Of a stretch of 64,000 nt of DNA, positions 1 to 64,000 are shown in pieces (the first letter of the stretch is position 1; each line of letters opens with the position of its first letter). A program made the position numbers and the translations under genes. This DNA comes from Mesorhizobium sp. AR02 (GTDB lineage: Bacteria; Pseudomonadota; Alphaproteobacteria; Rhizobiales; Rhizobiaceae), in the NCBI RefSeq assembly GCF_024746835.1, contig NZ_CP080531.1, positions 2,542,001-2,606,000 of the forward strand, in the 5' to 3' direction. The notes beneath the pieces are model-generated. The model ran no database searches, was not told the DNA's origin, and saw only the letters and a program-made list of their open reading frames with translations.

Positions 1-807
1 ACAGACGATAGCCAATCGATTCTGGATTATTATGCGGGCGTCTATGGCACCCGTGTCATCGTCAATGAACGCAATTCCGGCGCACCTTATCCTCAATGGT
101 TCAAGGGCGTGGCGCTTGCAAGCGCCGATTTGATCTGGATCGCCGAAGGCGACGACGTATCGGACCCGAGTTTCCTCGAAACACTCGTGCCGCTGTTTCG
201 CGATCCAAGCGTGAAGTTTGCCTTTTGCGCATCGAAGATCATCAACGACAGAAGCGAGATCGTCGGCGACTATCCGTCCAGCCCGTACCTCACCGATCTC
301 TCCGATTTCAAATGGAAACGCAGCTATCAGGTTTCGGCCGAACAGGAAGTCAACGAAGGGCTGGGCGTCAAGAACACGGTCATCAACATCAGTGCGGCGG
401 TCTTTCGGAAGTTCGACATCACGCCGGATTTCGTCGGGCAGGTCTTGTCCCTGCCGGTGGGCGGCGATTGGTACTTTATCCTCGAGGCAATCCGTAATGG
501 CTCGGTCGCCTATGAGTCTGCAATGCTCAACCAGCACCGGCGGCATGGGGACAGCCTGACCAGCGTCATCACGGCTCCCCCTTCAGAGGCACTGCTCCGC
601 ACGCGGCAGCTGATTCATCAGCATGTGCTGCACACATACGAAACAGATCTGGCCATCAAGCTGAAGATGGCCGAACATGTCGTGCAGCTCTGGAACCAGC
701 TCTTCCCCGGGCGCCCGGCCGAAGGGATGGAGAGCTTGTATTCGCTCAGCAAATTGGGCGAGTTCCCCCCGAAACCACCAGAGAGCAGTGAGATTGCTCT
801 AACTTAA
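1..807 (+). CDS. Glycosyltransferase family 2, C-terminal part (5' end outside window)
   Basis: The reading frame is open from base 1, so the gene begins upstream; 268 residues are visible. Early residues contain a Rossmann-like stretch ending in a nucleotide-sugar and metal binding site of DXD type (AEGDD at about residues 48-52), preceded by ALASADLIWI, which is typical of GT-A fold family 2 enzymes. Such enzymes transfer a sugar from a nucleotide donor, often in surface polysaccharide synthesis. The C-terminal 100 residues are helical and carry no further motif I recognise. Its stop overlaps the stop of the convergent ABC ATPase gene by four bases (TTAA). The acceptor and sugar cannot be inferred from this fragment. 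Confidence 0.8.
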   Translation, partial: TDDSQSILDYYAGVYGTRVIVNERNSGAPYPQWFKGVALASADLIWIAEGDDVSDPSFLETLVPLFRDPSVKFAFCASKIINDRSEIVGDYPSSPYLTDLSDFKWKRSYQVSAEQEVNEGLGVKNTVINISAAVFRKFDITPDFVGQVLSLPVGGDWYFILEAIRNGSVAYESAMLNQHRRHGDSLTSVITAPPSEALLRTRQLIHQHVLHTYETDLAIKLKMAEHVVQLWNQLFPGRPAEGMESLYSLSKLGEFPPKPPESSEIALT

Positions 808-2609
808 TTACCGGCAGCGACGAGGTGCCCTTTGCCGACATCCTGCAATGCCAGTTTCAGCGGTGCCTCGCCGATCCTGCGGGTGGCGCTCGGGATTTCC
901 TGGTCGAGGCGGGCGAAGCGGCTTCTGCGCTGCGCCGGGTCCGGCACCGGCACGGCTTCGATCAGCCGCCTCGTGTAGGGGTGGCGCGGGTTGGAAAAGA
1001 CCTGGTCGCGCGTGCCCATCTCGACGATCTGGCCGAGATACATGACGGCGACGCGGTCGGAGATGTTCTCTACCACCGCCATGTCATGCGAGATGAAGAG
1101 ATAGGCGACGCCGAATTCGCGCTGTAATTCCTTCAAAAGGTCGAGCACGCGCGCCTGCACCGAGACGTCGAGCGCCGACACGCTTTCATCGGCGATGATC
1201 AGCTTTGGCCGCAAGGCGAGAGCGCGGGCGATACAGACGCGCTGGCGCTGGCCACCCGAGAATTCGTGCGGATAGAGCTCCATCTGATCGGCCGACAGGC
1301 CGACGCGCTCGAACAGCGCCGCGACGCGCTCCCTGCGCTCGTCCTTCGAGGCGATGCCGTGGATGACCAGCGGCTCGGCGACGAGGTCGCCGACGCGCAT
1401 GCGTGGGTCGAGCGAGGCGAAAGGGTCCTGGAAAATCATCTGCACGTCGCGGCGTACGGCCTTGCGCTCGTCACGGCCGAGGCCGGACAAATTGCGCCCG
1501 CCTATGACGATGTCGCCGCTGTAAGGCACCAGCCCGGCCAGCGCCTTGGCAGTGGTCGACTTGCCGCAGCCGGATTCGCCGACCAGCGCCAGCGTCTCGT
1601 TGGGTGCGATCGAAAAGCTGACGCCCTCGACCGCATGGACCCGGCGGGTGACCCGGCCGAAGACGCCGCCGCGCAGATCGAAGCGGACATGCAGGTCTTT
1701 GACATCGGCGACGTTGGCCGACTTCGAAACTTCGGTAGCATCCTTGGATTTTTGCCGCCCCACGCCGCTGCCGATGCGCGGCACGGCGGCGAGCAGCTCA
1801 CGCGTATAATCGGCTTGCGGCCGGGCGAAGATGTCGGCTGTGTTCCCTTGCTCGACCATGCGGCCGTGCCGCATGATGATGACGCGGTCGGCCATCTCGG
1901 CGACCACGCCCATATCGTGGGTGATGAGGATGACGCTGGTGCCATGCTGGCGCTGCAGGTCGCGCAAGAGCTCCAGCACCTCGCCTTGCACGGTGACGTC
2001 GAGCGCCGTCGTCGGCTCGTCGGCGATCAGCACATCCGGCTCGAGCGCCAGCGCCATGGCGATCATCACCCGCTGGCGCATGCCACCGGAGAGTTCGTGC
2101 GGAAACTGCTTTAGCCGGCTTTCGGCTTCCGAAATGCGCACCGCCTTCAGCGCCTCGATGGCGCGTTGACGCGCCTCAGCCTGCGACAGGCTGGTATGCA
2201 CCTCGATCGATTCGGTCAGCTGCCGGCCGATCGACAGCACAGGGTTGAGCGAGGTCATCGGCTCCTGGAAGATCATGGCGATGCGGTCGCCGCGAATGCG
2301 ACGCATCTGCCGCTCATCGAGATCAGCCAGATTGGTGTCGCCAAGTCGGATTTTTCCAGACGAAATGCGCGCGGCAGGTTGCGGCAGGAGCTGCATGATT
2401 GCTAGCGCCGTCATCGACTTGCCGGAGCCGGATTCGCCGGCAATGCATAGCGTTTCGCCACGCGCCAGCGTCAGGGAGAGGTTGGAGACGACTTCGCGCT
2501 CGCCCTCCTCGCCGCGCACGCTGACGGAGAGGTTGGCGATGTCGAGCACCGCTCCGGCCGTCACCGGGGCGGTTGCCCCGGGCCAGCTTTTGCCCGCGCC
2601 TGTGTTCAT
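804..2609 (-). CDS. Peptide/nickel-type ABC importer, fused double ATP-binding protein
   Basis: A 601-residue protein with two complete ABC ATPase modules, equal to DppD and DppF fused in one chain as in GsiA. The first module has Walker A GESGSGKS, signature LSGGM and Walker B ending in DEPTTALD; the second has GESGCGKS, FSGGQ and DESVSALD. Each module is followed by the oligopeptide-type C-terminal extension (RHPYTRRLIEAVP in the second). It powers the importer encoded upstream (permeases at 5241-7066, binding protein at 3540-5189). The ATG overlaps the amidase stop (ATGA), so the two are translationally coupled. It is the last gene of the operon and ends tail to tail with the glycosyltransferase gene. 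Confidence 0.93.
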   Translation of the reverse strand: MNTGAGKSWPGATAPVTAGAVLDIANLSVSVRGEEGEREVVSNLSLTLARGETLCIAGESGSGKSMTALAIMQLLPQPAARISSGKIRLGDTNLADLDERQMRRIRGDRIAMIFQEPMTSLNPVLSIGRQLTESIEVHTSLSQAEARQRAIEALKAVRISEAESRLKQFPHELSGGMRQRVMIAMALALEPDVLIADEPTTALDVTVQGEVLELLRDLQRQHGTSVILITHDMGVVAEMADRVIIMRHGRMVEQGNTADIFARPQADYTRELLAAVPRIGSGVGRQKSKDATEVSKSANVADVKDLHVRFDLRGGVFGRVTRRVHAVEGVSFSIAPNETLALVGESGCGKSTTAKALAGLVPYSGDIVIGGRNLSGLGRDERKAVRRDVQMIFQDPFASLDPRMRVGDLVAEPLVIHGIASKDERRERVAALFERVGLSADQMELYPHEFSGGQRQRVCIARALALRPKLIIADESVSALDVSVQARVLDLLKELQREFGVAYLFISHDMAVVENISDRVAVMYLGQIVEMGTRDQVFSNPRHPYTRRLIEAVPVPDPAQRRSRFARLDQEIPSATRRIGEAPLKLALQDVGKGHLVAAGN

Positions 2610-3550
2610 TCAAACACGCAGCGCGGGAAGTAGAACGACACCACCCAGTTCGGCATGTCGACGATTTCCGATATGCGAAGATCGCCGCACACCGAGGCCA
2701 GCATGTAGGCTTCGACCGGGTCTATTTTGTAGCGCCCGGCGAGCAGGTCGACCATCTGCGCCACCGCTTCCTTGGCCCCAGTCATCAAATCGGGGCCGAT
2801 GCCGGTCGTCACCTCATAGCCCTTGGCGTCGAGATGGCGTGTCACCGGACCCGGCGTGGTGAAGCGCGGCGTCTTCAGCCTGGCGTCCTTGACCAGGTCG
2901 AGCTTGAGCACGACATCCATCGGGCTTTCGATTGCCGTGCCGCAGACCTCGCCGTCGCCTTGCGCGGCATGGGTGTCGCCGACCGAGAACAGCGCACCGG
3001 CCACCTCCACCGGCAGGTACAGCGTCGTGCCGGCGGCGAGATCGCGGATGTCGAGATTGCCGCCGACGCGCCGGGGCGGCACGACCGAGTGAAGGCCCAT
3101 CTCCGCCGGCGCATTGCCGATGGTGCCGGCGAAAGGTTTCAGTGGCACACGCGCATTTTTGCCGAACAGCGCCGGTTCCAGCGAAGCGGCGTCGTATTTC
3201 CAGATGTTGAGCGCCGGCTCCTTGAAGTCGTCGGCGAGCAGGCCGAAACCCGGAATGTTCCCCGTCCAGCCGAAGCCGGACGGTTTGAACATCTCGATCG
3301 TCACCTTCAGCGCGTCACCGGGCTCGGCGCCCTCGACGAAGATCGGCCCGGTCACCGGATTGATCCCGGCGAAGTCGAGCTTGGCGATATCGGCGACCGT
3401 GCTATCGGCCTTCAACTGGCCGCCGGAGGAATCGAGGCACTGGAACTCGATGGTCGAGCCGGGCGCAACCCGCTCGGCCGGGACAAAGGAATTGTCCCAG
3501 CCGAAATGGTGATGGCGCCCGTGGATGGTGTAGTCGCAGTTATTGCACAT
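2606..3550 (-). CDS. Acetamidase/formamidase family amidohydrolase
   Basis: A 314-residue protein of the FmdA/AmdA family, cytoplasmic enzymes that hydrolyse formamide, acetamide and related short amides to the acid and ammonia. Supporting motifs are the N-terminal HHHFGWDNSF region, ADSTVADI followed by NPVTGPIFVEGAEPGD, and the central DTHAAQGDGEVCGTAIESPM segment, which carries the conserved acidic and histidine metal and catalytic residues. The gene sits inside an ABC importer operon headed by AmiC/AmiR-like regulators: it overlaps the binding-protein gene by 11 bases upstream and the ATPase gene by 4 bases downstream. This suggests imported compounds release an amide, or are amides themselves. 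The exact substrate is not visible from sequence. Confidence 0.88.
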   Translation of the reverse strand: MCNNCDYTIHGRHHHFGWDNSFVPAERVAPGSTIEFQCLDSSGGQLKADSTVADIAKLDFAGINPVTGPIFVEGAEPGDALKVTIEMFKPSGFGWTGNIPGFGLLADDFKEPALNIWKYDAASLEPALFGKNARVPLKPFAGTIGNAPAEMGLHSVVPPRRVGGNLDIRDLAAGTTLYLPVEVAGALFSVGDTHAAQGDGEVCGTAIESPMDVVLKLDLVKDARLKTPRFTTPGPVTRHLDAKGYEVTTGIGPDLMTGAKEAVAQMVDLLAGRYKIDPVEAYMLASVCGDLRISEIVDMPNWVVSFYFPRCVFE

Positions 3551-5189
3551 CTTTTACGTACACATTGTCATAGTTGATCGGGATATGGACCGGGTCGACA
3601 TAGAGGTTGTCGGCACCGCCCATGCGCGCCGACTTCATGGTGAAGCGCTGTTCGTTGAAGACCGGTGCCCACGGCGCGTCCTCCATCACCTTGTCGTAGA
3701 TGGCGCTCCACATCTTGTCGCGCTCTACGGCCTTCGCCGGGTCAACCACCGAGTCGGCCTCGGCCGCCTTGGCGTCGAGGTCCTTGTTGCAGTACCACGA
3801 CCAGTTCCAGCCGCCGGGCACCGCGCCCGCGCAGCCAAGGATCGGGCCGTAGAAGTTGGACGGATCCGGGAAATCGGCGATCCAGGCCATGCCGCCGGAC
3901 CAGATCATCGGCGCGCCGGCCTTGTCGCCGCCAGCGGCGATGACGTTGGCCTGGGCGAGCGACTGGATGCTGGCCTTGATGCCGATCGCCGCCAGATCCT
4001 GCTGGATCGCCTGGGCGATGCGCGGGTTGGGATCGGTGTTCATGGCGAACAATTGCGTGTCGAAACCGTCGGGATGGCCGGCCTCGGCAAGCAGCGCCTT
4101 GGCCTTGGCGACGTCATAAGGATAGCCCTTGTATTCCTTGTCGTAGCCCGGCATCGACGGTGGCAGCGGCTGGTTGGCCGGCACGGCGCGGCCGTTGATG
4201 ATCTGGATGATGCGCGCCTTGTTGATCGCCATGTTGACGGCCTGGCGCACCTTCACATTGTCGAACGGCGCCATGGTGGTGTTCATGGTGACGTAGCCGG
4301 TGTGCAGCTGGCCGCCTTCGACGACGCGCGCCTTCTGTTCGGGATCGGCCATCACCTCCTGGAATTTTGCCGGCGGAATGCCGTCGCCGGGCACGTCGAT
4401 CTCGCCCTTCTGCAGGCGCAGCAGCGCCACGATCGGCTCCTGGCCGATCTCGAAGGTGATCTTGTCGAGATGCGGCAGGCCCTTGTGCCAGTAATCCGGA
4501 TTGCGCTCGAAGACGATGCGTTGGCCGAGCGTCCATTCGGCGAGCTTGAAGGCGCCGGTGCCGACCGGATGCTTGCCGAAATCGGCGCCGTATTTCTCGA
4601 CCTCTTCCTTCGGCACGACATGCGAGAAGTTGATGGCCATGACATGCAGGAAGGTGGCGTCGGGGCGGGTCAGCTCGAACTTGACCGTATAGGGGTCGAC
4701 GACGGTGACACCGGAGAGGCTTGTCGCCTTGCCGGCGGCGACATCGTCATAGCCCTTGATCGAGCCGAAGAAGCCCGCACCCGGGCTCTGCGTCTTCGGA
4801 TTGGTGACGCGGTCGAGCGAATATTTCACGTCGTCGGCCGTCATCTCGCGGCCATTGTGGAATTTCACACCGTGGCGCAGCTTGAAGGTGAAGGTCTTGC
4901 CGTCGGGCGAAATCTCGTAGCTTTCGGCAAGGTCGGGCTTAAGGTTGGTGGTGCCCGGCTCGTAGTCCATCAGACCGTCGAACAGGCTCTTGATCATCGA
5001 CCAGTTCTGCCAGTCGTAGCCGATCGCCGGATCGAGCGTCGCGACATCGTCCTTGTAGGTGATGGTGATGGCGCCGCCCTGCTTGGCGTTGGGATCAATG
5101 GTGTCCTCAGCACGCGCGCTTGCCATGCCAAGCATCAGCGCCAGCGCCAGCGCCGATGCCGCTACAGTGGAGGCCAGAAATTTTTTCAT
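3540..5189 (-). CDS. ABC importer periplasmic substrate-binding protein, family 5 (SBP_bac_5)
   Basis: A 549-residue periplasmic protein. Residues 1-27 form a Sec signal peptide (KK, a hydrophobic core, then ASARAED). The mature part shows family 5 hallmarks: YKDDVATLDPAIGYDWQ, ESYEISPDGKTFTFKLRHGVKFHNG and a C-terminal half with an aromatic-rich ligand pocket (WNWSWYCNK). Family 5 proteins bind peptides, opines, nickel or other amide-containing ligands. A GGGAAC-type ribosome site lies just upstream of the ATG. It follows the permease genes after a 51-base gap, the reverse of the common order in which the binding protein comes first. Specificity is likely linked to the amidase gene that overlaps its 3' end. 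Confidence 0.93.
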   Translation of the reverse strand: MKKFLASTVAASALALALMLGMASARAEDTIDPNAKQGGAITITYKDDVATLDPAIGYDWQNWSMIKSLFDGLMDYEPGTTNLKPDLAESYEISPDGKTFTFKLRHGVKFHNGREMTADDVKYSLDRVTNPKTQSPGAGFFGSIKGYDDVAAGKATSLSGVTVVDPYTVKFELTRPDATFLHVMAINFSHVVPKEEVEKYGADFGKHPVGTGAFKLAEWTLGQRIVFERNPDYWHKGLPHLDKITFEIGQEPIVALLRLQKGEIDVPGDGIPPAKFQEVMADPEQKARVVEGGQLHTGYVTMNTTMAPFDNVKVRQAVNMAINKARIIQIINGRAVPANQPLPPSMPGYDKEYKGYPYDVAKAKALLAEAGHPDGFDTQLFAMNTDPNPRIAQAIQQDLAAIGIKASIQSLAQANVIAAGGDKAGAPMIWSGGMAWIADFPDPSNFYGPILGCAGAVPGGWNWSWYCNKDLDAKAAEADSVVDPAKAVERDKMWSAIYDKVMEDAPWAPVFNEQRFTMKSARMGGADNLYVDPVHIPINYDNVYVKDVQ

Positions 5190-5240
5190 TTCGTGTTCCC
5201 TTTCTCTGTTTGTTTTCTTGGTTTCATCTGAGCTTGATGC

Positions 5241-6161
5241 TCATCTGAGTTTGATACGGGGGTCGATGAAGGGCGCGATGATGTCGGCGAGCAGATTGCC
5301 GAGCACGATGGCGAAGGCCGAGACCAGCGTGACGCCCATGATGATCGGGATGTCGACACGCTGGATGGCTTGCCAGGCGAGCTGGCCAATGCCGGGCCAG
5401 CCGAAGACGCTTTCGACGACGACGATGCCGCCCATGAAGATGCCGATGTCGATGCCGATCATGGCGATCACCGGCAGGATGGCGTTGGGCAAAGCATGGC
5501 GGAAGATGATGGCGCTGCGTGCCAGGCCCTTGGCGCGGGCGGTGCGCACGTAATCCTGGCGCAGCACGTCGATCATCGACGAGCGCATCATGCGCGCGTA
5601 CCAACCGGCGCCGAGAATGCCCATGGTGAGCGAGGGCAGCACCAGATGACGCCAGGTGCCGTAGCCGCCGATCGGAAACCAGCTCAGCCGCACGGCAAAG
5701 ACGTAGAGTAGCAAAAGCCCGACGACGAATTGCGGCGCCGAGACACCTACGAAGGAGGCGACCATCAGCGTCTGGTCGGTGGCGGTGCCGCGCTTGACGG
5801 CGGCGATCAGGCCCATCGAGAGCCCGATCAGCAGTTCGCACAGGATAGCGCCGACCATCAGGAGCAGGCTTGCCGGCAGCCGCGAGACGATCAGTTCGGT
5901 GACCTCGGAGCGCTGGATGTAGGAGCGGCCGAGATCGCCGCTGACGAGCTTGGTCAGATAGCGCCAGTACTGGACGACGAAGGGCTGGTCGAGGCCAAGC
6001 TGCTGGCGGATGTTCTCGACCGTCTGCGGCGTGGCGCTGCGGCCGGCGATCTGGCGCACCGGGTCGGCCGGCAGGAGATAGAGCAGTGCAAAGGTGATCA
6101 GCGAGACGCCGAGCAGGATGAGCAGCGACTGGATGAGGCGGCGGCCGAGATAGGCGATCAT
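5241..6161 (-). CDS. Peptide-type ABC importer permease (DppB-like)
   Basis: A 306-residue inner-membrane protein with the DppB/OppB layout: an N-terminal membrane segment (residues 9-29), a long periplasmic loop carrying LLPADPVRQIAGRSATPQTV, then five more membrane helices. The EAA loop DYVRTARAKGLARSAIIFRHALPNA contacts the ATPase. It pairs with the DppC-like subunit encoded immediately upstream, whose stop codon overlaps this ATG (ATGA). The 3' end contains a 17-base tandem near-duplication (5224-5257) that repeats the last codons, IKLR, just past the stop. Confidence 0.94.
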   Translation of the reverse strand: MIAYLGRRLIQSLLILLGVSLITFALLYLLPADPVRQIAGRSATPQTVENIRQQLGLDQPFVVQYWRYLTKLVSGDLGRSYIQRSEVTELIVSRLPASLLLMVGAILCELLIGLSMGLIAAVKRGTATDQTLMVASFVGVSAPQFVVGLLLLYVFAVRLSWFPIGGYGTWRHLVLPSLTMGILGAGWYARMMRSSMIDVLRQDYVRTARAKGLARSAIIFRHALPNAILPVIAMIGIDIGIFMGGIVVVESVFGWPGIGQLAWQAIQRVDIPIIMGVTLVSAFAIVLGNLLADIIAPFIDPRIKLR

Positions 6162-7066
6162 GCCCGACCCCTTTGTGTCGGGTCGAGTATGTCGCGCAGC
6201 GCGTCGCCGATCAGGTTGAAGGCCAGCGCCAGCGCCAGGATCGCGGCGCCGGGGAAGAACACCAGCCAGGGTGCGGCCTGGAAATAGGTCTGGTTCTCGA
6301 AGATGATGTTGCCCCAGGAGGCCGTCGGCGGCTGCACGCCGATGCCGAGGAAGGAGAGCGTCGCCTCCAGCAGCACCGTCGTCGAAATGCCGAGCGTGCC
6401 CCAGACGATGATGGTCGGCAGGAGATGCGGCAGGATGTGGCGAAACAGGATGCGCGGCGCGCCGGCGCCGATGGTGCGCTCGGCATCGATGAACTCACGC
6501 TCGGCGAGCGAGGACGTCTCGGTGTAGATGACGCGCGCGGTCTGCACCCAGTTGACCAGCGCGATGACCATGGCGACGATCCACAGGCTCGGCTGGAAAA
6601 CCGCCGCCAGGCAAATGGCGAGCAGCAGCGCCGGGAAGGCCATCATCAAATCGGTGAAACGCATCAGCGCGCTGCCGATCCAGCCGCGGAAATAGCCCGC
6701 GGTGACGCCGACCAAAGTGCCGATGAACAGCGCCACGCCATTGGCAACGATGCCGATGATCAGCGACGTGCGGGCGCCATAGAGGATGCGGGTCAGCAGG
6801 TCGCGGCCAAGCAGGTCGGTGCCGAGCCAGAATTTGGCATCCGGCGGCAGAGGCGAACCCTCGATGGTCAGGCCGTCGAACATCTGCTCATTGGGATCGT
6901 AGCCGGTCAGCCAAGGCGCGAGCACGGCGCCGACGACGACCAAGGCGACGATCACCAGGCCGAGCAGTGCCAGACGGCGTTTGACCAGCCGGCGCCAGAC
7001 GCCAGGGCGCGGCTTGACCGGCATGCGCGCAGGCGCCGTGAGATCAGGCGCGATGGGACTGGTCAT
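6158..7066 (-). CDS. Peptide-type ABC importer permease (DppC-like)
   Basis: A 302-residue inner-membrane protein with the OppC_N domain (first helix at about residues 31-55, then WLTGYDPNEQ) and a binding-protein-dependent transport domain. The signature GTDLLGRDLLTRILYGARTSL is split here around residues 81-101, and the EAA loop around residues 188-215 includes EFIDAERTIGAGAPRILFRH. It forms the heterodimeric pore with the DppB-like protein. Its ATG lies inside the 3' end of the amiR-like gene (23-base overlap), which places regulator and transporter on one mRNA. Confidence 0.94.
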   Translation of the reverse strand: MTSPIAPDLTAPARMPVKPRPGVWRRLVKRRLALLGLVIVALVVVGAVLAPWLTGYDPNEQMFDGLTIEGSPLPPDAKFWLGTDLLGRDLLTRILYGARTSLIIGIVANGVALFIGTLVGVTAGYFRGWIGSALMRFTDLMMAFPALLLAICLAAVFQPSLWIVAMVIALVNWVQTARVIYTETSSLAEREFIDAERTIGAGAPRILFRHILPHLLPTIIVWGTLGISTTVLLEATLSFLGIGVQPPTASWGNIIFENQTYFQAAPWLVFFPGAAILALALAFNLIGDALRDILDPTQRGRA

Positions 7067-7646
7067 CGCCGCCTTCCTCGTCGGTCATTGCCACGATCCG
7101 GCGCGCGGCGTCCTCGACGCTGATCTGCCAGCTCATCGCCAGCGAGCGCAGCTGCGCATAGGCGCGCTCGTCGTCCGTGCCTTTCGACAGCGCCGCCACC
7201 GCGCGCACGATGGTCTGGCGCTCGGCGACGCGCTGGCGCAGCGACGCAATTTCACCGGCTAAGTGTTTTCGCGCTTCGAAACTCTGCCGCGCGATCAGCA
7301 GTGCGCTGTAGACGCCGGCATTGCCGACTGGCTTCAGGAGCTGCGCGTCGGCCTTGTGCGACAGCGCCCATTCGATGCGGCCGGGCGCCTCGGAGCCGAT
7401 CAGCGCCACCAGCGGCATCGGCGCTTCGCCCGGCTTCCACGGGAATTGCTCGTCAAAGCCGAGATCGACATCGAAGAAGACGAAATCGGCCGCCAGCGCC
7501 TCGGGCGGCAGCTCTGGCCAGCAATCCAGCGTGATCAGGCCAATCGCCGACAATTGCCTTGTGATCGCCTGCACCGTCGGATGCGGGCGATGCAGGATGA
7601 AGGCCCTGGCGCCGCCGAGATTGGGGATGCGCGGCGTTCTGGTCAC
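7044..7646 (-). CDS. ANTAR-domain RNA-binding antiterminator, AmiR-like
   Basis: A 200-residue protein: residues 1-125 form a receiver-like domain without a clear phosphoacceptor Asp pattern, and residues 130-195 a helical ANTAR domain (AALSKGTDDERAYAQLRSLA followed by EDAARRIV). In Pseudomonas AmiR, such proteins bind leader RNA and prevent transcription termination; the amide sensor AmiC sequesters AmiR until an amide binds. Here the gene directly follows an AmiC-like gene with a GTGA overlap (GTG start), matching the amiC-amiR arrangement. I infer control of its own operon at the leader upstream of 8737. Phosphorylation control is unlikely on the AmiR model. Confidence 0.88.
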   Translation of the reverse strand: MTRTPRIPNLGGARAFILHRPHPTVQAITRQLSAIGLITLDCWPELPPEALAADFVFFDVDLGFDEQFPWKPGEAPMPLVALIGSEAPGRIEWALSHKADAQLLKPVGNAGVYSALLIARQSFEARKHLAGEIASLRQRVAERQTIVRAVAALSKGTDDERAYAQLRSLAMSWQISVEDAARRIVAMTDEEGGDDQSHRA

Positions 7647-8737
7647 GACACCACCCGCAGGCGCGGACGGCCAAATGTCTTGGCGGGATCGTAGCGCGAC
7701 AGATAGGGGTCCGGCGCGACCTCATCCTCGCGGCTGACCACCTCGAAGAAGCCGTCCGCGATCCGGCCGATGATCACCGGCAGCGTCGCGTGCTGGGAGT
7801 GGGCGTCGATGGCGATCGGCCCGAGCCGGGTGGAGAAGCGTGTCTCAGCAAACGCTTTTGAGAATTCCGCCGGGCCGGCATCGGGATCCCGCGAGAGCAC
7901 ATCGGCCATCACCTGCACGGAGGCATAGGCGGAGGCCTCGAAGGACGAGGCGAAGGCGGCCGGCCGCGGCGCGAAATAGGGCCCGACCGACAGATGCCCC
8001 TTGCCCGTTTCGCCGATCGCCGGCAGTTCGCCCTCGGTGAGGTTGCAGGAGATGACCGGGCAGTTTTCCGGACGGAAGGCAGGATCCTCGTCGCCCAGGT
8101 CGCGATAGGCGGCGAGGAAGGCGTAGGATGAGGTGCCGATCAGATTGTTGAGGATGAAGTTCGGCCGCGTCGCCCGGATTTCCGCCATCAGGCGCGACAC
8201 GTCGGTCTCGCCAATACGCAGATAGCGTTCGCCCAGCACCTTGCCGCCGGCGTCTGCGATCAGGTCGCGCGCGACGCGGTTCATCTCCCAGCCCCAGATA
8301 TAGTTCGAGCCGAGCAGGAAGCCGTTGGCGCCGAAGCGCGGCACGACATGGGCCATCAGCGGCACCAGATGCTGGTTTGGGCAAGCGTGCATGTAGACGA
8401 CATGCTCATTGGCCTCGAACCCCTCATAGGGGCAAGCGTACCAGAGCATGCCGCCGGCCTTTTCCAGAACGGGGATCGTCTCCTTGCGGCTCCAGGAGGT
8501 GACGCAGCCGACGACATGGCGCGCGCTGCTGGCCTTGAAGATGTCTTCGCACAGCGTCGCGTAGCGGTCGGCATTGCTCTGCGGATCGCGCTCGACCGGC
8601 ACCAGCTCGATGCCTGAGCTGCGGTCGGCATTGATGTCGGCGATGGCGCGCATGGCACCCATGCGGCACGCATCGGAGACGAGCTGATAGCTCCCCGAAC
8701 GGGAATAGAGGATGCCGATCTCGATGCGCCGCTTCAA
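7643..8737 (-). CDS. AmiC-like amide/urea-binding sensor protein (TTG start proposed)
   Basis: A periplasmic-binding-protein fold (family 5/6 receptor ligand-binding, like AmiC and UrtA) of about 364 residues without a signal peptide, so it should act in the cytoplasm as AmiC does. Supporting segments are IEIGILYSRSGSY at the start, VGCVTSWSRKETIPVLEKAG, YEGFEANEHVVYMHACPNQ and GSNYIWGWEMNR, which line up with AmiC ligand-pocket regions. I place the start at TTG 8737 because homology begins there and a GGGG ribosome site precedes it; an in-frame ATG at 8800 would add 21 unconserved residues and run through a leader hairpin. It probably senses the operon's amide substrate and holds the AmiR-like partner inactive. 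Confidence 0.85.
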   Translation of the reverse strand: MKRRIEIGILYSRSGSYQLVSDACRMGAMRAIADINADRSSGIELVPVERDPQSNADRYATLCEDIFKASSARHVVGCVTSWSRKETIPVLEKAGGMLWYACPYEGFEANEHVVYMHACPNQHLVPLMAHVVPRFGANGFLLGSNYIWGWEMNRVARDLIADAGGKVLGERYLRIGETDVSRLMAEIRATRPNFILNNLIGTSSYAFLAAYRDLGDEDPAFRPENCPVISCNLTEGELPAIGETGKGHLSVGPYFAPRPAAFASSFEASAYASVQVMADVLSRDPDAGPAEFSKAFAETRFSTRLGPIAIDAHSQHATLPVIIGRIADGFFEVVSREDEVAPDPYLSRYDPAKTFGRPRLRVVS

Positions 8738-8754
8738 ACAGGACCCCAGAAATG

Positions 8755-8800
8755 AAAAAGCCCCGCAGCCAGCGCCACAAGGGCGAGGCATACGAGGCAT
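8755..8800 (-). terminator. Terminator-like leader hairpin with U-run ahead of the amiC-like gene
   Basis: Reading the minus strand, a GC-rich stem region (CGCC-CTTGT-GGCG and an alternative GCCC...GGGC pairing, about 8760-8790) is followed at once by CTTTTTC, only 18 bases before the proposed TTG start. Just upstream, ATGCCTCG occurs twice with a 9-base period (8784-8800). This resembles the terminator that an AmiR/ANTAR protein would override. I did not find a clean pair of ANTAR hexaloops (A at loop position 1, G at position 4); the nearest is GGC-AAGAAT-GCC. The assignment is tentative. Confidence 0.4.
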
Positions 8801-8886
8801 TCTTGCCGCCCGGCGATCAGAGCCGGTATTTTGCCTTAGCGTATTCGGTCCCGCCGGTCAGTCAAGCGGGAAAGTGCGTTCCTACG

Positions 8887-9756
8887 TCAACTCTGTTGCA
8901 ACTGCCTCCGCCGCCAGGCGGCGGGCGCTTCACCGACCCGCTCACGAAAAAACCTGGAAAAATAGGCCGGATCGTCGAAGCCGATCTCGTAGGCGATGTC
9001 CTCGACCGTGCGCACGGTGAACAGCAGCAGCCGTTTGGCCTCCAGCAGCCGGCGTTCGCTGACGACCCGCTTGACGCCGCTGCCCAGCACCGCTCGGCTG
9101 GCCTTGTCGAGAAGATGCGGTGTGGTGGCAAGGCTCTCGACATAGCGCTCGACCGGCCAGTTGTCGCGGAAATGCGCATCGACGAGGCGGCGCAAGCCTA
9201 TCGCCAGCGACGCATCGGAAGACGGTGCGGCGGCAATTGTCGCCGGTGCGAGACGCGCGATGTGGGAGAGCGCGACGGCGATCAGCGCCGGCAGGACCTT
9301 GTCGTTGCCGGCCTGCGCCTCCGTGTATTCGGCGGCGATCATCTCCAGCACCGCCGCCAGTCTCTGCCATGCGGCGCTTTGCAGCAGGCCGTCGGCGAAG
9401 ACCGGCCTGTCCAGTGGCAGCAGGCTGTGGCCGGCAAGGGCGGCAAGCGCATCGTCGGCGACCGAGACGACGATGGCGTCGGTGCCGGGGCCGATCGAGA
9501 AGCCATGCACGATCGTGCTCGGCACGAAGCTGACGGCGGGCGCCGAAAAGTCCCAGGACTGATCCTCGATACGGTAGGTGCCGGAGCCGCTGGTCCAGTA
9601 GGTGATCTGGCCCATCTGCGGATGTTTGTGCGCGGCAACCTGGCCATGATGGATATTGCTCCGCGCGAGCACTGTCTCGACATGCAGGAAACCGACGTCG
9701 AGCGGCCGCACCGGCTCGCCATAGACGAAGAAGTCGGGAATGGAATTTTGGCTCAT
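8887..9756 (-). CDS. hpaA: AraC-family transcriptional activator, HpaA-like
   Basis: A 289-residue regulator: an N-terminal cupin sensor domain (KHPQMGQITYWTSGSGTY and a following VPSTIVHGF) and a C-terminal double helix-turn-helix at about residues 190-280, ending EDIAYEIGFDDPAYFSRFFR. The layout and C-terminus match HpaA, which activates hpaBC in response to 4-hydroxyphenylacetate. The gene is divergent from hpaB across a 92-base gap, the expected position for its control. The symbol is by family and context; other aromatic-responsive AraC proteins look similar. Confidence 0.8.
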   Translation of the reverse strand: MSQNSIPDFFVYGEPVRPLDVGFLHVETVLARSNIHHGQVAAHKHPQMGQITYWTSGSGTYRIEDQSWDFSAPAVSFVPSTIVHGFSIGPGTDAIVVSVADDALAALAGHSLLPLDRPVFADGLLQSAAWQRLAAVLEMIAAEYTEAQAGNDKVLPALIAVALSHIARLAPATIAAAPSSDASLAIGLRRLVDAHFRDNWPVERYVESLATTPHLLDKASRAVLGSGVKRVVSERRLLEAKRLLLFTVRTVEDIAYEIGFDDPAYFSRFFRERVGEAPAAWRRRQLQQS

Positions 9757-9774
9757 GGCGCCGGAAAAAGTCCA

Positions 9775-9804
9775 ATCGGTTTTGCCGTTCCGTCCATAAC
9801 CGAT
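9775..9804. promoter_or_regulatory. Candidate activator site between hpaA and hpaB
   Basis: The 92-base divergent gap contains an inverted pair ATCGGTT (9775-9781) and AACCGAT (9798-9804), and two GTCCA copies about 22 bases apart (from about 9770 and 9792). Spacing near two helical turns suits an AraC-family dimer, but no promoter boxes are clear. Confidence 0.3.
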
Positions 9805-9848
9805 CCATGCCGGCGGCGCTAGGGTTGCACGATAAGTGGAGGAACATC

Positions 9849-11393
9849 ATGCGGTCAGAAGATTTTCGTGCGGACAAAGCGCGCCCATTCACCGGGGCTG
9901 AATATCTGGAAAGCCTGCGCGACGGCCGCGAGGTCTATATCAATGGCGAACGCGTCGCCGACGTCACCACGCACCCGGCGATGCGCAATTCGGCGCGGTC
10001 GCTGGCACGGCTCTACGATGCCCTGCATGACCCCAAGCGGCGCGACACGCTGACCTCGGCCACCGACACGGGTTCGGGCGGCTACACCCACAAATACTTT
10101 CGCGTCGCCAAATCCTCCGGCGAACTTGTGGCGCAGCAGACGGCGATCGCCGAGTGGTCGCGCATGTCCTATGGCTGGATGGGGCGCACGCCCGACTACA
10201 AGGCGGCGCTGATGAACACGCTCGGCGCCAATGCCGACTGGTACGGGCCGTTCAAGGACAATGCGCTCGCCTGGCACAAACGTGCCCAGGAAGCCGTGCT
10301 GTTCATGAACCACGCCATCGTCAACCCGCCGATCGACCGCCACAAGCCGGCCGAACAGGTGAAGGATGTCTTCGTCCACATCACCAGGGAGACGGATGCC
10401 GGCATCTATGTCTCCGGCGCCAAGGTGGTGGCGACGTCATCGGCGCTGACGCACTATAATTTCCTGGCGCAGGGCTCGGCGACGGTCACCGAGGATCCGT
10501 CGCTGTCGGTGATGTTCATCGTGCCGATGAACGCGCCGGGGATAAAGATGTTCTGCCGCGTCTCCTACGAGCAGACGGCCAACACGGTGGCGGCGCCCTT
10601 CGACTATCCACTGTCGTCGCGCTTTGACGAGAACGACGCCATCCTGGTGCTCGACAATGTCTTCATCCCCTGGGCGGACGTGCTGGTGTTGCGTGATGCG
10701 CAGAAAATCCTGTCGTTCCATCCGGCGTCGGGATTCATGCATGGCTATTGCTTCCAGGGCTGCACGCGGTTTGCCGTCAAGCTCGACTTCCTTGCCGGCC
10801 TGCTGGCCAAGGCACTGCGCGCCACCGGCGGCGACGCCTTCCGCGGCAACCAGGCGGCACTGGGCGAGGTCATTGCGCTCAGGCACATGTTCTGGAGTTT
10901 TTCCAATGCCATGGCCTACAATCCGATCCCGTGGGCGAATGGCGCGGTGCTGCCCAATCTCGACGCGGCGCTCGCCTACCGGACCTTCATGTCGGAAGCC
11001 TATCCGCGCGTCATCGACACGGTGCGCCGGGTGATTGCGTCGGGGCTGATCTACCTGCCATCGTCGGTGCGCGACTTCAACAATCCCGAGATCGACAAAT
11101 ATCTGGCGCAATATGTGCGCGGCTCGAACGATATGGGCCATATCGAGCGCATCAAGATCATGAAGCTGTTGTGGGATGCGACCGGCACCGAGTTTGGCGG
11201 CCGCCACGCGCTTTACGAGCTCAATTATGCCGGCGCGCCGGAAGAGGTGCGGCTGCAAGTGCTGAAGGGTGCCGAACGCGGTGGCCGGCTGAAGGCGATG
11301 GAGGAACTCGTCGATACCTGCATGGCCGACTATGACGAGAATGGCTGGACGGGCGACACCTGGCTGCCACCGCTGGCTTCTGCGGCCGGGTGA
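9849..11393 (+). CDS. hpaB: 4-hydroxyphenylacetate 3-monooxygenase, oxygenase component
   Basis: A 514-residue FADH2-using hydroxylase that converts 4-hydroxyphenylacetate to 3,4-dihydroxyphenylacetate; the length agrees with E. coli HpaB (about 520). Recognisable parts are the N-terminal GAEYLESLRDGREVYINGE, the substrate-site segment RMSYGWMGRTPDYKA, NHAIVNPPIDRHK with its conserved His, the flavin-site loop SSALTHYNFLAQGSA, and DNVFIPWADVLVLRD. The ATG at 9849 follows GGAGG by about 7 bases; an upstream in-frame start would lie in the divergent promoter gap. Reduced flavin comes from HpaC, encoded 6 bases downstream. Probably activated by the divergent AraC-type regulator. Confidence 0.95.
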   Translation: MRSEDFRADKARPFTGAEYLESLRDGREVYINGERVADVTTHPAMRNSARSLARLYDALHDPKRRDTLTSATDTGSGGYTHKYFRVAKSSGELVAQQTAIAEWSRMSYGWMGRTPDYKAALMNTLGANADWYGPFKDNALAWHKRAQEAVLFMNHAIVNPPIDRHKPAEQVKDVFVHITRETDAGIYVSGAKVVATSSALTHYNFLAQGSATVTEDPSLSVMFIVPMNAPGIKMFCRVSYEQTANTVAAPFDYPLSSRFDENDAILVLDNVFIPWADVLVLRDAQKILSFHPASGFMHGYCFQGCTRFAVKLDFLAGLLAKALRATGGDAFRGNQAALGEVIALRHMFWSFSNAMAYNPIPWANGAVLPNLDAALAYRTFMSEAYPRVIDTVRRVIASGLIYLPSSVRDFNNPEIDKYLAQYVRGSNDMGHIERIKIMKLLWDATGTEFGGRHALYELNYAGAPEEVRLQVLKGAERGGRLKAMEELVDTCMADYDENGWTGDTWLPPLASAAG

Positions 11394-11399
11394 ACGCCG

Positions 11400-11909
11400 A
11401 TGGCCACGCAGATTTCGAAGACCGATTTCCGCGACGCCATGGCAAGGGTCTGCGCACCGGTCAACATCGTCACCACCGATGGCCCGGCGGGGCGCGGCGG
11501 CTTCACCGCCACCGCCATGTGCAGCGTTTCCGACGAGCCGCCGACCCTGCTGGTGTGCATGAACGGGCGTTCGACGCAGGCCGCCATGTTCCTCGCCAAC
11601 CGGCGCTTCTGCGTCAACGTGCTGACGCATGACCACATGCATCTGGCGGGAAAGTTCGCCGGCGCGACACGGGATATGGAAGCGCGCTATTCGGCGGCTC
11701 GCTGGCAGACACTGACGTCAGGCACGCCGGCACTGTCGGACGCGATCGTCAATTTCGATTGCGAGATCGAGGACGTGCATGTCGTCGGCACGCACAATGT
11801 CATGATCGGCCGCGTCATCGACGTGCGCCACGGCAGCGGCGGCTCGGCGCTGCTCTATGTCGATCGTAATTATACGCAGCCGACACGGCTGGGGAGCTTT
11901 GGCGGGTGA
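11400..11909 (+). CDS. hpaC: Flavin reductase component of 4-hydroxyphenylacetate monooxygenase
   Basis: A 169-residue flavin reductase of the HpaC/FRP-small family, which uses NADH to make free FADH2 for HpaB. Motifs: FTATAMCSVSDEPPTLLVCMN near the flavin-binding strand, FCVNVLTHDHMHLAGKFAG, and the terminal GRVIDVRHG segment. The length matches E. coli HpaC (170). It begins 6 bases after the hpaB stop, so the two form a two-gene transcription unit that ends at the palindromic element at 11958. Confidence 0.93.
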   Translation: MATQISKTDFRDAMARVCAPVNIVTTDGPAGRGGFTATAMCSVSDEPPTLLVCMNGRSTQAAMFLANRRFCVNVLTHDHMHLAGKFAGATRDMEARYSAARWQTLTSGTPALSDAIVNFDCEIEDVHVVGTHNVMIGRVIDVRHGSGGSALLYVDRNYTQPTRLGSFGG

Positions 11910-11957
11910 GGAGGGGCTGGTGCCTCCGCTTGACAGGTTGGAGCCGAAGCCTCCCCA

Positions 11958-12148
11958 ACTTTGTCATCCACGGGCGGAGCAGGAGCGAAGCTCCGTCGTG
12001 GGACCCTGGGATCCATGCTGCGACCCCAATCGAAGGGCGCAGCGGAGCAGAAATTCTGAACCGTGGCGGCGCTTAGGAGTCCCGGCATGGATCCTCGGGT
12101 CTGCGCCGCGTCGCTTCGCTCCTTGCTCCGCCCGTGGATGACGAAGTG
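11958..12148. repeat. Palindromic intergenic repeat element (about 190 bp)
   Basis: The outer arms at about 11958-11991 and 12113-12148 are near-perfect inverted repeats (left begins TTGTCATCCACGGGCGGAGC, right ends with its complement). An inner pair, ending GATCCATGC at 12018 and starting GCATGGATC at 12085, is also inverted. No ORF fills it. It lies between the convergent hpaC and hpaR genes and fills most of the 11910-12225 gap. The long foldback could act as a bidirectional terminator; related repeats are common between rhizobial genes. Confidence 0.8.
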
Positions 12149-12225
12149 ATGGACGCTGCGGCTAATTTCCAAGGTTGCGACCCCAACAAACCGTTAAAAC
12201 TTCTGCGGCGACCCGCCGAAAAGCC

Positions 12226-12654
12226 TCAGCTCTCGCCGTCGATCAGCGTCTCCAGCAAATCGAGCAACTGCTCCAGCCGCTCATGGCCGAACCGCCGCTC
12301 GATGTCGTCGTAGATGACGCGGCGCTCGGGCGACAGGGCGTCGATCAAGGCGGAGCCGGCCGGTGCGATGGTCAGGACGACGCGACGGCCGTCGCCTTCC
12401 GCCTTGTTGCGGGTGATGAATTTTCGGCCCTCGAGCGCCTTGATGATGCGGGTCAGGCTGGGTGGCAGCACCGAGGCGCGATCGGCAAGCTCGGTCGCCT
12501 CGACCGAGCCGGCCTCGCTCAGCACGCGCAGCACGCGCCATTGCTGTTCGGTCACGTCGTGCGCGGCAAGCATGGGGCGAAACCGCGCCATCACCGCTTC
12601 GCGGGCATGAAGCAGCGCCATTGGCAGGGAACGACGAGTGTTTTCAGGCAGCAA
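12226..12654 (-). CDS. hpaR: MarR-family repressor of homoprotocatechuate degradation, HpaR/HpcR-like
   Basis: A winged helix-turn-helix MarR protein of about 142 residues. The segment ALLHAREAVMARFRPML followed by VTEQQWRVLRVLSEAG closely resembles HpaR/HpcR, the repressor of the hpa meta-cleavage operon. The recognition region ASVLPPSLTRIIKALEGR and the wing (NKAEGDGRRVVLTI) are intact. I choose TTG at 12654, which gives the same N-terminal length as the E. coli protein and has GGGGA upstream; ATG 12621 is an alternative, and a longer frame from TTG 12717 is not supported. It is divergent from hpaF, whose promoter carries a strong palindrome (12786-12807). Confidence 0.87.
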   Translation of the reverse strand: MLPENTRRSLPMALLHAREAVMARFRPMLAAHDVTEQQWRVLRVLSEAGSVEATELADRASVLPPSLTRIIKALEGRKFITRNKAEGDGRRVVLTIAPAGSALIDALSPERRVIYDDIERRFGHERLEQLLDLLETLIDGES

Positions 12655-12765
12655 GAAGCAGCGTCCCCAATCAAGCGGCGGCCAGTGGGATTTTACCCCA
12701 TTTGGACCGCGCGCCAAAACCCGACTTTTCCATCCCGTATCGTCGCCTCAGGCCGGATGCAAGGC

Positions 12766-12793
12766 TTGACTTCGGCGATATCGCATGTAATTA
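12766..12793 (+). promoter_or_regulatory. Promoter of the hpaFEDGH operon
   Basis: A -35 box TTGACT (12766-12771), a 16-base spacer and a -10-like TAATTA (12788-12793) precede hpaF. The -10 lies inside the palindrome at 12786-12807, so a bound repressor would block polymerase. Confidence 0.5.
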
Positions 12794-12807
12794 ACGCGTT
12801 AACTACA
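12786..12807. promoter_or_regulatory. Probable HpaR operator (22-bp palindrome)
   Basis: The half sites TGTAATTAACG and CGTTAACTACA form a 22-bp inverted repeat with a single mismatched pair and the perfect core TTAACGCGTTAA. It overlaps the -10 of the hpaF promoter in the hpaR-hpaF divergent gap, the classical layout of a MarR repressor site. Confidence 0.65.
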
Positions 12808-12837
12808 ACAAGGCAATGATCCAGGGAACGAAACGCG

Positions 12838-13224
12838 GTGCCTCACTTCTCCATCGAGTATTCGGCCAATCTCGATGCCAAGGTCGACATGGGCGAATTG
12901 TGCGCGCTGGTGTTGCGCACGGTGCTCGACACCGGGCTGTTCGAGACCGGCGCGGTGCGGGTGCGGGCCTTTCGCGCCGAGGCCTACGCCATTGCCGACA
13001 GATTGCCGGAAAACGCCTTTCTCGACATGTCGTTTCGCATCGGGATCGGCCGCAGCGCCGAGGACAAGAAGCGGACCGGCGAGGCCATCTTCGCCGCAGT
13101 GAGCGAATACCTGGCCACGCTGTTCGAGACCCCGCATTTCGCTCTGTCGCTGGAGATCAGGGAAATCGATCCGGTGCTGAGCTGGAAGAAGAATGCAATC
13201 CACCCGCGGCTGCGCGGCAAGTGA
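12838..13224 (+). CDS. hpaF: 5-carboxymethyl-2-hydroxymuconate delta-isomerase
   Basis: A 128-residue tautomerase-superfamily enzyme with Pro2 (M-PHFSIEYSANL), the catalytic N-terminal proline of CHM isomerase. The length matches E. coli HpaF/HpcD (126), and the central AFLDMSFRIGIGRSAEDKK corresponds to its conserved MTLKIGAGRS-type segment. It isomerises 5-carboxymethyl-2-hydroxymuconate during homoprotocatechuate degradation. The start is GTG with AGGGAA upstream. It is the first gene of the repressor-controlled operon hpaFEDGH. Confidence 0.9.
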   Translation: MPHFSIEYSANLDAKVDMGELCALVLRTVLDTGLFETGAVRVRAFRAEAYAIADRLPENAFLDMSFRIGIGRSAEDKKRTGEAIFAAVSEYLATLFETPHFALSLEIREIDPVLSWKKNAIHPRLRGK

Positions 13225-13236
13225 CGGAAAGCTGAC

Positions 13237-14754
13237 ATGTCCGATCTCGAAGGCAATCTGAAAAAGGCCGAGGCCTATCTGGCCCGCTTCAAGACCGACG
13301 GCGTGTTGAACCAGATCGGCGGCGAAGCGCTGCCGGCCGCCGACGGCTCGACTTTCGAGACGCTGTCGCCGGTCGACCTCAAGCCGCTGGCCAAGGTCGC
13401 GCGCGGTGGCGCCGCTGACATCGACCGCGCCGCCAAGGCGGCGAAGGCGGCATTCCCGGCCTGGGCCGCCATGCCGGGCGAAGCACGCAAGAAGCTGCTG
13501 CACAAAATTGCCGACGCGATCGAGGCGCGTGCCGAGGAGATCGCCTTCGTCGAATGCATGGACACCGGCCAGGCATTGAAATTCATGGCCAAGGCGGCGT
13601 TGCGCGGTGCCGAGAATTTCCGCTTCTTCGCCGACCGCGCGCCGGAAGCGCGTGACGGCGAGACGCTGCGGACGACGGGTCAGGTCAACCTCACCACCCG
13701 GGTGCCGATCGGCCCGGTCGGCATCATCACGCCGTGGAACACGCCGTTCATGCTGTCGACCTGGAAGATCGCACCGGCGCTGGCGGCAGGCTGCACCGTC
13801 GTTCATAAGCCGGCTGAATTCTCGCCGCTGACCGCGCGGCTGCTGGTCGAGATCGCCGAGGAAGCTGGCCTGCCGAAAGGCGTGTGGAATCTGGTCAACG
13901 GCCTTGGTGAACATGCCGGCAAGGCGCTGACCGAACATCCCGACATCAAGGCGATCGGCTTTGTCGGCGAGAGCCGCACCGGTTCGATGATCATGAGACA
14001 GGGCGCCGACACGCTGAAGCGCGTGCATTTCGAACTCGGCGGCAAGAACCCGGTGATCGTCTTCGCCGATGCCGACCTCGAACGCGCGGCGGATGCGGCG
14101 GTGTTCATGATCTACTCGCTCAACGGTGAACGCTGCACCTCGTCGTCGCGGCTGCTGGTGGAAGCCTCGGTGTATGATCGGTTCACCGATCTGGTGGCGG
14201 AGAAGGCCAAGCGCATCAAGATCGGTCACCCGCTCGACCCCAAAACCGTGGTCGGGCCGCTGATCCATCCGGTGCATGAGGAAAAAGTGCTGTCCTATAT
14301 CGAGATCGGCAAATCGGAGGGCGCGGTGGTCGCCGCCGGCGGCGGCAAGTTCGCCGGCCCGGGCGGCGGCTGCTATGTCAGCCCGACGCTGTTCACCGGC
14401 GCCACCAACAGGATGCGCATTGCCCAGGAAGAGATTTTCGGGCCGGTGCTAACGGCAATCGCCTTCAAGGACGAGGCGGAAGCGCTGGCGCTGGCCAACG
14501 ACACGCAATATGGCCTGACCGGCTATCTCTGGACTTCCAACGTGACCCGCGCCTTCCGCTTCACCGATGCGCTGGAGGCCGGCATGATCTGGGTCAATTC
14601 GGAGAATGTGCGGCATTTGCCGACACCGTTCGGCGGCGTCAAGAATTCCGGCATCGGCCGCGACGGCGGCGACCATTCCTTCGACTTCTACATGGAGACG
14701 AAGAACGTCGCCTTTGCGACGGCGGCGCACGCGATCCAGAAACTCGGCGGCTGA
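13237..14754 (+). CDS. hpaE: 5-carboxymethyl-2-hydroxymuconate semialdehyde dehydrogenase
   Basis: A 505-residue NAD-dependent aldehyde dehydrogenase. Motifs: the cofactor segment PWNTPFMLSTWKIAPAL, GFVGESRTGS, the general base in FELGGKNP and the nucleophile in NGERCTSSSR. Between hpaF and hpaD, 12 bases after hpaF, it most likely oxidises the ring-cleavage product CHMS to 5-carboxymethyl-2-hydroxymuconate. The assignment to HpaE rather than another ALDH rests on operon position and on full-length agreement with the HpaE subfamily. Confidence 0.92.
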   Translation: MSDLEGNLKKAEAYLARFKTDGVLNQIGGEALPAADGSTFETLSPVDLKPLAKVARGGAADIDRAAKAAKAAFPAWAAMPGEARKKLLHKIADAIEARAEEIAFVECMDTGQALKFMAKAALRGAENFRFFADRAPEARDGETLRTTGQVNLTTRVPIGPVGIITPWNTPFMLSTWKIAPALAAGCTVVHKPAEFSPLTARLLVEIAEEAGLPKGVWNLVNGLGEHAGKALTEHPDIKAIGFVGESRTGSMIMRQGADTLKRVHFELGGKNPVIVFADADLERAADAAVFMIYSLNGERCTSSSRLLVEASVYDRFTDLVAEKAKRIKIGHPLDPKTVVGPLIHPVHEEKVLSYIEIGKSEGAVVAAGGGKFAGPGGGCYVSPTLFTGATNRMRIAQEEIFGPVLTAIAFKDEAEALALANDTQYGLTGYLWTSNVTRAFRFTDALEAGMIWVNSENVRHLPTPFGGVKNSGIGRDGGDHSFDFYMETKNVAFATAAHAIQKLGG

Positions 14755-14767
14755 CGGAGGAAATCAG

Positions 14768-15748
14768 ATGCCCTTGCCCAAGCCCAACCTCTATCCCGCC
14801 TTCAACATCGTGCGCCTCAGCCATGTCGAGCTGGCGGTGACCGACCTTGCCAAATCCCGCGCCTTCTATGTCGACACGCTCGGCCTGCAGGTCACCGACG
14901 AGACCTCAGGCGCCATCTATTTGCGCGCCATGGAGGAGCGTGGCCATCACTGCATCGTGCTGCGCAAGGCAACGACGCCGGAAGCGCGCGATCTCGGCTT
15001 CAAGGTTTTTTCGGACGAGGATCTCGACAAGGCCGAGCATTTCTTCAAGGGCAAGGGCCTGCCGGTGGAATGGGTCGAGCGGCCTTACCAGTCGCGCACC
15101 TTCCGCACGCGCGACCCGCACGGCATTCCGCTCGAATTCTATGCTGAGATGGCAAGGCTGCCGCCGATCCACCAGAAATACGCGCTCTATCGCGGCGTGA
15201 AGCCGCTGCGCGTCGACCACTTCAACTGCTTCTCGCCCAATGTCGACGAGTCCGTTGCCTTCTATAACGAGCTCGGGTTCCGCGTGACCGAGTACACCGA
15301 GGATGCCTCGAGCGGGAAGCTGTGGGCGGCGTGGACGCACCGCAAGGGCGGCGTCCACGACATCGCCTTCACCAATGGCGTCGGGCCGCGCCTGCACCAC
15401 GTCGCCTTCTGGGTGCCGACGCCGCTCAACATCATTGACCTGCTCGATTTGATGGCAACGACCGGCTATTTGCCGAACATCGAACGCGGCCCCGGCCGGC
15501 ACGGCATTTCCAACGCCTTCTTCCTCTATGTCCGGGACCCGGACAACCATCGCATCGAGATCTACTGTTCGGACTACCAGACGGTCGATCCGGACCTCGA
15601 GCCGATCAAATGGGACCTCAAGGACCCGCAGCGCCAGACGCTGTGGGGCGCGCCGGCGCCGAAAAGCTGGTTCGAGGAAGGCAGCAGCTTTGCCGGCGCC
15701 ACCGCCCGCCAGCCTGATCTGACGGCGTCGCCGATCATCGCGCCGTGA
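14768..15748 (+). CDS. hpaD: 3,4-dihydroxyphenylacetate 2,3-dioxygenase, type I extradiol (VOC fold)
   Basis: A 326-residue ring-cleavage enzyme with two vicinal-oxygen-chelate repeats. Metal ligands are visible as His151 (VDHFNCF), His210 or 211 (RLHHVAFW) and Glu264 (HRIEIYCSDY), the 2-His-1-carboxylate triad of the Brevibacterium-type homoprotocatechuate dioxygenase. It opens the ring of homoprotocatechuate to CHMS. The start at 14768 follows GGAGGAAA; a longer upstream frame would overlap hpaE. It differs from the LigB-type (class III) HpaD of E. coli, so the same pathway step is carried out by an unrelated fold. Confidence 0.93.
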   Translation: MPLPKPNLYPAFNIVRLSHVELAVTDLAKSRAFYVDTLGLQVTDETSGAIYLRAMEERGHHCIVLRKATTPEARDLGFKVFSDEDLDKAEHFFKGKGLPVEWVERPYQSRTFRTRDPHGIPLEFYAEMARLPPIHQKYALYRGVKPLRVDHFNCFSPNVDESVAFYNELGFRVTEYTEDASSGKLWAAWTHRKGGVHDIAFTNGVGPRLHHVAFWVPTPLNIIDLLDLMATTGYLPNIERGPGRHGISNAFFLYVRDPDNHRIEIYCSDYQTVDPDLEPIKWDLKDPQRQTLWGAPAPKSWFEEGSSFAGATARQPDLTASPIIAP

Positions 15749-15770
15749 CAGCCCCTATGAGGAGACGCGG

Positions 15771-16646
15771 ATGACTGGATATGGGCGGCTCGCCACCTTC
15801 ACGGCCGGCGGCAAGGCGCGCTATGGCTCGGTTACCGACAGGGGCGTCGTCGACCTGTCTGCCCGCCACAGCCAGTGGCCGACATTGCGCGAGGTGATCG
15901 AAGCCGGCGCCTTGCGGCGGCTGACGGAAGAGGCCGAGGCCTTTGCCGCCGATTTCCCGCTCCACGCCATCGCCTATGACATCCCGATCCCGTCGCCGGA
16001 AAAGATCATCTGCGTCGGCGTCAACTATCCGGACCGCAACGAGGAGTACAAGGACGGCCAGGCAGCGCCTGCCAACCCGTCGCTGTTCATCCGCTTTCCC
16101 CGTTCCTTCGTCGGCCATGGTGCTGCACTGGTGCGGCCGCCGGAATCACCACAACTCGACTATGAGGGCGAAATCGTCATCGTCATCGGCAAAGGCGGGC
16201 GGCGCATCGCCGAGGCGGATGCGCTCGGCCACATCGCGGCGCTGTCGCTATGCAATGAAGGCACCATCCGCGACTGGGTGCGGCACGCCAAGTTCAACGT
16301 CACGCAAGGCAAGAATTTCGACCGCACCGGGTCGATCGGCCCATGGCTGGTGCCGTTCACGGATGAGGCGCAGATCGCCGACATTGCGCTCTCCACCCGC
16401 GTCAATGGCGAGATCCGCCAGCAGGAGCGCACCAGCCGGATGATCTTTACCTTCCGCAAGATCATCAACTACATCTCGACCTTCACCACGCTGGTGCCTG
16501 GCGATATCATCGTCACCGGCACGCCGACCGGTGCCGGCGCCCGCTTCGATCCGCCGATCTGGCTGAAGCCCGGCGATGTGATCGAGGTCGAGGCCGACGG
16601 CATCGGCGTGCTCCGAAACGGCGTGGTCGATGAGGCAACAGCATGA
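15771..16646 (+). CDS. hpaG: Fumarylacetoacetate hydrolase-family decarboxylase/isomerase, HpaG-like (single domain)
   Basis: A 291-residue FAH-fold protein with ICVGVNYPDRNEEYKDG, the metal-binding acidic pattern LDYEGEIVIVIGK, and NEGTIRDWVRHAKFNVTQGK. In the hpa route this family decarboxylates OPET and isomerises HHDD. E. coli HpaG is a duplicated two-domain protein of about 430 residues; here only one catalytic unit plus the N-terminal cap is present, so one of the two activities may be lost or shared. It starts 22 bases after hpaD and overlaps hpaH by 4 bases. Confidence 0.85.
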   Translation: MTGYGRLATFTAGGKARYGSVTDRGVVDLSARHSQWPTLREVIEAGALRRLTEEAEAFAADFPLHAIAYDIPIPSPEKIICVGVNYPDRNEEYKDGQAAPANPSLFIRFPRSFVGHGAALVRPPESPQLDYEGEIVIVIGKGGRRIAEADALGHIAALSLCNEGTIRDWVRHAKFNVTQGKNFDRTGSIGPWLVPFTDEAQIADIALSTRVNGEIRQQERTSRMIFTFRKIINYISTFTTLVPGDIIVTGTPTGAGARFDPPIWLKPGDVIEVEADGIGVLRNGVVDEATA

Positions 16647-17449
16647 CCCCGGAGCAAGTGGAAGACGCGGCCAACCGGCTGTTCGAAGCCGAGCGGTCAC
16701 GCCGCCAGATCCGGCTGCTCAGCCTCGATTTTCCCGAGGCGACGATGGAGGACGCCTATCGCGTGCAGGCCGCGCTGGTGACGCGCAAGATCGATTCCGG
16801 GCTGAAGCCAAAGGGCTGGAAGATCGGGCTGACCTCCAAGGCGATGCAGTATGCGCTGGCCATCGATACGCCGGATTCGGGCGTGCTGTTCGACGACATG
16901 TTCTTCAACGACGGCGCGACGGTTCCGGCCGGCCGCTTCATCCAGCCGCGCGTCGAGGCCGAGATCGCCTTCGTCATGAAGGCACCGTTGAAGGGTCCCG
17001 GCGTGACCATCTTCGACGTGCTCAACGCCACCGACTACATCACGCCGGCGCTGGAAATCCTCGATACGCGCATCGAGCGCGTCAATGCCGAGACGAAGAA
17101 GGCGCGCACCTTATTCGACACCATCTCCGACAATGCCGCCAATGCCGGCATCGTCATCGGCGGCCGGCCGCAGCGGCCTGATGAAGCCGACATGCGCTGG
17201 ATCGGCGCCATCGTCTCGCGCAATGCCGAGGTCGAGGAGACCGGGCTTGGCGCCGGCGTGCTCAACCATCCGGCCATGGGCATCGCCTGGCTGGCGGACC
17301 GGCTCGCGCGCTATGGCATGTCGATCGCGGCCGGCGAAGTGGTGCTGTCGGGATCGTTCGTGCGTCCGGTCGAGGCACGACCGGGCGACACGATCGTCGC
17401 CGATTTCGGCAGCTCGGGTAAGGTCAGCATCCATTTCGCCAAGAGCTGA
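16643..17449 (+). CDS. hpaH: 2-oxo-hept-3-ene-1,7-dioate hydratase
   Basis: A 268-residue member of the MhpD/HpaH hydratase family (FAH-related fold): QAALVTRKIDSGLKPKGWKI, the metal-binding QPRVEAEIAFVMKAPL segment and GASVLNHP-like GAGVLNHPAMGIAWLADRLA. It hydrates OHED to 4-hydroxy-2-oxoheptane-1,7-dioate, the substrate of the aldolase HpaI. Its ATG overlaps the hpaG stop (ATGA). It is the last hpa gene; no aldolase follows, and the next gene lies on the opposite strand 12 bases away. Confidence 0.92.
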   Translation: MTPEQVEDAANRLFEAERSRRQIRLLSLDFPEATMEDAYRVQAALVTRKIDSGLKPKGWKIGLTSKAMQYALAIDTPDSGVLFDDMFFNDGATVPAGRFIQPRVEAEIAFVMKAPLKGPGVTIFDVLNATDYITPALEILDTRIERVNAETKKARTLFDTISDNAANAGIVIGGRPQRPDEADMRWIGAIVSRNAEVEETGLGAGVLNHPAMGIAWLADRLARYGMSIAAGEVVLSGSFVRPVEARPGDTIVADFGSSGKVSIHFAKS

Positions 17450-17461
17450 CGGTTCGGCAAC

Positions 17462-18481
17462 TCACGCGCCGCGCAGGTAATCCGCCACCACGCTGGCGGC
17501 GATGGTCGAAATGCGCATGCCGGCATCCCTGGTAATGTCGCCCTCGACGCGGCTCTGCACCCAGCCGAGGAAGGCAAAGGCGCGCAGCGCTGAAAACAGC
17601 GGCAAGGCCGCGACGTCCTGCTGCGTCAACTCGCGCTCCTGCCGGTAGCCGTCAAGCAGCGACGCCTCGATCAGCGGATAGATCGCCTCCTCGCGGTTCT
17701 GGTAGAGTGCTACGGCAAGATCGTAGACATGCCAGCCATGGCCGCAATCGTCGAAGTCGATAATCTGGATGCTGTCGCCGTCGAGCAGCACATTCTCGCG
17801 CACCAGATCGGCATGGATCAGGCCGAAATTGCGCGCGCTGCGCTCATGCCGCGACAGTGCCTCGACCGCCTTCCTGTGGGCACGGTGGACCAGGTCGCGA
17901 TTGGCATCGTCGAGAAATGGGCAGGTCTCGAAGCGGCCCCATGTCGGGTTCGGGCCGAAAAAACCGTCGAAATCCCAGGCATGGCGGGCAAAGCCCGGCG
18001 GCGGCGCCCAGCCGGCGGCAGCATTGTGCATGCGCGCGATGGTTTGCCCGACTGCCGCGAAGACCTCCCTTGCCCGTTGCGGCGAATAGCCGAGCGGCAC
18101 GCCGCGCGCACCGACGGCGCGGCCTTCCAGCCAGCTCAGACAATCGACCTGACGCGGCGTGGAAGTGCCTATGCCGACCGGCACGAACAGATCGCCGGCC
18201 TGCGTCGGCACCGGAGACGGCGTGGCGACACCGGCGGATTGCAGAAAGCCCATCCATTGCAGTTCCGAGCGGAGCGCGGCATCGGAGTGATAGCCAAGCC
18301 GATGGATGCGCAGGGCTGCCGGCCGGCCATCGGCCAAGCGGATGCGGAAGACGGCATTTTCGCGGTATTTCAGCAGTTCCGGTTCACAATCGCGGACACC
18401 CCAATGGGCGAGCGCATGCCGGGCAAGCGCGGTGACATCAGCCGCTGTCTCAGGCTCGGATCGCGCGGACACTGCGTTCAC
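17462..18481 (-). CDS. APH-fold small-molecule kinase, hydroxylysine kinase-like
   Basis: A 339-residue protein of the aminoglycoside phosphotransferase/choline kinase fold. The Brenner motif GLIHADLVRENVLL (catalytic Asp) and metal-binding IIDFDDCGHGWHVYDLA are complete. It is close in pattern to homoserine kinase II, YihE and hydroxylysine kinase (AGPHD1/HYKK). The GTG start overlaps the stop of a PLP phospho-lyase-like gene (GTGA). In animals, hydroxylysine kinase and the AGXT2L2 phospho-lyase act in sequence, so I infer that this kinase phosphorylates an amino alcohol (hydroxylysine, ethanolamine or similar) for the adjacent lyase. Substrate identity is inference. Confidence 0.82.
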   Translation of the reverse strand: MNAVSARSEPETAADVTALARHALAHWGVRDCEPELLKYRENAVFRIRLADGRPAALRIHRLGYHSDAALRSELQWMGFLQSAGVATPSPVPTQAGDLFVPVGIGTSTPRQVDCLSWLEGRAVGARGVPLGYSPQRAREVFAAVGQTIARMHNAAAGWAPPPGFARHAWDFDGFFGPNPTWGRFETCPFLDDANRDLVHRAHRKAVEALSRHERSARNFGLIHADLVRENVLLDGDSIQIIDFDDCGHGWHVYDLAVALYQNREEAIYPLIEASLLDGYRQERELTQQDVAALPLFSALRAFAFLGWVQSRVEGDITRDAGMRISTIAASVVADYLRGA

Positions 18482-19800
18482 GCCGCCACTCCGGCGACTT
18501 CACCAAGCACTTCGTCGAGCGTGCCGATCAACAGGTCGGCATTGGCGCGGGAAAACGGCATTGGCGGGCGGATCTTCAGCACATTGCCATGGATGCCGGT
18601 CTTGCCCATCAGCACGCCACGGTCGCGCATAGCGTTGATGACGCGCCCGGCGATGTCGGGCGCCGGCTCGCGCGTCTCGCGGTCGCGGACCAGCTCGGCG
18701 CCGAAGAACAGGCCGGCGCCTCGGACTTCCCCGATGCAGTCATGCCGGTCGGCCAGCGGCCGCAGCAAATCCAGTGCATAGGCGCCGACATCGCGCGCAT
18801 TGGCGACAAGGTTTTCATCTTCCAGGACATCAAGAACCGCACTAGCCACGGCGCAGGAAACCGGATTGCCGCCAAAGGTGTTGAAATAGCGGAAGGCGTT
18901 ACGGAAAGTCGCCAAGATTTCTGTGGTGGTGACGACGGCGGCGACCGGATGGCCATTGCCCATCGGCTTGCCCATGGTGACGATGTCGGGAACGAAGCCG
19001 GCGCGCTGATGGCCCCAGAAATAGCTGCCGGTACGGCCGAAGCCCGGCTGCACTTCGTCGGCGATGACCAGCCCTCCAGCGTCGCGCACGGCCGCCACGG
19101 CGTCGTCGAAGAAGCCGGCGGGCAGCGTCGGAAACCCTTCATTGGCGAGCAGCGGACACAGGATCATGCCGGACAGGCCGATGCCGTCCTTTGCCAGCGA
19201 GGCGATGGCTTCGCGCACGGCGCCGCCGAACGCCTTGCCGTTGGCCATCGCGTCGGGATGGCGATAGCTGTCGGGCGCTGGCACCAGCCTGACATAGGGA
19301 GCGCGGCCGCCGACTGGCGGCATGCGGGTTGAGAGCTGCGAAACCGCCGTGGTGTTGCCGTGATAGGTGGCGTCGGTGGCGATGATGCCCATCTGGCCTG
19401 AAGTCGCCTGCGCCATCCGCAGTGCGATGTCGTTGGCCTCGCTGCCGGTGCAGGTCAGGATGGCAGTCGACAGGCTGGCATCGAAAGTCGCGGTCAGCCG
19501 CTCGACATAATCGAGGATGGCGGTGTGGAGATAGCGCGTGTGGGTGTTGAGCAGGCTTGCCTGCCGGCACAGCGCGTCGACCACATGCGGATGGCAATGG
19601 CCGACATGGGCGACATTGTTGTAGGCGTCGAGATATTTGCGGCCGTCGGCATCGTAGAGCCAGACGCCTTCGCCGCGCACCAGATGCACGGGCTCGTCAT
19701 AGAACAATTGCGATTTCGCGCCGAGCAGGCGGCCACGCCGGCTAATCAGCGCCGCCTCGGCCTGCGTTCCATGCGTCGGACTTTTCTGCGGGTGTGCCAT
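18478..19800 (-). CDS. Class III PLP enzyme, phospho-lyase type (AGXT2L-like)
   Basis: A 440-residue fold-type I class III aminotransferase-family protein. It shows YLDAYNNVAHVGHCHPHVVD and LLNTHTRYLH, the pattern of the AGXT2L1/AGXT2L2 branch that acts as ethanolamine-phosphate or 5-phosphohydroxylysine phospho-lyase rather than transaminase. PLP-site residues: GSEANDIALR, ADEVQPGFGRTG with Asp248, and Lys278 in VTMGKPMGNGHP. It overlaps the downstream kinase gene by 4 bases, which strengthens the phospho-lyase reading: kinase adds phosphate, this enzyme eliminates phosphate and ammonia to leave an aldehyde. A plain aminotransferase role remains possible. Confidence 0.83.
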   Translation of the reverse strand: MAHPQKSPTHGTQAEAALISRRGRLLGAKSQLFYDEPVHLVRGEGVWLYDADGRKYLDAYNNVAHVGHCHPHVVDALCRQASLLNTHTRYLHTAILDYVERLTATFDASLSTAILTCTGSEANDIALRMAQATSGQMGIIATDATYHGNTTAVSQLSTRMPPVGGRAPYVRLVPAPDSYRHPDAMANGKAFGGAVREAIASLAKDGIGLSGMILCPLLANEGFPTLPAGFFDDAVAAVRDAGGLVIADEVQPGFGRTGSYFWGHQRAGFVPDIVTMGKPMGNGHPVAAVVTTTEILATFRNAFRYFNTFGGNPVSCAVASAVLDVLEDENLVANARDVGAYALDLLRPLADRHDCIGEVRGAGLFFGAELVRDRETREPAPDIAGRVINAMRDRGVLMGKTGIHGNVLKIRPPMPFSRANADLLIGTLDEVLGEVAGVAA

Positions 19801-19835
19801 CAGTATATCGAAACTCCGTTGTGTCCGTCGACGTG

Positions 19836-21185
19836 TCAGACCTTCGACAGTCCTGCGCCGATCGCCTCACCGATCTTGGCGACATCGGCGGCGCTGATGA
19901 TCAGCGGGGGTGACAGGATGATGTTGTTGCCGGAGACGCGCAGCATGACGCCGGCTTCGTAGGCAGCCTCCGAAACCACGGCCATAGTCTTCTTGTCGGC
20001 GGGTTTTTTCGTCGCGCGATCCGAGACCAGCTCGATCGCCGCCATCAGGCCCTTGTAACGGACATCGCCAACGATGGCGTGCTTGGCCTTCAGGCCCTCC
20101 AGCACGGCCGCCAGTTCGACACCGCGTGCCGCGGCGTTCTCGTTCAGGCGAAGCCGTTTGGTCTCGGCGAGCGCCGCCAGTCCCGCCGCGCAGCCGACCG
20201 GGTGACCGGAGTAGGTATAGCCATGGCCGATGGCGCCAAAACTGGTCTTGTCGGCCTCGAACACGTCGGCGACCTTGCCACCGATCAGCGTCGCGCCGAG
20301 CGGGAAATAGCCTGAGGTGATCGCCTTGGCGATGGTCATGAAATCCGGCTTCACACCCGTCAGCCTGGAACCGGACCAAGCTCCGGTGCGGCCAAAGCCG
20401 GTGACGACCTCGTCGGCGATCAGCAGGATTTCGTGGCGGTCGCAGATCTCGCGTATCAGCGGCATGAAGCTTTCATGCGGAACGATGACGCCGCCGGCGC
20501 CGAGCACCGGCTCCATGATGAAGGCGGCGATGGTGTCGCCGCCCTGGAAGGCGATTTCATCCTCCAGCGCCTTGGCGCACAGTTTCGCCAGCCGCGCCGG
20601 ATCGGTCTCTTCGAAGGGATTGCGGAAGGTCCAGGGTGCCGGAATGTGGAAGACGCCGGGCAGCAGCGGCTCATAGTTGCGGCGGAAATTGGCGTTGCCG
20701 TTGACCGAGGCACCGCCGAAATGGGTGCCGTGATAGCCTTTCTTGAGCGCCAGGAATTTTGTCCGGTCGCCCTGGCCGCGGATCTTCCAGTATTGCCTGG
20801 CCAGCCGAAGTGCTGTCTCGACCGAATCCGAGCCCCCCGAGGTGAAGAAGGTTCGCACCATGCCTTCCGGCGCGAACCATTCAGCGAGTTCGTAGGCGAG
20901 CTCGATCGACGGTCCGGTCGAGGTGCCGCGGAAGCCGGAATAGTATGGGAGAGCGCCGAGCTGGTCGGCGATCGCTTTCTTGATCGGGTCGCAGCTGTAG
21001 CCGAGATTGACGTTCCACAACCCGCCAACGGCGTCGAGCACGGTGTTGCCGCCAATGTCGGTGACCATGACGCCCTCGCCCTTCATGATCACCTTGGGCG
21101 GGTTGGCCCGCATCTCGGCCGGATGCGCCATCGGATGCCAGATCGGCTTGGCGTTGGTCTCGGTGAGGAAATTGATGTCGCGCAT
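19836..21185 (-). CDS. Class III aminotransferase (omega-amino acid/pyruvate type)
   Basis: A 449-residue PLP enzyme: PIWHPMAHPAEM, GGLWNVNLGYS, the PLP phosphate loop TSGGSDSVETALRLAR, LIADEVVTGFGRTG (Asp258) and Lys287 in MTIAKAITSGYFPLGA. This pattern fits omega-amino acid:pyruvate, taurine or putrescine-type transaminases. The ATG at 21185 is preceded by GGAG at 7 bases; a TTG five codons upstream lacks spacing for this site. It lies in the minus-strand operon between the HAD gene (21-base gap) and the phospho-lyase gene (35-base gap), so it likely deaminates the pathway amine or recycles nitrogen. Confidence 0.9.
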   Translation of the reverse strand: MRDINFLTETNAKPIWHPMAHPAEMRANPPKVIMKGEGVMVTDIGGNTVLDAVGGLWNVNLGYSCDPIKKAIADQLGALPYYSGFRGTSTGPSIELAYELAEWFAPEGMVRTFFTSGGSDSVETALRLARQYWKIRGQGDRTKFLALKKGYHGTHFGGASVNGNANFRRNYEPLLPGVFHIPAPWTFRNPFEETDPARLAKLCAKALEDEIAFQGGDTIAAFIMEPVLGAGGVIVPHESFMPLIREICDRHEILLIADEVVTGFGRTGAWSGSRLTGVKPDFMTIAKAITSGYFPLGATLIGGKVADVFEADKTSFGAIGHGYTYSGHPVGCAAGLAALAETKRLRLNENAAARGVELAAVLEGLKAKHAIVGDVRYKGLMAAIELVSDRATKKPADKKTMAVVSEAAYEAGVMLRVSGNNIILSPPLIISAADVAKIGEAIGAGLSKV

Positions 21186-21206
21186 AACAAGGCTCCGCAA
21201 ATGGTC

Positions 21207-21875
21207 TCAGGCAGCTGGGACGAGGTCGAAATGGGCAAGGGCTTCGGCATAGGAAAGCGCTGGCCGGGCAACGTCGAAATGCACCGTGCGCATGCCGGCG
21301 GCACGGCCGCCATCGACATTGCGCTTCTGGTCGTCGACGAACACGCAGGCATCGGCAGGCAAGCCGAGTGCTTCGGTGACGAAGGCATAGGCGCGCGGGT
21401 CGGGCTTGAGGATGCCGGTGTAGGTGGCGTCGACGATCACGTCGAACAGGCCGAGCAGCGGTAGCCGCCGGCGAAAATCGGCGCCGTAGAACAGGTCGAG
21501 TTCGTTGGACAGGATCGCCAGGCGAAACCCCGCGGCATGGACGGCGCGGATGGCGCGGTCGGCTTCGTGCCGCACCACCTTCTCCGGCTCGGCGCCGCGG
21601 GCGCGCTGGACAAAAGTCTCCATCGCCTGCCAGTCCTCGCCGACAAGGCGGCCGACCTCACTTGTGCGGGTGCGCCAATAGTCGCGTTCACTGATCTCGT
21701 CGGCCTGCATCGAACGCCACAGCGGGTCGCTGTCTGGATCGAACGGCCCACGCCATTGCAGCGTGCCGGACTTCAAGCCGAGCGCCTGTTCGGTCAAGGC
21801 ATGGGTCTCGAACAGCGTCCTTGTGACGACGCCGCCGAAATCGAGAACCAGCGCCTGGGCCACGGGAGCGCTCAC
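21207..21875 (-). CDS. HAD-superfamily hydrolase (subfamily IA)
   Basis: A 222-residue HAD phosphatase-like protein. Motif I is LVLDFGGVVTR (nucleophile Asp; the usual second Asp is replaced by Gly, as in many IA variant 3 members such as YihX), motif II ILSNELD, motif III Lys in LKPDPRAYAF, and motif IV CVFVDDQKRNVDGG. The missing second Asp suggests a weak or non-standard phosphatase, or the epoxide hydrolase/dehalogenase-like branch. The GTG start overlaps the stop of the Tm-1-like gene (GTGA). Its role may be to dephosphorylate an intermediate of the kinase/phospho-lyase pathway; this is inference. Confidence 0.82.
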   Translation of the reverse strand: MSAPVAQALVLDFGGVVTRTLFETHALTEQALGLKSGTLQWRGPFDPDSDPLWRSMQADEISERDYWRTRTSEVGRLVGEDWQAMETFVQRARGAEPEKVVRHEADRAIRAVHAAGFRLAILSNELDLFYGADFRRRLPLLGLFDVIVDATYTGILKPDPRAYAFVTEALGLPADACVFVDDQKRNVDGGRAAGMRTVHFDVARPALSYAEALAHFDLVPAA

Positions 21876-23152
21876 GCGGCCACTCCCTTGGCCGGCATGC
21901 CACGCGGGATGATGCCTTCCTCAACCCAGCGATCGAAGATTTCCAGCGCCTTGCCGACAAAATCGTCGCTGTTGATGTGGGCGTCAATCTCGTGGAACTC
22001 GACGCTGGGGGAAATCGCCTTGCGCATTTCATCCACGAAGGCGGCAAGGGCTTCGGGTTCATAGAGCGGCTCACCCTCTATGTCCCATTCCTGGATGCCC
22101 CGGGACGGCAGGATGAAGGCGGACCGCCCTTTCGATGCGCCGAGCTTGGCGGCGATGGTCCTGGCGACCTCGCGGCGGTCAGCGGCATCGACGGTGATCG
22201 AGGCGATCAGCCTGTTATGGGCGTGAAACGGGCGCTCGGAAAATTTAGCCGGCAAATCCTGCCAGGTTGGCAGGTCGACCATGTCGACCGCGCCGGGGGC
22301 GGCGATCTGCGGAATGCCGCGGGCGCCGGCATTTTCCAGCCGGTCGTTGCCGGAGCTGACGACAGAGCCGGCCAGATGGTTGGTGATCTCCTGCAGGCTG
22401 AAATCGAAGACGGCGCAGAAATGGTCCTGGCCGGCGATCGATTCGAAGGCGCGGCCGCCCATGCCGGTGGTGTGGAAGACGGCGACGTCATAGCCGCGCC
22501 GCTCCAGCGCCGGTTTCAGCGTCTTCATGTAGCGCAGGCAGGAGCTGCCGAGCGAAGTCATGCCGATGGTCGGGCCAATCGCCGGTGTCGAGGCGCGGGC
22601 TTCCAGCACGATCCTCGCCGCGCCGACGACCGCGCCGCAGGCCTGCGACAGAACCAGCTTGCAGATCGAGTTGAGGCCGTAGAGCCCGCCGGCCCACAGG
22701 ATCATCATCAGGTCCGGCGCGACGCGTTCCGGCGGGATGAGGTGCGAATAGGCGATGGTGGAGACGACGAATTTCGGCACCCCCAGCGGCAGGGAAAGCG
22801 CGACGTCGAGCGCCAGATCGGTGCCCATCGAACCGCCGATGGCGATGAAGGCGTCGATCTCGCCGTTCCGGTGCAGCTTCCGCACCAATTGCACGGCGCC
22901 ACCGGCCATCAATGTCATGGCCGTGTTCTCGTCGCCGCTGGCGACGATCTCCTCGATCGTCACGTCGACGGCCCGCGCCACGGCATGCTTGTCGTGATCG
23001 GGGCTGTAGGGCGGATTGCCGAGAACGCTGACATCCATCATCACGGCGCTGCCGCCCGATGCCTCGATGCACGCTTTCATGAACAGCAGTTCGTCGGCCT
23101 TGGTGTCGCCGGTGCCGATAACCAGGATGCGGGGCGCGGTCTGTGCAGACAT
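21872..23152 (-). CDS. Tm-1-like ATP-binding domain protein (UPF0261)
   Basis: A 426-residue protein of the UPF0261/Tm-1 N-terminal family: ILVIGTGDTKADELLFMK at the start, IAIGGSMGTDLALDVA, GPTIGMTSLGSSCLRYMKTL, HTTGMGGRAFE and the conserved PQIAAPGAVDMVD. Family structures show two Rossmann-like lobes with an ATP site; the enzymatic role is unknown, and the plant relative Tm-1 binds a viral replicase. The start at 23152 overlaps the IclR gene stop (TGATG). Its place as second gene after the IclR regulator suggests a role in the same catabolic route. Confidence 0.9.
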   Translation of the reverse strand: MSAQTAPRILVIGTGDTKADELLFMKACIEASGGSAVMMDVSVLGNPPYSPDHDKHAVARAVDVTIEEIVASGDENTAMTLMAGGAVQLVRKLHRNGEIDAFIAIGGSMGTDLALDVALSLPLGVPKFVVSTIAYSHLIPPERVAPDLMMILWAGGLYGLNSICKLVLSQACGAVVGAARIVLEARASTPAIGPTIGMTSLGSSCLRYMKTLKPALERRGYDVAVFHTTGMGGRAFESIAGQDHFCAVFDFSLQEITNHLAGSVVSSGNDRLENAGARGIPQIAAPGAVDMVDLPTWQDLPAKFSERPFHAHNRLIASITVDAADRREVARTIAAKLGASKGRSAFILPSRGIQEWDIEGEPLYEPEALAAFVDEMRKAISPSVEFHEIDAHINSDDFVGKALEIFDRWVEEGIIPRGMPAKGVAA

Positions 23153-23949
23153 CAGGCCTGCCTCCTCAGTGTTTGCAAATTGTCGCCATTGAGGCGCATC
23201 GAAATCTCCCGTGCCGTGGCCATGACCGCAAGCCCTCGTTGAGCGATGTCGGCCGGCGTCGTCCTGGCCTTCGGCGCCGCCACAGCGATGGTGCCGAATG
23301 CAAAGCCGTCCGCCGCCAGGATTGCCGCCGCGACTGATATGACGCCTTCTTCCAGGCCCTGATCGCAGATCGAATAGCCGCGCTCGCGCGCCTCGGCCAT
23401 GGAGCGCGAGATGGCGGTGGGATCGATCAGCGTATGCGCCGTAAAGGCCTCGAGAGGTCCCGCCAGGCATGCCTTGATGGCCTCATCCCGGGCGAAGGAC
23501 AGATAGGCAATGCCCGACGCGGTCGAATGCAGGGGCAGAAGCTGGCCGATGTCGATGTTGACGCGGTTCGCCCAGGTGGGATGCTCGACATGGACGGTGA
23601 CCAGCCTGTCGGTGCCGAATTCCGACAGATGCACGGTCTCGGCCGTGGCGCTTGCCAGATCCCGCACCAGCGGCACGGAGGTCTGCAGGAAGGGAAAGCG
23701 GGCCTCGCGGATACGCGCCAGCCGCGACAGGCCGGCGCCGAGCCGGTAGTGCCGCGTGCCGGCGTCCTGCTCGACGAAGCCATGGCTGGTCAGGGCCACC
23801 AGCAGCCGCCGCGTCGTCGCCTTGTCGAAGCTAGAGCGGCGCGCCAGTTCGGTCAGCCCGAGTTCGGGCTCGGCCACGGTGAACAGCTCCAGAAGTGAAA
23901 TCGCCTTGCCGACCGTACCCACATTTGCCTCCCAGCACTGGCCAATCAT
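23152..23949 (-). CDS. IclR-family transcriptional regulator
   Basis: A 265-residue regulator: an N-terminal winged helix (residues 10-70, GLTELARRSSFDKATTRRLL) and a C-terminal IclR effector domain (TASGIAYLSFARDEAIKACL, GYSICDQGLEEGVISVAAAI). It heads the minus-strand operon and is divergent from the APC permease gene across a 145-base gap that contains the palindrome at 24011-24027, so it probably controls both arms. Effector unknown. Confidence 0.92.
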   Translation of the reverse strand: MIGQCWEANVGTVGKAISLLELFTVAEPELGLTELARRSSFDKATTRRLLVALTSHGFVEQDAGTRHYRLGAGLSRLARIREARFPFLQTSVPLVRDLASATAETVHLSEFGTDRLVTVHVEHPTWANRVNIDIGQLLPLHSTASGIAYLSFARDEAIKACLAGPLEAFTAHTLIDPTAISRSMAEARERGYSICDQGLEEGVISVAAAILAADGFAFGTIAVAAPKARTTPADIAQRGLAVMATAREISMRLNGDNLQTLRRQA

Positions 23950-24010
23950 TTAACGTGTGAATTAACTTGACAGGAAGCCGCTTTGTTTGCAAGTCTATAT
24001 TCAAAATAAG

Positions 24011-24027
24011 GGTTCAAATAATGAACC
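24011..24027. promoter_or_regulatory. Candidate IclR operator (GGTTCA-N5-TGAACC)
   Basis: A perfect 6+6 inverted repeat with a 5-base AT spacer lies in the AT-rich gap between the divergent IclR and APC permease genes, about 68 bases before the permease start. The size and symmetry suit an IclR-type dimer site. A TTGACA box lies at 23967-23972, but no -10 box stands at normal spacing. Confidence 0.5.
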
Positions 24028-24094
24028 GACATCCAGAGCGTATGGGACAGGCCAGTCGGCCAGCGAACCCGGTATTCGCAAACAGGAGGGACCA

Positions 24095-25543
24095 ATGACA
24101 GCAGTTTCGGAACAGGCGCCGGCCAACAGGCTGCGCAAGAACAGTCTTGGCGTCGGCGCCATCGCCTTCATGGTGATTTCGGCGGCAGCCCCGCTCACGG
24201 CGGTCGCCGGCGGCACGCCGCTCGGCATGCTGATGGGCAATGGCGCCGGCTTTGCCGGCACCTATCTGATCGTGACGGTGCTGCTGCTGCTGTTCGCGGT
24301 CGGCTATGTCGCTATGTCGCGGCATGTCGGCAATGCCGGCGCCTTCTATGCCTATGCCGCGCGCGGGCTCGGCGGTCTCGCCGGCGGCGCTACGGCGCTG
24401 ATCGCCATCCTGTCCTACAATGCCATGCAGATCGGCGTCATGGGTCTGCTCGGTGCCGCCACCTCCGGGCTGTTTGCCGGCTGGGGCATCAACCTGCCCT
24501 GGTGGGTGTGGAGCTTCATCGCCATCGCCATCGTCGCCGTGCTCGGTTACCGCCAGGTCGACCTGTCAGCCAAAATCCTGACGGTGCTGGTGCTCTGCGA
24601 ATACGCCGTGGTGCTGATCCTCGATTTGACGATCCTCAAGACCGGCGGCGACAGCGGCCTGTCGGCGGCACCGTTCAGCTGGAGCCAGATTACGTCGGGC
24701 GCGCCGGCGATCGCCATCCTGTTCTGTTTCGCCGCCTTCATCGGCTTCGAGGCGACGACGATCTACGCCGAGGAAGCCCGTGACCCCAAAGTCACCATTC
24801 CGCGCGCCACCTATTTCTCCGTGCTTTTGATCGGCGTCTTCTACATGGTCACCGCATGGCTGATGGCGGTTGGGGCCGGCGTCGACAAATTGCTGCCGGC
24901 GCTGCAGGGCCTGCAGGACCCGACGACCTTCCTGTTCGGCCTCTCCGACCGTTATGCCGGCACGCTGCTGACGCATGCGATGAGCATCCTGTTCGTGTCG
25001 AGCCTGTTTGCCGGCGTGCTGGCGTTCCACAATGCGGTTGCCCGCTACATCTATGTCTCGGGCCGCGAGAAGCTATTGCCGCAGTCGATCGGGGTCACGC
25101 ATTCGGCGCACCAGAGCCCGCATGTCGCCTCGGTGATCCAGAGCGTGCTGGCGGCTGTCGTCGTCGGCCTGTTCGCCGTGCTCGGCCTCGATCCGGTGCT
25201 GGCGCTGTTCTCCTGGCTGACCAATGTCGCAACGCTCGGCGTCATCGTCATGATGGCTGTCGCCTCGCTCGCGGTGGTAATGTACTTCCGTGCCAATCCC
25301 TCGACGCAGGAGAATGCGGTGAAGACCACCATCCTGCCGGGACTGACCTTCATCGCCTTCGTCGTCATCATCTATCTGATCGTCATCAATTTCGGCAGCC
25401 TGTCGGGGGCCGGTGGCTTCCTCGGCGTGTTCCTGCCGGGGATGGTGCTGATCGCGGCGGTGATCGGCCTGCTGCTGGCCGGCGCCTTGAGGAGCCGCGA
25501 CCCTGTCGCCTTCGAAAGCCTCGGCCTGCCGCTGAAGGATTGA
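24095..25543 (+). CDS. APC-superfamily amino acid/amine permease
   Basis: A 482-residue inner-membrane transporter with about 12 helices. The first helices show the APC consensus (LGVGAIAFMVISAAAPLTAV, then GGTPLGMLMGNGAG), followed by FIGFEATTIYAEEARDP, the typical helix 6 to 7 loop. The ATG at 24095 has a strong AGGAGGG 4-5 bases upstream; a longer frame from 23987 would consume the operator region. It is the first gene of the arm with P450 and ALDH and divergent from the IclR operon, so it is the likely uptake step for the amine or amino acid handled here. Confidence 0.92.
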   Translation: MTAVSEQAPANRLRKNSLGVGAIAFMVISAAAPLTAVAGGTPLGMLMGNGAGFAGTYLIVTVLLLLFAVGYVAMSRHVGNAGAFYAYAARGLGGLAGGATALIAILSYNAMQIGVMGLLGAATSGLFAGWGINLPWWVWSFIAIAIVAVLGYRQVDLSAKILTVLVLCEYAVVLILDLTILKTGGDSGLSAAPFSWSQITSGAPAIAILFCFAAFIGFEATTIYAEEARDPKVTIPRATYFSVLLIGVFYMVTAWLMAVGAGVDKLLPALQGLQDPTTFLFGLSDRYAGTLLTHAMSILFVSSLFAGVLAFHNAVARYIYVSGREKLLPQSIGVTHSAHQSPHVASVIQSVLAAVVVGLFAVLGLDPVLALFSWLTNVATLGVIVMMAVASLAVVMYFRANPSTQENAVKTTILPGLTFIAFVVIIYLIVINFGSLSGAGGFLGVFLPGMVLIAAVIGLLLAGALRSRDPVAFESLGLPLKD

Positions 25544-25613
25544 GCGAAACACTGGATTGAGAGAGGGGCGGCGTGCCACGCCGCCCTTCTCACCGTGAAG
25601 GGGAGTGGCGGCT

Positions 25614-26813
25614 TTGAGCTTTGCCGAAAACATCACCGTCGAGGCGCTGGAGGCCGACCCCTATCCAATCTATGCCGAGCTCAGGCGCAGCGCGCCGGTC
25701 GCCTTCGTGCCCTCGGTCAATCTCTGGTTCGTCACCCGCTGGAAGGATGTCGAACTGGTGGCGAAATCGCCCGACACCTTCTCGGCAATCGTCAGAGCGG
25801 GCGTATCGCCCGTAGAGCGGTCCTTCGGCAAGCCGACCATCCTGACCACCGATGGCGAGACGCACAAGCAATTGCGCCAGGGCGTCGACCCGAAATACCG
25901 GCCGCGCACGGTCGCCGCCTATGCCGGCGATCTCGTGCGCTCGATCGCCGAACCCTATCTCGACGCGATCGCCGAGCGCGGTTCGGCCGAGCTGATGGCG
26001 GACTATTTCGAGCCGGTGTCGACGCTCAGCCTGGCGCGTTCGCTCGGCCTTGCCGACATCGACATGCCGACGCTGCGCCGCTGGTTCTATGGGCTCGCCC
26101 AGGGCGCCATCAATTTCGAGAAAGACCCGAAGCGGCAGGAGATCGCCGACGCCATCGGCGCCGAGGTCGGCGCCGCCGTGACGCCGACGCTGGAAAGGCT
26201 CGTCCGCGCACCGGATGATTCCGCGCTGTCGCATATGCTGCATGACGGCATGCCGGAAGGGAAAACGCGTCACATCGACTTCCTGATGCCGACCATCAAG
26301 GTGATCCTGCTTGGCGGCATGCAGGAGCCGGGCCATGGCGCCGGCTCGATCCTTGTCGGTCTGTTGAGGAATCCCGACCAGTTGCGGCAGGTGCTCGACG
26401 ATCCCGCGACCTTCGTGCCCAAGGCCGTCGATGAAGGCCTGCGCTGGGTGGCGCCGATCGGCACGCAGACGCGCGAAACGACCCGCGCGGTCGAGATCGG
26501 TGGCGCGACGATCCCCGCCGGCGCGCCGGTCGCCGCACTTGTCTCTTCCGCCAGCCGCGATGAGAGCCGCTTTGCCGATCCGGACCGCTTCGACATCAAC
26601 CGCGACGAAGGCAACCACGCCGCTTTCGGCTTCGGCCATCACTTCTGTTCCGGCCGCTTTTTTGCGCGCGAGCAGATGTGCCTCGCGGTAAGGCTCTTGC
26701 TTGAACGATTCCCCGATCTCAGCCTGGTGCCCGGCAAGGAGCCGGTGTTCCGTGGCTGGGAGTTCCGGGCGCCAACCACATTGCATGTTAGTTTCGGAGC
26801 CGGTTCCCCATGA
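25614..26813 (+). CDS. Cytochrome P450 with atypical Gln-Glu oxygen-activation pair
   Basis: A soluble bacterial P450 of about 399 residues. Conserved features are ExxR in DEGLRW (residues 274-277) and the heme loop FGFGHHFCSGRFFARE, with Cys345 as thiolate. In the I helix the usual (A/G)Gx(D/E)T reads GGMQEP (residues 234-239), so the proton-delivery Asp/Thr pair is replaced by Gln-Glu. TTG at 25614 is chosen because GGGGAG lies 8 bases upstream; a GTG at 25605 is the alternative. No ferredoxin is adjacent; the nearest reductase in the window is 10 kb away. Its stop overlaps the ALDH start (ATGA), so its product probably feeds that aldehyde dehydrogenase. Confidence 0.92.
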   Translation: MSFAENITVEALEADPYPIYAELRRSAPVAFVPSVNLWFVTRWKDVELVAKSPDTFSAIVRAGVSPVERSFGKPTILTTDGETHKQLRQGVDPKYRPRTVAAYAGDLVRSIAEPYLDAIAERGSAELMADYFEPVSTLSLARSLGLADIDMPTLRRWFYGLAQGAINFEKDPKRQEIADAIGAEVGAAVTPTLERLVRAPDDSALSHMLHDGMPEGKTRHIDFLMPTIKVILLGGMQEPGHGAGSILVGLLRNPDQLRQVLDDPATFVPKAVDEGLRWVAPIGTQTRETTRAVEIGGATIPAGAPVAALVSSASRDESRFADPDRFDINRDEGNHAAFGFGHHFCSGRFFAREQMCLAVRLLLERFPDLSLVPGKEPVFRGWEFRAPTTLHVSFGAGSP

Positions 26814-28297
26814 TCAGTCAAAATGCCATCGACACGCTGCGCAAGGCGGAGATCGGCGCGCGCGGCCTGTTCATCGATGGCGAACAGTCAGCGGGAATAA
26901 CCGGCGCGACGCTGCCGGTCATTTCGCCGATCGACGGCCGCGCCTTTGCCAGCATTGCCGACGGCAATGGCGCCGATGTCGACCACGCGGTGAAATCGGC
27001 ACGCAAGGCGTTCGAAAAGGGTTCCTGGTCGCGCGCGGCACCCGCCTTTCGCAAGAAGGTGCTGACCAAGCTCGCCGAACTGGTCGAACAGCATGTCGAC
27101 GAACTGGCGGTGCTCGGCGTGCGCGACAATGGCACCGAGATCGGCATGGCTTACAAGGCCGAGCCGCTGTCGGCGGCCGGCACCATCCGCTACTACGCCG
27201 AGGCGATCGACAAGGTCTATGGCGAGATCGCGCCGACGGCCGAAAACGTGCTGGGGCTGATCCACAAGGAGCCGCTCGGCGTCGTCGGCGTCATCGTGCC
27301 GTGGAATTTCCCGCTGATGATCGGCGCCTGGAAAATCGCGCCGGCACTGGCCGCCGGCAATTGCGTGGTGGTCAAGCCGCCGGAGATCGCCTCGCTGACG
27401 CTGCTGCGGCTGGCGGAGCTGGCCACTGAGGCCGGCCTGCCCGCCGGCGTGCTCAACGTCGTCACGGGCCGCGGCTCCGTCACCGGCGAGGCGCTCGGCC
27501 TGCATATGGATGTCGACGCCATCGCCTTCACCGGTTCGGGACCGGTCGGCCGGCGGCTGCTCGACTATTCCGCCCGCTCCAATCTGAAGCGCGTCTTCCT
27601 CGAACTCGGCGGCAAGTCGCCCAACATCGTCTTTGCCGATGCGCCGGACCTGAAGCAGGCCGCGATCGTTTCCGCCAACGGCATCTTCCGCAATTCCGGC
27701 CAGGTCTGCGTCGCCGGCTCGCGCCTGCTCGTCCAGACGTCGGTCTATGACCGCTTCATGGAGGAGCTTGTCTCGGCGACCACGCGGCTCAAGGTCGGCG
27801 ATCCGCTGGATCTCACCAGCGATGTCGGCGCGGTATCGAGCGCGGAACAGCTGGACAAGAATCTCGGCTTCGTCGCCAAGGCCACCGAACAAGGCGCAAG
27901 GCTGGTCACCGGTGGCGACCGGATCCTGGCCGAGACCGGCGGCAGCTACATGGCGCCGACGATCTTCGAGAATGTCACGCAGGACATGCAGCTGGCCCGC
28001 GAGGAGGTGTTTGGGCCGGTGCTGGGCGTCATGCGCTTCGACACCGAGGAGGACGCGGTGCGGCTTGCCAATTCGACCGTCTACGGGCTCGCCTCGGCGG
28101 TGTGGACATCAAACCTCTCCACCGCGCACCGCATGGTGCGCGCCATCAATGCCGGCGTCGTCCACGTCAACACCTATGGCGGCGCCGACATCACCGTGCC
28201 GCTCGGCGGCGTCAAGCAGTCCGGCTTCGGCCGCGACAAGTCGCTGCACGCGCTTGAGAAATATCTCGAGCTGAAAACCGCCTGGATCGCGCTTTGA
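26810..28297 (+). CDS. NAD(P)-dependent aldehyde dehydrogenase
   Basis: A 495-residue classic ALDH: GVIVPWNFPLMIGAWKIAPA, the FTGSGPVGRRLL cofactor loop, the general base in LELGGKSPNIV and the nucleophile Cys in NSGQVCVAGSRLLV. All catalytic residues are present. The gene is coupled to the P450 by a 4-base overlap and is last in the permease-P450-ALDH operon. It would oxidise an aldehyde made either by the P450 (for example by oxidative dealkylation) or by the phospho-lyase of the divergent operon. Exact substrate unknown. Confidence 0.92.
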   Translation: MISQNAIDTLRKAEIGARGLFIDGEQSAGITGATLPVISPIDGRAFASIADGNGADVDHAVKSARKAFEKGSWSRAAPAFRKKVLTKLAELVEQHVDELAVLGVRDNGTEIGMAYKAEPLSAAGTIRYYAEAIDKVYGEIAPTAENVLGLIHKEPLGVVGVIVPWNFPLMIGAWKIAPALAAGNCVVVKPPEIASLTLLRLAELATEAGLPAGVLNVVTGRGSVTGEALGLHMDVDAIAFTGSGPVGRRLLDYSARSNLKRVFLELGGKSPNIVFADAPDLKQAAIVSANGIFRNSGQVCVAGSRLLVQTSVYDRFMEELVSATTRLKVGDPLDLTSDVGAVSSAEQLDKNLGFVAKATEQGARLVTGGDRILAETGGSYMAPTIFENVTQDMQLAREEVFGPVLGVMRFDTEEDAVRLANSTVYGLASAVWTSNLSTAHRMVRAINAGVVHVNTYGGADITVPLGGVKQSGFGRDKSLHALEKYLELKTAWIAL

Positions 28298-28552
28298 GGA
28301 CCCATGGCGATATCGGGCTCCCGCCGAATCTGATCCTCCCATCCAAGGTGTACAGGATCGCACCGCGGCCCACCGCTGGTGGGTCCGACGCCGTCTTGTG
28401 CTCCATGTCTTGAAATTTTTGAGAGAATATTCCTGGCATCGGCAGCAAAGGCGAAACACGTTCTTTGATAAAATCGATAGAATTTCTGACGATGTGACCA
28501 AGCCTAGGCAATCCGCCTTGCTGCTATGACTTCACAACCGCAGAGATCAATC
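28298..28552. other. 255-base intergenic leader before metQ, no gene seen
   Basis: This gap contains a hairpin at 28367-28385 (CCCACC-GCT-GGTGGG with two further pairs, no T-run) that may terminate the upstream ALDH transcript. It also holds AT-rich segments near 28410-28490 that could be a promoter, but no well-spaced box pair. I looked for a SAM-II type riboswitch in front of this methionine-type importer and did not find its conserved core. Confidence 0.4.
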
Positions 28553-29398
28553 ATGTCGAACACTTTACCATCTTCCCTTTGGTCAACCATCAACCGGCGC
28601 GGCGGCCTTGCTCTGCTGTTCGCATCGGCCGTCGCGGTCGGCAGCCTGATGGCGCCGCATGCGTCCTTCGCCGAGGACAAGAAGGCGATCAAGGTCGGCA
28701 TCATCAGCGGCGAGGACGAGGATGTCTGGCGTGTCGTGGTCGCTCAAGCCGCCGAAAAGGGCCTGGCTGTCGAGACTGTGGTGTTCAACGACTACACCCA
28801 GCCCAACGAGGCGCTGGAGCGCGGCGAGATCGACGCCAACGCCTTCCAGCATCAGCCCTATCTCGACAACCAGATCAAGACTCAAGGGTATCACATCGTG
28901 CGCGTCGGCTATACCGGCGTCTGGCCGATCGGCCTCTACTCCAAGAAGTACAAAGCGGTCGCCGACCTGCCCCAGGGCGCGGTCATCGGCGTGCCGAACG
29001 ACCCCTCCAATGAAGGCCGGGCGCTGCGCGTGCTGCAGAATGAGGGCGTGATCAAGCTGAAAGACGGCACCGGCATTCTGGCCACCACCGCCGACATCGC
29101 CGAGAACCCCAAGAAGGTCGAGATCAAGGAGCTTGACGCCGGCATCGTCGGCCGCTCGGTCGAGGATCTCGACGCCGCCGTGGTCAACACCGACTGGGCG
29201 CTGAAAAGCGGCCTGACGCCGGACAACCGCATCGCGCAGGAGCCGATCGCCGACAACCCGTACCGCAACTTCATCGCCGTGAAGGTCGGCAATGAGAACG
29301 AGGCCTGGGTGAAGACGCTGGTGGCTTCCTACCAGAACGATGCGGTGAAAGCCGAGTTCGACAAGGTCTACAAGGGCACCGGCCTCAGCGCCTATTGA
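28553..29398 (+). CDS. metQ: Methionine-type ABC importer substrate-binding protein (MetQ/NlpA family)
   Basis: A 281-residue family 9 binding protein: KVGIISGEDEDVWRVV, the binding-site run GEIDANAFQHQPYLDNQ, VGYTGVWPIGLYSKKYK and GVPNDPSNEGRALRVLQ. Residues 1-40 are a Sec signal peptide ending ASFAED. No lipobox cysteine is present, so the protein is probably soluble in the periplasm, unlike the lipoprotein MetQ of E. coli. I use ATG 28553; ATG 28526 would add nine residues. It is followed by metN and metI. Members bind methionine or other amino acids; L-methionine is the default reading. Confidence 0.9.
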   Translation: MSNTLPSSLWSTINRRGGLALLFASAVAVGSLMAPHASFAEDKKAIKVGIISGEDEDVWRVVVAQAAEKGLAVETVVFNDYTQPNEALERGEIDANAFQHQPYLDNQIKTQGYHIVRVGYTGVWPIGLYSKKYKAVADLPQGAVIGVPNDPSNEGRALRVLQNEGVIKLKDGTGILATTADIAENPKKVEIKELDAGIVGRSVEDLDAAVVNTDWALKSGLTPDNRIAQEPIADNPYRNFIAVKVGNENEAWVKTLVASYQNDAVKAEFDKVYKGTGLSAY

Positions 29399-29488
29399 TC
29401 CGCCGGACGTCCAGTTCGAGAGCAAGTGCGGTCCGCGCCTGAGCGCGGGCCGCAATTGCGTTTTCGGATGGCGAGAACAGGAACACGC

Positions 29489-30586
29489 ATGGACCAGCAT
29501 ATCACGGCATCCGGGGAGATCGCCGATCCGACCCACGCCCGACCCGAAGCGTCGCAGGATGTGGTGCGCCTTGTCGAGCTGAAACGCCGCTTTGGTGCCA
29601 CGCCGGCGATCGACGGCATCTCGCTGACGGTGCGCAAGGGCGAGATTCTCGGCATTATCGGCCGCAGCGGCGCCGGCAAATCGACGCTGATCCGCTGCCT
29701 GAACGGGCTGGAGCGACCGGATTCCGGCGAAGTGTTCATCGAAGGCCGCGAGATCAGCCGGCTCGGCGAGCGCGACCTGCAGCCGCTGCGGCGGCGCATC
29801 GGCATGATCTTCCAGCATTTCAACCTGCTGTCGGCCAAGACCGTCGAGGACAATGTCGCGCTGCCTCTGAAGATCGAGGGCTGTCCGAAGGCCGAGCGGC
29901 TGAAGCGGGCGGCTGAACTGCTCGACCTCGTCGGCCTGTCGGAGAAAGCCAAGGCCTATCCGGCATCGTTGTCGGGCGGCCAGAAGCAGCGCGTCGGCAT
30001 CGCCCGCGCGCTGGCCGCGCGACCGGCGCTGCTTCTGTCGGACGAAGCGACATCGGCGCTCGACCCGGAGACGACGCGCTCCATTCTTGCCTTGCTGAAA
30101 GACATCAACCGGCAGCTTGGCCTGACCATCTTGCTGATCACCCATGAGATGGAAGTGATCCGCTCGATCGCCGACCGCGTGGCGGTGATCGATGCCGGGC
30201 GCATCGTCGAGCAAGGGCCGGTCTGGTCGGTGTTCGCCGACCCGCGGTCGGAGATCACAAGAAGCCTGCTTGGCGCCATTCGACCGCAGCTGCCGGCCGA
30301 ACTGTCAGCAAGGCTGCAGCCGGCTTCCGGCGCCGAGACGATCCTGCGCATCGATGTCGCCGGCGAAGCCGCAAGCGGCCCGCTGCTGTCCGACCTTGCC
30401 ACGGCTGTTCCGGGCGCCTTCCGTCTCGTCCATGGCGGCATCGACCATATCCAGCAGCAGCCCGTCGGCACGCTGTTCCTGTCCGTCCCCGGCAGCGATG
30501 CAAGTCATCTCGCCGAAGTGATCACATTCCTGAAGGCCCGCCAGGCGCGGGTGGAGGTGCTTGGCCATGTCGCCAATCCTGTTTGA
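29489..30586 (+). CDS. metN: Methionine-type ABC importer ATP-binding protein (MetN)
   Basis: A 365-residue ATPase: Walker A GRSGAGKST, Q-loop IFQHFNLLSAKTV, signature LSGGQKQR, Walker B LLLSDEATSALDP and H-loop THEME. The C-terminal 90 residues (TILRIDVAGE to the end) form the NIL domain, which in MetN binds methionine and gives trans-inhibition. The ATG at 29489 follows AGGAA; an upstream frame from 29426 lacks a site. It overlaps metI by 20 bases. Confidence 0.94.
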   Translation: MDQHITASGEIADPTHARPEASQDVVRLVELKRRFGATPAIDGISLTVRKGEILGIIGRSGAGKSTLIRCLNGLERPDSGEVFIEGREISRLGERDLQPLRRRIGMIFQHFNLLSAKTVEDNVALPLKIEGCPKAERLKRAAELLDLVGLSEKAKAYPASLSGGQKQRVGIARALAARPALLLSDEATSALDPETTRSILALLKDINRQLGLTILLITHEMEVIRSIADRVAVIDAGRIVEQGPVWSVFADPRSEITRSLLGAIRPQLPAELSARLQPASGAETILRIDVAGEAASGPLLSDLATAVPGAFRLVHGGIDHIQQQPVGTLFLSVPGSDASHLAEVITFLKARQARVEVLGHVANPV

Positions 30587-31223
30587 GCTTCTGCTGCGTT
30601 CGATCTGGGAGACAATGCTGATGACGGCCGCCTCCGGCCTGATCTCGCTGGTCTTCGGCCTGCCGCTTGGGCTGGCCTTGATATCAACCGAACGCGGCGG
30701 CATCGCGGAAAGCCTGTGGGTGAACCGCGTGCTCGGCGCCATCATCAACGGCTTCCGCTCGGTGCCGTTCATCATCCTGCTGGTGGCGCTGATCCCACTG
30801 ACGCGGCTGATCGTCGGTACCTCGATCGGCACCTGGGCGGCCATCGTGCCGCTGTCGATCGCCGCCACGCCCTACTACGCGCGCATCGCCGAAGTGTCGC
30901 TGCGCGAAGTCGACCATGGCCTGATCGAGGCGGCACGCGCCATGGGCGGCAACCGCTGGACCATCATCCGCGAGGTGCTGGTGCCGGAAGCCCTGCCCGG
31001 CATCGTCGCCGGCTTCACGGTGACACTGGTGACGCTGATCGGCGCCTCGGCCATGGCCGGTGCGATCGGTGCCGGCGGCCTCGGCGACCTCGCCATCCGC
31101 TATGGCTACCAGCGATTTGAGACGTCGGTGATGGTCGCCGTGGTCATCGTGCTGATCATCCTGGTTTGTGGCATACAGTGGGTGGGTGACCGGCTGGTCG
31201 CGCGGCTGGATCGGCGGGGGTGA
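30567..31223 (+). CDS. metI: Methionine-type ABC importer permease (MetI)
   Basis: A 218-residue, five-helix permease, the same length as E. coli MetI (217). It shows SIWETMLMTAASGLISLVFG at the N-terminus, NGFRSVPFIILLVALIPLTR, and the EAA loop IEAARAMGGNRWTIIREVLVPEAL. ATG 30567 lies about 10 bases after GGAGG; a TTG two codons earlier is too close to that site. It is the last gene of metQNI. Confidence 0.94.
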   Translation: MSPILFELLLRSIWETMLMTAASGLISLVFGLPLGLALISTERGGIAESLWVNRVLGAIINGFRSVPFIILLVALIPLTRLIVGTSIGTWAAIVPLSIAATPYYARIAEVSLREVDHGLIEAARAMGGNRWTIIREVLVPEALPGIVAGFTVTLVTLIGASAMAGAIGAGGLGDLAIRYGYQRFETSVMVAVVIVLIILVCGIQWVGDRLVARLDRRG

Positions 31224-31283
31224 GCCGGCTGAATATTCAGGTCGGCCGGGATCTTCTCATGAAACAATCTTACCGTTTGCGCC

Positions 31284-31449
31284 GCCCCTCACTGTCCTGC
31301 CGGACATCTCTCCCCGTAGAACGGGGAGAGAGAGGCTGCCCCTGACGCCGGCACCCTTCTTGGAACGCTGATGATTGGCGAAGTCGGCGACGGAGCGTCC
31401 CTCTCCCCGTCACTATGGGGAGAGGGACGCCGGCAGGCAGGTGAGGGGC
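31284..31449. repeat. Palindromic repeat element, family A (copy 1)
   Basis: The outer arms GCCCCTCACTGTCCTGCCGG (31284-31303) and its near-complement (31429-31449) flank two inner hairpins of CTCTCCCC/GGGGAGAG type. The centre contains ATTGGCGAAG preceded by AACGCTGATG. The centre matches a second copy at 51485-51642 (AACGTTGGAG then ATTGGCGAAG), so both belong to one dispersed family. It lies in the gap between convergent metI and the small minus-strand gene. Confidence 0.8.
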
Positions 31450-31475
31450 AGCGCCGGCGGCTGGCCAAAGTGACG

Positions 31476-31679
31476 CTATTTCCTGCGGATTTCTTCTTTA
31501 ATGAGCGAGCGTCGCTCATCCCCGGACAGCCCCTGCAGCACACTATGGTTGAGCACCTTCGCCATGCGGGGCGATAGCTTCAGACCTTCGACGGCACTAA
31601 TTTTCTCGCCATGCGCTCTCGTCAGCACAAAATGACCCGTCTTGGCTGAACGGCCGATTCTTGAATTAGGAGCCTTCAT
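31476..31679 (-). CDS. Small conserved rhizobial-type protein (SAKTGxFV motif), unknown function
   Basis: A 67-residue basic protein containing IGRSAKTGHFVLTRAHGEKI, then SAVEGLKLSP and a helical, charged C-terminus (LSGDERRSLIKEEIRRK). Short alphaproteobacterial proteins with this motif combination are frequent and uncharacterised; some lie beside toxin genes, but no partner is visible here. ATG 31679 lacks a clear ribosome site. Composition and motif support a real gene, but function cannot be stated. Confidence 0.5.
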   Translation of the reverse strand: MKAPNSRIGRSAKTGHFVLTRAHGEKISAVEGLKLSPRMAKVLNHSVLQGLSGDERRSLIKEEIRRK

Positions 31680-31737
31680 TCGCAAATCATATCATGGACC
31701 TGGAAGGGAACCCAAAACGATTTCCCGGAAAGCCAAG

Positions 31738-32922
31738 CTAGCCCCGCAACCTCGCCCCCTCCGGATCGAAGAACGGCATCGGTGCCACCACGGCGCGGGT
31801 CGGTTTGCCGTCTATCTCGATGCTGAGTTCTGTGCCTATCGCCGTGAACGGCAGCCGCAGATGCGCGGTCGCCAGCACCTTGCCGAGGGAATAGCCGTGG
31901 TCGCTGTAAGTGACGATACCGGCATCCTCGCCATCGGCCAGCACACGCGCATCCGTTGCCGCTGGTTTGTCGCCGTCGAGGATCAGGCCGGTCCAGCGTT
32001 CATCGATGCCCTTGTCGCGGATCTTGAGCAAGGCTTCGCGGCCGACGAAATCGCCCTTGTCGAACTTGATCCAGCGGTCGAGACCGACATGGAACGGCGT
32101 GCGGGTCTCGTCCATGTCAATGCCATGCGCCGGATAGGCTTTTTCCAGGCCGAGCGTGAACATCGCCAGCACGCCATAGGGCTTCAGGCCGAAGTCCTTG
32201 CCGGCCCGCATCAGTACTTCCCAGACCGAGGCTGCCTCGTCGGCCGGCACGAAGAGTTCGAAGCCGAGCTCGCCGGTCACGCCTGTGCGCGAAATCAGGA
32301 CCCGCGTGCCGTTGATATGGCCTGAGGTGAACGCCCAGCGCTTCAGACCATCGAGGTCGGCATCCCTGATCATCGCCTTCAGCAGGTCGCGCGAGCGCGG
32401 ACCCTGGATGGTCGGGAAGGCAACGGCGGCGGTGATGTCGGTGACATAGGCTTTTCGCCCTCCGGCATGGTGCTGCAGCCAGGGCAGCATCTTCAGGCGA
32501 TTGACCGAGCCTGTCACCAGCATGAAATGCTCCGATCCCAGGCGGAACACGGTGAGGTCATCCATGATGCCGCCATCCTCGCGGCAAATGGTGGAGTAGC
32601 GGACCTGGCCCGGCTTCATCGCGGCGGCATCGTTGACGATGACATGGTTGACCAGCGCCTCGGCGTCCGGGCCCTTAATGTCCATCTTGCCCATGGTGCT
32701 GAGGTCCTGCACGCCGACATTCTTGCGGGTGTTCAGGTGCTCGTCGGCGATGCCGGAATAGTACTTGGCCGAGATGAAATCGCCGCCGACCCGACCCATG
32801 GTCGCGCCGAGCCCGACGATGCTGCTGTAAAAGGGGGAACGCCGCTCAGCCAAGAAGGTCTCCATCGCTTGCCGACGGAAAAATACGAGCTTTTGCATCG
32901 CCGGCGGAGACGGAAACGACAT
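31738..32922 (-). CDS. GcvT-family folate-dependent aminomethyltransferase-like protein
   Basis: A 375-394 residue protein of the glycine-cleavage T family. It has VQDLSTMGKMDIKGPDAEAL, CREDGGIMDDLTVFRLG (folate-contacting Asp region), GVTGELGFELFVPADEA and GLEKAYPAHGIDMDETRTPF, followed by the C-terminal barrel. Such proteins move one-carbon units from N- or S-methyl donors to tetrahydrofolate. The internal ATG at 32865 (residue 20) may be the true start, since the first 19 residues are not family-like. It is downstream of hyuB by 56 bases and no gcvH/gcvP is nearby, so it probably demethylates a product of the hydantoinase, such as sarcosine. Confidence 0.82.
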   Translation of the reverse strand: MSFPSPPAMQKLVFFRRQAMETFLAERRSPFYSSIVGLGATMGRVGGDFISAKYYSGIADEHLNTRKNVGVQDLSTMGKMDIKGPDAEALVNHVIVNDAAAMKPGQVRYSTICREDGGIMDDLTVFRLGSEHFMLVTGSVNRLKMLPWLQHHAGGRKAYVTDITAAVAFPTIQGPRSRDLLKAMIRDADLDGLKRWAFTSGHINGTRVLISRTGVTGELGFELFVPADEAASVWEVLMRAGKDFGLKPYGVLAMFTLGLEKAYPAHGIDMDETRTPFHVGLDRWIKFDKGDFVGREALLKIRDKGIDERWTGLILDGDKPAATDARVLADGEDAGIVTYSDHGYSLGKVLATAHLRLPFTAIGTELSIEIDGKPTRAVVAPMPFFDPEGARLRG

Positions 32923-32978
32923 GCCTTGCGCCGATCACGGCGGATCGAACGATCCGCGCCGTCGCGACCGTTTCTGTG

Positions 32979-34736
32979 TCAGCCGGCGCGTCTCTTGTCC
33001 GTCGCCGTCTGATCAACTGCAAGCTGGCCTGCCGACAGGACAACGCCAAACTTTTCGCTGGCTTCCGCTGAGGAGTAGTATCCCAGCGCCACATCGCGCA
33101 GCACCAGATCGGCATCGCGCTCGCGCGGATCACCATAACCGCCGCCGCCGGGCGTGCCGACGCGCACGCGATCGCCGGCCTTCAACGGAATGTCCTGCTC
33201 CTTGGACAGATGCGGCGGCACGTGTTCCTCGCCGTTGCGGAACACGGTCACCGTGTTGACCGCGCCGTCCTTGCCGCCAAGGGCGCCTTGCGGGCCGAAA
33301 CGACCGTGATCCATCACGAAGGAGGCGCGCGCGTCGCCGCGCAGAATCTCGACCTCATAAGCGAGGCCGAAGCCGCCGCGATGCTTGCCGGCGCCGCCCG
33401 AGCCTTCGCGCAACGCATAGTGGCGGTAGAGCACCGGAAACGCCTGCTCCATGATCTCGACGGGCGGCGACTTGGAGATGCCGATGGTCGAGCAGCCATT
33501 GGTCAGCCCGTCATGGCCCGAATTGCCGCCATAGCCGCCGCCGGAGATCTGGTACATGACGTAGTCGCGGCCGCGCGCGGGATCGTTGCCGCCGAGCGCG
33601 AAATTGCCGCTGGAGCCGGCGGGGGCCGCCGTCACCTTGTCGGGCAGCGCCTGCACCATGGCCGCGAACACCGCTTCGGCGATGCGCTGTGAGACTTCGG
33701 CGGCGCAGCCCGACACCGGACGCGGATATTTGGCATCGAGGAACGTGCCCTCCGGCCGCTTCACGATCAGCGGCTCGAAAGCGCCGGCACTGATCGGCAC
33801 ATCCGGAAAGATGTGGCGCATGGCGAGGTAGACCGACGACAAGGTCGTTGCCAGCACGCTGTTCATCGGTCCGGCGCAGGGCTTCGACGAGCCGGTAAAA
33901 TCGAAGGTCAGTGTATCGCCCTGCTTCTCCACCGCGAGCGCGATCGTTAGCGGCTCGTTGACCACGCCGTCGGAATCGACAAACGCCTTCGAATGGTAGG
34001 TGCCATCGGGAATGGCCGCGATGTTGGCGCGCATCTGCTCGGCGGCGCGGCGGCGCAGCTCGGCGATTGCCTCGACAACCGTTTCATCTCCGTAACGATC
34101 CAGGATTCCATTGAGCCGGTCCTGCCCAATCAGCAACGCCGCGGCCTGCGCCCGGATGTCGCCGATGCGCTGGTCGGCGACGCGAATGTTCGAGCAGATG
34201 ATGGCGTAGATCTCGGGATCGAGCACGCCCTTCTTGAACAGTTTTACGGGCGGCAGCCGCAGGCCTTCCTGTTCGACAGCGGTTGCCGAGGCGGAAAAGC
34301 CGCCCGGCACCGAGCCGCCAATGTCGGGCCAATGACCGGTATTCGACAGCCAGCAGAAGATCTTTCCGCCTCGATAGACCGGCATGGCGAAGCGCACATC
34401 CATCAGATGGGTGCCGCCGAGATAGGGGTCGTTGACGATGTAGATGTCGCCCGGTTCCGGGGCCAGGCAACGGCCGCCGGCGATCATCTCGATCACCGTC
34501 CTGGTCGAATACTGCATGACGCCGACGAACACCGGCAGGCCCTGGCTGCCTTGCGCGATCAGCGAACCGTCGACAGCCGAATAGATGCCGTCGGAGCGGT
34601 CATTGGCCTCGGCGATCACCGGCGAGAAGGCGGCGCGCGAAAAGGTCAGGTCCATCTCGTCGCAGACCTGCTGCAGCGCCGCCTGGAGGACCGAAAGGGT
34701 GATGGCGTCGAGCTTTGCCATATTAATGTCAGGCAT
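32979..34736 (-). CDS. hyuB: Hydantoinase/oxoprolinase B subunit
   Basis: A 585-residue HyuB-family protein: LQQVCDEMDLTFSRAAFSPV, PEPGDIYIVNDPYLGGTHLMD, GHWPDIGGSVPGGFSASATA and the glycine-rich SGGGYGGNSGHDGLTNG near the C-terminus. With HyuA it makes an ATP-dependent hydantoinase or N-methylhydantoinase that opens cyclic amides. The ATG at 34736 lies one base after the hyuA stop, with GAGG 6 bases upstream; a longer frame would run into hyuA. It is second gene of the hyuA-hyuB-gcvT unit. Confidence 0.93.
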   Translation of the reverse strand: MPDINMAKLDAITLSVLQAALQQVCDEMDLTFSRAAFSPVIAEANDRSDGIYSAVDGSLIAQGSQGLPVFVGVMQYSTRTVIEMIAGGRCLAPEPGDIYIVNDPYLGGTHLMDVRFAMPVYRGGKIFCWLSNTGHWPDIGGSVPGGFSASATAVEQEGLRLPPVKLFKKGVLDPEIYAIICSNIRVADQRIGDIRAQAAALLIGQDRLNGILDRYGDETVVEAIAELRRRAAEQMRANIAAIPDGTYHSKAFVDSDGVVNEPLTIALAVEKQGDTLTFDFTGSSKPCAGPMNSVLATTLSSVYLAMRHIFPDVPISAGAFEPLIVKRPEGTFLDAKYPRPVSGCAAEVSQRIAEAVFAAMVQALPDKVTAAPAGSSGNFALGGNDPARGRDYVMYQISGGGYGGNSGHDGLTNGCSTIGISKSPPVEIMEQAFPVLYRHYALREGSGGAGKHRGGFGLAYEVEILRGDARASFVMDHGRFGPQGALGGKDGAVNTVTVFRNGEEHVPPHLSKEQDIPLKAGDRVRVGTPGGGGYGDPRERDADLVLRDVALGYYSSAEASEKFGVVLSAGQLAVDQTATDKRRAG

Positions 34737-34737
34737 C

Positions 34738-36822
34738 TCAGGCCTCGCCAATGTCGATGATGATGTTGCCGTCGGCGTCCGACCGTGCGCGGTCGCCGGG
34801 TTCGAGCACGGTGGTGGCGTCCATCTGTTCGAGGATCGCCGGGCCTTCGATAACCGCATCGAGCGGCAGTTTTTCGCGTGCGTATACCGGCGTGTCGCGC
34901 CACTGGCCCGCATACCAGACCGGCCGGATTTCGCGCCGCGCCTCGTCGAGCGTCTTGGCACGTCCGGCCGGGTCGATCAGGCGCGACAGATCGATCGCCG
35001 GGCCCACACCGGTGACCGAGGTGTTGAGGTTGACCAGATTGGCGCGGATTTCCGGCAGCTCGACCTTGAAGCGGGCGAAATAGGCTTTTTCGAACAACGC
35101 TTGCAATTCCTGCCGGGTCACCGACGACGACGGCAGCGGCACGTTGATGATGTGGGTCTGACCGACGAACTGCATGTCGGCGGAGTGGGTGACACGGATC
35201 GTCTCCGGCTTTACTGCTTCCTTGCCGATCAGCTCTTCGCCTTCGTTTCGGTGCCGTTCCAATACCGAATGGAGCTGGGATTCATCGAGCACGGCCACCG
35301 GCTGGTTGATGGTGTTGACGAAGTCATGGCGCAGATCGGCGACGACGCAGCCGAGCGCATTGGTGATGCCGGGACGCGCCGGCACCAGCACACGGGGCAG
35401 GCCAAGCTCGCGCGCCAAAGCGGTCGCATGCAGCGGCCCGGCGCCGCCGAAAGCGAACAGCGCGAAATCGCGCGGGTCATGGCCGCGCGACACCGACACC
35501 ATGCGGATGGCGCCGGCCATCTTCATGTTGCCGAGCCTGAGCACGGCACCCGCCGCCTCGACGCCGGACAGGCCGGTCGCCTTGCCGATCTTGTCTTCGA
35601 AAATCCCGGTGACGCGCTCTGATGTGACCGGGTTTTCGACCGCCAGCAGCTTTTTCGGCGCCAGCCGGCCGAGCACCAGATTGGCGTCGGTGATGGTCGG
35701 CTCGAGGCCGCCGCGGCCGTAGCAGATCGGGCCGGGATTGGCGCCGGCACTTTCCGGGCCAATCTGGATCAGGCCGGCCGCATCGACACGCGCGATCGAG
35801 CCGCCGCCGGCGCCGACCGTGTGCACCGCCACCATCGGCACATGGATGGGCATGGCATATTCGATCTCGATCTCGTTGGAGACCGCCGGCTCGGCGTTGC
35901 GGATCAGCGCCACGTCGGTCGAGGTGCCGCCCATGTCGTAGGTGACGAGATTTTCGAAGCCGGCGCGCTTGCCCGTATAGGCGGCGGCGATGACGCCGGA
36001 GGCGGGGCCGGACATGACGGTCTTGGCCGATTCACGTGTGACGAAGCGGGCCGAGATCATGCCGCCATTGCCGTTCATGATCAGGAAGTCGCGGGCATAG
36101 CCTTTTGCGGCCAGTTCCTTGCGCAACCGCTCGACATAGCGTTCGAGGATCGGCTGCACGGAGGCATTGACCGACGCGGTGACGCCGCGCTCGAATTCGC
36201 GCGCTTCCGACAGCAGCGCATGGCCCGTGGTGATGTAGCTATTCGGCCAGAGCTCGGCGGCGATTTCGGCGGCACGTCGCTCATGCAAAGGGTTGGCGTA
36301 GGAATGCAGGAAATGGATGACGAGGGATTCGCAGCCGGCCGCGATCAGCGTCTTAACCGCCTCGCGCATCTCGGCTTCGTCCAGCGGCGTGCGCACCGCA
36401 CCCGAGGCCTCGACGCGCTCCGACACTTCGAGCCTGAGATTGCGCGGGATGATCGGGACGAAGCTGCCGGTCATGCCATAGGGTTGAGGCCGGGTGCGCC
36501 GGCCAAGCTCGATCACGTCGCGAAAGCCGCGCGTGGTGATCATGCCGGTCCTGGCTAGCCGGCGTTCCAGCACGGCGTTGGTGGTGGTGGTCGTGCCATG
36601 CACGATGAGGTCGATGCCGTCGATCGCAAAACCGGTGGCGCCAAGTGCTGAAACCACGCCGAAGGCCTGGTTGTCGACCGTGGTCGGGGTCTTGGCGATG
36701 TGCACCTTGCCGCCGCCCTTGCCATCGATCAGAAGCAGGTCGGTGAAGGTCCCGCCGACATCGATGCCGGCAACAACATTTCCCTGGGAATCGCGCGCTT
36801 GCGCGGGAAAATTCTCTTTCAT
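34738..36822 (-). CDS. hyuA: Hydantoinase/oxoprolinase A subunit (ATPase)
   Basis: A 694-residue HyuA-family protein with an actin-like ATPase fold: the phosphate-1 loop AGIDVGGTFTDLLLID, VHGTTTTTNAVLERR, MGGTSTDVALI and FGGAGPLHATALARELG. It uses ATP to activate the ring carbonyl of hydantoins, N-methylhydantoin or 5-oxoproline. The start ATG 36822 is the first in frame, and the glycine-rich nucleotide loop begins about 16 residues later. The 220-base divergent gap to fpr contains a palindromic TTGTATACTAA. Confidence 0.93.
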   Translation of the reverse strand: MKENFPAQARDSQGNVVAGIDVGGTFTDLLLIDGKGGGKVHIAKTPTTVDNQAFGVVSALGATGFAIDGIDLIVHGTTTTTNAVLERRLARTGMITTRGFRDVIELGRRTRPQPYGMTGSFVPIIPRNLRLEVSERVEASGAVRTPLDEAEMREAVKTLIAAGCESLVIHFLHSYANPLHERRAAEIAAELWPNSYITTGHALLSEAREFERGVTASVNASVQPILERYVERLRKELAAKGYARDFLIMNGNGGMISARFVTRESAKTVMSGPASGVIAAAYTGKRAGFENLVTYDMGGTSTDVALIRNAEPAVSNEIEIEYAMPIHVPMVAVHTVGAGGGSIARVDAAGLIQIGPESAGANPGPICYGRGGLEPTITDANLVLGRLAPKKLLAVENPVTSERVTGIFEDKIGKATGLSGVEAAGAVLRLGNMKMAGAIRMVSVSRGHDPRDFALFAFGGAGPLHATALARELGLPRVLVPARPGITNALGCVVADLRHDFVNTINQPVAVLDESQLHSVLERHRNEGEELIGKEAVKPETIRVTHSADMQFVGQTHIINVPLPSSSVTRQELQALFEKAYFARFKVELPEIRANLVNLNTSVTGVGPAIDLSRLIDPAGRAKTLDEARREIRPVWYAGQWRDTPVYAREKLPLDAVIEGPAILEQMDATTVLEPGDRARSDADGNIIIDIGEA

Positions 36823-36906
36823 CGTCGAAACCCGAAATGCTGGGACTACGGATATGCGTCAGTTTGGAAAGGTGTTTTAAGGTAGCATCTTGACGCAAAT
36901 ATCGTT

Positions 36907-36917
36907 TGTATACTAAT
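36907..36917. promoter_or_regulatory. Candidate GntR-type operator in the hyuA-fpr divergent gap
   Basis: TTGTATACTAA is centred on the palindrome GTATAC, the core often seen in FCD-type GntR operators. It lies in the AT-rich part of the 220-base gap between divergent hyuA and fpr, just after TTGACG (36890-36895). No regulator gene is adjacent, so the link is weak. Confidence 0.3.
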
Positions 36918-37042
36918 AAATTCAGGACACAAGAGCTTACCGCTTTGGAGTGTGCGAACAGCACGCCGGGACCTGAACGGTCCGGGCGCGCAGGTGAAAG
37001 TTTGGCGCCCGCGTCCTTGGTTGGGCCAGAAAGTTGGATTTG

Positions 37043-37870
37043 ATGAACACCACATCCGCTCTCAACACCGCCAGCGCCCGCCCGCTGCAATTTCCGATTC
37101 CGGCCAATGTCTATGCCGAAACCGTCGTCTCGGTGAAGCACTACACCGACCGGCTGTTCTCGTTCCGCATCACCCGTCCGCAGTCGCTGCGTTTCCGCTC
37201 CGGCGAGTTCGTCATGATCGGCCTGCCCAATGCCGAGAAGCCGGTTTACCGCGCCTATTCGGTGGCGAGCCCGGCCTGGGACGAAGAGCTGGAATTCTTC
37301 TCGATCAAGGTGCCGGACGGCCCGCTGACCTCGGAACTGCAGAAAATCCAGGTCGGCGACACCGTCATCATGCGCCAGAAGTCGACCGGCACGCTGGTGG
37401 TCGACGCGCTGACCCCGGCCAAGCGGCTGTTCATGATCTCGACCGGCACCGGCATCGCACCCTTCGCCAGCCTGCTGCGCGACCCCGACACCTATGAGAA
37501 ATTCGATCAGCTGATCCTGACCCACACCTGCCGCGACAATGCCGAGCTGACCTATGGCCAGGAATTGGTGGCGGCGCTGGAAAGCGATCCGCTGATCGGC
37601 GAACTGACTGCTGGGCGCGTCACGCTCTACAATTCGACGACCCGCGAAGAGTCGGCCTGCATGGGCCGCATCACCGCGCTGATCGGCTCGGGCAAATTCT
37701 ACGCCGACCTCGGCATCGAGAAGCTCAATCCCGAGACCGACCGCATCATGATCTGCGGCTCGATGCATATGCTGAAGGACGTCAAGGAACTCGCCGAAAG
37801 CCTCGGCTTCCAGGAAGGCTCGCTCAGCCATCCCGCGACTTTCGTCGTCGAGCGCGCCTTCGTCGGCTGA
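37043..37870 (+). CDS. fpr: Ferredoxin/flavodoxin-NADP reductase
   Basis: A 275-residue FAD enzyme of the bacterial subclass I FPR family. The FAD-binding motif appears as YRAYSVASPAW, the pyrophosphate region as FMISTGTGIAPFASLLRDP, and the NADP-binding C-terminus as MICGSMHMLKDVKELAESLG, ending VVERAFVG as in alphaproteobacterial FPRs. It passes electrons between NADPH and ferredoxin or flavodoxin. ATG 37043 is preferred over a TTG three codons earlier. It is a possible redox partner for the P450 10 kb away, although nothing in the sequence links them. Confidence 0.93.
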   Translation: MNTTSALNTASARPLQFPIPANVYAETVVSVKHYTDRLFSFRITRPQSLRFRSGEFVMIGLPNAEKPVYRAYSVASPAWDEELEFFSIKVPDGPLTSELQKIQVGDTVIMRQKSTGTLVVDALTPAKRLFMISTGTGIAPFASLLRDPDTYEKFDQLILTHTCRDNAELTYGQELVAALESDPLIGELTAGRVTLYNSTTREESACMGRITALIGSGKFYADLGIEKLNPETDRIMICGSMHMLKDVKELAESLGFQEGSLSHPATFVVERAFVG

Positions 37871-38333
37871 GGCCTGCTACCCACCCTGTGGACGTGCAGC
37901 TTTCCGGGCGAATGTCTGATACCGGATAGCCTGCTGGCATAGTTCGGGCCACTCCATCCCAATCGTGAACCAGGCAAGCGCGCGCCTGTCGCCGCATGCC
38001 GGCCATATCTGATTCCAGGCCAGGCAAACTGTGCCCTGGAATGGCAATGACGACGTCCGCCACGTCGCCTGGGCCGGCGTATCGATGGGCGGTTGAGAAG
38101 CGCCTCGCATCCCCGGTCGGTCGAGGCTCCAACGGATCATCGGAGTAACTTTATCGCGATGGTGCATTCAACGCGGCCTCACGCATCCTTGAATGCTGCG
38201 GCGCAACATGACCGACTTGTAACCTGACAGGACCGGGTCCTCGGGACTACTCTCCCGGTGATCGACACGGTCGCTCCTAACCCCCAACCATCCTGAAAAG
38301 GCTTGATATTCTTGCCCGCAGGTGGACGGAATC
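37871..38333. other. 463-base intergenic region, no supported gene
   Basis: Between fpr and the efflux adaptor. Short ORFs on the minus strand (for example 37877-38167) are rich in Trp, Cys and Arg and lack ribosome sites or recognisable motifs. Weak foldbacks occur near 38225-38262 (ACCGGG...CCCGGT). I see no tRNA, promoter boxes with good spacing, or repeats shared with the rest of the window. Confidence 0.5.
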
Positions 38334-39555
38334 ATGACTATTTCCACAACACAGCAAGCCAGGCGAAACCGACCCATGCGTTCTCGGCGTATCGTCCTAT
38401 TGACCACAATCCTCCTCTTGAGCGGCGGCTACGGGATATGGCGCAACCACGCCGACGGCGTGGCAAGGGCAGCCGCTGCCACTCAGTCGTCGCAGCCCGC
38501 ACCCAAGGTCCCGGTCACCGTGGCCACCGTGCAAAAGGCCGATTTCCCGCTTTACCTCTACGGGCTCGGAACGGTGACGCCGCTGAACAATGTCAGCATC
38601 TCAAGCCGCGTCGCCGGTGTCGTCCACGCAGGTTCCGGTCGAGGAGGGGCAGATGGTCAAGCAGGGCGACCTGCTCGCCGTGATCGACCCCCGCCCCTAT
38701 CAGGCGGTGCTCGACCAGGCGAAAGCCAAGGAGGCGGAGGACGAAGCGACGCTCAAGAATGCGCAAGTCGTCCTCAAACGCCTTTCCACGCTCCTGCAAA
38801 AGACCTTCGAAACGCAGCAGGATGTCGATAACCAGCAGGCTGTGGTCAACTCCACCGCGGCCACGATCGAGGGCGATAAGGCGGCTATCGAGGCGGCCCA
38901 GCTCAACCTCGATTTCACCAGCATCACCGCGCCGCTGAGCGGCAAGACGAGCTTCCGCACCATCGACCCCGGCAACATCGTGCAGATTGGTCAAAGCCCC
39001 GGGCTTTTCACCGTCGTGCAGCTTCAGCCTATCTATGTGTCGTTCACGGAACCGCAGGACAACGTTCCGACCATCAACAAGGTTTTCGCGACTGGCCCGG
39101 TTTCGATCGACACGCTGGGCGCGGATATGAAGACCGTGCTGGCGAGCGGCAAGCTGGAGGCAGTGCAGAACGCAGTCGACCAGGCTTCCGGCACGATTTC
39201 GTTCAGGGCGACATTCGCAAACCAGGACGATGCGTTATGGCCGGGCTTGTCCGTCAACACACGCATACATATCGGCACGATGGAAGGCGCGATCGTGGTG
39301 CCGGACGAAGCCGTCCAGCATGGCCCTGACGGGCTCTTCGCCTATGTCGTCGGCGACGACGGCAAGGTCCGTCGTCAGACCGTCAAGACGGGTCCTTCGG
39401 ACGGCGGCGAAACGGTCGTCACCGACGGCCTCAGCCAGGGGCAACGTGTCGTCGTTGGTGGTCAATACCGGGTGGTTGACGGCGCAAGCGTCGATCCGAC
39501 GCCGGCTTCCGGCGCCGGACAGGCGCAGAACGGCGCTGCCGGAGGTGCAAGCTGA
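38334..39555 (+). pseudogene. RND efflux periplasmic adaptor (membrane fusion protein), single-base frameshift
   Basis: The N-terminal frame from ATG 38334 gives a membrane anchor (RRIVLLTTILLLSGGYGIW) and the adaptor start VPVTVATVQKADFPLYLYG...NNVSISSRVAGVV. The remainder (TQVPVEEGQMVKQGDLLAVIDP, the coiled-coil hairpin KTFETQQDVDNQQAVV, lipoyl return FTSITAPLSGKTSFR, and the barrel domains to 39555) is in the next frame. Removing one C from the CC at 38624-38625 joins both halves into a normal MdtA/AcrA-like protein of about 406 residues. As written the protein would be truncated; the shift may be a sequencing error or a recent mutation. Its stop overlaps the pump start (TGATG). Confidence 0.85.
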
Positions 39556-42500
39556 TGGCAGCCATCGGTGTTTCCACGCCTTTCATCCGCTATCCCGTCG
39601 CCACGTCGCTGCTGATGATCGGCGTGCTGTTCGTCGGCGTGGTCGCTTATCTCAACCTGCCGGTCGCGGCGATGCCGAACGTCGACTTTCCGACGATCCA
39701 GGTGTCGACCAGCCTGCCAGGCGCCGACCCGATCACAATCGCGTCGTCGGTGACCCAGCCACTCGAGACGCAGTTCGCGCAGATTCCCGGCATCGCCGAA
39801 ATGACTTCGAGCAGCCTGTCCGGCTCCAGCCAGATCACCTTGCAATTCGCTCTCGACGTCGACATCGCATCGGCCGCCGGACTGGTGCAGTCGGCCATCA
39901 ATGCCGCCGGTGGACAGCTGCCGAAGAACCTTCCCAATCCGCCCACCTACAGGGAGGTCAACCCAACGGATTCGCCGATCATGCTGATTGGCGCGAGTTC
40001 GACCGACTTGCCGCTGACGACGTTGAGCGACGACGTCTACACCAAGCTCGCGCAGGTGATCAGCCATGTCGACGGCGTCGGCCAGGTGCTGGTCGGCGGC
40101 CAGCAGACGCCCTCGATCCGCGTCCAGCTCGATCCGGCCAAGCTCGCGGCAAGGGGGCTGTCGCTGGAAGCGGTGCGCACTCCGCTGTCGATCGGTACGG
40201 TGGACCTGCCCAAGGGCAACATCCAGGGCGAAGTGCGCTCCTTCACCATCTTCTCCAACGACCAGATGACCGCGGCCGATGACTGGAACAACGCCATCAT
40301 CGCCTATCGCGATGGAGCGCCGGTGCGGGTCAAGGATGTCGGCCGGGCCGTGCTCGACGCGCAGGACTACACCCAGGCCGGCTGGACCGACACGACGCGC
40401 GGCGTCGTCCTCGTCATTTTCAAGGAGCCCGGCGCCAACATCATCGACACGGTCGACAAGATCAAGGCGGAGCTGCCTATGCTGACCGCCTCGATGCCGG
40501 CTTCGCTGAAGCTGCAGGTGCTTTCCGACCGGACGCAGACCATCCGCGCCTCGGTGGCGGACGTGCAGTTCACGCTGATGCTCACCATCGGGATGGTGGT
40601 GATGGTGATCTTCCTGTTCCTGCGCAATGTCTGGGCGACGGCGATCCCGGCCTTCACCGTGCCGCTGGCGCTGCTTGGCGCATGCGCCCTGATGTGGTCC
40701 GCCGGCTACAGCATCGACAATCTGTCGCTGATGGCGTTGACGATCTCGATCGGCTTTGTCGTCGACGACGCCATCGTCATGCTGGAGAACATCGTTCGTT
40801 ACATCGAGCACGGCGAGAAACCGATGGATGCCGCTATCCGCGGCGCCAGCGAGATCGGCTTCACCATCATGTCGATCTCGATTTCGCTGGTGGCGGTGCT
40901 GATCCCGCTGCTCTTGATGAGCGGCATCATCGGCCGCCTGTTCAAGGAATTCGCGGTGACGCTGGCCATGACCATTCTGGTTTCGGCCTGTGTTTCGCTG
41001 ACGCTGACGCCGATGCTGGCCTCGCGTTTCATCAAGCCGACGAACGAGGAGCATCACGGCAGGCTCTACCGGTGGAGCGAAAGTGTTTTCGACGGCATGC
41101 TGCGCGCCTACGAACGCGGCCTCGACCGGGCGCTTGGGCATCGTTTCATCACGCTGCTGGTGTTCCTGACCTGCGTGGGGCTTACCGGCTATTTCTTCAC
41201 GCTGGTTCCCAGCGGCTTCTTCCCGCAGCAGGACACCGGCCTGATTTTCGGCCAGGTGATCGCCGGGCAGGATGTCTCCACCGGACAGATGCAGTCCTAC
41301 ATGGCGCAATTTGCCGGGATCGTCTCCAAGGATCCAGCGGTGGCGCATTTCGCGGCATCGACGGGCGGCAATGGCAATACGCAGAACACCGGCCGCATGT
41401 TCATCCAATTGAAGCCGCGCGACGAGCGCGACGTTTCGGCCGACCAGATCATCCGGCGGCTGCAGCCGAAGCTTGCGGCCGTCCAGGGCGCGCGCCTGTT
41501 CATGCAGGCCTCGCAGGACGTGCGCGTCGGCGCCAGGCTGTCGGCGTCGCAATACCAGTACGTGCTGGAAAGCAGCGACCTCGACACGCTCGACGACTGG
41601 GCGCCCAAGCTGTTGACGGCCTTGCAGCGCCTGCCCGAATTGCGGGACGTCTCGACCGACCAGATGAGCTCCGGCACGACTCTGACACTGCAGGTCGATC
41701 GCAACCAGGCCGCCCGCTACGGCCTGACGGCGAACGATGTCGACAACACGCTCAACGACGCCTTCGGCCAGCGCCAGGTCGCCCAGTACTTCACGCAGCT
41801 TTCGACCTATGACGTGATCCTGGAGGTGCTGCCTTCGCTGCGCGGCAACCTCAAGGCGCTCGACCAGATCTATCTGACGACATCGAGCGGTTCGCAGGTG
41901 CCGCTCTCGGCCATCGCCAAATGGACGACGAAGCCGGTGCAGCCGCTGGTCATCAACCATGAAGGCCAGTTCCCGTCGGTCACGATCAGCTTCAACCTGG
42001 CGCCCAACGTCGCGCTTGGCCAGGCCACCGCCGCGATCGACAGGGCCGCCGCCGAGATGCGGCTGCCGGCGACCATCCAGACCAATTACACGGGAACGGC
42101 GCAGGCCTTTCAGCAGTCGCTGTCTTCAGTGCCGGTGCTTATCCTCGGCGCCCTGGTCGTGGTCTATTTGATCCTCGGCATCCTCTACGAAAGCTACGTC
42201 CACCCGCTGACCATTCTCTCCACGCTGCCCTCCGCCGGGCTTGGCGCGCTGGGCACGCTGCTCGTCTTCCATATGGAGTTCAACCTGATCGGCCTGATCG
42301 GCGTCATCCTGCTCATCGGCATCGTCAAGAAGAACGGGATCATGATGGTGGACTTCGCCATCGCGGCCGAGCGGGACCAGCATCTCAGTTCGCTGGAATC
42401 AATCCGCCAGGCCTGCCTGCTGCGGTTCCGGCCGATCATGATGACCGCCATGGTTTCCATGCTGGGCGCGCTGCCGCTGATGCTGGAGAACGGCACGGGA

Positions 42501-42713
42501 GCGGAAATCCGTCAGCCGCTCGGCTACACCATGTTCGGCGGTCTGCTTGTCAGCCAGGCGCTGACGCTGTTCACCACGCCGGTGATCTATCTCTATCTCG
42601 ACGACCTCTCTCATTGGCTCACCTCATTCCGCAAGCATGAGCAGGATGACGGCGAACCCGAACACATCGAGGCTGAAATCGGCCCGCCTGGGCGTAAGCT
42701 GGCGGCCGAATAG
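39555..42713 (+). CDS. RND multidrug efflux inner-membrane pump (MdtB/MdtC/AcrB family)
   Basis: A 1052-residue HAE1-type RND transporter with 12 membrane helices in two repeats. Visible hallmarks are the N-terminal FIRYPVATSLLMIGVLF, the porter-domain LPGADPITIASSVTQPLE, helix 4 with the proton-relay Asp pair in GFVVDDAIVMLENI, and helix 10-11 IGIVKKNGIMMVDFAI. It exports drugs or small lipophiles with proton antiport and needs the adaptor and an outer-membrane channel; no channel or TetR regulator gene is adjacent. It is translationally coupled to the frameshifted adaptor, which would reduce pump function if the frameshift is real. Confidence 0.95.
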   Translation: MAAIGVSTPFIRYPVATSLLMIGVLFVGVVAYLNLPVAAMPNVDFPTIQVSTSLPGADPITIASSVTQPLETQFAQIPGIAEMTSSSLSGSSQITLQFALDVDIASAAGLVQSAINAAGGQLPKNLPNPPTYREVNPTDSPIMLIGASSTDLPLTTLSDDVYTKLAQVISHVDGVGQVLVGGQQTPSIRVQLDPAKLAARGLSLEAVRTPLSIGTVDLPKGNIQGEVRSFTIFSNDQMTAADDWNNAIIAYRDGAPVRVKDVGRAVLDAQDYTQAGWTDTTRGVVLVIFKEPGANIIDTVDKIKAELPMLTASMPASLKLQVLSDRTQTIRASVADVQFTLMLTIGMVVMVIFLFLRNVWATAIPAFTVPLALLGACALMWSAGYSIDNLSLMALTISIGFVVDDAIVMLENIVRYIEHGEKPMDAAIRGASEIGFTIMSISISLVAVLIPLLLMSGIIGRLFKEFAVTLAMTILVSACVSLTLTPMLASRFIKPTNEEHHGRLYRWSESVFDGMLRAYERGLDRALGHRFITLLVFLTCVGLTGYFFTLVPSGFFPQQDTGLIFGQVIAGQDVSTGQMQSYMAQFAGIVSKDPAVAHFAASTGGNGNTQNTGRMFIQLKPRDERDVSADQIIRRLQPKLAAVQGARLFMQASQDVRVGARLSASQYQYVLESSDLDTLDDWAPKLLTALQRLPELRDVSTDQMSSGTTLTLQVDRNQAARYGLTANDVDNTLNDAFGQRQVAQYFTQLSTYDVILEVLPSLRGNLKALDQIYLTTSSGSQVPLSAIAKWTTKPVQPLVINHEGQFPSVTISFNLAPNVALGQATAAIDRAAAEMRLPATIQTNYTGTAQAFQQSLSSVPVLILGALVVVYLILGILYESYVHPLTILSTLPSAGLGALGTLLVFHMEFNLIGLIGVILLIGIVKKNGIMMVDFAIAAERDQHLSSLESIRQACLLRFRPIMMTAMVSMLGALPLMLENGTGAEIRQPLGYTMFGGLLVSQALTLFTTPVIYLYLDDLSHWLTSFRKHEQDDGEPEHIEAEIGPPGRKLAAE

Positions 42714-42809
42714 CTGCCTCGACGCGCGGGCCGGCATCAGACAGGACAGGCTTGTGGCCTCGACCCGAACGATCGTGTAAGTATCGCCCTAAACGAGAAA
42801 GGGCAGGAA

Positions 42810-43865
42810 ATGAGCAACACGATCCGCGAAGCCGAGCCTGGCACCAGCGCGTCCAAGGTGACGCCGCTGCCGGCCCGCGCCGCCGCCAACACACCCGTCC
42901 CGCTGGACCATCGCATCGCGCGCAATCCCGGCATGAAGCTCGACCTCGGCTTCATGGAATCGGTGCGCAGCGTCAACCGCTCGGCGCTGGAACGCCGCGT
43001 CGCCAGCCTGACCAAGCGGCGCTCGATCAAAGCCGACAACCAGGCGGCCTGGCTGCTGCGCGCCGTCGCCTGCATGGATCTGACGACGCTGAATTCCAAT
43101 GACACCGAAGAGCGCGTGCGCCGGCTTTGCGCCAAGGCGATCAACCCTTTCCGCCGCGACATCGTCGAGGGCCTCGGCATTGCGGGCGAAACCATCCGGC
43201 CGGCGGCCGTCTGCGTCTATCATCCCTTCGTCGCCACCGCGGTGGACGCCGTGCGCGGCACCGGCATTCATGTCGCCGCCGTCTCCACCGCCTTTCCGCA
43301 CGGTCTTGCGCCGCTGTCGACCCGCCTGCAGGAGATCGAGGCTTCGGTGCGCGACGGCGCCGACGAGATCGACGTCGTCATTCCGCGCGGGCTGGTATTC
43401 GGCGCCAAGTGGCGGGAGCTTTACAACGAGATCGTTTCGATGCGCGCCGCCTGCGGTGACGCGCATCTGAAGGTCATTTTGGGCACCGGCGACCTTGCCA
43501 CTTTGCGCAACGTCATGCTGGCCTCGATGGTGGCGATGATGGCCGGCGCCGATTTCATCAAGACCTCGACCGGCAAGGAAAGCGTCAATGCGACACTGCC
43601 CGTTGGCCTCGCCATGGTGCGTGCCATCAGGGCCTATTTCGAGGAAACCGGCTATCTCATCGGCTTCAAGCCGGCCGGCGGTATTTCCACCGCGAAAGCC
43701 TCGCTCGACTGGTTGGTGCTGATGAAGGAAGAACTCGGCCGGCCATGGCTGGAGCCGGAGTTGTTCCGCTTCGGCGCGTCGAGCCTGCTGACCGACATAG
43801 AGCGGCAGCTCGAGCACCACCTGACCGGTCACTATTCGGCCAATCACCGCCACGCAATGGCTTGA
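42810..43865 (+). CDS. deoC: Deoxyribose-phosphate aldolase
   Basis: A 351-residue class I aldolase (TIM barrel). The Schiff-base lysine is in ADFIKTSTGK and the proton-relay lysine in HLKVILGTGDL; IGFKPAGGISTA marks the phosphate loop. The first 70 residues are an extension beyond E. coli DeoC (259), as in other long alphaproteobacterial and eukaryotic forms. It splits 2-deoxyribose 5-phosphate to acetaldehyde and glyceraldehyde 3-phosphate. GGAA precedes the ATG. The next gene encodes an aldehyde dehydrogenase that could oxidise the acetaldehyde. Confidence 0.94.
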   Translation: MSNTIREAEPGTSASKVTPLPARAAANTPVPLDHRIARNPGMKLDLGFMESVRSVNRSALERRVASLTKRRSIKADNQAAWLLRAVACMDLTTLNSNDTEERVRRLCAKAINPFRRDIVEGLGIAGETIRPAAVCVYHPFVATAVDAVRGTGIHVAAVSTAFPHGLAPLSTRLQEIEASVRDGADEIDVVIPRGLVFGAKWRELYNEIVSMRAACGDAHLKVILGTGDLATLRNVMLASMVAMMAGADFIKTSTGKESVNATLPVGLAMVRAIRAYFEETGYLIGFKPAGGISTAKASLDWLVLMKEELGRPWLEPELFRFGASSLLTDIERQLEHHLTGHYSANHRHAMA

Positions 43866-43875
43866 GCACCCACCC

Positions 43876-43918
43876 CGATCGGCTTGGCCGATCGACCCTT
43901 CCCGCTAAGAGGGAGGGT
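43876..43918 (+). other. Two short hairpins between deoC and the ALDH16 gene
   Basis: A perfect stem CGATCGGC-TTG-GCCGATCG (43876-43894) is followed by ACCCT-CCC...GGG-GGGT (43895-43918). They end about 5 bases before the AGGAGG ribosome site of the next gene. They may be a degenerate palindromic repeat or a translation or processing element. Confidence 0.5.
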
Positions 43919-43932
43919 GAAGGAGGCACCCC

Positions 43933-46305
43933 ATGAACATTCTCGACCGCTATCACGCCATGGAATACGGCCCGGCGCCGGAAGCCCGCAACGAGGCCGA
44001 TGCGTGGCTTGCCGCGCGCGATTTCGGCAAGGCGCTGTTCATCGACGGCGGCTGGGAAGCCGCGACCGGCGGCAAGACTTTCGACACCAGCGAGCCGTCC
44101 TCCGGCAAACTGCTGGCCAAAGTCTCTGACGCCAGTGCCCCCGATATCGACGCAGCGGTTGCGGCGGCCACGAAGGCGCTGCCGAAATGGAGTGTCAGTT
44201 CCGGTTACACCAGGGCAAAGGTGCTCTATGCCATCGGCCGCGCCATGCAGCGGCATCAGCGCCTGTTCGCGGTGCTGGAGTCGATCGACAATGGCAAGCC
44301 GATCCGCGAAAGCCGCGACATCGACGTGCCGCTGGCAATCCGCCATTTCATCCACCATGCCGGCTGGGCGCAGGCGCTGGATCGGGATTTCCCCGGCCAA
44401 AAGGGCGTCGGCGTCGTCGGCCAGATCATTCCGTGGAATTTCCCGCTGTTGATGCTGGCCTGGAAGATCGCGCCCGCACTTGCCGCCGGCTGCACGGTGG
44501 TGCTGAAGCCGGCCGAGTTCACGCCGCTGACAGCCATCCTGTTTGCCGAAATCTGCGAACGCGCCGGCGTGCCGAAAGGCGTCGTCAACATCGTGCAGGG
44601 CGGACCAGAAGCGGGAGCGGCCATCGTCAACCATCCCGGCATCCAGAAGATCGCCTTCACCGGTTCTTCCGAGGTCGGCAAGATTATCCGCAAGGCGACT
44701 GCCGGCTCAGGCAAGAAACTGTCGCTGGAGCTTGGCGGCAAGTCGGCCTTCATCGTTTTCGAGGACGCCGATCTCGACAGCGCCGTCGAAGGCCTGGTCG
44801 ACGGCATCTGGTTCAACCAGGGCCAGGTCTGCTGTGCCGGTTCGCGGCTCTTGGTGCAAGAAGGCATCGCCGATGCTTTGATCGCCAAGGTCAAGACGCG
44901 GATGAGCCGGCTGCGCGTCGGCAGCCCGCTCGACAAGAACACCGATATCGGCCCGCTGGTCGACGCCACACAGCTCGACCGCGTCAAGGGTCTGGTCGCC
45001 GAGGGCGCGAAACAGGGCGCCGTCTGCTGGCAGCCGGATGCGGTGCTGCCGTCCTCCGGCTACTACCATCTGCCGACGCTCGCCACTGGTGTTTCGCCGG
45101 CTAATATCCTGGCGCAAGAGGAAGTATTCGGACCGGTTCTGGCGACGATGACCTTCCGCAACACCGAGGAAGCGATCGAGCTCGCCAACAACACCCGCTA
45201 CGGCCTCGCGGCGTCCGTGTGGAGCGAGAATGTCAACCTCGCGCTCCATGTCGCGCCGCAGCTGAAGGCCGGCGTCGTCTGGGTCAACGGCACCAACATG
45301 TTCGACGCCGCCTGCGGCTTTGGCGGCTACCGCGAAAGCGGCTTCGGCCGCGAGGGTGGGCGCGAAGGCATGTTCGAATATCTCACGGCAAAACTGGCGC
45401 TCGGCCCGGTCATCAAGCCGGCGACGCTCTCGGCGCAGCCCGTCGAGCAGGCCGATGACGCGGCGATCGATCGCACGGCAAAACTGTTCATCGGCGGCAA
45501 GCAGGTGCGCCCGGACGGCAATTATTCGCTGGCCGTCGCCACCGCCAAGGGCAAGTTGGCCGGCGAGGTCGGGCTTGGCAGCCGCAAGGACATTCGTGAC
45601 GCCGTCTCTGCCGCCCGCGCCTGCAAAAGCTGGCCGGAGGCCACCGCCTACAACCGCTCCCAGGTGCTTTACTATCTGGCCGAGAACCTTTCCGGCCGCG
45701 CCGGCGAGTTTGCCGCCCGCCTGACCGAACTGACCGGCGCTACGCCCAAGGTCGCGCGGGAAGAAGTAGACCAAACTATCGAACGGCTGTTCCTCTATGC
45801 CGGCCTTGCCGACAAGTTCGAGGGCCGCGTGCACCAGCCACCGGCCCGCGCCGTGACCCTGGCGCTGCACGAGCCGGTCGGGGTCGTCGGCATCGTCGCG
45901 CCCGACGCATCGCCGCTGCTCGGGCTGATCTCGCTCATCGCGCCGGCGCTGGCCATGGGCAACACCGTCGTCGCGGTGCCGTCCGAGCGCTATCCGTTGC
46001 TGGCCACCGATCTCTACCAGGTGATCGAGTATTCCGACGTTCCGGCCGGCGCCATCAACATCGTCACCGGCCGCACGGCGGAACTAGCCGGCGTGCTGGC
46101 CAAGCATGACGATGTCGACGGGCTGTGGATATTCGCCGATGCCGAGACCTGCGCCAAGGCGGAAGCCGAGTCCATCGGCAACCTCAAGCGCGTCTGGAGC
46201 GGCAATGGCCGCGGCCTCGACTGGGCGTCCGACGAGGCGGCTGGTGACGCGTTCCTGCGCCGCGCCGTCGAGGTGAAGAACGTCTGGGTGCCCTACGGCG
46301 ACTGA
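43933..46305 (+). CDS. Tandem-domain aldehyde dehydrogenase, ALDH16 type
   Basis: A 790-residue protein with two ALDH domains. Domain 1 (about 35-465) is complete: PWNFPLLMLAWKIAPALA, FTGSSEVGK, general base Glu266 in LELGGK and nucleophile Cys300 or 301 in NQGQVCCAGSRLL. Domain 2 (about 485-790) keeps the ALDH fold outline (ALHEPVGVVGIVAPDASPLL, GAINIVTGR) but lacks the ELGGK and cysteine segments, so it is non-catalytic. This is the ALDH16 architecture, in which the second domain has a structural role. It follows deoC by 67 bases with AGGAGG upstream, so acetaldehyde or deoxyribose-derived aldehydes are likely substrates. Confidence 0.9.
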   Translation: MNILDRYHAMEYGPAPEARNEADAWLAARDFGKALFIDGGWEAATGGKTFDTSEPSSGKLLAKVSDASAPDIDAAVAAATKALPKWSVSSGYTRAKVLYAIGRAMQRHQRLFAVLESIDNGKPIRESRDIDVPLAIRHFIHHAGWAQALDRDFPGQKGVGVVGQIIPWNFPLLMLAWKIAPALAAGCTVVLKPAEFTPLTAILFAEICERAGVPKGVVNIVQGGPEAGAAIVNHPGIQKIAFTGSSEVGKIIRKATAGSGKKLSLELGGKSAFIVFEDADLDSAVEGLVDGIWFNQGQVCCAGSRLLVQEGIADALIAKVKTRMSRLRVGSPLDKNTDIGPLVDATQLDRVKGLVAEGAKQGAVCWQPDAVLPSSGYYHLPTLATGVSPANILAQEEVFGPVLATMTFRNTEEAIELANNTRYGLAASVWSENVNLALHVAPQLKAGVVWVNGTNMFDAACGFGGYRESGFGREGGREGMFEYLTAKLALGPVIKPATLSAQPVEQADDAAIDRTAKLFIGGKQVRPDGNYSLAVATAKGKLAGEVGLGSRKDIRDAVSAARACKSWPEATAYNRSQVLYYLAENLSGRAGEFAARLTELTGATPKVAREEVDQTIERLFLYAGLADKFEGRVHQPPARAVTLALHEPVGVVGIVAPDASPLLGLISLIAPALAMGNTVVAVPSERYPLLATDLYQVIEYSDVPAGAINIVTGRTAELAGVLAKHDDVDGLWIFADAETCAKAEAESIGNLKRVWSGNGRGLDWASDEAAGDAFLRRAVEVKNVWVPYGD

Positions 46306-46332
46306 CATTTCCATGCTGTCGCAATGGTGATC

Positions 46333-46357
46333 GTGTTCGGGCTTGACGCCCGGACAC
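46333..46357 (+). terminator. Hairpin after the ALDH16 gene, likely terminator
   Basis: GTGTTCGGGC-TTGAC-GCCCGGACAC forms a 10-bp stem with one G-U pair, 28 bases after the stop codon; a short T-rich run (TGTTCTTT) follows. It separates the deoC-ALDH16 unit from the SDR gene. Confidence 0.6.
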
Positions 46358-46495
46358 ATGTTCTTTAACGAGAAAAAACATCTTTATCTGTGAACTGGCT
46401 GCGACACAGGCCGCACAATCGAGCCTGACTGGCACATGACGCCTTCGCCGGTCGCCGATAAAGGCAGTTGACCCAAGCAGGCGAGGAAAAAAGGC

Positions 46496-47227
46496 ATGGC
46501 GGATCTGGCAGGCAAGGTCGTTGTCATCACGGCAGCGGCGCAAGGCATCGGCAAGGCAAGCGCTCTGGCCTTCGCCAAGGCTGGAGCCACGGTCTACGCC
46601 ACCGACATCAACGAGACGCTTCTCGCCGAACTCGCCAAGACCTCCGGGATCAAGACCCGCAAGCTGGATGTGCTGAACGACGAGGCGGTCAATGCCGCGT
46701 TTGCCGAGATCGGCCGCGTCGACGTGCTGTTCAACTGCGCCGGCTTCGTCCATTCCGGCTCGATCCTCGAGATGAAGGATGGCGATCTCGATTTCGCCCT
46801 GAACCTCAATGTGCGCGCCATGGTTCGCACCATCAAGGCCGTACTGCCCGGCATGCTGGAGCGCGGCGATGGCGCCATCATCAACATGTCCTCGCTGGCG
46901 AGCTCGACCAAGGGCGTGCCGAACCGCTTCGTCTATGGCCTGAGCAAGGCCGCGGTGATCGGCCTGACCAAGGCGGTCGCCGCCGACTATGTCGGCAAGG
47001 GCATACGCTGTAACGCCATCTGCCCCGGCACGGTCGAGAGCCCGTCGCTGCAGGACCGCATGCATGCGCAAGGTGACTACGAAGCTGCCCGCGCCGCCTT
47101 CATCGCCCGCCAGCCGATGGGACGGCTCGGCACGCCGGAGGAAATCGCCGATCTCGCCGTCTATCTGGCCGGCGCCACCTATACGTCCGGACAGGCCTAT
47201 AATATCGACGGCGGCTGGTCGATCTGA
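46496..47227 (+). CDS. Short-chain dehydrogenase, 2-keto-3-deoxy-L-fuconate dehydrogenase-like
   Basis: A 243-residue classical SDR: NAD site VITAAAQGIGKASALAF (TxxxGxG variant), NCAG, active-site Ser in NMSSLAS, YxxxK in YGLSKAAV, and NAICPGTVESPSLQDR. The stretch from RFVYGLSKAAV to QPMGRLGTPEEIA closely resembles the DHRS6/KDF dehydrogenase branch. It would oxidise 2-keto-3-deoxy-L-fuconate (or a similar sugar acid) to the 2,4-diketo form. The gene downstream encodes the matching FAH-type hydrolase 26 bases away, which supports this role. A 3-hydroxybutyrate dehydrogenase-like role is the alternative. Confidence 0.85.
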   Translation: MADLAGKVVVITAAAQGIGKASALAFAKAGATVYATDINETLLAELAKTSGIKTRKLDVLNDEAVNAAFAEIGRVDVLFNCAGFVHSGSILEMKDGDLDFALNLNVRAMVRTIKAVLPGMLERGDGAIINMSSLASSTKGVPNRFVYGLSKAAVIGLTKAVAADYVGKGIRCNAICPGTVESPSLQDRMHAQGDYEAARAAFIARQPMGRLGTPEEIADLAVYLAGATYTSGQAYNIDGGWSI

Positions 47228-47253
47228 ACCAATCTGACTGAGGAGAGCATTCT

Positions 47254-48099
47254 ATGAAACTGCTGCGCTATGGCGAGGTGGGGAGCGAACGTCCCGGCCT
47301 GCTCGATGCGGATGGAACGATCCGCGATCTCTCCGCCCATGTCGCCGACATTGCCGGCACGGTGCTTCATCCGGCCTCGCTGGAGATGCTGTCGAAGCTC
47401 GATGCGAAGTCGCTGCCGGCGGTTTCCGGCAAGCCTCGGCTCGGCGCCTGTGTCGCCGGCACCGGCAAGTTCATATGCATCGGCCTCAACTATTCCGACC
47501 ACGCCGCCGAAACCGGCGCCACCGTGCCGCCGGAGCCGATCATCTTCATGAAGGCAAGCTCGGCCATTGTCGGCCCGGACGACGACGTGCTGATCCCGCG
47601 CGGCTCTGAAAAGACCGACTGGGAAGTCGAGCTCGCCGTGGTCATCGGCAAGACGGCGAAATATGTCAGCGAAGCCGATGCGCTCGATTATGTCGCCGGC
47701 TATGCCGTTGCCCACGACGTCTCCGAGCGCGCCTTCCAGGCCGAGCGTCAGGGCCAGTGGACCAAGGGCAAGAGCTGCGACACGTTCGGCCCGACCGGCC
47801 CCTGGCTGGTGACCAAGGACGAAGTGGCCGACCCGCAGAACCTCAAGATGTGGCTGACCGTCAACGGTAAGACCATGCAGAACGGCTCGACCAAGACCAT
47901 GGTCTACGGCGTCGCTTACCTGGTGTCTTATCTCAGTCAGTTCATGTCGCTGCACCCCGGCGACATCATTTCGACAGGCACGCCGCCCGGCGTTGGGCTC
48001 GGCATGAAGCCGCCGGTGTTCTTGAAGGCCGGCGATGTGGTAGAGCTGGGCATCGAGGGCCTGGGTCAGCAGAAGCAGACGTTCAAGGCGGACGTGTAA
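47254..48099 (+). CDS. FAH-family hydrolase, 2,4-diketo-3-deoxy-L-fuconate hydrolase-like
   Basis: A 281-residue fumarylacetoacetate-hydrolase fold protein: KFICIGLNYSDHAAETGA, PIIFMKASSAIVGPDDDV, the metal ligands in TDWEVELAVVIGK and STGTPPGVGLGMKPP. It cleaves a 2,4-diketo sugar acid to pyruvate and lactate in the oxidative L-fucose route, or to pyruvate and lactate or glycolate in related routes. GAGGAG precedes the ATG. It is paired with the SDR gene; the dehydratase and lactone steps are outside this window. Similar in fold to HpaG at 15771 but clearly a separate subfamily. Confidence 0.87.
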   Translation: MKLLRYGEVGSERPGLLDADGTIRDLSAHVADIAGTVLHPASLEMLSKLDAKSLPAVSGKPRLGACVAGTGKFICIGLNYSDHAAETGATVPPEPIIFMKASSAIVGPDDDVLIPRGSEKTDWEVELAVVIGKTAKYVSEADALDYVAGYAVAHDVSERAFQAERQGQWTKGKSCDTFGPTGPWLVTKDEVADPQNLKMWLTVNGKTMQNGSTKTMVYGVAYLVSYLSQFMSLHPGDIISTGTPPGVGLGMKPPVFLKAGDVVELGIEGLGQQKQTFKADV

Positions 48100-48133
48100 A
48101 TCTGCCGAATTCCACCGCTGCAGCCCTATGAGG

Positions 48134-48261
48134 TCCCCCTCATCCGGCCGCTTCGCGGCCACCTTCTCCCCGAGGGGAGAAGAGACTGGCGCCAGCGCTC
48201 GTAGTCTCCTCTCCCCTCGAGGAGAGGTCAGCCGAGCGAAGCGGAGGCTGGGTGAGGGGGA
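48134..48261. repeat. Palindromic repeat element, family B
   Basis: The left arm (48134-48186, TCCCCCTCATCCGGCCGCTT onwards) and right arm (48203-48261, ending GGGTGAGGGGGA) are inverted with internal CTTCTCCCC/GGGGAGAAG foldbacks. It lies in the gap between the convergent FAH hydrolase and ABC ATPase genes, ending 12 bases before the ATPase stop. It can serve as a bidirectional terminator. Confidence 0.75.
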
Positions 48262-48272
48262 GCTGCGCCGCG

Positions 48273-49271
48273 CTACTTCAGCACCTTCCCATCCGCGCCA
48301 AACCGATAGGTCTTCGCCGGATCCGGCGTCGCATAGAGCGTGGCACCCGGCTCGGCGTCATAAACGCCAAAGATGCGCACCGTAATCAGCCCGGCCTTTT
48401 CGCAGTCGAGATAAAGGTTGGTGTCGGCACCAAGATGCTCGGCGTGCACGACGGTGCCCTTCCAGCTGCCCGACTTCGTGTCGACCGTCAGATGCTCCGG
48501 CCGCACGCCAATGGTCTTGGCCGTTTCGCCGAGCCTGGCACCGTCGACGAAATTCATCTTCGGGGAGCCGATGAAGCCGGCGACGAACTCGTTTGCCGGC
48601 GAATTGTAGAGCTCCATAGGGCCACCGATCTGCTCGATCCGGCCGGCATTGAGCACGACGATCTTGTCGGCCAGCGTCATCGCCTCGACCTGGTCGTGGG
48701 TGACGTAGATCATCGTTGCCTTCAGCCTGCGGTGCAGCTGCGCGATCTCCAGCCGCGTGTTGACGCGAAGTGCGGCATCGAGGTTCGACAAGGGCTCGTC
48801 GAAAAGAAACAGCTTCGGCTCGCGCACAACGGCGCGGCCGATGGCGACGCGCTGGCGCTGGCCGCCGGAGAGCTCGGCCGGCCGCCGTTCCAGATAGGGC
48901 TCCAGCGACAGCATCGACGAGGCAATGCCGATGCGGCGATCGATCTCGGCCGCCGGGGTGCCCGCCTGTTTCAGGCCGAGGCCCATATTGTTCTTCACCG
49001 TCAGATGCGGGTAGAGCGCATAGGTCTGGAACACCATGGCGATGCCGCGCTTGGCCGGCGGCGTGGCGGAGACATCCGCGCCGTCGATGACCACCCGGCC
49101 CGAGGTCGAATCCTCGAGCCCGGCAATGACCCTGAGCAAGGTCGACTTGCCGCAGCCCGACGGGCCGACGAAGACGACGAATTCGCCGTCATTCACTTCG
49201 AGGTTGATGCCCTTCAGCACCTCGACCGGCCCGAAGGCCTTCTTTACATTCTCAATCTTCAGCGAGCCCAC
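48273..49271 (-). CDS. Sugar ABC importer ATP-binding protein (UgpC/MsmK-like)
   Basis: A 332-residue CUT1-type ATPase: Walker [12 protein letters not shown]-loop [13 protein letters not shown], signature LSGGQRQR, Walker [14 protein letters not shown] and the H-loop [14 protein letters not shown]. The C-terminal 100 residues form the MalK-type regulatory TOBE/OB domain ([10 protein letters not shown]). The GTG start follows AGGAA. It is the last gene of the murQ-led importer operon and serves the permeases at 50599-52595. Confidence 0.94.
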
Positions 49272-49288
49272 AATATTTGTTCCTAGCT

Positions 49289-50350
49289 CTAGAGTTTGAC
49301 GGCTGCGCCGCTGCGCACGCTCTCGTCGGCTGCGAGGCAGACGGCGAGCGATTTCACCGCGTCGTCCATGTGTTTGGTGAGATCCAGATCCTCGCGGATG
49401 GCCTTCAGCACGAAGGCCTGTTCGAGGTCGCAGAGGTCTTGGTGGCCCGGTTCGGCTGCCATCGACAGCATCTGGTCCTCCTTGACGAATTTGCCGTCCG
49501 GCCCAGTCGCGGCGCTGTGCAGGCGGATGGTCGAGGTCTTGGTGTGGGTGTCGATGTCGTCGGACTTCACGCCCTCCTTCATGACAATCGACACGCAGCC
49601 CTTCGGCGAGATGACATCCTTCACGAAGAAGGCTGTTTCGGAAATCATCGGGCCCCAGCCGGCCTCGTACCAGCCGACCGAACCGTCATCGAACAGCACC
49701 TGCAGGTGGCCGTAATTGTACATGGTGGGCGCGACCTCCTCGGTCAGCCGCACGCCCATGCCACGCACCTCGACCGGCCTGGCGTCGGTGATCTGCAGCA
49801 TGACGTCGAGATAGTGGACGCCGCAGTCGACGATCGGCGACGTCGTCTGCATCAGCTGCTTGTGCGTCTCCCAGGTATGGCCTGAGGATTGCTGGTTGAG
49901 GTTCATGCGGAAGACGTAGGGGCCGCCGAGCTTGCGCGCCTCGGCGATCAGCCTGATCCAGGACGGGTGATGGCGCAGGATGTAGCCGATCACCAGTTTT
50001 TTGCCATTGGCCTTGGCGGCCGCGACGACGCGCTTGGCGTCGGCGACCGTCGTTGCCAGCGGCTTTTCGACGAAGACGTGGCAGCCGGCTTCGAACGCCT
50101 TAACCGCATAGTCGGCATGGCTGTCGGAATAGGTGGCTATGCAGGCGACATCGGGCTTTTCGTTGCGCAAGGCCTCGTCGAAGGAACGACGGATGCCATA
50201 GCCCGACAGCCCGTCCGGCAGCGGCACGTCGGAGCGGTTGATGAGCGCGGCGATCTCGAAGCCCGGGTTGGTGTGGTACGCCAGCGCATGGCTGCGGCCC
50301 ATATTGCCGAGCCCGGCGACGACGGCACGAAGAGGCGATTTAGAGCTCAC
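49289..50350 (-). CDS. Gfo/Idh/MocA-family NAD(P)-dependent oxidoreductase
   Basis: A 353-residue protein with an N-terminal Rossmann domain ([17 protein letters not shown]), the family EKPLATT motif with catalytic-site Lys ([14 protein letters not shown]) and a C-terminal alpha/beta substrate domain ([15 protein letters not shown]). It acts on a sugar or cyclitol. The GTG start has GGAG upstream. It lies between the permease and ATPase genes of an amino-sugar importer operon, suggesting that it modifies an imported sugar or glycoside in the cytoplasm, for example by oxidation and hydrolysis as in other family members. Confidence 0.9.
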
Positions 50351-50390
50351 CTAGCTACTCCAGATATTCGAGTTTCTTCTTGAGAGGGTG

Positions 50391-50568
50391 TCACCCCGCC
50401 CGGCGCTGCGCGCCGACCTCCCCATCGAGGGGAGGTAGGACGTTGGCGCGAACACCCCCACTGCCAAAGAAGCTTCTCCGAAAGGTGCCCCTTGGCGGTC
50501 GTGAATGAAGCCGCGACCTTCTACCTCCCCTTGATGGGGAGGTCGGCGCGCAGCGCCGGGTGGGGTGA
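50391..50568. repeat. Palindromic repeat element, family C
   Basis: The arms at 50391-50438 and 50521-50568 are near-perfect 48-base inverted repeats (left begins TCACCCCGCCCGGCGCTGCG, right ends CGCCGGGTGGGGTGA), each with an internal CCTCCCC...GGGGAGG foldback. It sits between the MalG-like permease and oxidoreductase genes inside an operon. The whole 248-base gap holds no gene. Confidence 0.85.
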
Positions 50569-50598
50569 AGGCTCCAGCAGAGATCTGTAGGGCTCCGC

Positions 50599-51438
50599 TC
50601 ACTTGACGGCTCCGGAGGTAATGCCGCGGATCAGCTGCCGCGAGAAGATGACGTAGAGGATCAGCACCGGCATGATCGCCAGCGAGAGTGCAGCCAGGAT
50701 GGCGTTCCAGTTGGTGACGAACTGGCCGAGGAACAATTGCGCGCCGAGCGTCACCGTCTTGGTTTCTTCCGACGGCGCCAGGATCAGCGGGAACCACAGA
50801 TCGTTCCAGATCGGGATCATGGTGAAGACGGCGACCGTCGCCATGGACGGCCTGACCAGCGGCAGCACCAGGCGGAAGAAGATGGTGTATTCGGACAGAC
50901 CATCGATGCGGCCGGCGTTCTTCAGATCGTCGGACACCTGCTTCATGAACTCCGACAGGATGAAGACGGCGAGCGGCAGGCCTTGCGCGGTGTAGACCAG
51001 GATCAGCGCCGTCAGCGTGTTGACCAGCCCGCTCGCCACCATCAATTGCAGGATGGCGACGGTGCCGAGCCGGATCGGGATCATGATGCCGAGCGCCAGA
51101 TAAAGTCCCATCAGCGTGTTGCCGCGAAAGCGGTATTCCGACAGCGAAAACGCCGCCATCGCACCGAACAAAAGCACGAAGAACAGCGAAGCGACGGTGA
51201 CGACGAGGCTGTTCTGGAAATAATGGATGAAGTCGCCCTGGCCGATGACCGTGGTGTAGCCGATCAGGTCGAAAGTCCCGGGCGTCGGCGGCGTCAGCGG
51301 CGCGCCGAAGATGCCGGCGCGGGATTTAAACGAATTCATGATCACCAGGATCACCGGAAACAGCGCGATCGCCGTATAGGTCAGCAGGATCGCGTGTGCG
51401 CCGATGGTGCGTGGGAGCGAACGGGTGGCGGTGCTCAT
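50599..51438 (-). CDS. Sugar ABC importer permease (MalG type)
   Basis: A 279-residue CUT1 permease with six helices; the first is at residues 13-34 (AHAILLTYTAIALFPVILVI). The EAA loop is degenerate at its start (DDLKNAGRIDGLSEYTIFF) but keeps the helix and the LPLVRP exit. The C-terminus SRQLIRGITSGAVK is the classic MalG-family ending. ATG 51438 follows AGGAGA; longer frames would pass through a palindromic repeat. It pairs with the MalF-type subunit at 51666-52595, separated by a 227-base gap filled by repeat family A. Confidence 0.93.
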   Translation of the reverse strand: MSTATRSLPRTIGAHAILLTYTAIALFPVILVIMNSFKSRAGIFGAPLTPPTPGTFDLIGYTTVIGQGDFIHYFQNSLVVTVASLFFVLLFGAMAAFSLSEYRFRGNTLMGLYLALGIMIPIRLGTVAILQLMVASGLVNTLTALILVYTAQGLPLAVFILSEFMKQVSDDLKNAGRIDGLSEYTIFFRLVLPLVRPSMATVAVFTMIPIWNDLWFPLILAPSEETKTVTLGAQLFLGQFVTNWNAILAALSLAIMPVLILYVIFSRQLIRGITSGAVK

Positions 51439-51484
51439 TGGGAGGTCTCCTGGACAATCGCGATCCGTGAGGTCGGCGCCCAGG

Positions 51485-51642
51485 CACCCCCCTCTGCCCT
51501 GCCGGGCATCTCCCCCGCAAGGGGGGAGATTGGCAGTTTTGGCGTTGCCGCACGTCTTGCAACGTTGGAGATTGGCGAAGGCCGAAATGACATCCGATCT
51601 CCCCCCTTGCGGGGGAGATGGCCGGCAGGCCAGAGGGGGGTG
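51485..51642. repeat. Palindromic repeat element, family A (copy 2)
   Basis: The arms at 51485-51530 (CACCCCCCTCTGCCCTGCCG onwards) and 51597-51642 are inverted and each carries an ATCTCCCCC...GGGGGAGAT foldback. The centre (about 51558-51585) reads AACGTTGGAGATTGGCGAAG, like the centre of the copy at 31284-31449. It separates the two permease genes. Confidence 0.85.
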
Positions 51643-51665
51643 TTTAGCCGTAACATATCCACCCC

Positions 51666-52595
51666 TCAGAACTGGTAACGACGCAGGCGCGTCTGGACGA
51701 GGAAGAGGTAGACGCAGACGCCGCCGAGGATGATCAGGAACATCATCGTGGCGATCGCCGCACCCATGTTGGGATCGCCGACCTGCAGCTGGAAGCCGAA
51801 GAAGGCGCGGTAAAGGAAGGTGCCGAGAATGTCGGTCGAATAATTCGGCCCGGCGAGCGCGCCTTGTGCCGTGTAGATCAGGTCGAAGGCGTTGAAATTG
51901 CCGACGAAGGTGAGGATCGAGATGATGCCGATCGACGGCAGGATCAGCGGCAGCTTGATCTTCCAGAACTGCGACAGGCCGGTGATGCCGTCGCATTCGG
52001 CCGCTTCGATCACCTCTTCGGGGATCGACAGCAGGGCGGCGTAGATCAGCATCATCGGAATGCCGACGAACTGCCAGACCGAGATCAGGCTGAGCGCGGT
52101 CAGCGCGTATTGTTCCTTGCCGAGCCATGGTGTGAATAGGCTTTTCAGCCCGACCAGGTCCATCATATGCGGCGCCACGCCCCATAGCGGCGACAGGATC
52201 AGCTTCCAGGCGAAGCCGACGATGACGAAGGACAGGATGGTCGGCACGAAGATCGCCGTGCGGTAGAAGGCCGCGAACCGGAGCCTCGGGCTGGACAGAA
52301 GCGCCGCCAGCATGACGCCGATCGGATTCTGCACCAGCATGTGGATCATGAAGAACCAGGTGTTGTTCCTGAGCGCGTTCCAGAACCCGACGGACCAGTT
52401 GGGATCGCCGAACAGGGCGCGGAAATTGTCCAACCCGACGAAGATCTGGTGCTGCTCGATGTTGCGGAACAGCGACAGCTGCAGCGTGCCGGCCAGCGGC
52501 AGGATCATGATCGCCGTGTAGACGAGCAGCGCCGGCGCCAGGAAGACGCCGATGTGCCAGCGGGTCGGTCTTTTCGGTCGTGTTTCTGCGGCCAT
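51666..52595 (-). CDS. Sugar ABC importer permease (MalF type)
   Basis: A 309-residue CUT1 permease: the first helix is FLAPALLVYTAIMILPLAGT, the EAA loop EAAECDGITGLSQFWKIKLP is intact, and the C-terminus is VQTRLRRYQF. I choose ATG 52595 (MAAETRPKRP) with GGGGA upstream; a TTG at 52652 would add 19 unconserved residues. It is the second importer gene after the binding protein and separated from it by a strong hairpin and a repeat. Confidence 0.93.
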   Translation of the reverse strand: MAAETRPKRPTRWHIGVFLAPALLVYTAIMILPLAGTLQLSLFRNIEQHQIFVGLDNFRALFGDPNWSVGFWNALRNNTWFFMIHMLVQNPIGVMLAALLSSPRLRFAAFYRTAIFVPTILSFVIVGFAWKLILSPLWGVAPHMMDLVGLKSLFTPWLGKEQYALTALSLISVWQFVGIPMMLIYAALLSIPEEVIEAAECDGITGLSQFWKIKLPLILPSIGIISILTFVGNFNAFDLIYTAQGALAGPNYSTDILGTFLYRAFFGFQLQVGDPNMGAAIATMMFLIILGGVCVYLFLVQTRLRRYQF

Positions 52596-52639
52596 GAGTT
52601 CGGTCCCCGCCGTCTCTCGGTTCCAGACGATGTTGATGC

Positions 52640-52740
52640 TAGAGCGGTTCACCGTTTCACGGAAACGCCGAGCCGCTCTATCTTTTTTGCACGCAATTCC
52701 GGACGGAAAACCGCTTCACACTTTTCCTGGAATTGCTCTA
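52640..52740. repeat. Rhizobial-type double-hairpin intergenic repeat (TAGAGC...GCTCTA)
   Basis: This 101-base element begins TAGAGCGGTTCACCG and ends with CAGGAATTGCTCTA-type sequence (GGAATTGCTCTA). It has two internal stems: AGAGCGG/CCGCTCT on the left and GCAATTCC/GGAATTGC on the right, separated by TCTTTTTTGCAC. The same pattern is, to my knowledge, widespread between genes of Mesorhizobium and related genera. It lies just upstream of the MalF-like gene. Confidence 0.8.
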
Positions 52741-52904
52741 GATGACGCCTCGATGCACGGCCCTGACATCCTTGCCGGTTTCGGCAAGAACAAAGGCCTG
52801 CGACTGATCAGCTAGCCTTTCCCCAGTGGATCAAGGGTAAGGCCGCGAGGCGGTGCCGACAATCGCTATCTGAACAGATGCACTCTGAAAAACCAGGAGT
52901 GTCC

Positions 52905-52936
52905 GGAACCGGCCAGGCATGCGCCCGGCCGGCTCC
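52905..52936 (-). terminator. Strong hairpin downstream of the binding-protein gene (partial terminator or RNA stabiliser)
   Basis: On the minus strand GGAGCCGGCCGGGC-GCAT-GCCTGGCCGGTTCC gives a 14-bp stem with two G-U pairs, 14 bases after the binding-protein stop. A GGTTTTTC run occurs 12 bases later. A hairpin here commonly keeps binding-protein mRNA more abundant than the downstream permease mRNA. Confidence 0.65.
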
Positions 52937-52949
52937 GTTGCCTGAGCTC

Positions 52950-54209
52950 TTACTTCGCCGGCTTGTACCAGCTGTCGAGACCGGTCTGCAGCTTCTTGGC
53001 CGCGGCTTCCGGGGTGTCGGTGCCGTTGATGACGTTGGCCGATTCAACCCAGGTCTCGTTTTCGAGGTTCGGCGTGCCGCGCGACAGGATCTGGTAGGTC
53101 GAGCGGATCGTCGACTTGCACTTGCCGCGCCAGGAGACGAATTCCTGCGCCAGCGGGTCTGCCATCTTCACCGGCGAGGAGTTCAGGCTGAAGAAGCCCG
53201 GCAGCGCGTTGGCGTAGATGGTGGCGAAATCCGGCGAGGCCACCCACGACAGGAAGGTCTTGGCGGCGTCGGCGTTCTTCGAAGCTGCATTCAGGCCCAT
53301 GCCGATATCGGTATGGTCGGATATGTAGCAGGTGTCACCGGCCTTCTCGACCGGGGGCGGGAAGGCGCCCATCTTGAACTGGGCCTGGGTGTTGAACAGG
53401 CCGATTTCCCACGAGCCGGCCGGGTAGATGGCGGCGCGGCCAAGCGTGAACAGGTTCTGGCTGTCCGGATAGGTCTGCGCTTCAAAGCCGTCGCCGAGAT
53501 ACGGCTTCCACTTGGCCAGTTCCTCATACGGAGCGACCCAGTCCTTGTCGGTCAGCTTCTGGTCGCCCTTGATCAGCGCTGCACGGCCGTCCTCGCCCTT
53601 CCAGTAGTTGGGGCCGATGTTCTGGTAGCCCATGGTCGCAGCTTCCCAGAGATCCTTGGTGCCCATCGCCATCGGGATGTAGGTGCCGTCGGCCTTGATC
53701 TTGTCGAGCGCGGCGAAGAACTCGTCACGGGTCGTCGGCACCTTGATGCCGAGCTTGTCGAAGGCGTCCTTGTTGTAGATGAAGCCATGGATGACGGAGG
53801 CCATCGGCACGCAGAAGCTTGCCTTGCCGTCGTCGGTCTGCCAGGCGGACTTGGCCACCGGCGAGAAGTTCTCCATGCCGGGCAGCGCCGAGAGGTCGGC
53901 GAGGTTGCCCTTCTTGTAGAGTTCAAGCGACTTGTCGAACGGGCGGCAGGTGATCAGGTCGCCCGCCGAGCCGGCGGCGAGCTTGGCACCGAGGGCCGCG
54001 TCATATTCGGTCGGAGCCGATGGTGCGAACACCACCTTGATGCCGGGGTTCTTGGCTTCGAAAGCCGGGATCAGTTTGTCCTTCCAGATGGCAAGGTCGT
54101 CACCGCGCCAGCTTTCGATGTTGAGCGTTACGTCCGCGGCAGAAGCCACCCCGGCCGAGCCGAGAATGCTGGTGCCCAGAAGCAGTGCCGTCAGTAGTTT
54201 CGTTGTCAT
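52950..54209 (-). CDS. Sugar ABC importer periplasmic binding protein (SBP_bac_1)
   Basis: A 419-residue family 1 binding protein. A signal peptide covers residues 1-24 (KLLTALLLGTSILGSAGVASAAD). The mature protein shows NIESWRGDDLAIWKDKLIPAFEAK split at positions 29-52, DLITCRPFDKSLELYKKGNL, and AAIYPAGSWEIGLFNT, the hinge and ligand region of CUT1 sugar binders. It follows murQ by 117 bases on the same strand. The context predicts an amino sugar (MurNAc, GlcNAc, or a muropeptide or chitin disaccharide) as ligand. Confidence 0.93.
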   Translation of the reverse strand: MTTKLLTALLLGTSILGSAGVASAADVTLNIESWRGDDLAIWKDKLIPAFEAKNPGIKVVFAPSAPTEYDAALGAKLAAGSAGDLITCRPFDKSLELYKKGNLADLSALPGMENFSPVAKSAWQTDDGKASFCVPMASVIHGFIYNKDAFDKLGIKVPTTRDEFFAALDKIKADGTYIPMAMGTKDLWEAATMGYQNIGPNYWKGEDGRAALIKGDQKLTDKDWVAPYEELAKWKPYLGDGFEAQTYPDSQNLFTLGRAAIYPAGSWEIGLFNTQAQFKMGAFPPPVEKAGDTCYISDHTDIGMGLNAASKNADAAKTFLSWVASPDFATIYANALPGFFSLNSSPVKMADPLAQEFVSWRGKCKSTIRSTYQILSRGTPNLENETWVESANVINGTDTPEAAAKKLQTGLDSWYKPAK

Positions 54210-54291
54210 GCTCAGTCTCCCTGTTGACCTTTTTCAGGTTCGGTTTTGATGAGAACAGAGGCTTTTGGCCCCTTGCTCCCCTCGCAAGCCC

Positions 54292-54321
54292 GTTTCACCC
54301 CGATGGAAATCGGGATGAAAC
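54292..54321. repeat. Foldback after murQ, terminator-like
   Basis: GTTTCACCCCGAT-GGAA-ATCGGGATGAAAC is a 13-bp inverted repeat with one mismatch, 5 bases after the murQ stop and before the binding-protein gene. It may attenuate transcription from murQ into the importer genes. Confidence 0.6.
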
Positions 54322-54326
54322 AGGCT

Positions 54327-55256
54327 CTATTTCTTTGTTCGAGCATGATCTTTTTCGGGATCATGCCCCAGCGCGGAAAGGGCCGGCCGCAGCTTCTGGC
54401 CGGCCTCTTCCAGTATCTTCTGTGCCGCAGCGGCGCTGTCGGCGCCGGCGGCGAGCAGAATGGCGGTCTTGACCGCGCCACCGCTCTTCTCGAGCAGCCC
54501 GGCCGCTTCGTCCTTGCCGCGCCCGCTGATGGCGGCGACGATGCGCGCGGCGCGGTCGCGCAGCTTGATGTTGTCGGCCATGAGATTGACCATGTAGCCG
54601 TCATGGACATGGCCGAGATGGACGGCGGTCAAGGTCGACAGCATGTTGAGCGCGATCTTCTGGGCGGTGCCGGCGCCCATGCGCGTCGAGCCGGCGATCA
54701 CTTCCGGCGGCGTTTCGAGCAGGATGGCGGTTTCGGCCTGACGAAGCAGAGCGGAGTCGCGGTTGTTGGCGATGCCGATGGTGGCCGCACCCCGGCGGGC
54801 GGCTTCCTCGATGGCGCGTACCGCATAGGGCGTGCTGCCGCTGGCGGAAAGGGCGATCAGGCAATCGCCCGCGCCGATGCCGGCATTGGCCACGGCCGTC
54901 GCGGCTTCCTCGGTGTCATCCTCCGGCCCGCCGGCCAGCGTCCTGAACGCCTCGTCGCCGCCGGCGACCAGGATGGCGATGCGGTCGCGCTGGATGCCGA
55001 AGGTGCCGGGCAGCTCCAAAGCGTCGGCCAGCGCCATCAGGCCGGAACTGCCGGCCGCGGCATAGGCAAGCTTGCCGCCGCTGTTCAACCGCCCGGCGAT
55101 GATCTCGGCGGCTTTGGCGATGGCGGGGATGGCATTGCGGACGGCCTTGGCAGCTTCGATCTGCGCATCGGCCAGCGAAACAAGGATAGCTTCCGGAGCC
55201 TGGATATCCAGCCCCTCGGCATTCCTGTGAAGCGCTTCGGTGCGCGTTTCAGCCAT
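54327..55256 (-). CDS. murQ: N-acetylmuramic acid 6-phosphate etherase
   Basis: A 309-residue SIS-domain protein: GGKLAYAAAGSSGLMALADA, ELPGTF with the catalytic-region Glu, AGGPEDDTEEA, LSASGSTPYAVRAI, and the family signature GSTRMGAGTAQKIALNM. It splits the lactyl ether of MurNAc-6-P, giving GlcNAc-6-P and D-lactate. ATG 55256 has GGAGG 7 bases upstream; an in-frame extension to 55367 would run through the operator array. The last 12 residues (GHDPEKDHARTK) are encoded by a GCATGATC...GATCATGC palindrome. It leads the importer operon and is divergent from the kinase gene. Confidence 0.93.
   Translation of the reverse strand: MAETRTEALHRNAEGLDIQAPEAILVSLADAQIEAAKAVRNAIPAIAKAAEIIAGRLNSGGKLAYAAAGSSGLMALADALELPGTFGIQRDRIAILVAGGDEAFRTLAGGPEDDTEEAATAVANAGIGAGDCLIALSASGSTPYAVRAIEEAARRGAATIGIANNRDSALLRQAETAILLETPPEVIAGSTRMGAGTAQKIALNMLSTLTAVHLGHVHDGYMVNLMADNIKLRDRAARIVAAISGRGKDEAAGLLEKSGGAVKTAILLAAGADSAAAAQKILEEAGQKLRPALSALGHDPEKDHARTKK
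54343..54366. repeat. Short palindromic repeat inside the murQ 3' end
   Basis: GCATGATC-TTTTTCGG-GATCATGC, an 8-bp inverted repeat of a type common in rhizobial intergenic DNA, here translated as the murQ C-terminus. Confidence 0.7.
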
Positions 55257-55268
55257 CCGTGTTCCTCC

Positions 55269-55297
55269 AATACCAGAACAATACCAAAAAAATACCA
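55269..55297. promoter_or_regulatory. Operator array upstream of murQ (three AATACCA copies, 11-bp period)
   Basis: AATACCA occurs at 55269-55275, 55280-55286 and 55291-55297, exactly 11 bases apart, so all copies face the same side of the helix. The first abuts the murQ ribosome site. The same motif in reverse (TGGTATT) recurs before the divergent kinase gene. Probable binding sites for the GntR regulator at 56333. Confidence 0.6.
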
Positions 55298-55406
55298 CTT
55301 GTCCACATGCATTAACGAATTCGCGGACAGGAAATCGCTGAGCCGACGAAATATGCAGATTTTTCAATAAAATACGGCTTAATCTTTTTGAAACGGAAAT
55401 TAATCC

Positions 55407-55434
55407 TTGGCTATTGGTATTTTATTGGTATTAT
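55407..55434 (+). promoter_or_regulatory. Kinase-operon promoter overlapped by two TGGTATT operator copies
   Basis: TTGGCT (55407-55412) and TATTAT (55429-55434) are separated by 16 bases. TGGTATT copies at 55415-55421 and 55426-55432, 11 bases apart, cover the spacer and -10. A repressor here would block initiation; the RNA start would fall just before the GGAGGAG ribosome site. Confidence 0.5.
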
Positions 55435-55454
55435 TCGCCCGGAGGAGAAATCGC

Positions 55455-56336
55455 GTGAAATTCGTGCTCGGTATCGATGGCGGCGGCACCAGCTGCAGGG
55501 CCGCCTTGGCAACGGTGGACGGCGCTGTCGTCGGCCGCGCCAAAAGCGGCGCCGCCAACATCCGCACCGACCTCACCGGGGCGCGCTCGAACATTGTCGA
55601 CGCCGCGCGGCAGGCTTTCATCGCCGCCGGACAGGATCCCGAACTGATCCCGCAAACCCCCGCCATTCTCGGCCTCGCCGGCGCTAATGTCGGTACCTAC
55701 CGGCAACAGCTCGAAGCAATCCTGCCGTTCAGCATCAGCCGCGTCGAGACCGACGCCGAGATCGCGCTGGAAGGCGCCGTCGGCTCCGGTGACGGCGCGA
55801 TGGCGATCCTCGGCACCGGCACCGCCTATATGGCGCGCAGGAACGGCACGTCGCGCGCCATCGGCGGTTGGGGTTTCCAGGTCGGCGACCAGGGCAGCGG
55901 CGCCCGCATCGGCCGCGATCTCCTGGAACAGACACTGCTGGCCCATGACGGCGTGCGCGCGCGCTCACCGCTGACCGACGCCATGATGGCCACCTTCCGC
56001 AACAATCCCGAGGACGTGGTCGAGTTCACCACCAATGCCAAGCCCGGCGATTTCGGCGGCTTCGCGCCCAAAGTGTTCGAGCATGCCGAAAAGGGCGATG
56101 CCGTCGCCAACTGGATCGTCGACAAGGCGGTCAGCGATGTCGAAGCTTCGCTCGGCGCGCTCGGCCTTCCGGATGATGCGCCGCTTTGCCTGCTCGGCGG
56201 ACTGGCACCGCTTTATGCGCCGCGCCTGTCGGCACGCTACCAGGCGCTGCTGACGCCGCCGCTCGACGACGCGCTGGGCGGGGCGGTGCAGATGGCGGCG
56301 CGTCTGTTCGCCAAACCAGCGGAGGCGGCTCGATGA
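55455..56336 (+). CDS. BadF/BadG-type amino-sugar kinase (GlcNAc/MurNAc kinase, MurK-like)
   Basis: A 293-residue actin-fold kinase of the BadF/BadG/BcrA/BcrD family: the phosphate loop VLGIDGGGTSCRAALATVDG, ILGLAGANVG, GTGTAYMARRNG, the sugar-site segment GGWGFQVGDQGSGARIGRDL, and LLGGLAPLYAP. Family members include human NAGK and the clostridial MurK, which phosphorylates both GlcNAc and MurNAc. GTG 55455 follows GGAGGAGAAA; earlier codons lie within the promoter. Adjacent to murQ, it probably makes MurNAc-6-P and/or GlcNAc-6-P from unphosphorylated sugars brought in by the ABC importer. It overlaps the GntR gene by 4 bases. Confidence 0.9.
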   Translation: MKFVLGIDGGGTSCRAALATVDGAVVGRAKSGAANIRTDLTGARSNIVDAARQAFIAAGQDPELIPQTPAILGLAGANVGTYRQQLEAILPFSISRVETDAEIALEGAVGSGDGAMAILGTGTAYMARRNGTSRAIGGWGFQVGDQGSGARIGRDLLEQTLLAHDGVRARSPLTDAMMATFRNNPEDVVEFTTNAKPGDFGGFAPKVFEHAEKGDAVANWIVDKAVSDVEASLGALGLPDDAPLCLLGGLAPLYAPRLSARYQALLTPPLDDALGGAVQMAARLFAKPAEAAR

Positions 56337-57115
56337 GCGACGCCGCCGACCAGATCTTCGCCACGCTGAAGCAATCCTCGCAAAGCGGCGCCCCGCTCTA
56401 TCTGCAGCTGCGCAAAAGCATCGAGGACGCGGTCAACCGCGGCCTGATCGGGCCGGGTGACGCGCTGCCGTCCGAGCGCGACATCGCCACCAAGGCCGAC
56501 ATTTCCCGCGTCACCGTGCGCAAGGCGGTGCAGGACCTGGTCAAGGGCGGCATACTGGTGCAGCGTCATGGCTCCGGCACTTTCGTGGCGCCACGCATGG
56601 AGCGCGTCGAGCAATCGCTGTCGCGGCTGACCTCGTTTACCGAAGACATGGCGCGGCGCGGCATGGCGGTGCGTTCGGCCTGGCTCGACCGTGGCCTCTA
56701 CGCGCCCTCGCCCGACGAGATGATGGTGCTCGGCCTGTCGTCGAGCGAACTGGTGGCGCGTGTGGCCCGCCTGCGCATCGCCAATGACACGCCGCTGGCG
56801 ATCGAACGCGCCTCGTTGTCGGCCAGCGTGCTGCCCGACCCTGCGGGCATCGGCTCCTCGCTCTATGCGGCGCTGGAATTGACCGGCAACCGGCCGGTGC
56901 GGGCGGTGCAGCGCATATCGGCCGCCAATCTTGGCGACAGCGATGCGCGCCTGCTCGAAGTGCCGCCGGGCATTGCCGGCCTGCACATCGAGCGCATTTC
57001 CTATCTCGCGAGCGGCAAGGTGATCGAATTCACCCGCTCCATCTATCGGGGCGACGCTTATGATTTCGTCGCCGAACTGCGGCTGACAGGGCCGAGCGAA
57101 GAGGGCCGACCATGA
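56333..57115 (+). CDS. GntR-family regulator (HutC/NagR type)
   Basis: A 260-residue regulator: an N-terminal winged helix (YLQLRKSIEDAVNRGLIGPG, LPSERDIATKADISRVTVRK, HGSGTFVAPR) and a C-terminal UTRA domain (PLAIERASLSASVLPDP, HIERISYLASGKVIEFTRSI) that in NagR/DasR proteins binds amino-sugar phosphates. GGAGG precedes the ATG, which overlaps the kinase stop. It probably represses both divergent operons through the TGGTATT arrays, with GlcNAc-6-P or GlcN-6-P as inducer; the effector is inference. Confidence 0.92.
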   Translation: MSDAADQIFATLKQSSQSGAPLYLQLRKSIEDAVNRGLIGPGDALPSERDIATKADISRVTVRKAVQDLVKGGILVQRHGSGTFVAPRMERVEQSLSRLTSFTEDMARRGMAVRSAWLDRGLYAPSPDEMMVLGLSSSELVARVARLRIANDTPLAIERASLSASVLPDPAGIGSSLYAALELTGNRPVRAVQRISAANLGDSDARLLEVPPGIAGLHIERISYLASGKVIEFTRSIYRGDAYDFVAELRLTGPSEEGRP

Positions 57116-58146
57116 TCTCCAACACCACCCATATGCAGCGCGAGATCGAGGAGATCCCGCAAGCCGTCGCCCGCCTGCTCGATGGCTCCGGCGCCGTGCT
57201 CGCCGAAGCCGGGCGCGGCATCAGGGAACGCGACCCCCATTTCGTCGTCACTGTGGCGCGCGGCTCGTCCGACCATGCCGCGACCTTCATGAAATATGCC
57301 GTCGAACTGACCGCGGGCCTTGCCGTCGCTTCGGTCGGCCCTTCCATCGCTTCGATCTATGGCCGCAAGCTCCGCCTTGGCGGCTCGGCCTGCCTGGCGA
57401 TCTCGCAGTCGGGCAAGAGCCCTGACATCGTCGCCATGGCCGAAACCGCACGCGCCGGCGGCGCGCTGACCATCGCAATCACCAACACCGCCGATTCGCC
57501 GCTGGCGCGCGCCTCGGACTATGCGATCGACATATTGGCCGGGCCCGAGCGCAGCGTCGCGGCAACCAAGACCTTCGTCAATTCCGCCGTCGCCGGTCTT
57601 GCTTTGATGGCGCATTCCACCGGCGACGAGGCGCTTCTGGCGGCACTTGCCCGCTTGCCCGAGCATTTCGGCAAGGCGATCGCCTGCGACTGGATGAGCG
57701 TGCTCTCCGAAACCATCGAGAAGCAGAAGTCGCTGTTCATCCTTGGCCGCGGCCCGTCGGCGGCGATGGCCAACGAGGCGGCACTGAAGTTCAAGGAAAC
57801 CTGCGGCATGCATGCCGAGGCCTATAGTGCGGCCGAAGTGATGCATGGCCCGCTGGCGCTGATCGGCCCCGACTTTCCCGTGCTGGCGCTGGCCGCGCGC
57901 GATGCGTCCGAGCCGTCCATCGCCGAAGCGGCAGACGGCCTGGCGGCCAAGGGGGCGCCGGTGTTCGTTACATCAGCGCTTGCCAACCGCGCCACGCGCC
58001 TGCCGCATGTCGCCACCGGTCACCCGCTGACCGATCCGCTGACGCTGATCGTCTCCTTCTACGTGTTCGTCGAGGCCTTCGCGCGCCACCGCGGCCTCGA
58101 TCCGGACACGCCGCGCAATCTTCGCAAGGTGACGGAGACGGTATGA
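57112..58146 (+). CDS. SIS-domain glucosamine-6-phosphate deaminase (NagB-II, GlmS isomerase-like)
   Basis: A 344-residue protein with two SIS domains (VTVARGSSDHAATFMKYAVE and LFILGRGPSAAMANEAALKF), SQSGKSPDIVAMAETAR, the catalytic-region ETCGMHAEAYSAAEVMHGPL and a C-terminus [11 protein letters not shown] like that of GlmS. The N-terminal glutaminase domain of GlmS is absent, so it cannot use glutamine; such isomerase-only forms act as deaminases that convert GlcN-6-P to fructose-6-P and ammonia. It overlaps gntR and nagA by 4 bases each. Confidence 0.9.
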   Translation: MISNTTHMQREIEEIPQAVARLLDGSGAVLAEAGRGIRERDPHFVVTVARGSSDHAATFMKYAVELTAGLAVASVGPSIASIYGRKLRLGGSACLAISQSGKSPDIVAMAETARAGGALTIAITNTADSPLARASDYAIDILAGPERSVAATKTFVNSAVAGLALMAHSTGDEALLAALARLPEHFGKAIACDWMSVLSETIEKQKSLFILGRGPSAAMANEAALKFKETCGMHAEAYSAAEVMHGPLALIGPDFPVLALAARDASEPSIAEAADGLAAKGAPVFVTSALANRATRLPHVATGHPLTDPLTLIVSFYVFVEAFARHRGLDPDTPRNLRKVTETV

Positions 58147-59315
58147 GCGATCGTTTTGCCCTGACCGGCGCCCGCATTTTCGACGGCGACGACTGGCATG
58201 AAGACGCGGCACTTGTCGTGCGTGACGGCCTGGTCGAGGCTATTTTGCCCACCGGTGCCATCCCCGCGGATATCCGTGCTGTCGACACTGGCGGCCGCAT
58301 GCTGGTGCCGGGCTTCGTCGACATCCAGGTCAATGGCGGCGGCGGCGTCATGCTCAACGACCACCCCGATGTCGCCTCGATCGAAACCATATGCCGGGCG
58401 CACGCGCCGTTCGGCACGACGGCGCTGCTGGCGACGCTGATCACCGATACGCCTGCCATCACCGCTGCTGCCATCGCCGCCGGCGAGGCAGCCGCGCAGC
58501 AAAAGGTTCCGGGATTCCTCGGCTTGCATCTCGAAGGCCCGCATCTGTCGATCGCCCGCAAGGGCGCGCATGATCCGGCGCTGATCCGGCCGATGACGGA
58601 TGCCGACCAGGCGATGCTGATCGCGGCCCGGCAGAAGCTGCCTGTGTTGCTCACCACGATCGCGCCGGAATCCGTCGAACCGGCGCGCGTTGCGGCATTG
58701 GTCAAGGCCGGCGTCGTCGTCAGCCTCGGCCATTCCGACACGGGTTACGCCACGGCAAAAGCCTTCGCCGAAGCGGGTGCCAGCGTGGTCACCCATCTGT
58801 TCAACGCGATGAGCCAGATCGGCAACCGGGAACCTGGCCTTGTCGGTGCGGCCATCGACATTGGTACCTTGTCCGCCGGGCTGATCGCCGACGGCATTCA
58901 TGTTCATCCCACGACCATCAGGATCGCGCTCGATGCCAAGCAGGGCCCGGGCAAGATCGTGCTGGTCAGCGACGCGATGGCGACGATCGGCACCGACATG
59001 ACCTCGTTCACGCTGAACGGCCGCACCATCTACCGCCGGGATGGGAGTCTCAGGCTTGCCGACGGCACGCTGGCTGGCGCCGATCTCGACATGATCTCGG
59101 CCGTGCGCTTCATGCACAATGTCGTTGGTATCGATCTGTCCGAGGCCTTGCGCATGGCCTCGCTCTACCCGGCGCAGGCGATCGGCCAGTCGCACCGGCT
59201 TGGCCGCCTGGCCAATGGCACGGCGGCGGATATCGTTGCGCTGTCGGACGATCTTGGCATAGGAAGCGTCTGGATCGGCGGCGACAAGGTGTTCGAGGCC
59301 GGCGCTTCACGCTGA
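58143..59315 (+). CDS. nagA: N-acetylglucosamine-6-phosphate deacetylase
   Basis: A 390-residue amidohydrolase: [18 protein letters not shown], the metal-binding Glu in [18 protein letters not shown], His in [11 protein letters not shown] and [19 protein letters not shown], and the catalytic Asp in VLVSDAMA. It removes acetate from GlcNAc-6-P to give GlcN-6-P for the SIS deaminase upstream. The start overlaps the stop of that gene. Confidence 0.95.
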
Positions 59316-59325
59316 AAGCGAGGCC

Positions 59326-60438
59326 ATGCAGACAATCGATTGTGTCGTCGCCGGAGCAGGCGTCGTCGGGCTTGCCATTGCCAGGGCGCTTGCCGTGTCG
59401 GGCCGTGAGGTGGTGGTGGTCGAGCAGGCCGATGCGATCGGCACCATCACCAGTTCGCGCAATTCCGAAGTCATCCATGCCGGGCTCTACTATGCGCCGG
59501 GAAGCCTGAAGGCCCGGCTCTGCGTCGAAGGGCGTCGGCAACTCTACGCCTACTGCGCGGAGCACAACGTCGCCCATGCTCGCACCGGCAAGCTGATCGT
59601 TGCCAGCGAGCCAGGCCAGACGGACGGGTTGCGGAAGATCCAGGAAAATGCGCGACGCTGTGGGGTCGACGATCTCCAGTTCTTGACGCGGGGCGAGGCC
59701 GAAAGCCTGGAACCGGCGCTGACATGTGCCGGCGCGCTCTTGTCGCCATCGACCGGCATTGTCGACAGCCATGCACTGATGCTCTCGCTGCGCGGCGACG
59801 CCGAAGCCGCCGGCGCATCTTTCGCTTTCCTCACCTCGGTCGCCGGGGCGACGATCGACGCCGACGGGATCCGGATCGACACGCGCGATGCCTATGGCGA
59901 GACCTTCGCCCTGGAGGCTCGCGCCTTCGTCAATGCGGCGGGTCTTGATGCGCAAGCGGTGGCCTGCCGCATCGATGGCTTCCCAAGGGATCTCATCCCC
60001 CGGCAGTGGCTGGCGCGCGGAAACTATTTCGCGCTTCCGGGCCGGTCGCCGTTTTCGCGGCTGATCTATCCGGTCCCAGTCGAAGGCGGCCTTGGCGTCC
60101 ATCTGACGCTTGACCTCGGCGGCAGTGCGCGCTTCGGGCCTGATGTCGAATGGGTCGACCGCGTGGATTATACCGTCGATCCCGACCGAAGCGCCGTCTT
60201 CTATGAAGCGATCCGGCACTATTGGCCCGATCTTGCCGACGGCGCCCTGCAACCGGCCTATGCCGGCATCAGGCCGAAACTGTCCGGCCCGGGTCAGGCG
60301 GCGGCCGATTTCATGATCCAGGGTCCGGCCGATCATGGCACTGGGCGGATCGTCAATCTGTTCGGCATAGAGAGCCCCGGCCTGACGGCAAGCCTGGCGA
60401 TCGCCGACCATGTCGTCGAACTGCTGGACGGGAAATGA
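59326..60438 (+). CDS. FAD-dependent 2-hydroxyacid oxidoreductase (L-2-hydroxyglutarate dehydrogenase-like)
   Basis: A 370-residue DAO-family flavoprotein: the FAD motif [36 protein letters not shown] (typical of L2HGDH/LhgO), and [12 protein letters not shown] with a C-terminal [15 protein letters not shown]. The family oxidises L-2-hydroxyglutarate to 2-oxoglutarate with electrons going to the respiratory chain. It starts 10 bases after nagA, so it is in the amino-sugar operon. This position raises the possibility of a 2-hydroxyacid connected with MurQ-released lactate, but the stereochemistry differs (D-lactate), so housekeeping L-2HG repair is equally possible. Confidence 0.88.
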
Positions 60439-60511
60439 CAGGGCCGTCGGGCATTGTCGTCTCAAGCGAACGTCATGAAACCTTTTGATTTTGAAGCCGT
60501 TGTCAGGGCGT

Positions 60512-62599
60512 ATGTCCGACGCGAAGCCCAGATCGAAACCGGCCGACGGCATCAAACCGGACGGCACTCCGAAGCCACGTCGAGGAAAGCCGCGACGCCA
60601 GAGGCCGCGTGACGAGATTCCGCGCGATAATGAGCCGCGCGAGAAGAAGCCGCGCAAGAACAAGGCATCGATCGTCGAAGCGGCAGCTTCCGAGGTTGTC
60701 GGCGAGACTCCACTGCCACCGGAAGCCGTCGAACCCGATCCGGAGTTGACGGCCGAGGAGGCCGAGCAGGCGCGCAAGAAGTACCTGCTGAAGCGGTTCT
60801 GGATCAGCGGACGCGGTTACTGGGGGCGGCACGGCGACAGACTCGGCTGGCCATTGACGGTCGGGCTGCTGATCCTGATCATCGTCAATGTCGGCTTTCA
60901 GTACGGCATCAATCTCTGGAACCGCGCCATCTTCGACGCCATCGAAAGGCGCGACGCCCATACCGTCTATTTCCTCAGCGCGGTGTTCGTGCCGCTCGTG
61001 CTTGGCAGCATCAGCCTTGTCGTCGTGCAGGTCTATCTGCGCATGACCATGCAGCGCCGCTGGCGCTCCTGGCTGACCACCTCGGTGATAGCGCGCTGGT
61101 TGGCCAATGGCCGCTACTACCAGCTGAACCTCGTGAAGGGTGACCACCAGAACCCCGAGGCCCGCCTCTCGGAAGATCTGCGCGTCGCCACCGAGGCGCC
61201 GGTCGACTTCGTCGCCGGCGTAATTGTCGCCACCCTGTCGGCCTCGACCTTCATCGTGGTGCTGTGGACGATCGGCGGAGCCTTGAGCGTCACGCTGGGA
61301 GGCTCGACCTTCACCGTGCCCGGCTTCCTCGTCATCACGGCGGTGATCTATGCCGCGATCACCTCCACCTCGATGTTCGTTATCGGCCGCGATTTCGTGC
61401 GTTTGTCCGAGGAGAAGAACCAGACGGAAGCCGAATTCCGCTACGTGCTGACGCGCGTGCGCGAAAACGGCGAGAGCATCGCCTTGCTCGGCGGCGAGGC
61501 GGAGGAACGGAGCGGCATCGACAGGACCTTTGCAGGCGTGCTGAAGCGATGGGCGCAACTGACCGGCCAGCACATGCGCACGGCGGTGGTGTCGCAGGGC
61601 TCGAGCCTGTTCGCGCCGGTCGTGCCGGTGCTGCTGTGCGCGCCAAAATTCCTCGAAGGCTCGATGTCGCTCGGCCAGGTCATGCAGGCGGCCTCCGCCT
61701 TCGCCATCGTGCAGGGCGCGTTCGGCTGGCTGGTCGACAATTATCCACGTCTTGCCGACTGGAACGCCTCCGCACGCCGCATCGCCTCGCTGATGATGTC
61801 GCTCGACGGGCTGGAGCGTGCCGAACAGAGCGACGAGCTGGGGCGCATCAAGCATGGCGAGACCAAGGGCGATACGATGCTCTCCCTCGACAATCTCTCC
61901 GTGACGCTCGACGACGGCACTTCCGTGGTGAAGGAAACGGAAGTCGGAGTTGAAGCGGGCGAGCGGGTGCTGGTGTCCGGCGAATCCGGCTCGGGCAAGT
62001 CGACGCTGGTGCGGGCGATCGCCGGCCTGTGGCCATGGGGAAGCGGCAGCGTCAATTTCCATCCCGACAAACGATTGTTCATGCTGCCGCAGCGGCCCTA
62101 CATCCCTTCCGGCACGCTGCGCCGGGTGGTCGCCTATCCCGCGGCGGCCAACCGCTGGAAGATCGAACAGATCAAGGCCGCCCTCGACAAGGTCGGCCTC
62201 GGCTACCTCACCGGCCGGATCAAAGAGGAAGCGCCCTGGGACCAGACCCTGTCGGGCGGCGAAAAACAGCGGGTCGCCTTCGCGCGCCTTTTGCTGCATC
62301 GCCCAGACATCGTCGTGCTGGACGAGGCGACCTCGGCGCTGGATGAGAAGAGCCAGGACCAGATGATGGAAACGGTGATCCGCGAATTGCCCGAGGTTAC
62401 CATCGTCAGCGTGGCGCACCGCGCCGAACTGGAAGCCTTCCACACCCGCAAGATCACGCTGGAGCGGCGCAAGGGCGGCGCAAAACTGGTCGGGGATATC
62501 AACCTTGTGCCGCGCAAGCGCAAACGCAGCCTGCTTCAGCGTGCCTTGTGGGGCTCCGGGACGAGGCTTGAAAAGCCGCGCAAGACGGCGAGCCGCTAA
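60512..62599 (+). CDS. BacA/SbmA-related ABC transporter with fused ATPase (YddA/BclA-like)
   Basis: A 695-residue protein. Residues 1-70 are a very basic, low-complexity tail (repeated KPRRxKPR and PRDEIPRDNEPREKKPRK). Next comes an SbmA/BacA-type membrane domain (about residues 105-390, with YGINLWNRAIFDAIERRDA and LRMTMQRRWRSWLT). An ABC ATPase follows: Walker A GESGSGKST, signature LSGGEKQR and Walker B IVVLDEATSALDE. The family includes YddA and rhizobial BclA, which take up antimicrobial peptides. ATG 60512 is chosen over a TTG nine codons upstream. Its stop abuts the convergent ligase stop with no spacer. Confidence 0.9.
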   Translation: MSDAKPRSKPADGIKPDGTPKPRRGKPRRQRPRDEIPRDNEPREKKPRKNKASIVEAAASEVVGETPLPPEAVEPDPELTAEEAEQARKKYLLKRFWISGRGYWGRHGDRLGWPLTVGLLILIIVNVGFQYGINLWNRAIFDAIERRDAHTVYFLSAVFVPLVLGSISLVVVQVYLRMTMQRRWRSWLTTSVIARWLANGRYYQLNLVKGDHQNPEARLSEDLRVATEAPVDFVAGVIVATLSASTFIVVLWTIGGALSVTLGGSTFTVPGFLVITAVIYAAITSTSMFVIGRDFVRLSEEKNQTEAEFRYVLTRVRENGESIALLGGEAEERSGIDRTFAGVLKRWAQLTGQHMRTAVVSQGSSLFAPVVPVLLCAPKFLEGSMSLGQVMQAASAFAIVQGAFGWLVDNYPRLADWNASARRIASLMMSLDGLERAEQSDELGRIKHGETKGDTMLSLDNLSVTLDDGTSVVKETEVGVEAGERVLVSGESGSGKSTLVRAIAGLWPWGSGSVNFHPDKRLFMLPQRPYIPSGTLRRVVAYPAAANRWKIEQIKAALDKVGLGYLTGRIKEEAPWDQTLSGGEKQRVAFARLLLHRPDIVVLDEATSALDEKSQDQMMETVIRELPEVTIVSVAHRAELEAFHTRKITLERRKGGAKLVGDINLVPRKRKRSLLQRALWGSGTRLEKPRKTASR

Positions 62600-64000
62600 T
62601 TAGGACGCGTAGAGATCCTTGTAGGTGTCGCGCAAAAGATTCTTCTGCACCTTGCCCATCGTGTTGCGCGGCAATTCGTCGACGAAGATCACCTGCTTCG
62701 GATGCTTGTATTTCGCCAAGCGCCCGGCGATGGCGCCAAGGATTTCAGCTCCGGTGATCTGTGCCCCCGGCGCCCGCACGACGACCGCGGTGACACCTTC
62801 GCCGAAATCCGGATGGGCAACACCGATGACGGCGCTTTCCAAGACCCCGGCAAGCGCGTCGATCTCGCTTTCGAGCTCCTTCGGATAGATGTTGTAGCCG
62901 CCCGATATGATCAGGTCCTTGCCGCGGCCGACGATGTGGACATAACCATCGGCATCGACGATGCCGAGATCGCCGGTGATGAAGAAGCCGTCGGCGCGGA
63001 ATTCCGCCTTGGTCTTTTCCGGCATGCGCCAGTAGCCACCAAACACGTTCGGACCCTTGACCTCGATCATGCCGACCTCGCCCTGGGCCAACGGCTTGCC
63101 CGTGTCGGGATCGGCGATGCGCAGCGCAACACCGGGCAAGGGGAAGCCGACCGTGCCGGCGCGCCGTTCGCCGTCATAGGGATTGGAGGTGTTCATGTTG
63201 GTCTCGGTCATGCCGTAGCGTTCGAGGATGGCGTGGCCGGTGCGCTCGCGCCAGGCCTTGTGCGTCTCGGCCAGCAGCGGCGCCGAGCCGGACACGAACA
63301 GGCGGATATTCTTCGCCGCCTCGCGGTCCAGGCCATCCTGCTGGAGCAGGCGCACATAAAAGGTCGGCACGCCCATCAGCACTGTGGCACGCGGCAGCAG
63401 TGCGATGATGCGGGCCGGATCGAATTTCTGTTCGAACCGCATCGAGGCGCCGGCCATCAGGATGACGTTGGTGGCGACAAACAGGCCGTGCGTATGGAAG
63501 ATCGGCAGCGCGTGGATCAGCACATCGCCTGAGGTGAAGCGCCATTGCTCGACCAGCACCCGCGCATTCGAGGCGAGGTTCTCGTGGCTGAGCATGGCGC
63601 CTTTCGATCGGCCGGTGGTTCCCGACGTGTAGAGAATTGCCGCGAGATCATCCGCGCCCCGCTCGACATCGTGAAAATCGGACGCCTGCCGCGATGCCTG
63701 GTCCGCCAGCGATCCCTGGCCATGGCGGTCGAGCGTGACCACGACCGCGCCGGATGGCTCGACCATGCGCGCGATATCGGCCGACTTCGCCGGATCGCAG
63801 ATAATGACGCGAGGTGCTGCATCGCCGAAGAAATATGCGAGCTCGGTCAGCGTGTAGGCGGTGTTGAGCGGCAGAAAGACGGCACCGGCGCGCACACAGG
63901 CGAGGTAGAGCAACAGCGCCTCCGGGCTCTTCTCGACCTGCACCGCGACACGATCACCCGGCTCGACGTCCAACTGCAAAAGCGCATGCGCGAGCTGCGC
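62600..64000 (-). CDS. matB: Malonyl-CoA synthetase-like acyl-CoA ligase, 5' end outside window
   Basis: The visible 466 C-terminal residues of an AMP-forming ligase. The frame stays open to the window edge (AQLAHALLQLDVEPGDRV), so the start lies beyond. Motifs: the P-loop YTSGTTGRSKGAMLSH, ERYGMTETNMNTSNPYDGER, the hinge GYVHIVGRGKDLIISGGYNI, and the catalytic Lys in LPRNTMGKVQKN. The NTSNPYDGERRAGTVG segment is characteristic of MatB, which activates malonate with CoA; missing N-terminal residues are only about 40. Convergent with the ABC transporter gene, with abutting stop codons. Confidence 0.88.
   Translation of the reverse strand, partial: AQLAHALLQLDVEPGDRVAVQVEKSPEALLLYLACVRAGAVFLPLNTAYTLTELAYFFGDAAPRVIICDPAKSADIARMVEPSGAVVVTLDRHGQGSLADQASRQASDFHDVERGADDLAAILYTSGTTGRSKGAMLSHENLASNARVLVEQWRFTSGDVLIHALPIFHTHGLFVATNVILMAGASMRFEQKFDPARIIALLPRATVLMGVPTFYVRLLQQDGLDREAAKNIRLFVSGSAPLLAETHKAWRERTGHAILERYGMTETNMNTSNPYDGERRAGTVGFPLPGVALRIADPDTGKPLAQGEVGMIEVKGPNVFGGYWRMPEKTKAEFRADGFFITGDLGIVDADGYVHIVGRGKDLIISGGYNIYPKELESEIDALAGVLESAVIGVAHPDFGEGVTAVVVRAPGAQITGAEILGAIAGRLAKYKHPKQVIFVDELPRNTMGKVQKNLLRDTYKDLYAS

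Follow-up and report, generated by a model that had tools for sequence, protein, structure and literature searches.

In Pseudomonas aeruginosa PAO, the catabolism of aromatic biogenic amines involves a tyramine dehydrogenase and an "octopamine hydrolyase". Kinase/phospho-lyase pairs are known for hydroxylysine, and the UPF0261/Tm-1-like family has a virus-resistance protein as plant relative. In the acetovanillone pathways Hpe and Acv, as described in the available parts of PMC9618137, PMC13101465 and PMC12167813, the phenolic hydroxyl is phosphorylated with ATP and a phosphatase then acts; the available part of PMC13101465 also cites MarK (2025) as a kinase of N. aromaticivorans. Among the open-licence papers searched, no description was found of the gene set presented here.

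The window, i.e., the whole stretch of 64,000 nucleotides from Mesorhizobium sp. AR02 that was analysed, harbors nine genes in two divergent arms separated by 145 bp (23950-24094). On the minus strand, an IclR-family regulator (23152..23949; Pfam IclR_C and HTH_IclR, the nearest NCBIfam model being PcaR/PcaU/PobR, under its cut-off) is followed by a UPF0261/Tm-1-like gene of the NF002676 subfamily (21872..23155; 638 bits, cut-off 556), whose start was corrected from 23470 to near 23155, a HAD-IA hydrolase (21207..21875; Pfam Hydrolase), a class-III omega-transaminase, AT1 (19836..21182; PRK07481, 729 bits, cut-off 575), a phospho-lyase-type class-III PLP enzyme, AT2 (18478..19800), and an APH-type small-molecule kinase (17462..18481; Pfam APH, 94 bits). 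The plus strand carries an APC-superfamily permease (24095..25543, probably the correct start; Pfam AA_permease_2), a CYP255A/GcoA-like P450 (25605..26813), and a PuuC-like aldehyde dehydrogenase, ALDH (26810..28297; Pfam Aldedh; PuuC model 566 bits, under the cut-off of 850). The positions, order and Pfam/NCBIfam families of these ORFs agree with the preliminary description, and the stop-start overlaps reported there are present, each of 4 bp, at four junctions (IclR/UPF0261, UPF0261/HAD, AT2/kinase, and P450/ALDH). Elsewhere the genes are spaced by 24 bp between HAD and AT1 (whose start is at 21182), by 35 bp between AT1 and AT2, and by 61 bp between APC and P450. The Rfam search gave no matches.

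The boundaries first drawn left out a 4-hydroxyphenylacetate/homoprotocatechuate (hpa) cluster abutting them at 8887-17449, which is central to interpreting the locus. Its products HpaR (12226..12717, minus strand; TIGR02337), HpaE (13237..14754, plus strand; TIGR02299, 773 bits), HpaD, the homoprotocatechuate 2,3-dioxygenase (14804..15748, plus; TIGR02295), and the HpaH hydratase (16643..17449, plus; TIGR02312) exceed the model cut-offs. Those falling under them are an HpaA-like regulator (8887..9756, minus; TIGR02297, 137 bits, cut-off 275), HpaB, the oxygenase of 4-hydroxyphenylacetate 3-monooxygenase (9807..11393, plus; TIGR02310, 772 bits, cut-off 885), an HpaC-like flavin reductase (11400..11909, plus; RutF and HpaC models), an HpaF-like isomerase (12838..13224, plus; PRK15031, 95 bits, cut-off 215), and an HpaG-like protein of the fumarylacetoacetate-hydrolase family (15771..16646, plus; HpaG models).

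The locus probably encodes, under IclR control, the upper part of a route that degrades phenolic phenethylamines and feeds into the adjacent hpa lower pathway. In the order of steps and with the substrates that we infer, the APC permease would import the amine, AT1 would transaminate tyramine or dopamine, and the kinase would phosphorylate the side-chain (beta) hydroxyl of phenylethanolamines such as octopamine or noradrenaline, from which AT2 would eliminate phosphate and ammonia. The two routes would converge at (di)hydroxyphenylacetaldehyde, to be converted by ALDH, as an arylacetaldehyde dehydrogenase, into 4-hydroxyphenylacetate or homoprotocatechuate, which HpaBC and the hpaD-E-F-G-H enzymes would consume. 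The P450 would O-demethylate the 3-methoxy forms (3-methoxytyramine, normetanephrine or homovanillate), while UPF0261, as an ATP-dependent phenol kinase, might place a phosphate on the ring hydroxyl, to be stripped later by the HAD enzyme as the paired phosphatase. Amine uptake, phosphorylation, phospho-elimination and aldehyde oxidation had already been put forward for this DNA, and the follow-up supports them as the likely chemistry. The substrates suggested with them were not retained: hydroxylysine, lysine, ethanolamine (or its phosphate) and choline-like amines are rejected as main substrates because the hpa linkage, an aromatic (DOPA) decarboxylase homologue and the GcoA-like P450 indicate phenolic aromatic amines.

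The hpa linkage was assessed by searching genome contigs with UPF0261 as bait; 151 places were confirmed, and the counts given below refer to the best 80 of these 151, without L001-L003, which belong to the genome of the window itself. In 67 of the 80 loci hpaE lies no more than 10 kb from the Tm-1-like gene, in inverted, co-directional, one-sided and two-sided arrangements. Among 299 sampled genomes of the phylum, NF002676 was present in 12 and HpaD above cut-off in 18; all 10 genomes with both have the pair no more than 10 kb apart (Fisher p 2e-12, kinship ignored, with 8 of the 10 belonging to one genus). HpaD occurred without NF002676 in eight genomes, four of which were examined for hpa genes lacking the amine module. 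Against the proposed reading, hpaE and hpaD are absent from the flanks of 13 of the best 80 loci; six of these (L007, L009, L026, L060, L064 and L074) end at contig ends, while L037, L038, L048, L050, L055, L059 and L075 are full-length. A further locus, L087, joins UPF0261, HAD and ALDH to a P450 and a glutamine-synthetase-like gene, and no hpa match was found within 20 kb of it, which also counts against the phenethylamine/hpa reading.

It might be objected that the hpa genes are neighbours by chance and that, along the lines of the preliminary description, kinase and AT2 turn an aliphatic amine or amino alcohol (ethanolamine, hydroxylysine, 1-aminopropan-2-ol) into an aldehyde oxidised by ALDH. 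AT2 and the kinase do resemble the halves of PRK06148/PRK06149 fusions, the solved relatives of AT2 include an ethanolamine-phosphate phospho-lyase, and ALDH is PuuC-like. Nevertheless, this explanation appears very improbable in view of the linkage in several gene orders, the GcoA-like P450, the phenolic ligand with which a UPF0261 relative was solved, and a homologue of DOPA/aromatic-amino-acid decarboxylase (7xin, E 5e-104), found in 17 of the best 80 loci with any match counted, in 16 at 40% length, and also in L084 and L086. Against the phenethylamine reading, the decarboxylase homologue of the window's own genome is found some 3.9 Mb from the locus, and the 20 kb around it hold no gene of the locus.

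The core of the locus is conserved across rhizobia. For a gene to be called present, a match had to reach an identity floor (30-55%) and span no less than 40% of the query, so that weaker homologues were scored as absent, and UPF0261 is present in 80/80 loci by construction, being the bait. IclR, UPF0261, HAD, AT1, APC and ALDH are jointly present in 71 of the best 80 loci, and therefore this unit exceeds chance, HAD alone being found in 79. The co-occurrence of all nine genes is limited to 14/80; hence, of the gene set originally outlined, the core of six stands, but the nine do not form an obligatory or fixed unit, the P450 being present in 24 loci and the kinase and AT2 pair in 61. On a Shinella plasmid, IclR-APC-ALDH-decarboxylase-UPF0261-HAD-AT1-AT2-kinase are all found together, whereas in Shinella L050, L055 and L059 the arms are separate or have other partners. 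Partners also vary in L084-L086, where a Tct-type transporter replaces APC; counting against the proposed reading, no HAD match was found there. L084 and L086, from another order of the class, retain the hpa linkage, which supports that reading, and carry a metallo-beta-lactamase-fold gene beside AT1. Such separate arms go half way to refuting the preliminary description, which had named independent arms with different partners as evidence against itself, but the palindrome described below and the proposed chemistry persist.

The kinase and AT2 module is optional, AT2 accompanying the kinase in 61 of the 62 kinase-bearing loci among the best 80. The best solved relatives of AT2 are the phospholyase 5g4i (398 bits) and the ethanolamine-phosphate phospho-lyase 6tor (371 bits), the next match scoring 200, and the PLP lysine segment GKPMGNGHP is retained; AT2 thus resembles an ethanolamine-phosphate-type phospho-lyase, for which phosphate elimination is predicted. 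The kinase translation holds HADL...N and DFD segments, which we take to be APH-type kinase motifs, and the nearest solved relatives of AT1 include omega-transaminases. Since AT1, ALDH and hpa persist without kinase and AT2, the pathway might serve tyrosine/DOPA-derived amines only, with AT1 handling tyramine or dopamine and the pair acting on some other amino alcohol, sharing just the regulator and ALDH. We regard this as unlikely: kinase and AT2, with their 4-bp overlap, close the very gene run to which AT1 belongs, they come after AT1 in L086 and L094 too, and octopamine fits the vicinal H2N-CH2-CH(OP)-R pattern common to the known AT2-family substrates.

The regulatory side of the phenethylamine reading concerns a perfect palindrome, GGTTCA-N5-TGAACC (24011..24027), between the two arms, a candidate IclR operator. 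It is found, exact or with one mismatch, upstream of an IclR gene in 60 of the 76 IclR-bearing loci among the best 80; the 53 exact instances include L027, whose site belongs to a second IclR gene. In all six Shinella-type loci where the UPF0261 operon no longer faces IclR, the palindrome is kept upstream of that operon (exact in L050, L055 and L110, with one mismatch in L059 and L075, and with two in L048), supporting a common IclR-type control of both arms, as first supposed. Against this, 12 Mesorhizobium loci without kinase and AT2 have a degenerate version (3-4 mismatches), and IclR paralogues of other loci also carry the palindrome; 10 of 30 palindrome loci examined in the genus are without any query gene. 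The window contains the single exact copy, none at one or two mismatches, and 14 at up to three versus 18.5 expected; an operator common to the hpa genes of the window was accordingly rejected. Taken with its T-rich side, the palindrome is also picked up as terminator-like on the minus strand. The divergent promoter scan found no sigma-70-like site.

In the whole genome of the window (8.9 Mb) there are two exact sites and, with one mismatch allowed, 12 versus two for the reversed control. The only other exact site sits upstream of a 58% homologue of an Amidohydro_3 enzyme that is encoded near ALDH in some rhizobia (11 of the best 80 loci, 7 of the 11 with an exact palindrome of their own). Plant hydroxycinnamoyl amides include feruloyl-tyramine, -octopamine and -3-methoxytyramine, and the carbon source might be such amides, from which this enzyme would free the amine, an idea that extends rather than excludes the phenethylamine pathway. 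We consider it rather improbable: the remote homologue comes with an IclR paralogue (55%) of its own, located at that palindrome, its downstream neighbours are CobW-type and periplasmic-binding-protein genes, and the Amidohydro_3 family is broad. Given that paralogue, the motif is assigned to a subfamily of IclR regulators, and the remote amidohydrolase was rejected as a proven target of the locus regulator.

UPF0261 shows the N and C domains and the family fold; its sequence and its predicted model (pLDDT 89) match 9mpy, i.e., Saro_1862 with acetovanillone, at about 30% identity only, and outside its own family the fold gave weak single-domain matches only. Saro_1862 is probably MarK, published in 2025, and the two together suggest a phenol kinase role. 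The earlier statement that Tm-1-like proteins have no assigned enzymatic role thus looks out of date, given this structure and MarK as cited in the available part of PMC13101465. A TBST TIM-barrel gene, in the available part of PMC5028733 an associated genomic partner of UPF0261 rather than a strict criterion, was not found among the window proteins scanned. UPF0261 and HAD persist without kinase and AT2, so their role extends beyond the phospho-elimination route, a point against the proposed pathway. It is possible, if doubtful, that phosphate is used twice, UPF0261 capping the ring hydroxyl and HAD uncapping it, with the second kinase priming the side-chain hydroxyl for PLP elimination. If true, the cap would be a protecting group against quinone-methide formation and arylacetaldehyde self-condensation, and the elimination would provide genes for an octopamine "hydrolyase"-type activity.

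The best solved matches of the P450 are GcoA chains (E about 1e-94). The equivalent of heme Cys356 is retained, and the pocket positions V241, G245, I292, T296, F75 and F395 are identical, with differences at F169 (Ala), A295 (Gln) and I81 (Leu); positions 75, 81, 292 and 395 bear the numbers that we presume for GcoA. The numbering of V241, G245 and T296 follows the available part of PMC6021390. The likeness to the GcoAB guaiacol O-demethylase thus covers the family, the heme Cys and most compared pocket residues, and Ala at 169 is shared with the CYP255A majority, as far as the available parts of PMC6021390 and PMC6628648 describe them. The "P450 attack" initially proposed is kept and, judging from its sequence, best read as O-demethylation of an aryl substrate of the GcoA/CYP255A type. 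Unlike GcoAB, the gene sits in an amine operon and no GcoB-type three-domain reductase, nor any other reductase gene, adjoins it, which counts against the proposed pathway; five FAD_binding_6 proteins are encoded in the genome.

A gene list previously uninterpretable thus becomes a specific, testable pathway, in which two little-known families gain testable jobs, a UPF0261/Tm-1-like subfamily is given a proposed metabolic role, and genes are proposed for a phosphorylation/phospho-elimination route of phenylethanolamine catabolism. It further points to plant aromatic amines as a food source of rhizobia (tyramine, octopamine, 3-methoxytyramine, and perhaps the hydroxycinnamoyl amides of these). 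Compared with the known hpa pathway, the lower genes from hpaA to hpaH are here adjacent to an added amine upper module. With the Hpe/Acv pathways and MarK the locus shares a UPF0261 homologue (9mpy) and the proposed sequence of phenol phosphorylation and phosphatase, but a biotin-dependent carboxylase is missing among its annotated genes and the proposed compounds are an amine and an aldehyde instead of an aromatic ketone. Like 6tor, 5g4i and the hydroxylysine pairs, it combines a kinase with a class-III PLP phospho-lyase, although in an aromatic amine operon and with a proposed aryl substrate. As in P. aeruginosa PAO, phenethylamines and phenylethanolamines would converge at 4-hydroxyphenylacetaldehyde and proceed to 4-hydroxyphenylacetate; in place of the membrane dehydrogenase, however, a transaminase is proposed here, and the octopamine step would be carried out by a kinase and a PLP phospho-lyase.

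The nine open reading frames of the preliminary description are present where it had placed them and belong to the families that it had named. The minus strand carries genes for an IclR regulator (23949-23152), a Tm-1-like UPF0261 protein (23155-21872), a HAD hydrolase (21875-21207), a class-III omega-transaminase (AT1, 21182-19836), a phospho-lyase-type class-III PLP enzyme (AT2, 19800-18478) and an APH-type kinase (18481-17462), and the plus strand those for an APC permease (24095-25543), a P450 (25605-26813) and an aldehyde dehydrogenase (ALDH, 26810-28297). The stop-start overlaps claimed between them amount to 4 bp at four junctions. The preliminary description, however, stopped at 17462, and hpaH lies directly past that point, beside the kinase gene, at the end of a 4-hydroxyphenylacetate/homoprotocatechuate (hpa) cluster (hpaA/hpaBC and hpaR/hpaF-E-D-G-H, 8887-17449). 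In the window, HpaD, HpaE, HpaH and HpaR exceed the curated cut-offs and the other hpa proteins match below them. The locus likely feeds aromatic phenolic amines into the hpa pathway; this likelihood and those of the mechanisms discussed below are judgements, not computed values. Beside the hpa genes, the stretch 804-8800 contains genes for an ABC ATPase protein, an FmdA/AmdA formamidase, a Dpp/Gsi-type ABC transporter, an AmiR-like ANTAR protein (7044-7646) and a urea-type binding protein (7643-8800), and looks like an AmiC/AmiR-regulated amide operon.

The linkage to hpa was analysed in two samples. A UPF0261 search of the named genome collection yielded 151 confirmed places, the best 80 of which were kept with flanks of up to 10 kb; in these loci, all selected by UPF0261 as the bait, hpaE was found in 67/80 and hpaD in 66/80, the random expectation for a gene in such a stretch of a 7-Mb genome being, by simple arithmetic, about 0.3%. 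The placement of the hpa genes varies: they are inverted or co-directional past the kinase, directly past AT1, or on both flanks. Seven full-length loci (L037, L038, L048, L050, L055, L059, L075) lack both hpaE and hpaD, and all of these except L037 and L038 (5/7) carry a homologue of DOPA/aromatic-amino-acid decarboxylase. Of 299 genomes sampled independently from the phylum, 12 had the UPF0261 subfamily NF002676 over its cut-off and 18 had HpaD, both being present in 10 and lying within 10 kb of each other in 10/10 (Fisher p 2e-12, a value that ignores kinship, 8 of the 10 genomes coming from one genus). NF002676 occurs without HpaD over the cut-off in genomes G235 and G231, and in G235 hpaR- and hpaF-like genes still adjoin it. 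Conversely, hpa genes can stand without the amine module: in four examined genomes of this kind (loci L106-L109), no AT1, UPF0261 or decarboxylase match was seen within 20 kb.

Co-occurrence of all nine genes was found only in part: the six core genes (IclR, UPF0261, HAD, AT1, APC, ALDH) stand together in 71/80 loci, but the full set in only 14/80. Among the best 80 of the 151 loci, UPF0261 is present in 80/80 by construction, HAD in 79, AT1 in 78, IclR in 76, ALDH in 74 and APC in 73; the kinase is found in 62, AT2 in 61 and the P450 in 24. The kinase and AT2 occur together in 61 of the 80 loci, the kinase alone in one and AT2 alone in none, and in 22 loci the P450 gene separates APC from ALDH, whereas in two (L041, L072) it lies 3' of ALDH. 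Since the core genes are near-constant and the others variable, the unit consists of a conserved core and two optional modules, kinase-AT2 and P450. Directly 3' of ALDH in the window, genes for a MetQ/NlpA lipoprotein, a MetN-like ATPase and a MetI permease (28526-31223) are kept in that position in 20/80 loci; a GcvT-like protein and a hydantoinase/caprolactamase-like A and B pair are encoded on the minus strand at 31738-36822. The window's own genome harbors two more UPF0261 genes, L001 (C2:3936958) and L002 (639276), one of which lies within a 767-aa open frame.

Relatives exist in another order of the class. In genomes G208, G235 and G115, UPF0261 and ALDH stand beside a Tct-type transporter and an IclR gene (33-38%) is followed by AT1 (65-66%), with hpa genes adjoining; a metallo-beta-lactamase-fold gene, AT2 (60%) and a kinase (36%) that overlaps AT2 are also present in G115. 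No HAD match was seen in these three loci; the importer is exchanged and, HAD apart, the remainder unchanged. Within the hpa genes of two such Tct-type loci (L084, L086) there is a PLP decarboxylase that, among solved structures, comes closest to DOPA, aromatic-L-amino-acid and tyrosine decarboxylases (E 5e-104). Decarboxylase homologues are present in 17/80 rhizobial loci and, in the window genome, elsewhere, away from the locus (63%). In the plasmid pbSHIWSC3 of Shinella sp. WSC3-e, the decarboxylase gene is located between ALDH and UPF0261, and genes for alanine racemase and D-amino acid dehydrogenase lie near the IclR end, neighbours that would suit an alanine-forming transaminase. Outside the class, locus L087 (3821-11487) contains a P450, a glutamine-synthetase-like gene, a 2Fe-2S ferredoxin and ALDH (69%) near UPF0261-HAD; no hpa match was seen within 20 kb, and it may represent an amine locus of a second type, built on the same pair.

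As to the enzymes, AT1 is probably a tyramine/dopamine transaminase. The best solved relatives of AT2 are the phospholyase 5g4i (398 bits) and the ethanolamine-phosphate phospho-lyase 6tor (371 bits), the next scoring 200. Known substrates of this family share H2N-CH2-CH(OPO3)-R, where R is H, CH3 or the hydroxylysine chain; octopamine phosphate has this structure with R an aryl group, and AT2 acting on it would yield the same aldehyde that AT1 would make from tyramine. The kinase has an APH fold with intact catalytic segments, and there is an even chance that kinase and AT2 act on octopamine/noradrenaline. The best solved match of the P450 is GcoA (CYP255A), of which it keeps V241, G245 and T296, together with two further positions that we take to be F75 and F395, A295 being replaced by Gln and I81 by Leu. 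The first three are among the GcoA pocket residues named in PMC6021390. Position 169 is an alanine, as in most CYP255A members (PMC6628648). An O-demethylase of a 3-methoxy analogue is the somewhat favoured role for this P450. A FAD/NAD-binding reductase-like protein, unlinked to the P450 (37034-37870), is a possible electron donor.

Concerning regulation, the divergent gap contains a perfect palindrome, GGTTCAAATAATGAACC (24011-24027), in a region that is well conserved whether Mesorhizobium alone or a wider set is aligned. An exact or one-mismatch copy lies 5' of an IclR gene in 60/76 loci, 53 of them exact (including L027, where the site belongs to a second IclR gene); the other 16/76 have two to four mismatches, 12 being Mesorhizobium loci without kinase and AT2 (3-4 mismatches). 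Over 104 loci, overlapping records and IclR paralogues included, 72 exact palindromes were counted: 62 adjoin an IclR gene, 3 precede the UPF0261 operon and 7 precede an Amidohydro_3 gene. All six Shinella-type loci whose UPF0261 operon no longer faces IclR have a copy 5' of that operon, with 0, 0, 0, 1, 1 and 2 mismatches. Within the genus, the exact palindrome occurs in 36/61 genomes and a reversed control pattern in 3. The 8.9-Mb window genome has two exact palindromes, the second of which is flanked by an IclR paralogue (55%) on one side and an Amidohydro_3 homologue (58%) on the other; the motif is therefore characteristic of an IclR subfamily. As a candidate operator, it supports the joint IclR-type control of both arms that had been suggested, though the motif leaves unproven which paralogue binds where. 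Loci L161 (7954-12914) and L162 (6272-14168) join an IclR paralogue (55-56%), the same palindrome and an Amidohydro_3 gene (58-59%), L161 additionally having a CobW-type GTPase and a periplasmic binding protein; they represent an apparent sister amide locus.

The predicted UPF0261 model (pLDDT 89) matches Tm-1 and 9mpy, entitled 'Saro_1862, a UPF0261 domain protein from Novosphingobium aromaticivorans with bound acetovanillone'. PMC13101465 cites MarK as the single-component kinase initiating acetovanillone catabolism in N. aromaticivorans. MarK is probably Saro_1862. A TIM-barrel (TBST) gene is the usual coevolving partner of UPF0261 (PMC5028733); none was seen among the scanned window proteins. 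In the analogous Hpe pathway, the phenol is phosphorylated by a kinase and the phosphate later removed by a phosphatase most closely related, among characterised proteins, to NagD (PMC9618137). The UPF0261-HAD pair would fit this kinase-then-phosphatase logic, and the odds that UPF0261 is a phenol kinase with HAD as its phosphatase appear evenly balanced. No description of the gene set was found in the open-licence literature. Amine-to-homoprotocatechuate catabolism is of a kind already known; what this locus would contribute to it is a proposed phospho-elimination branch, an O-demethylase and the Tm-1-like/HAD pair.
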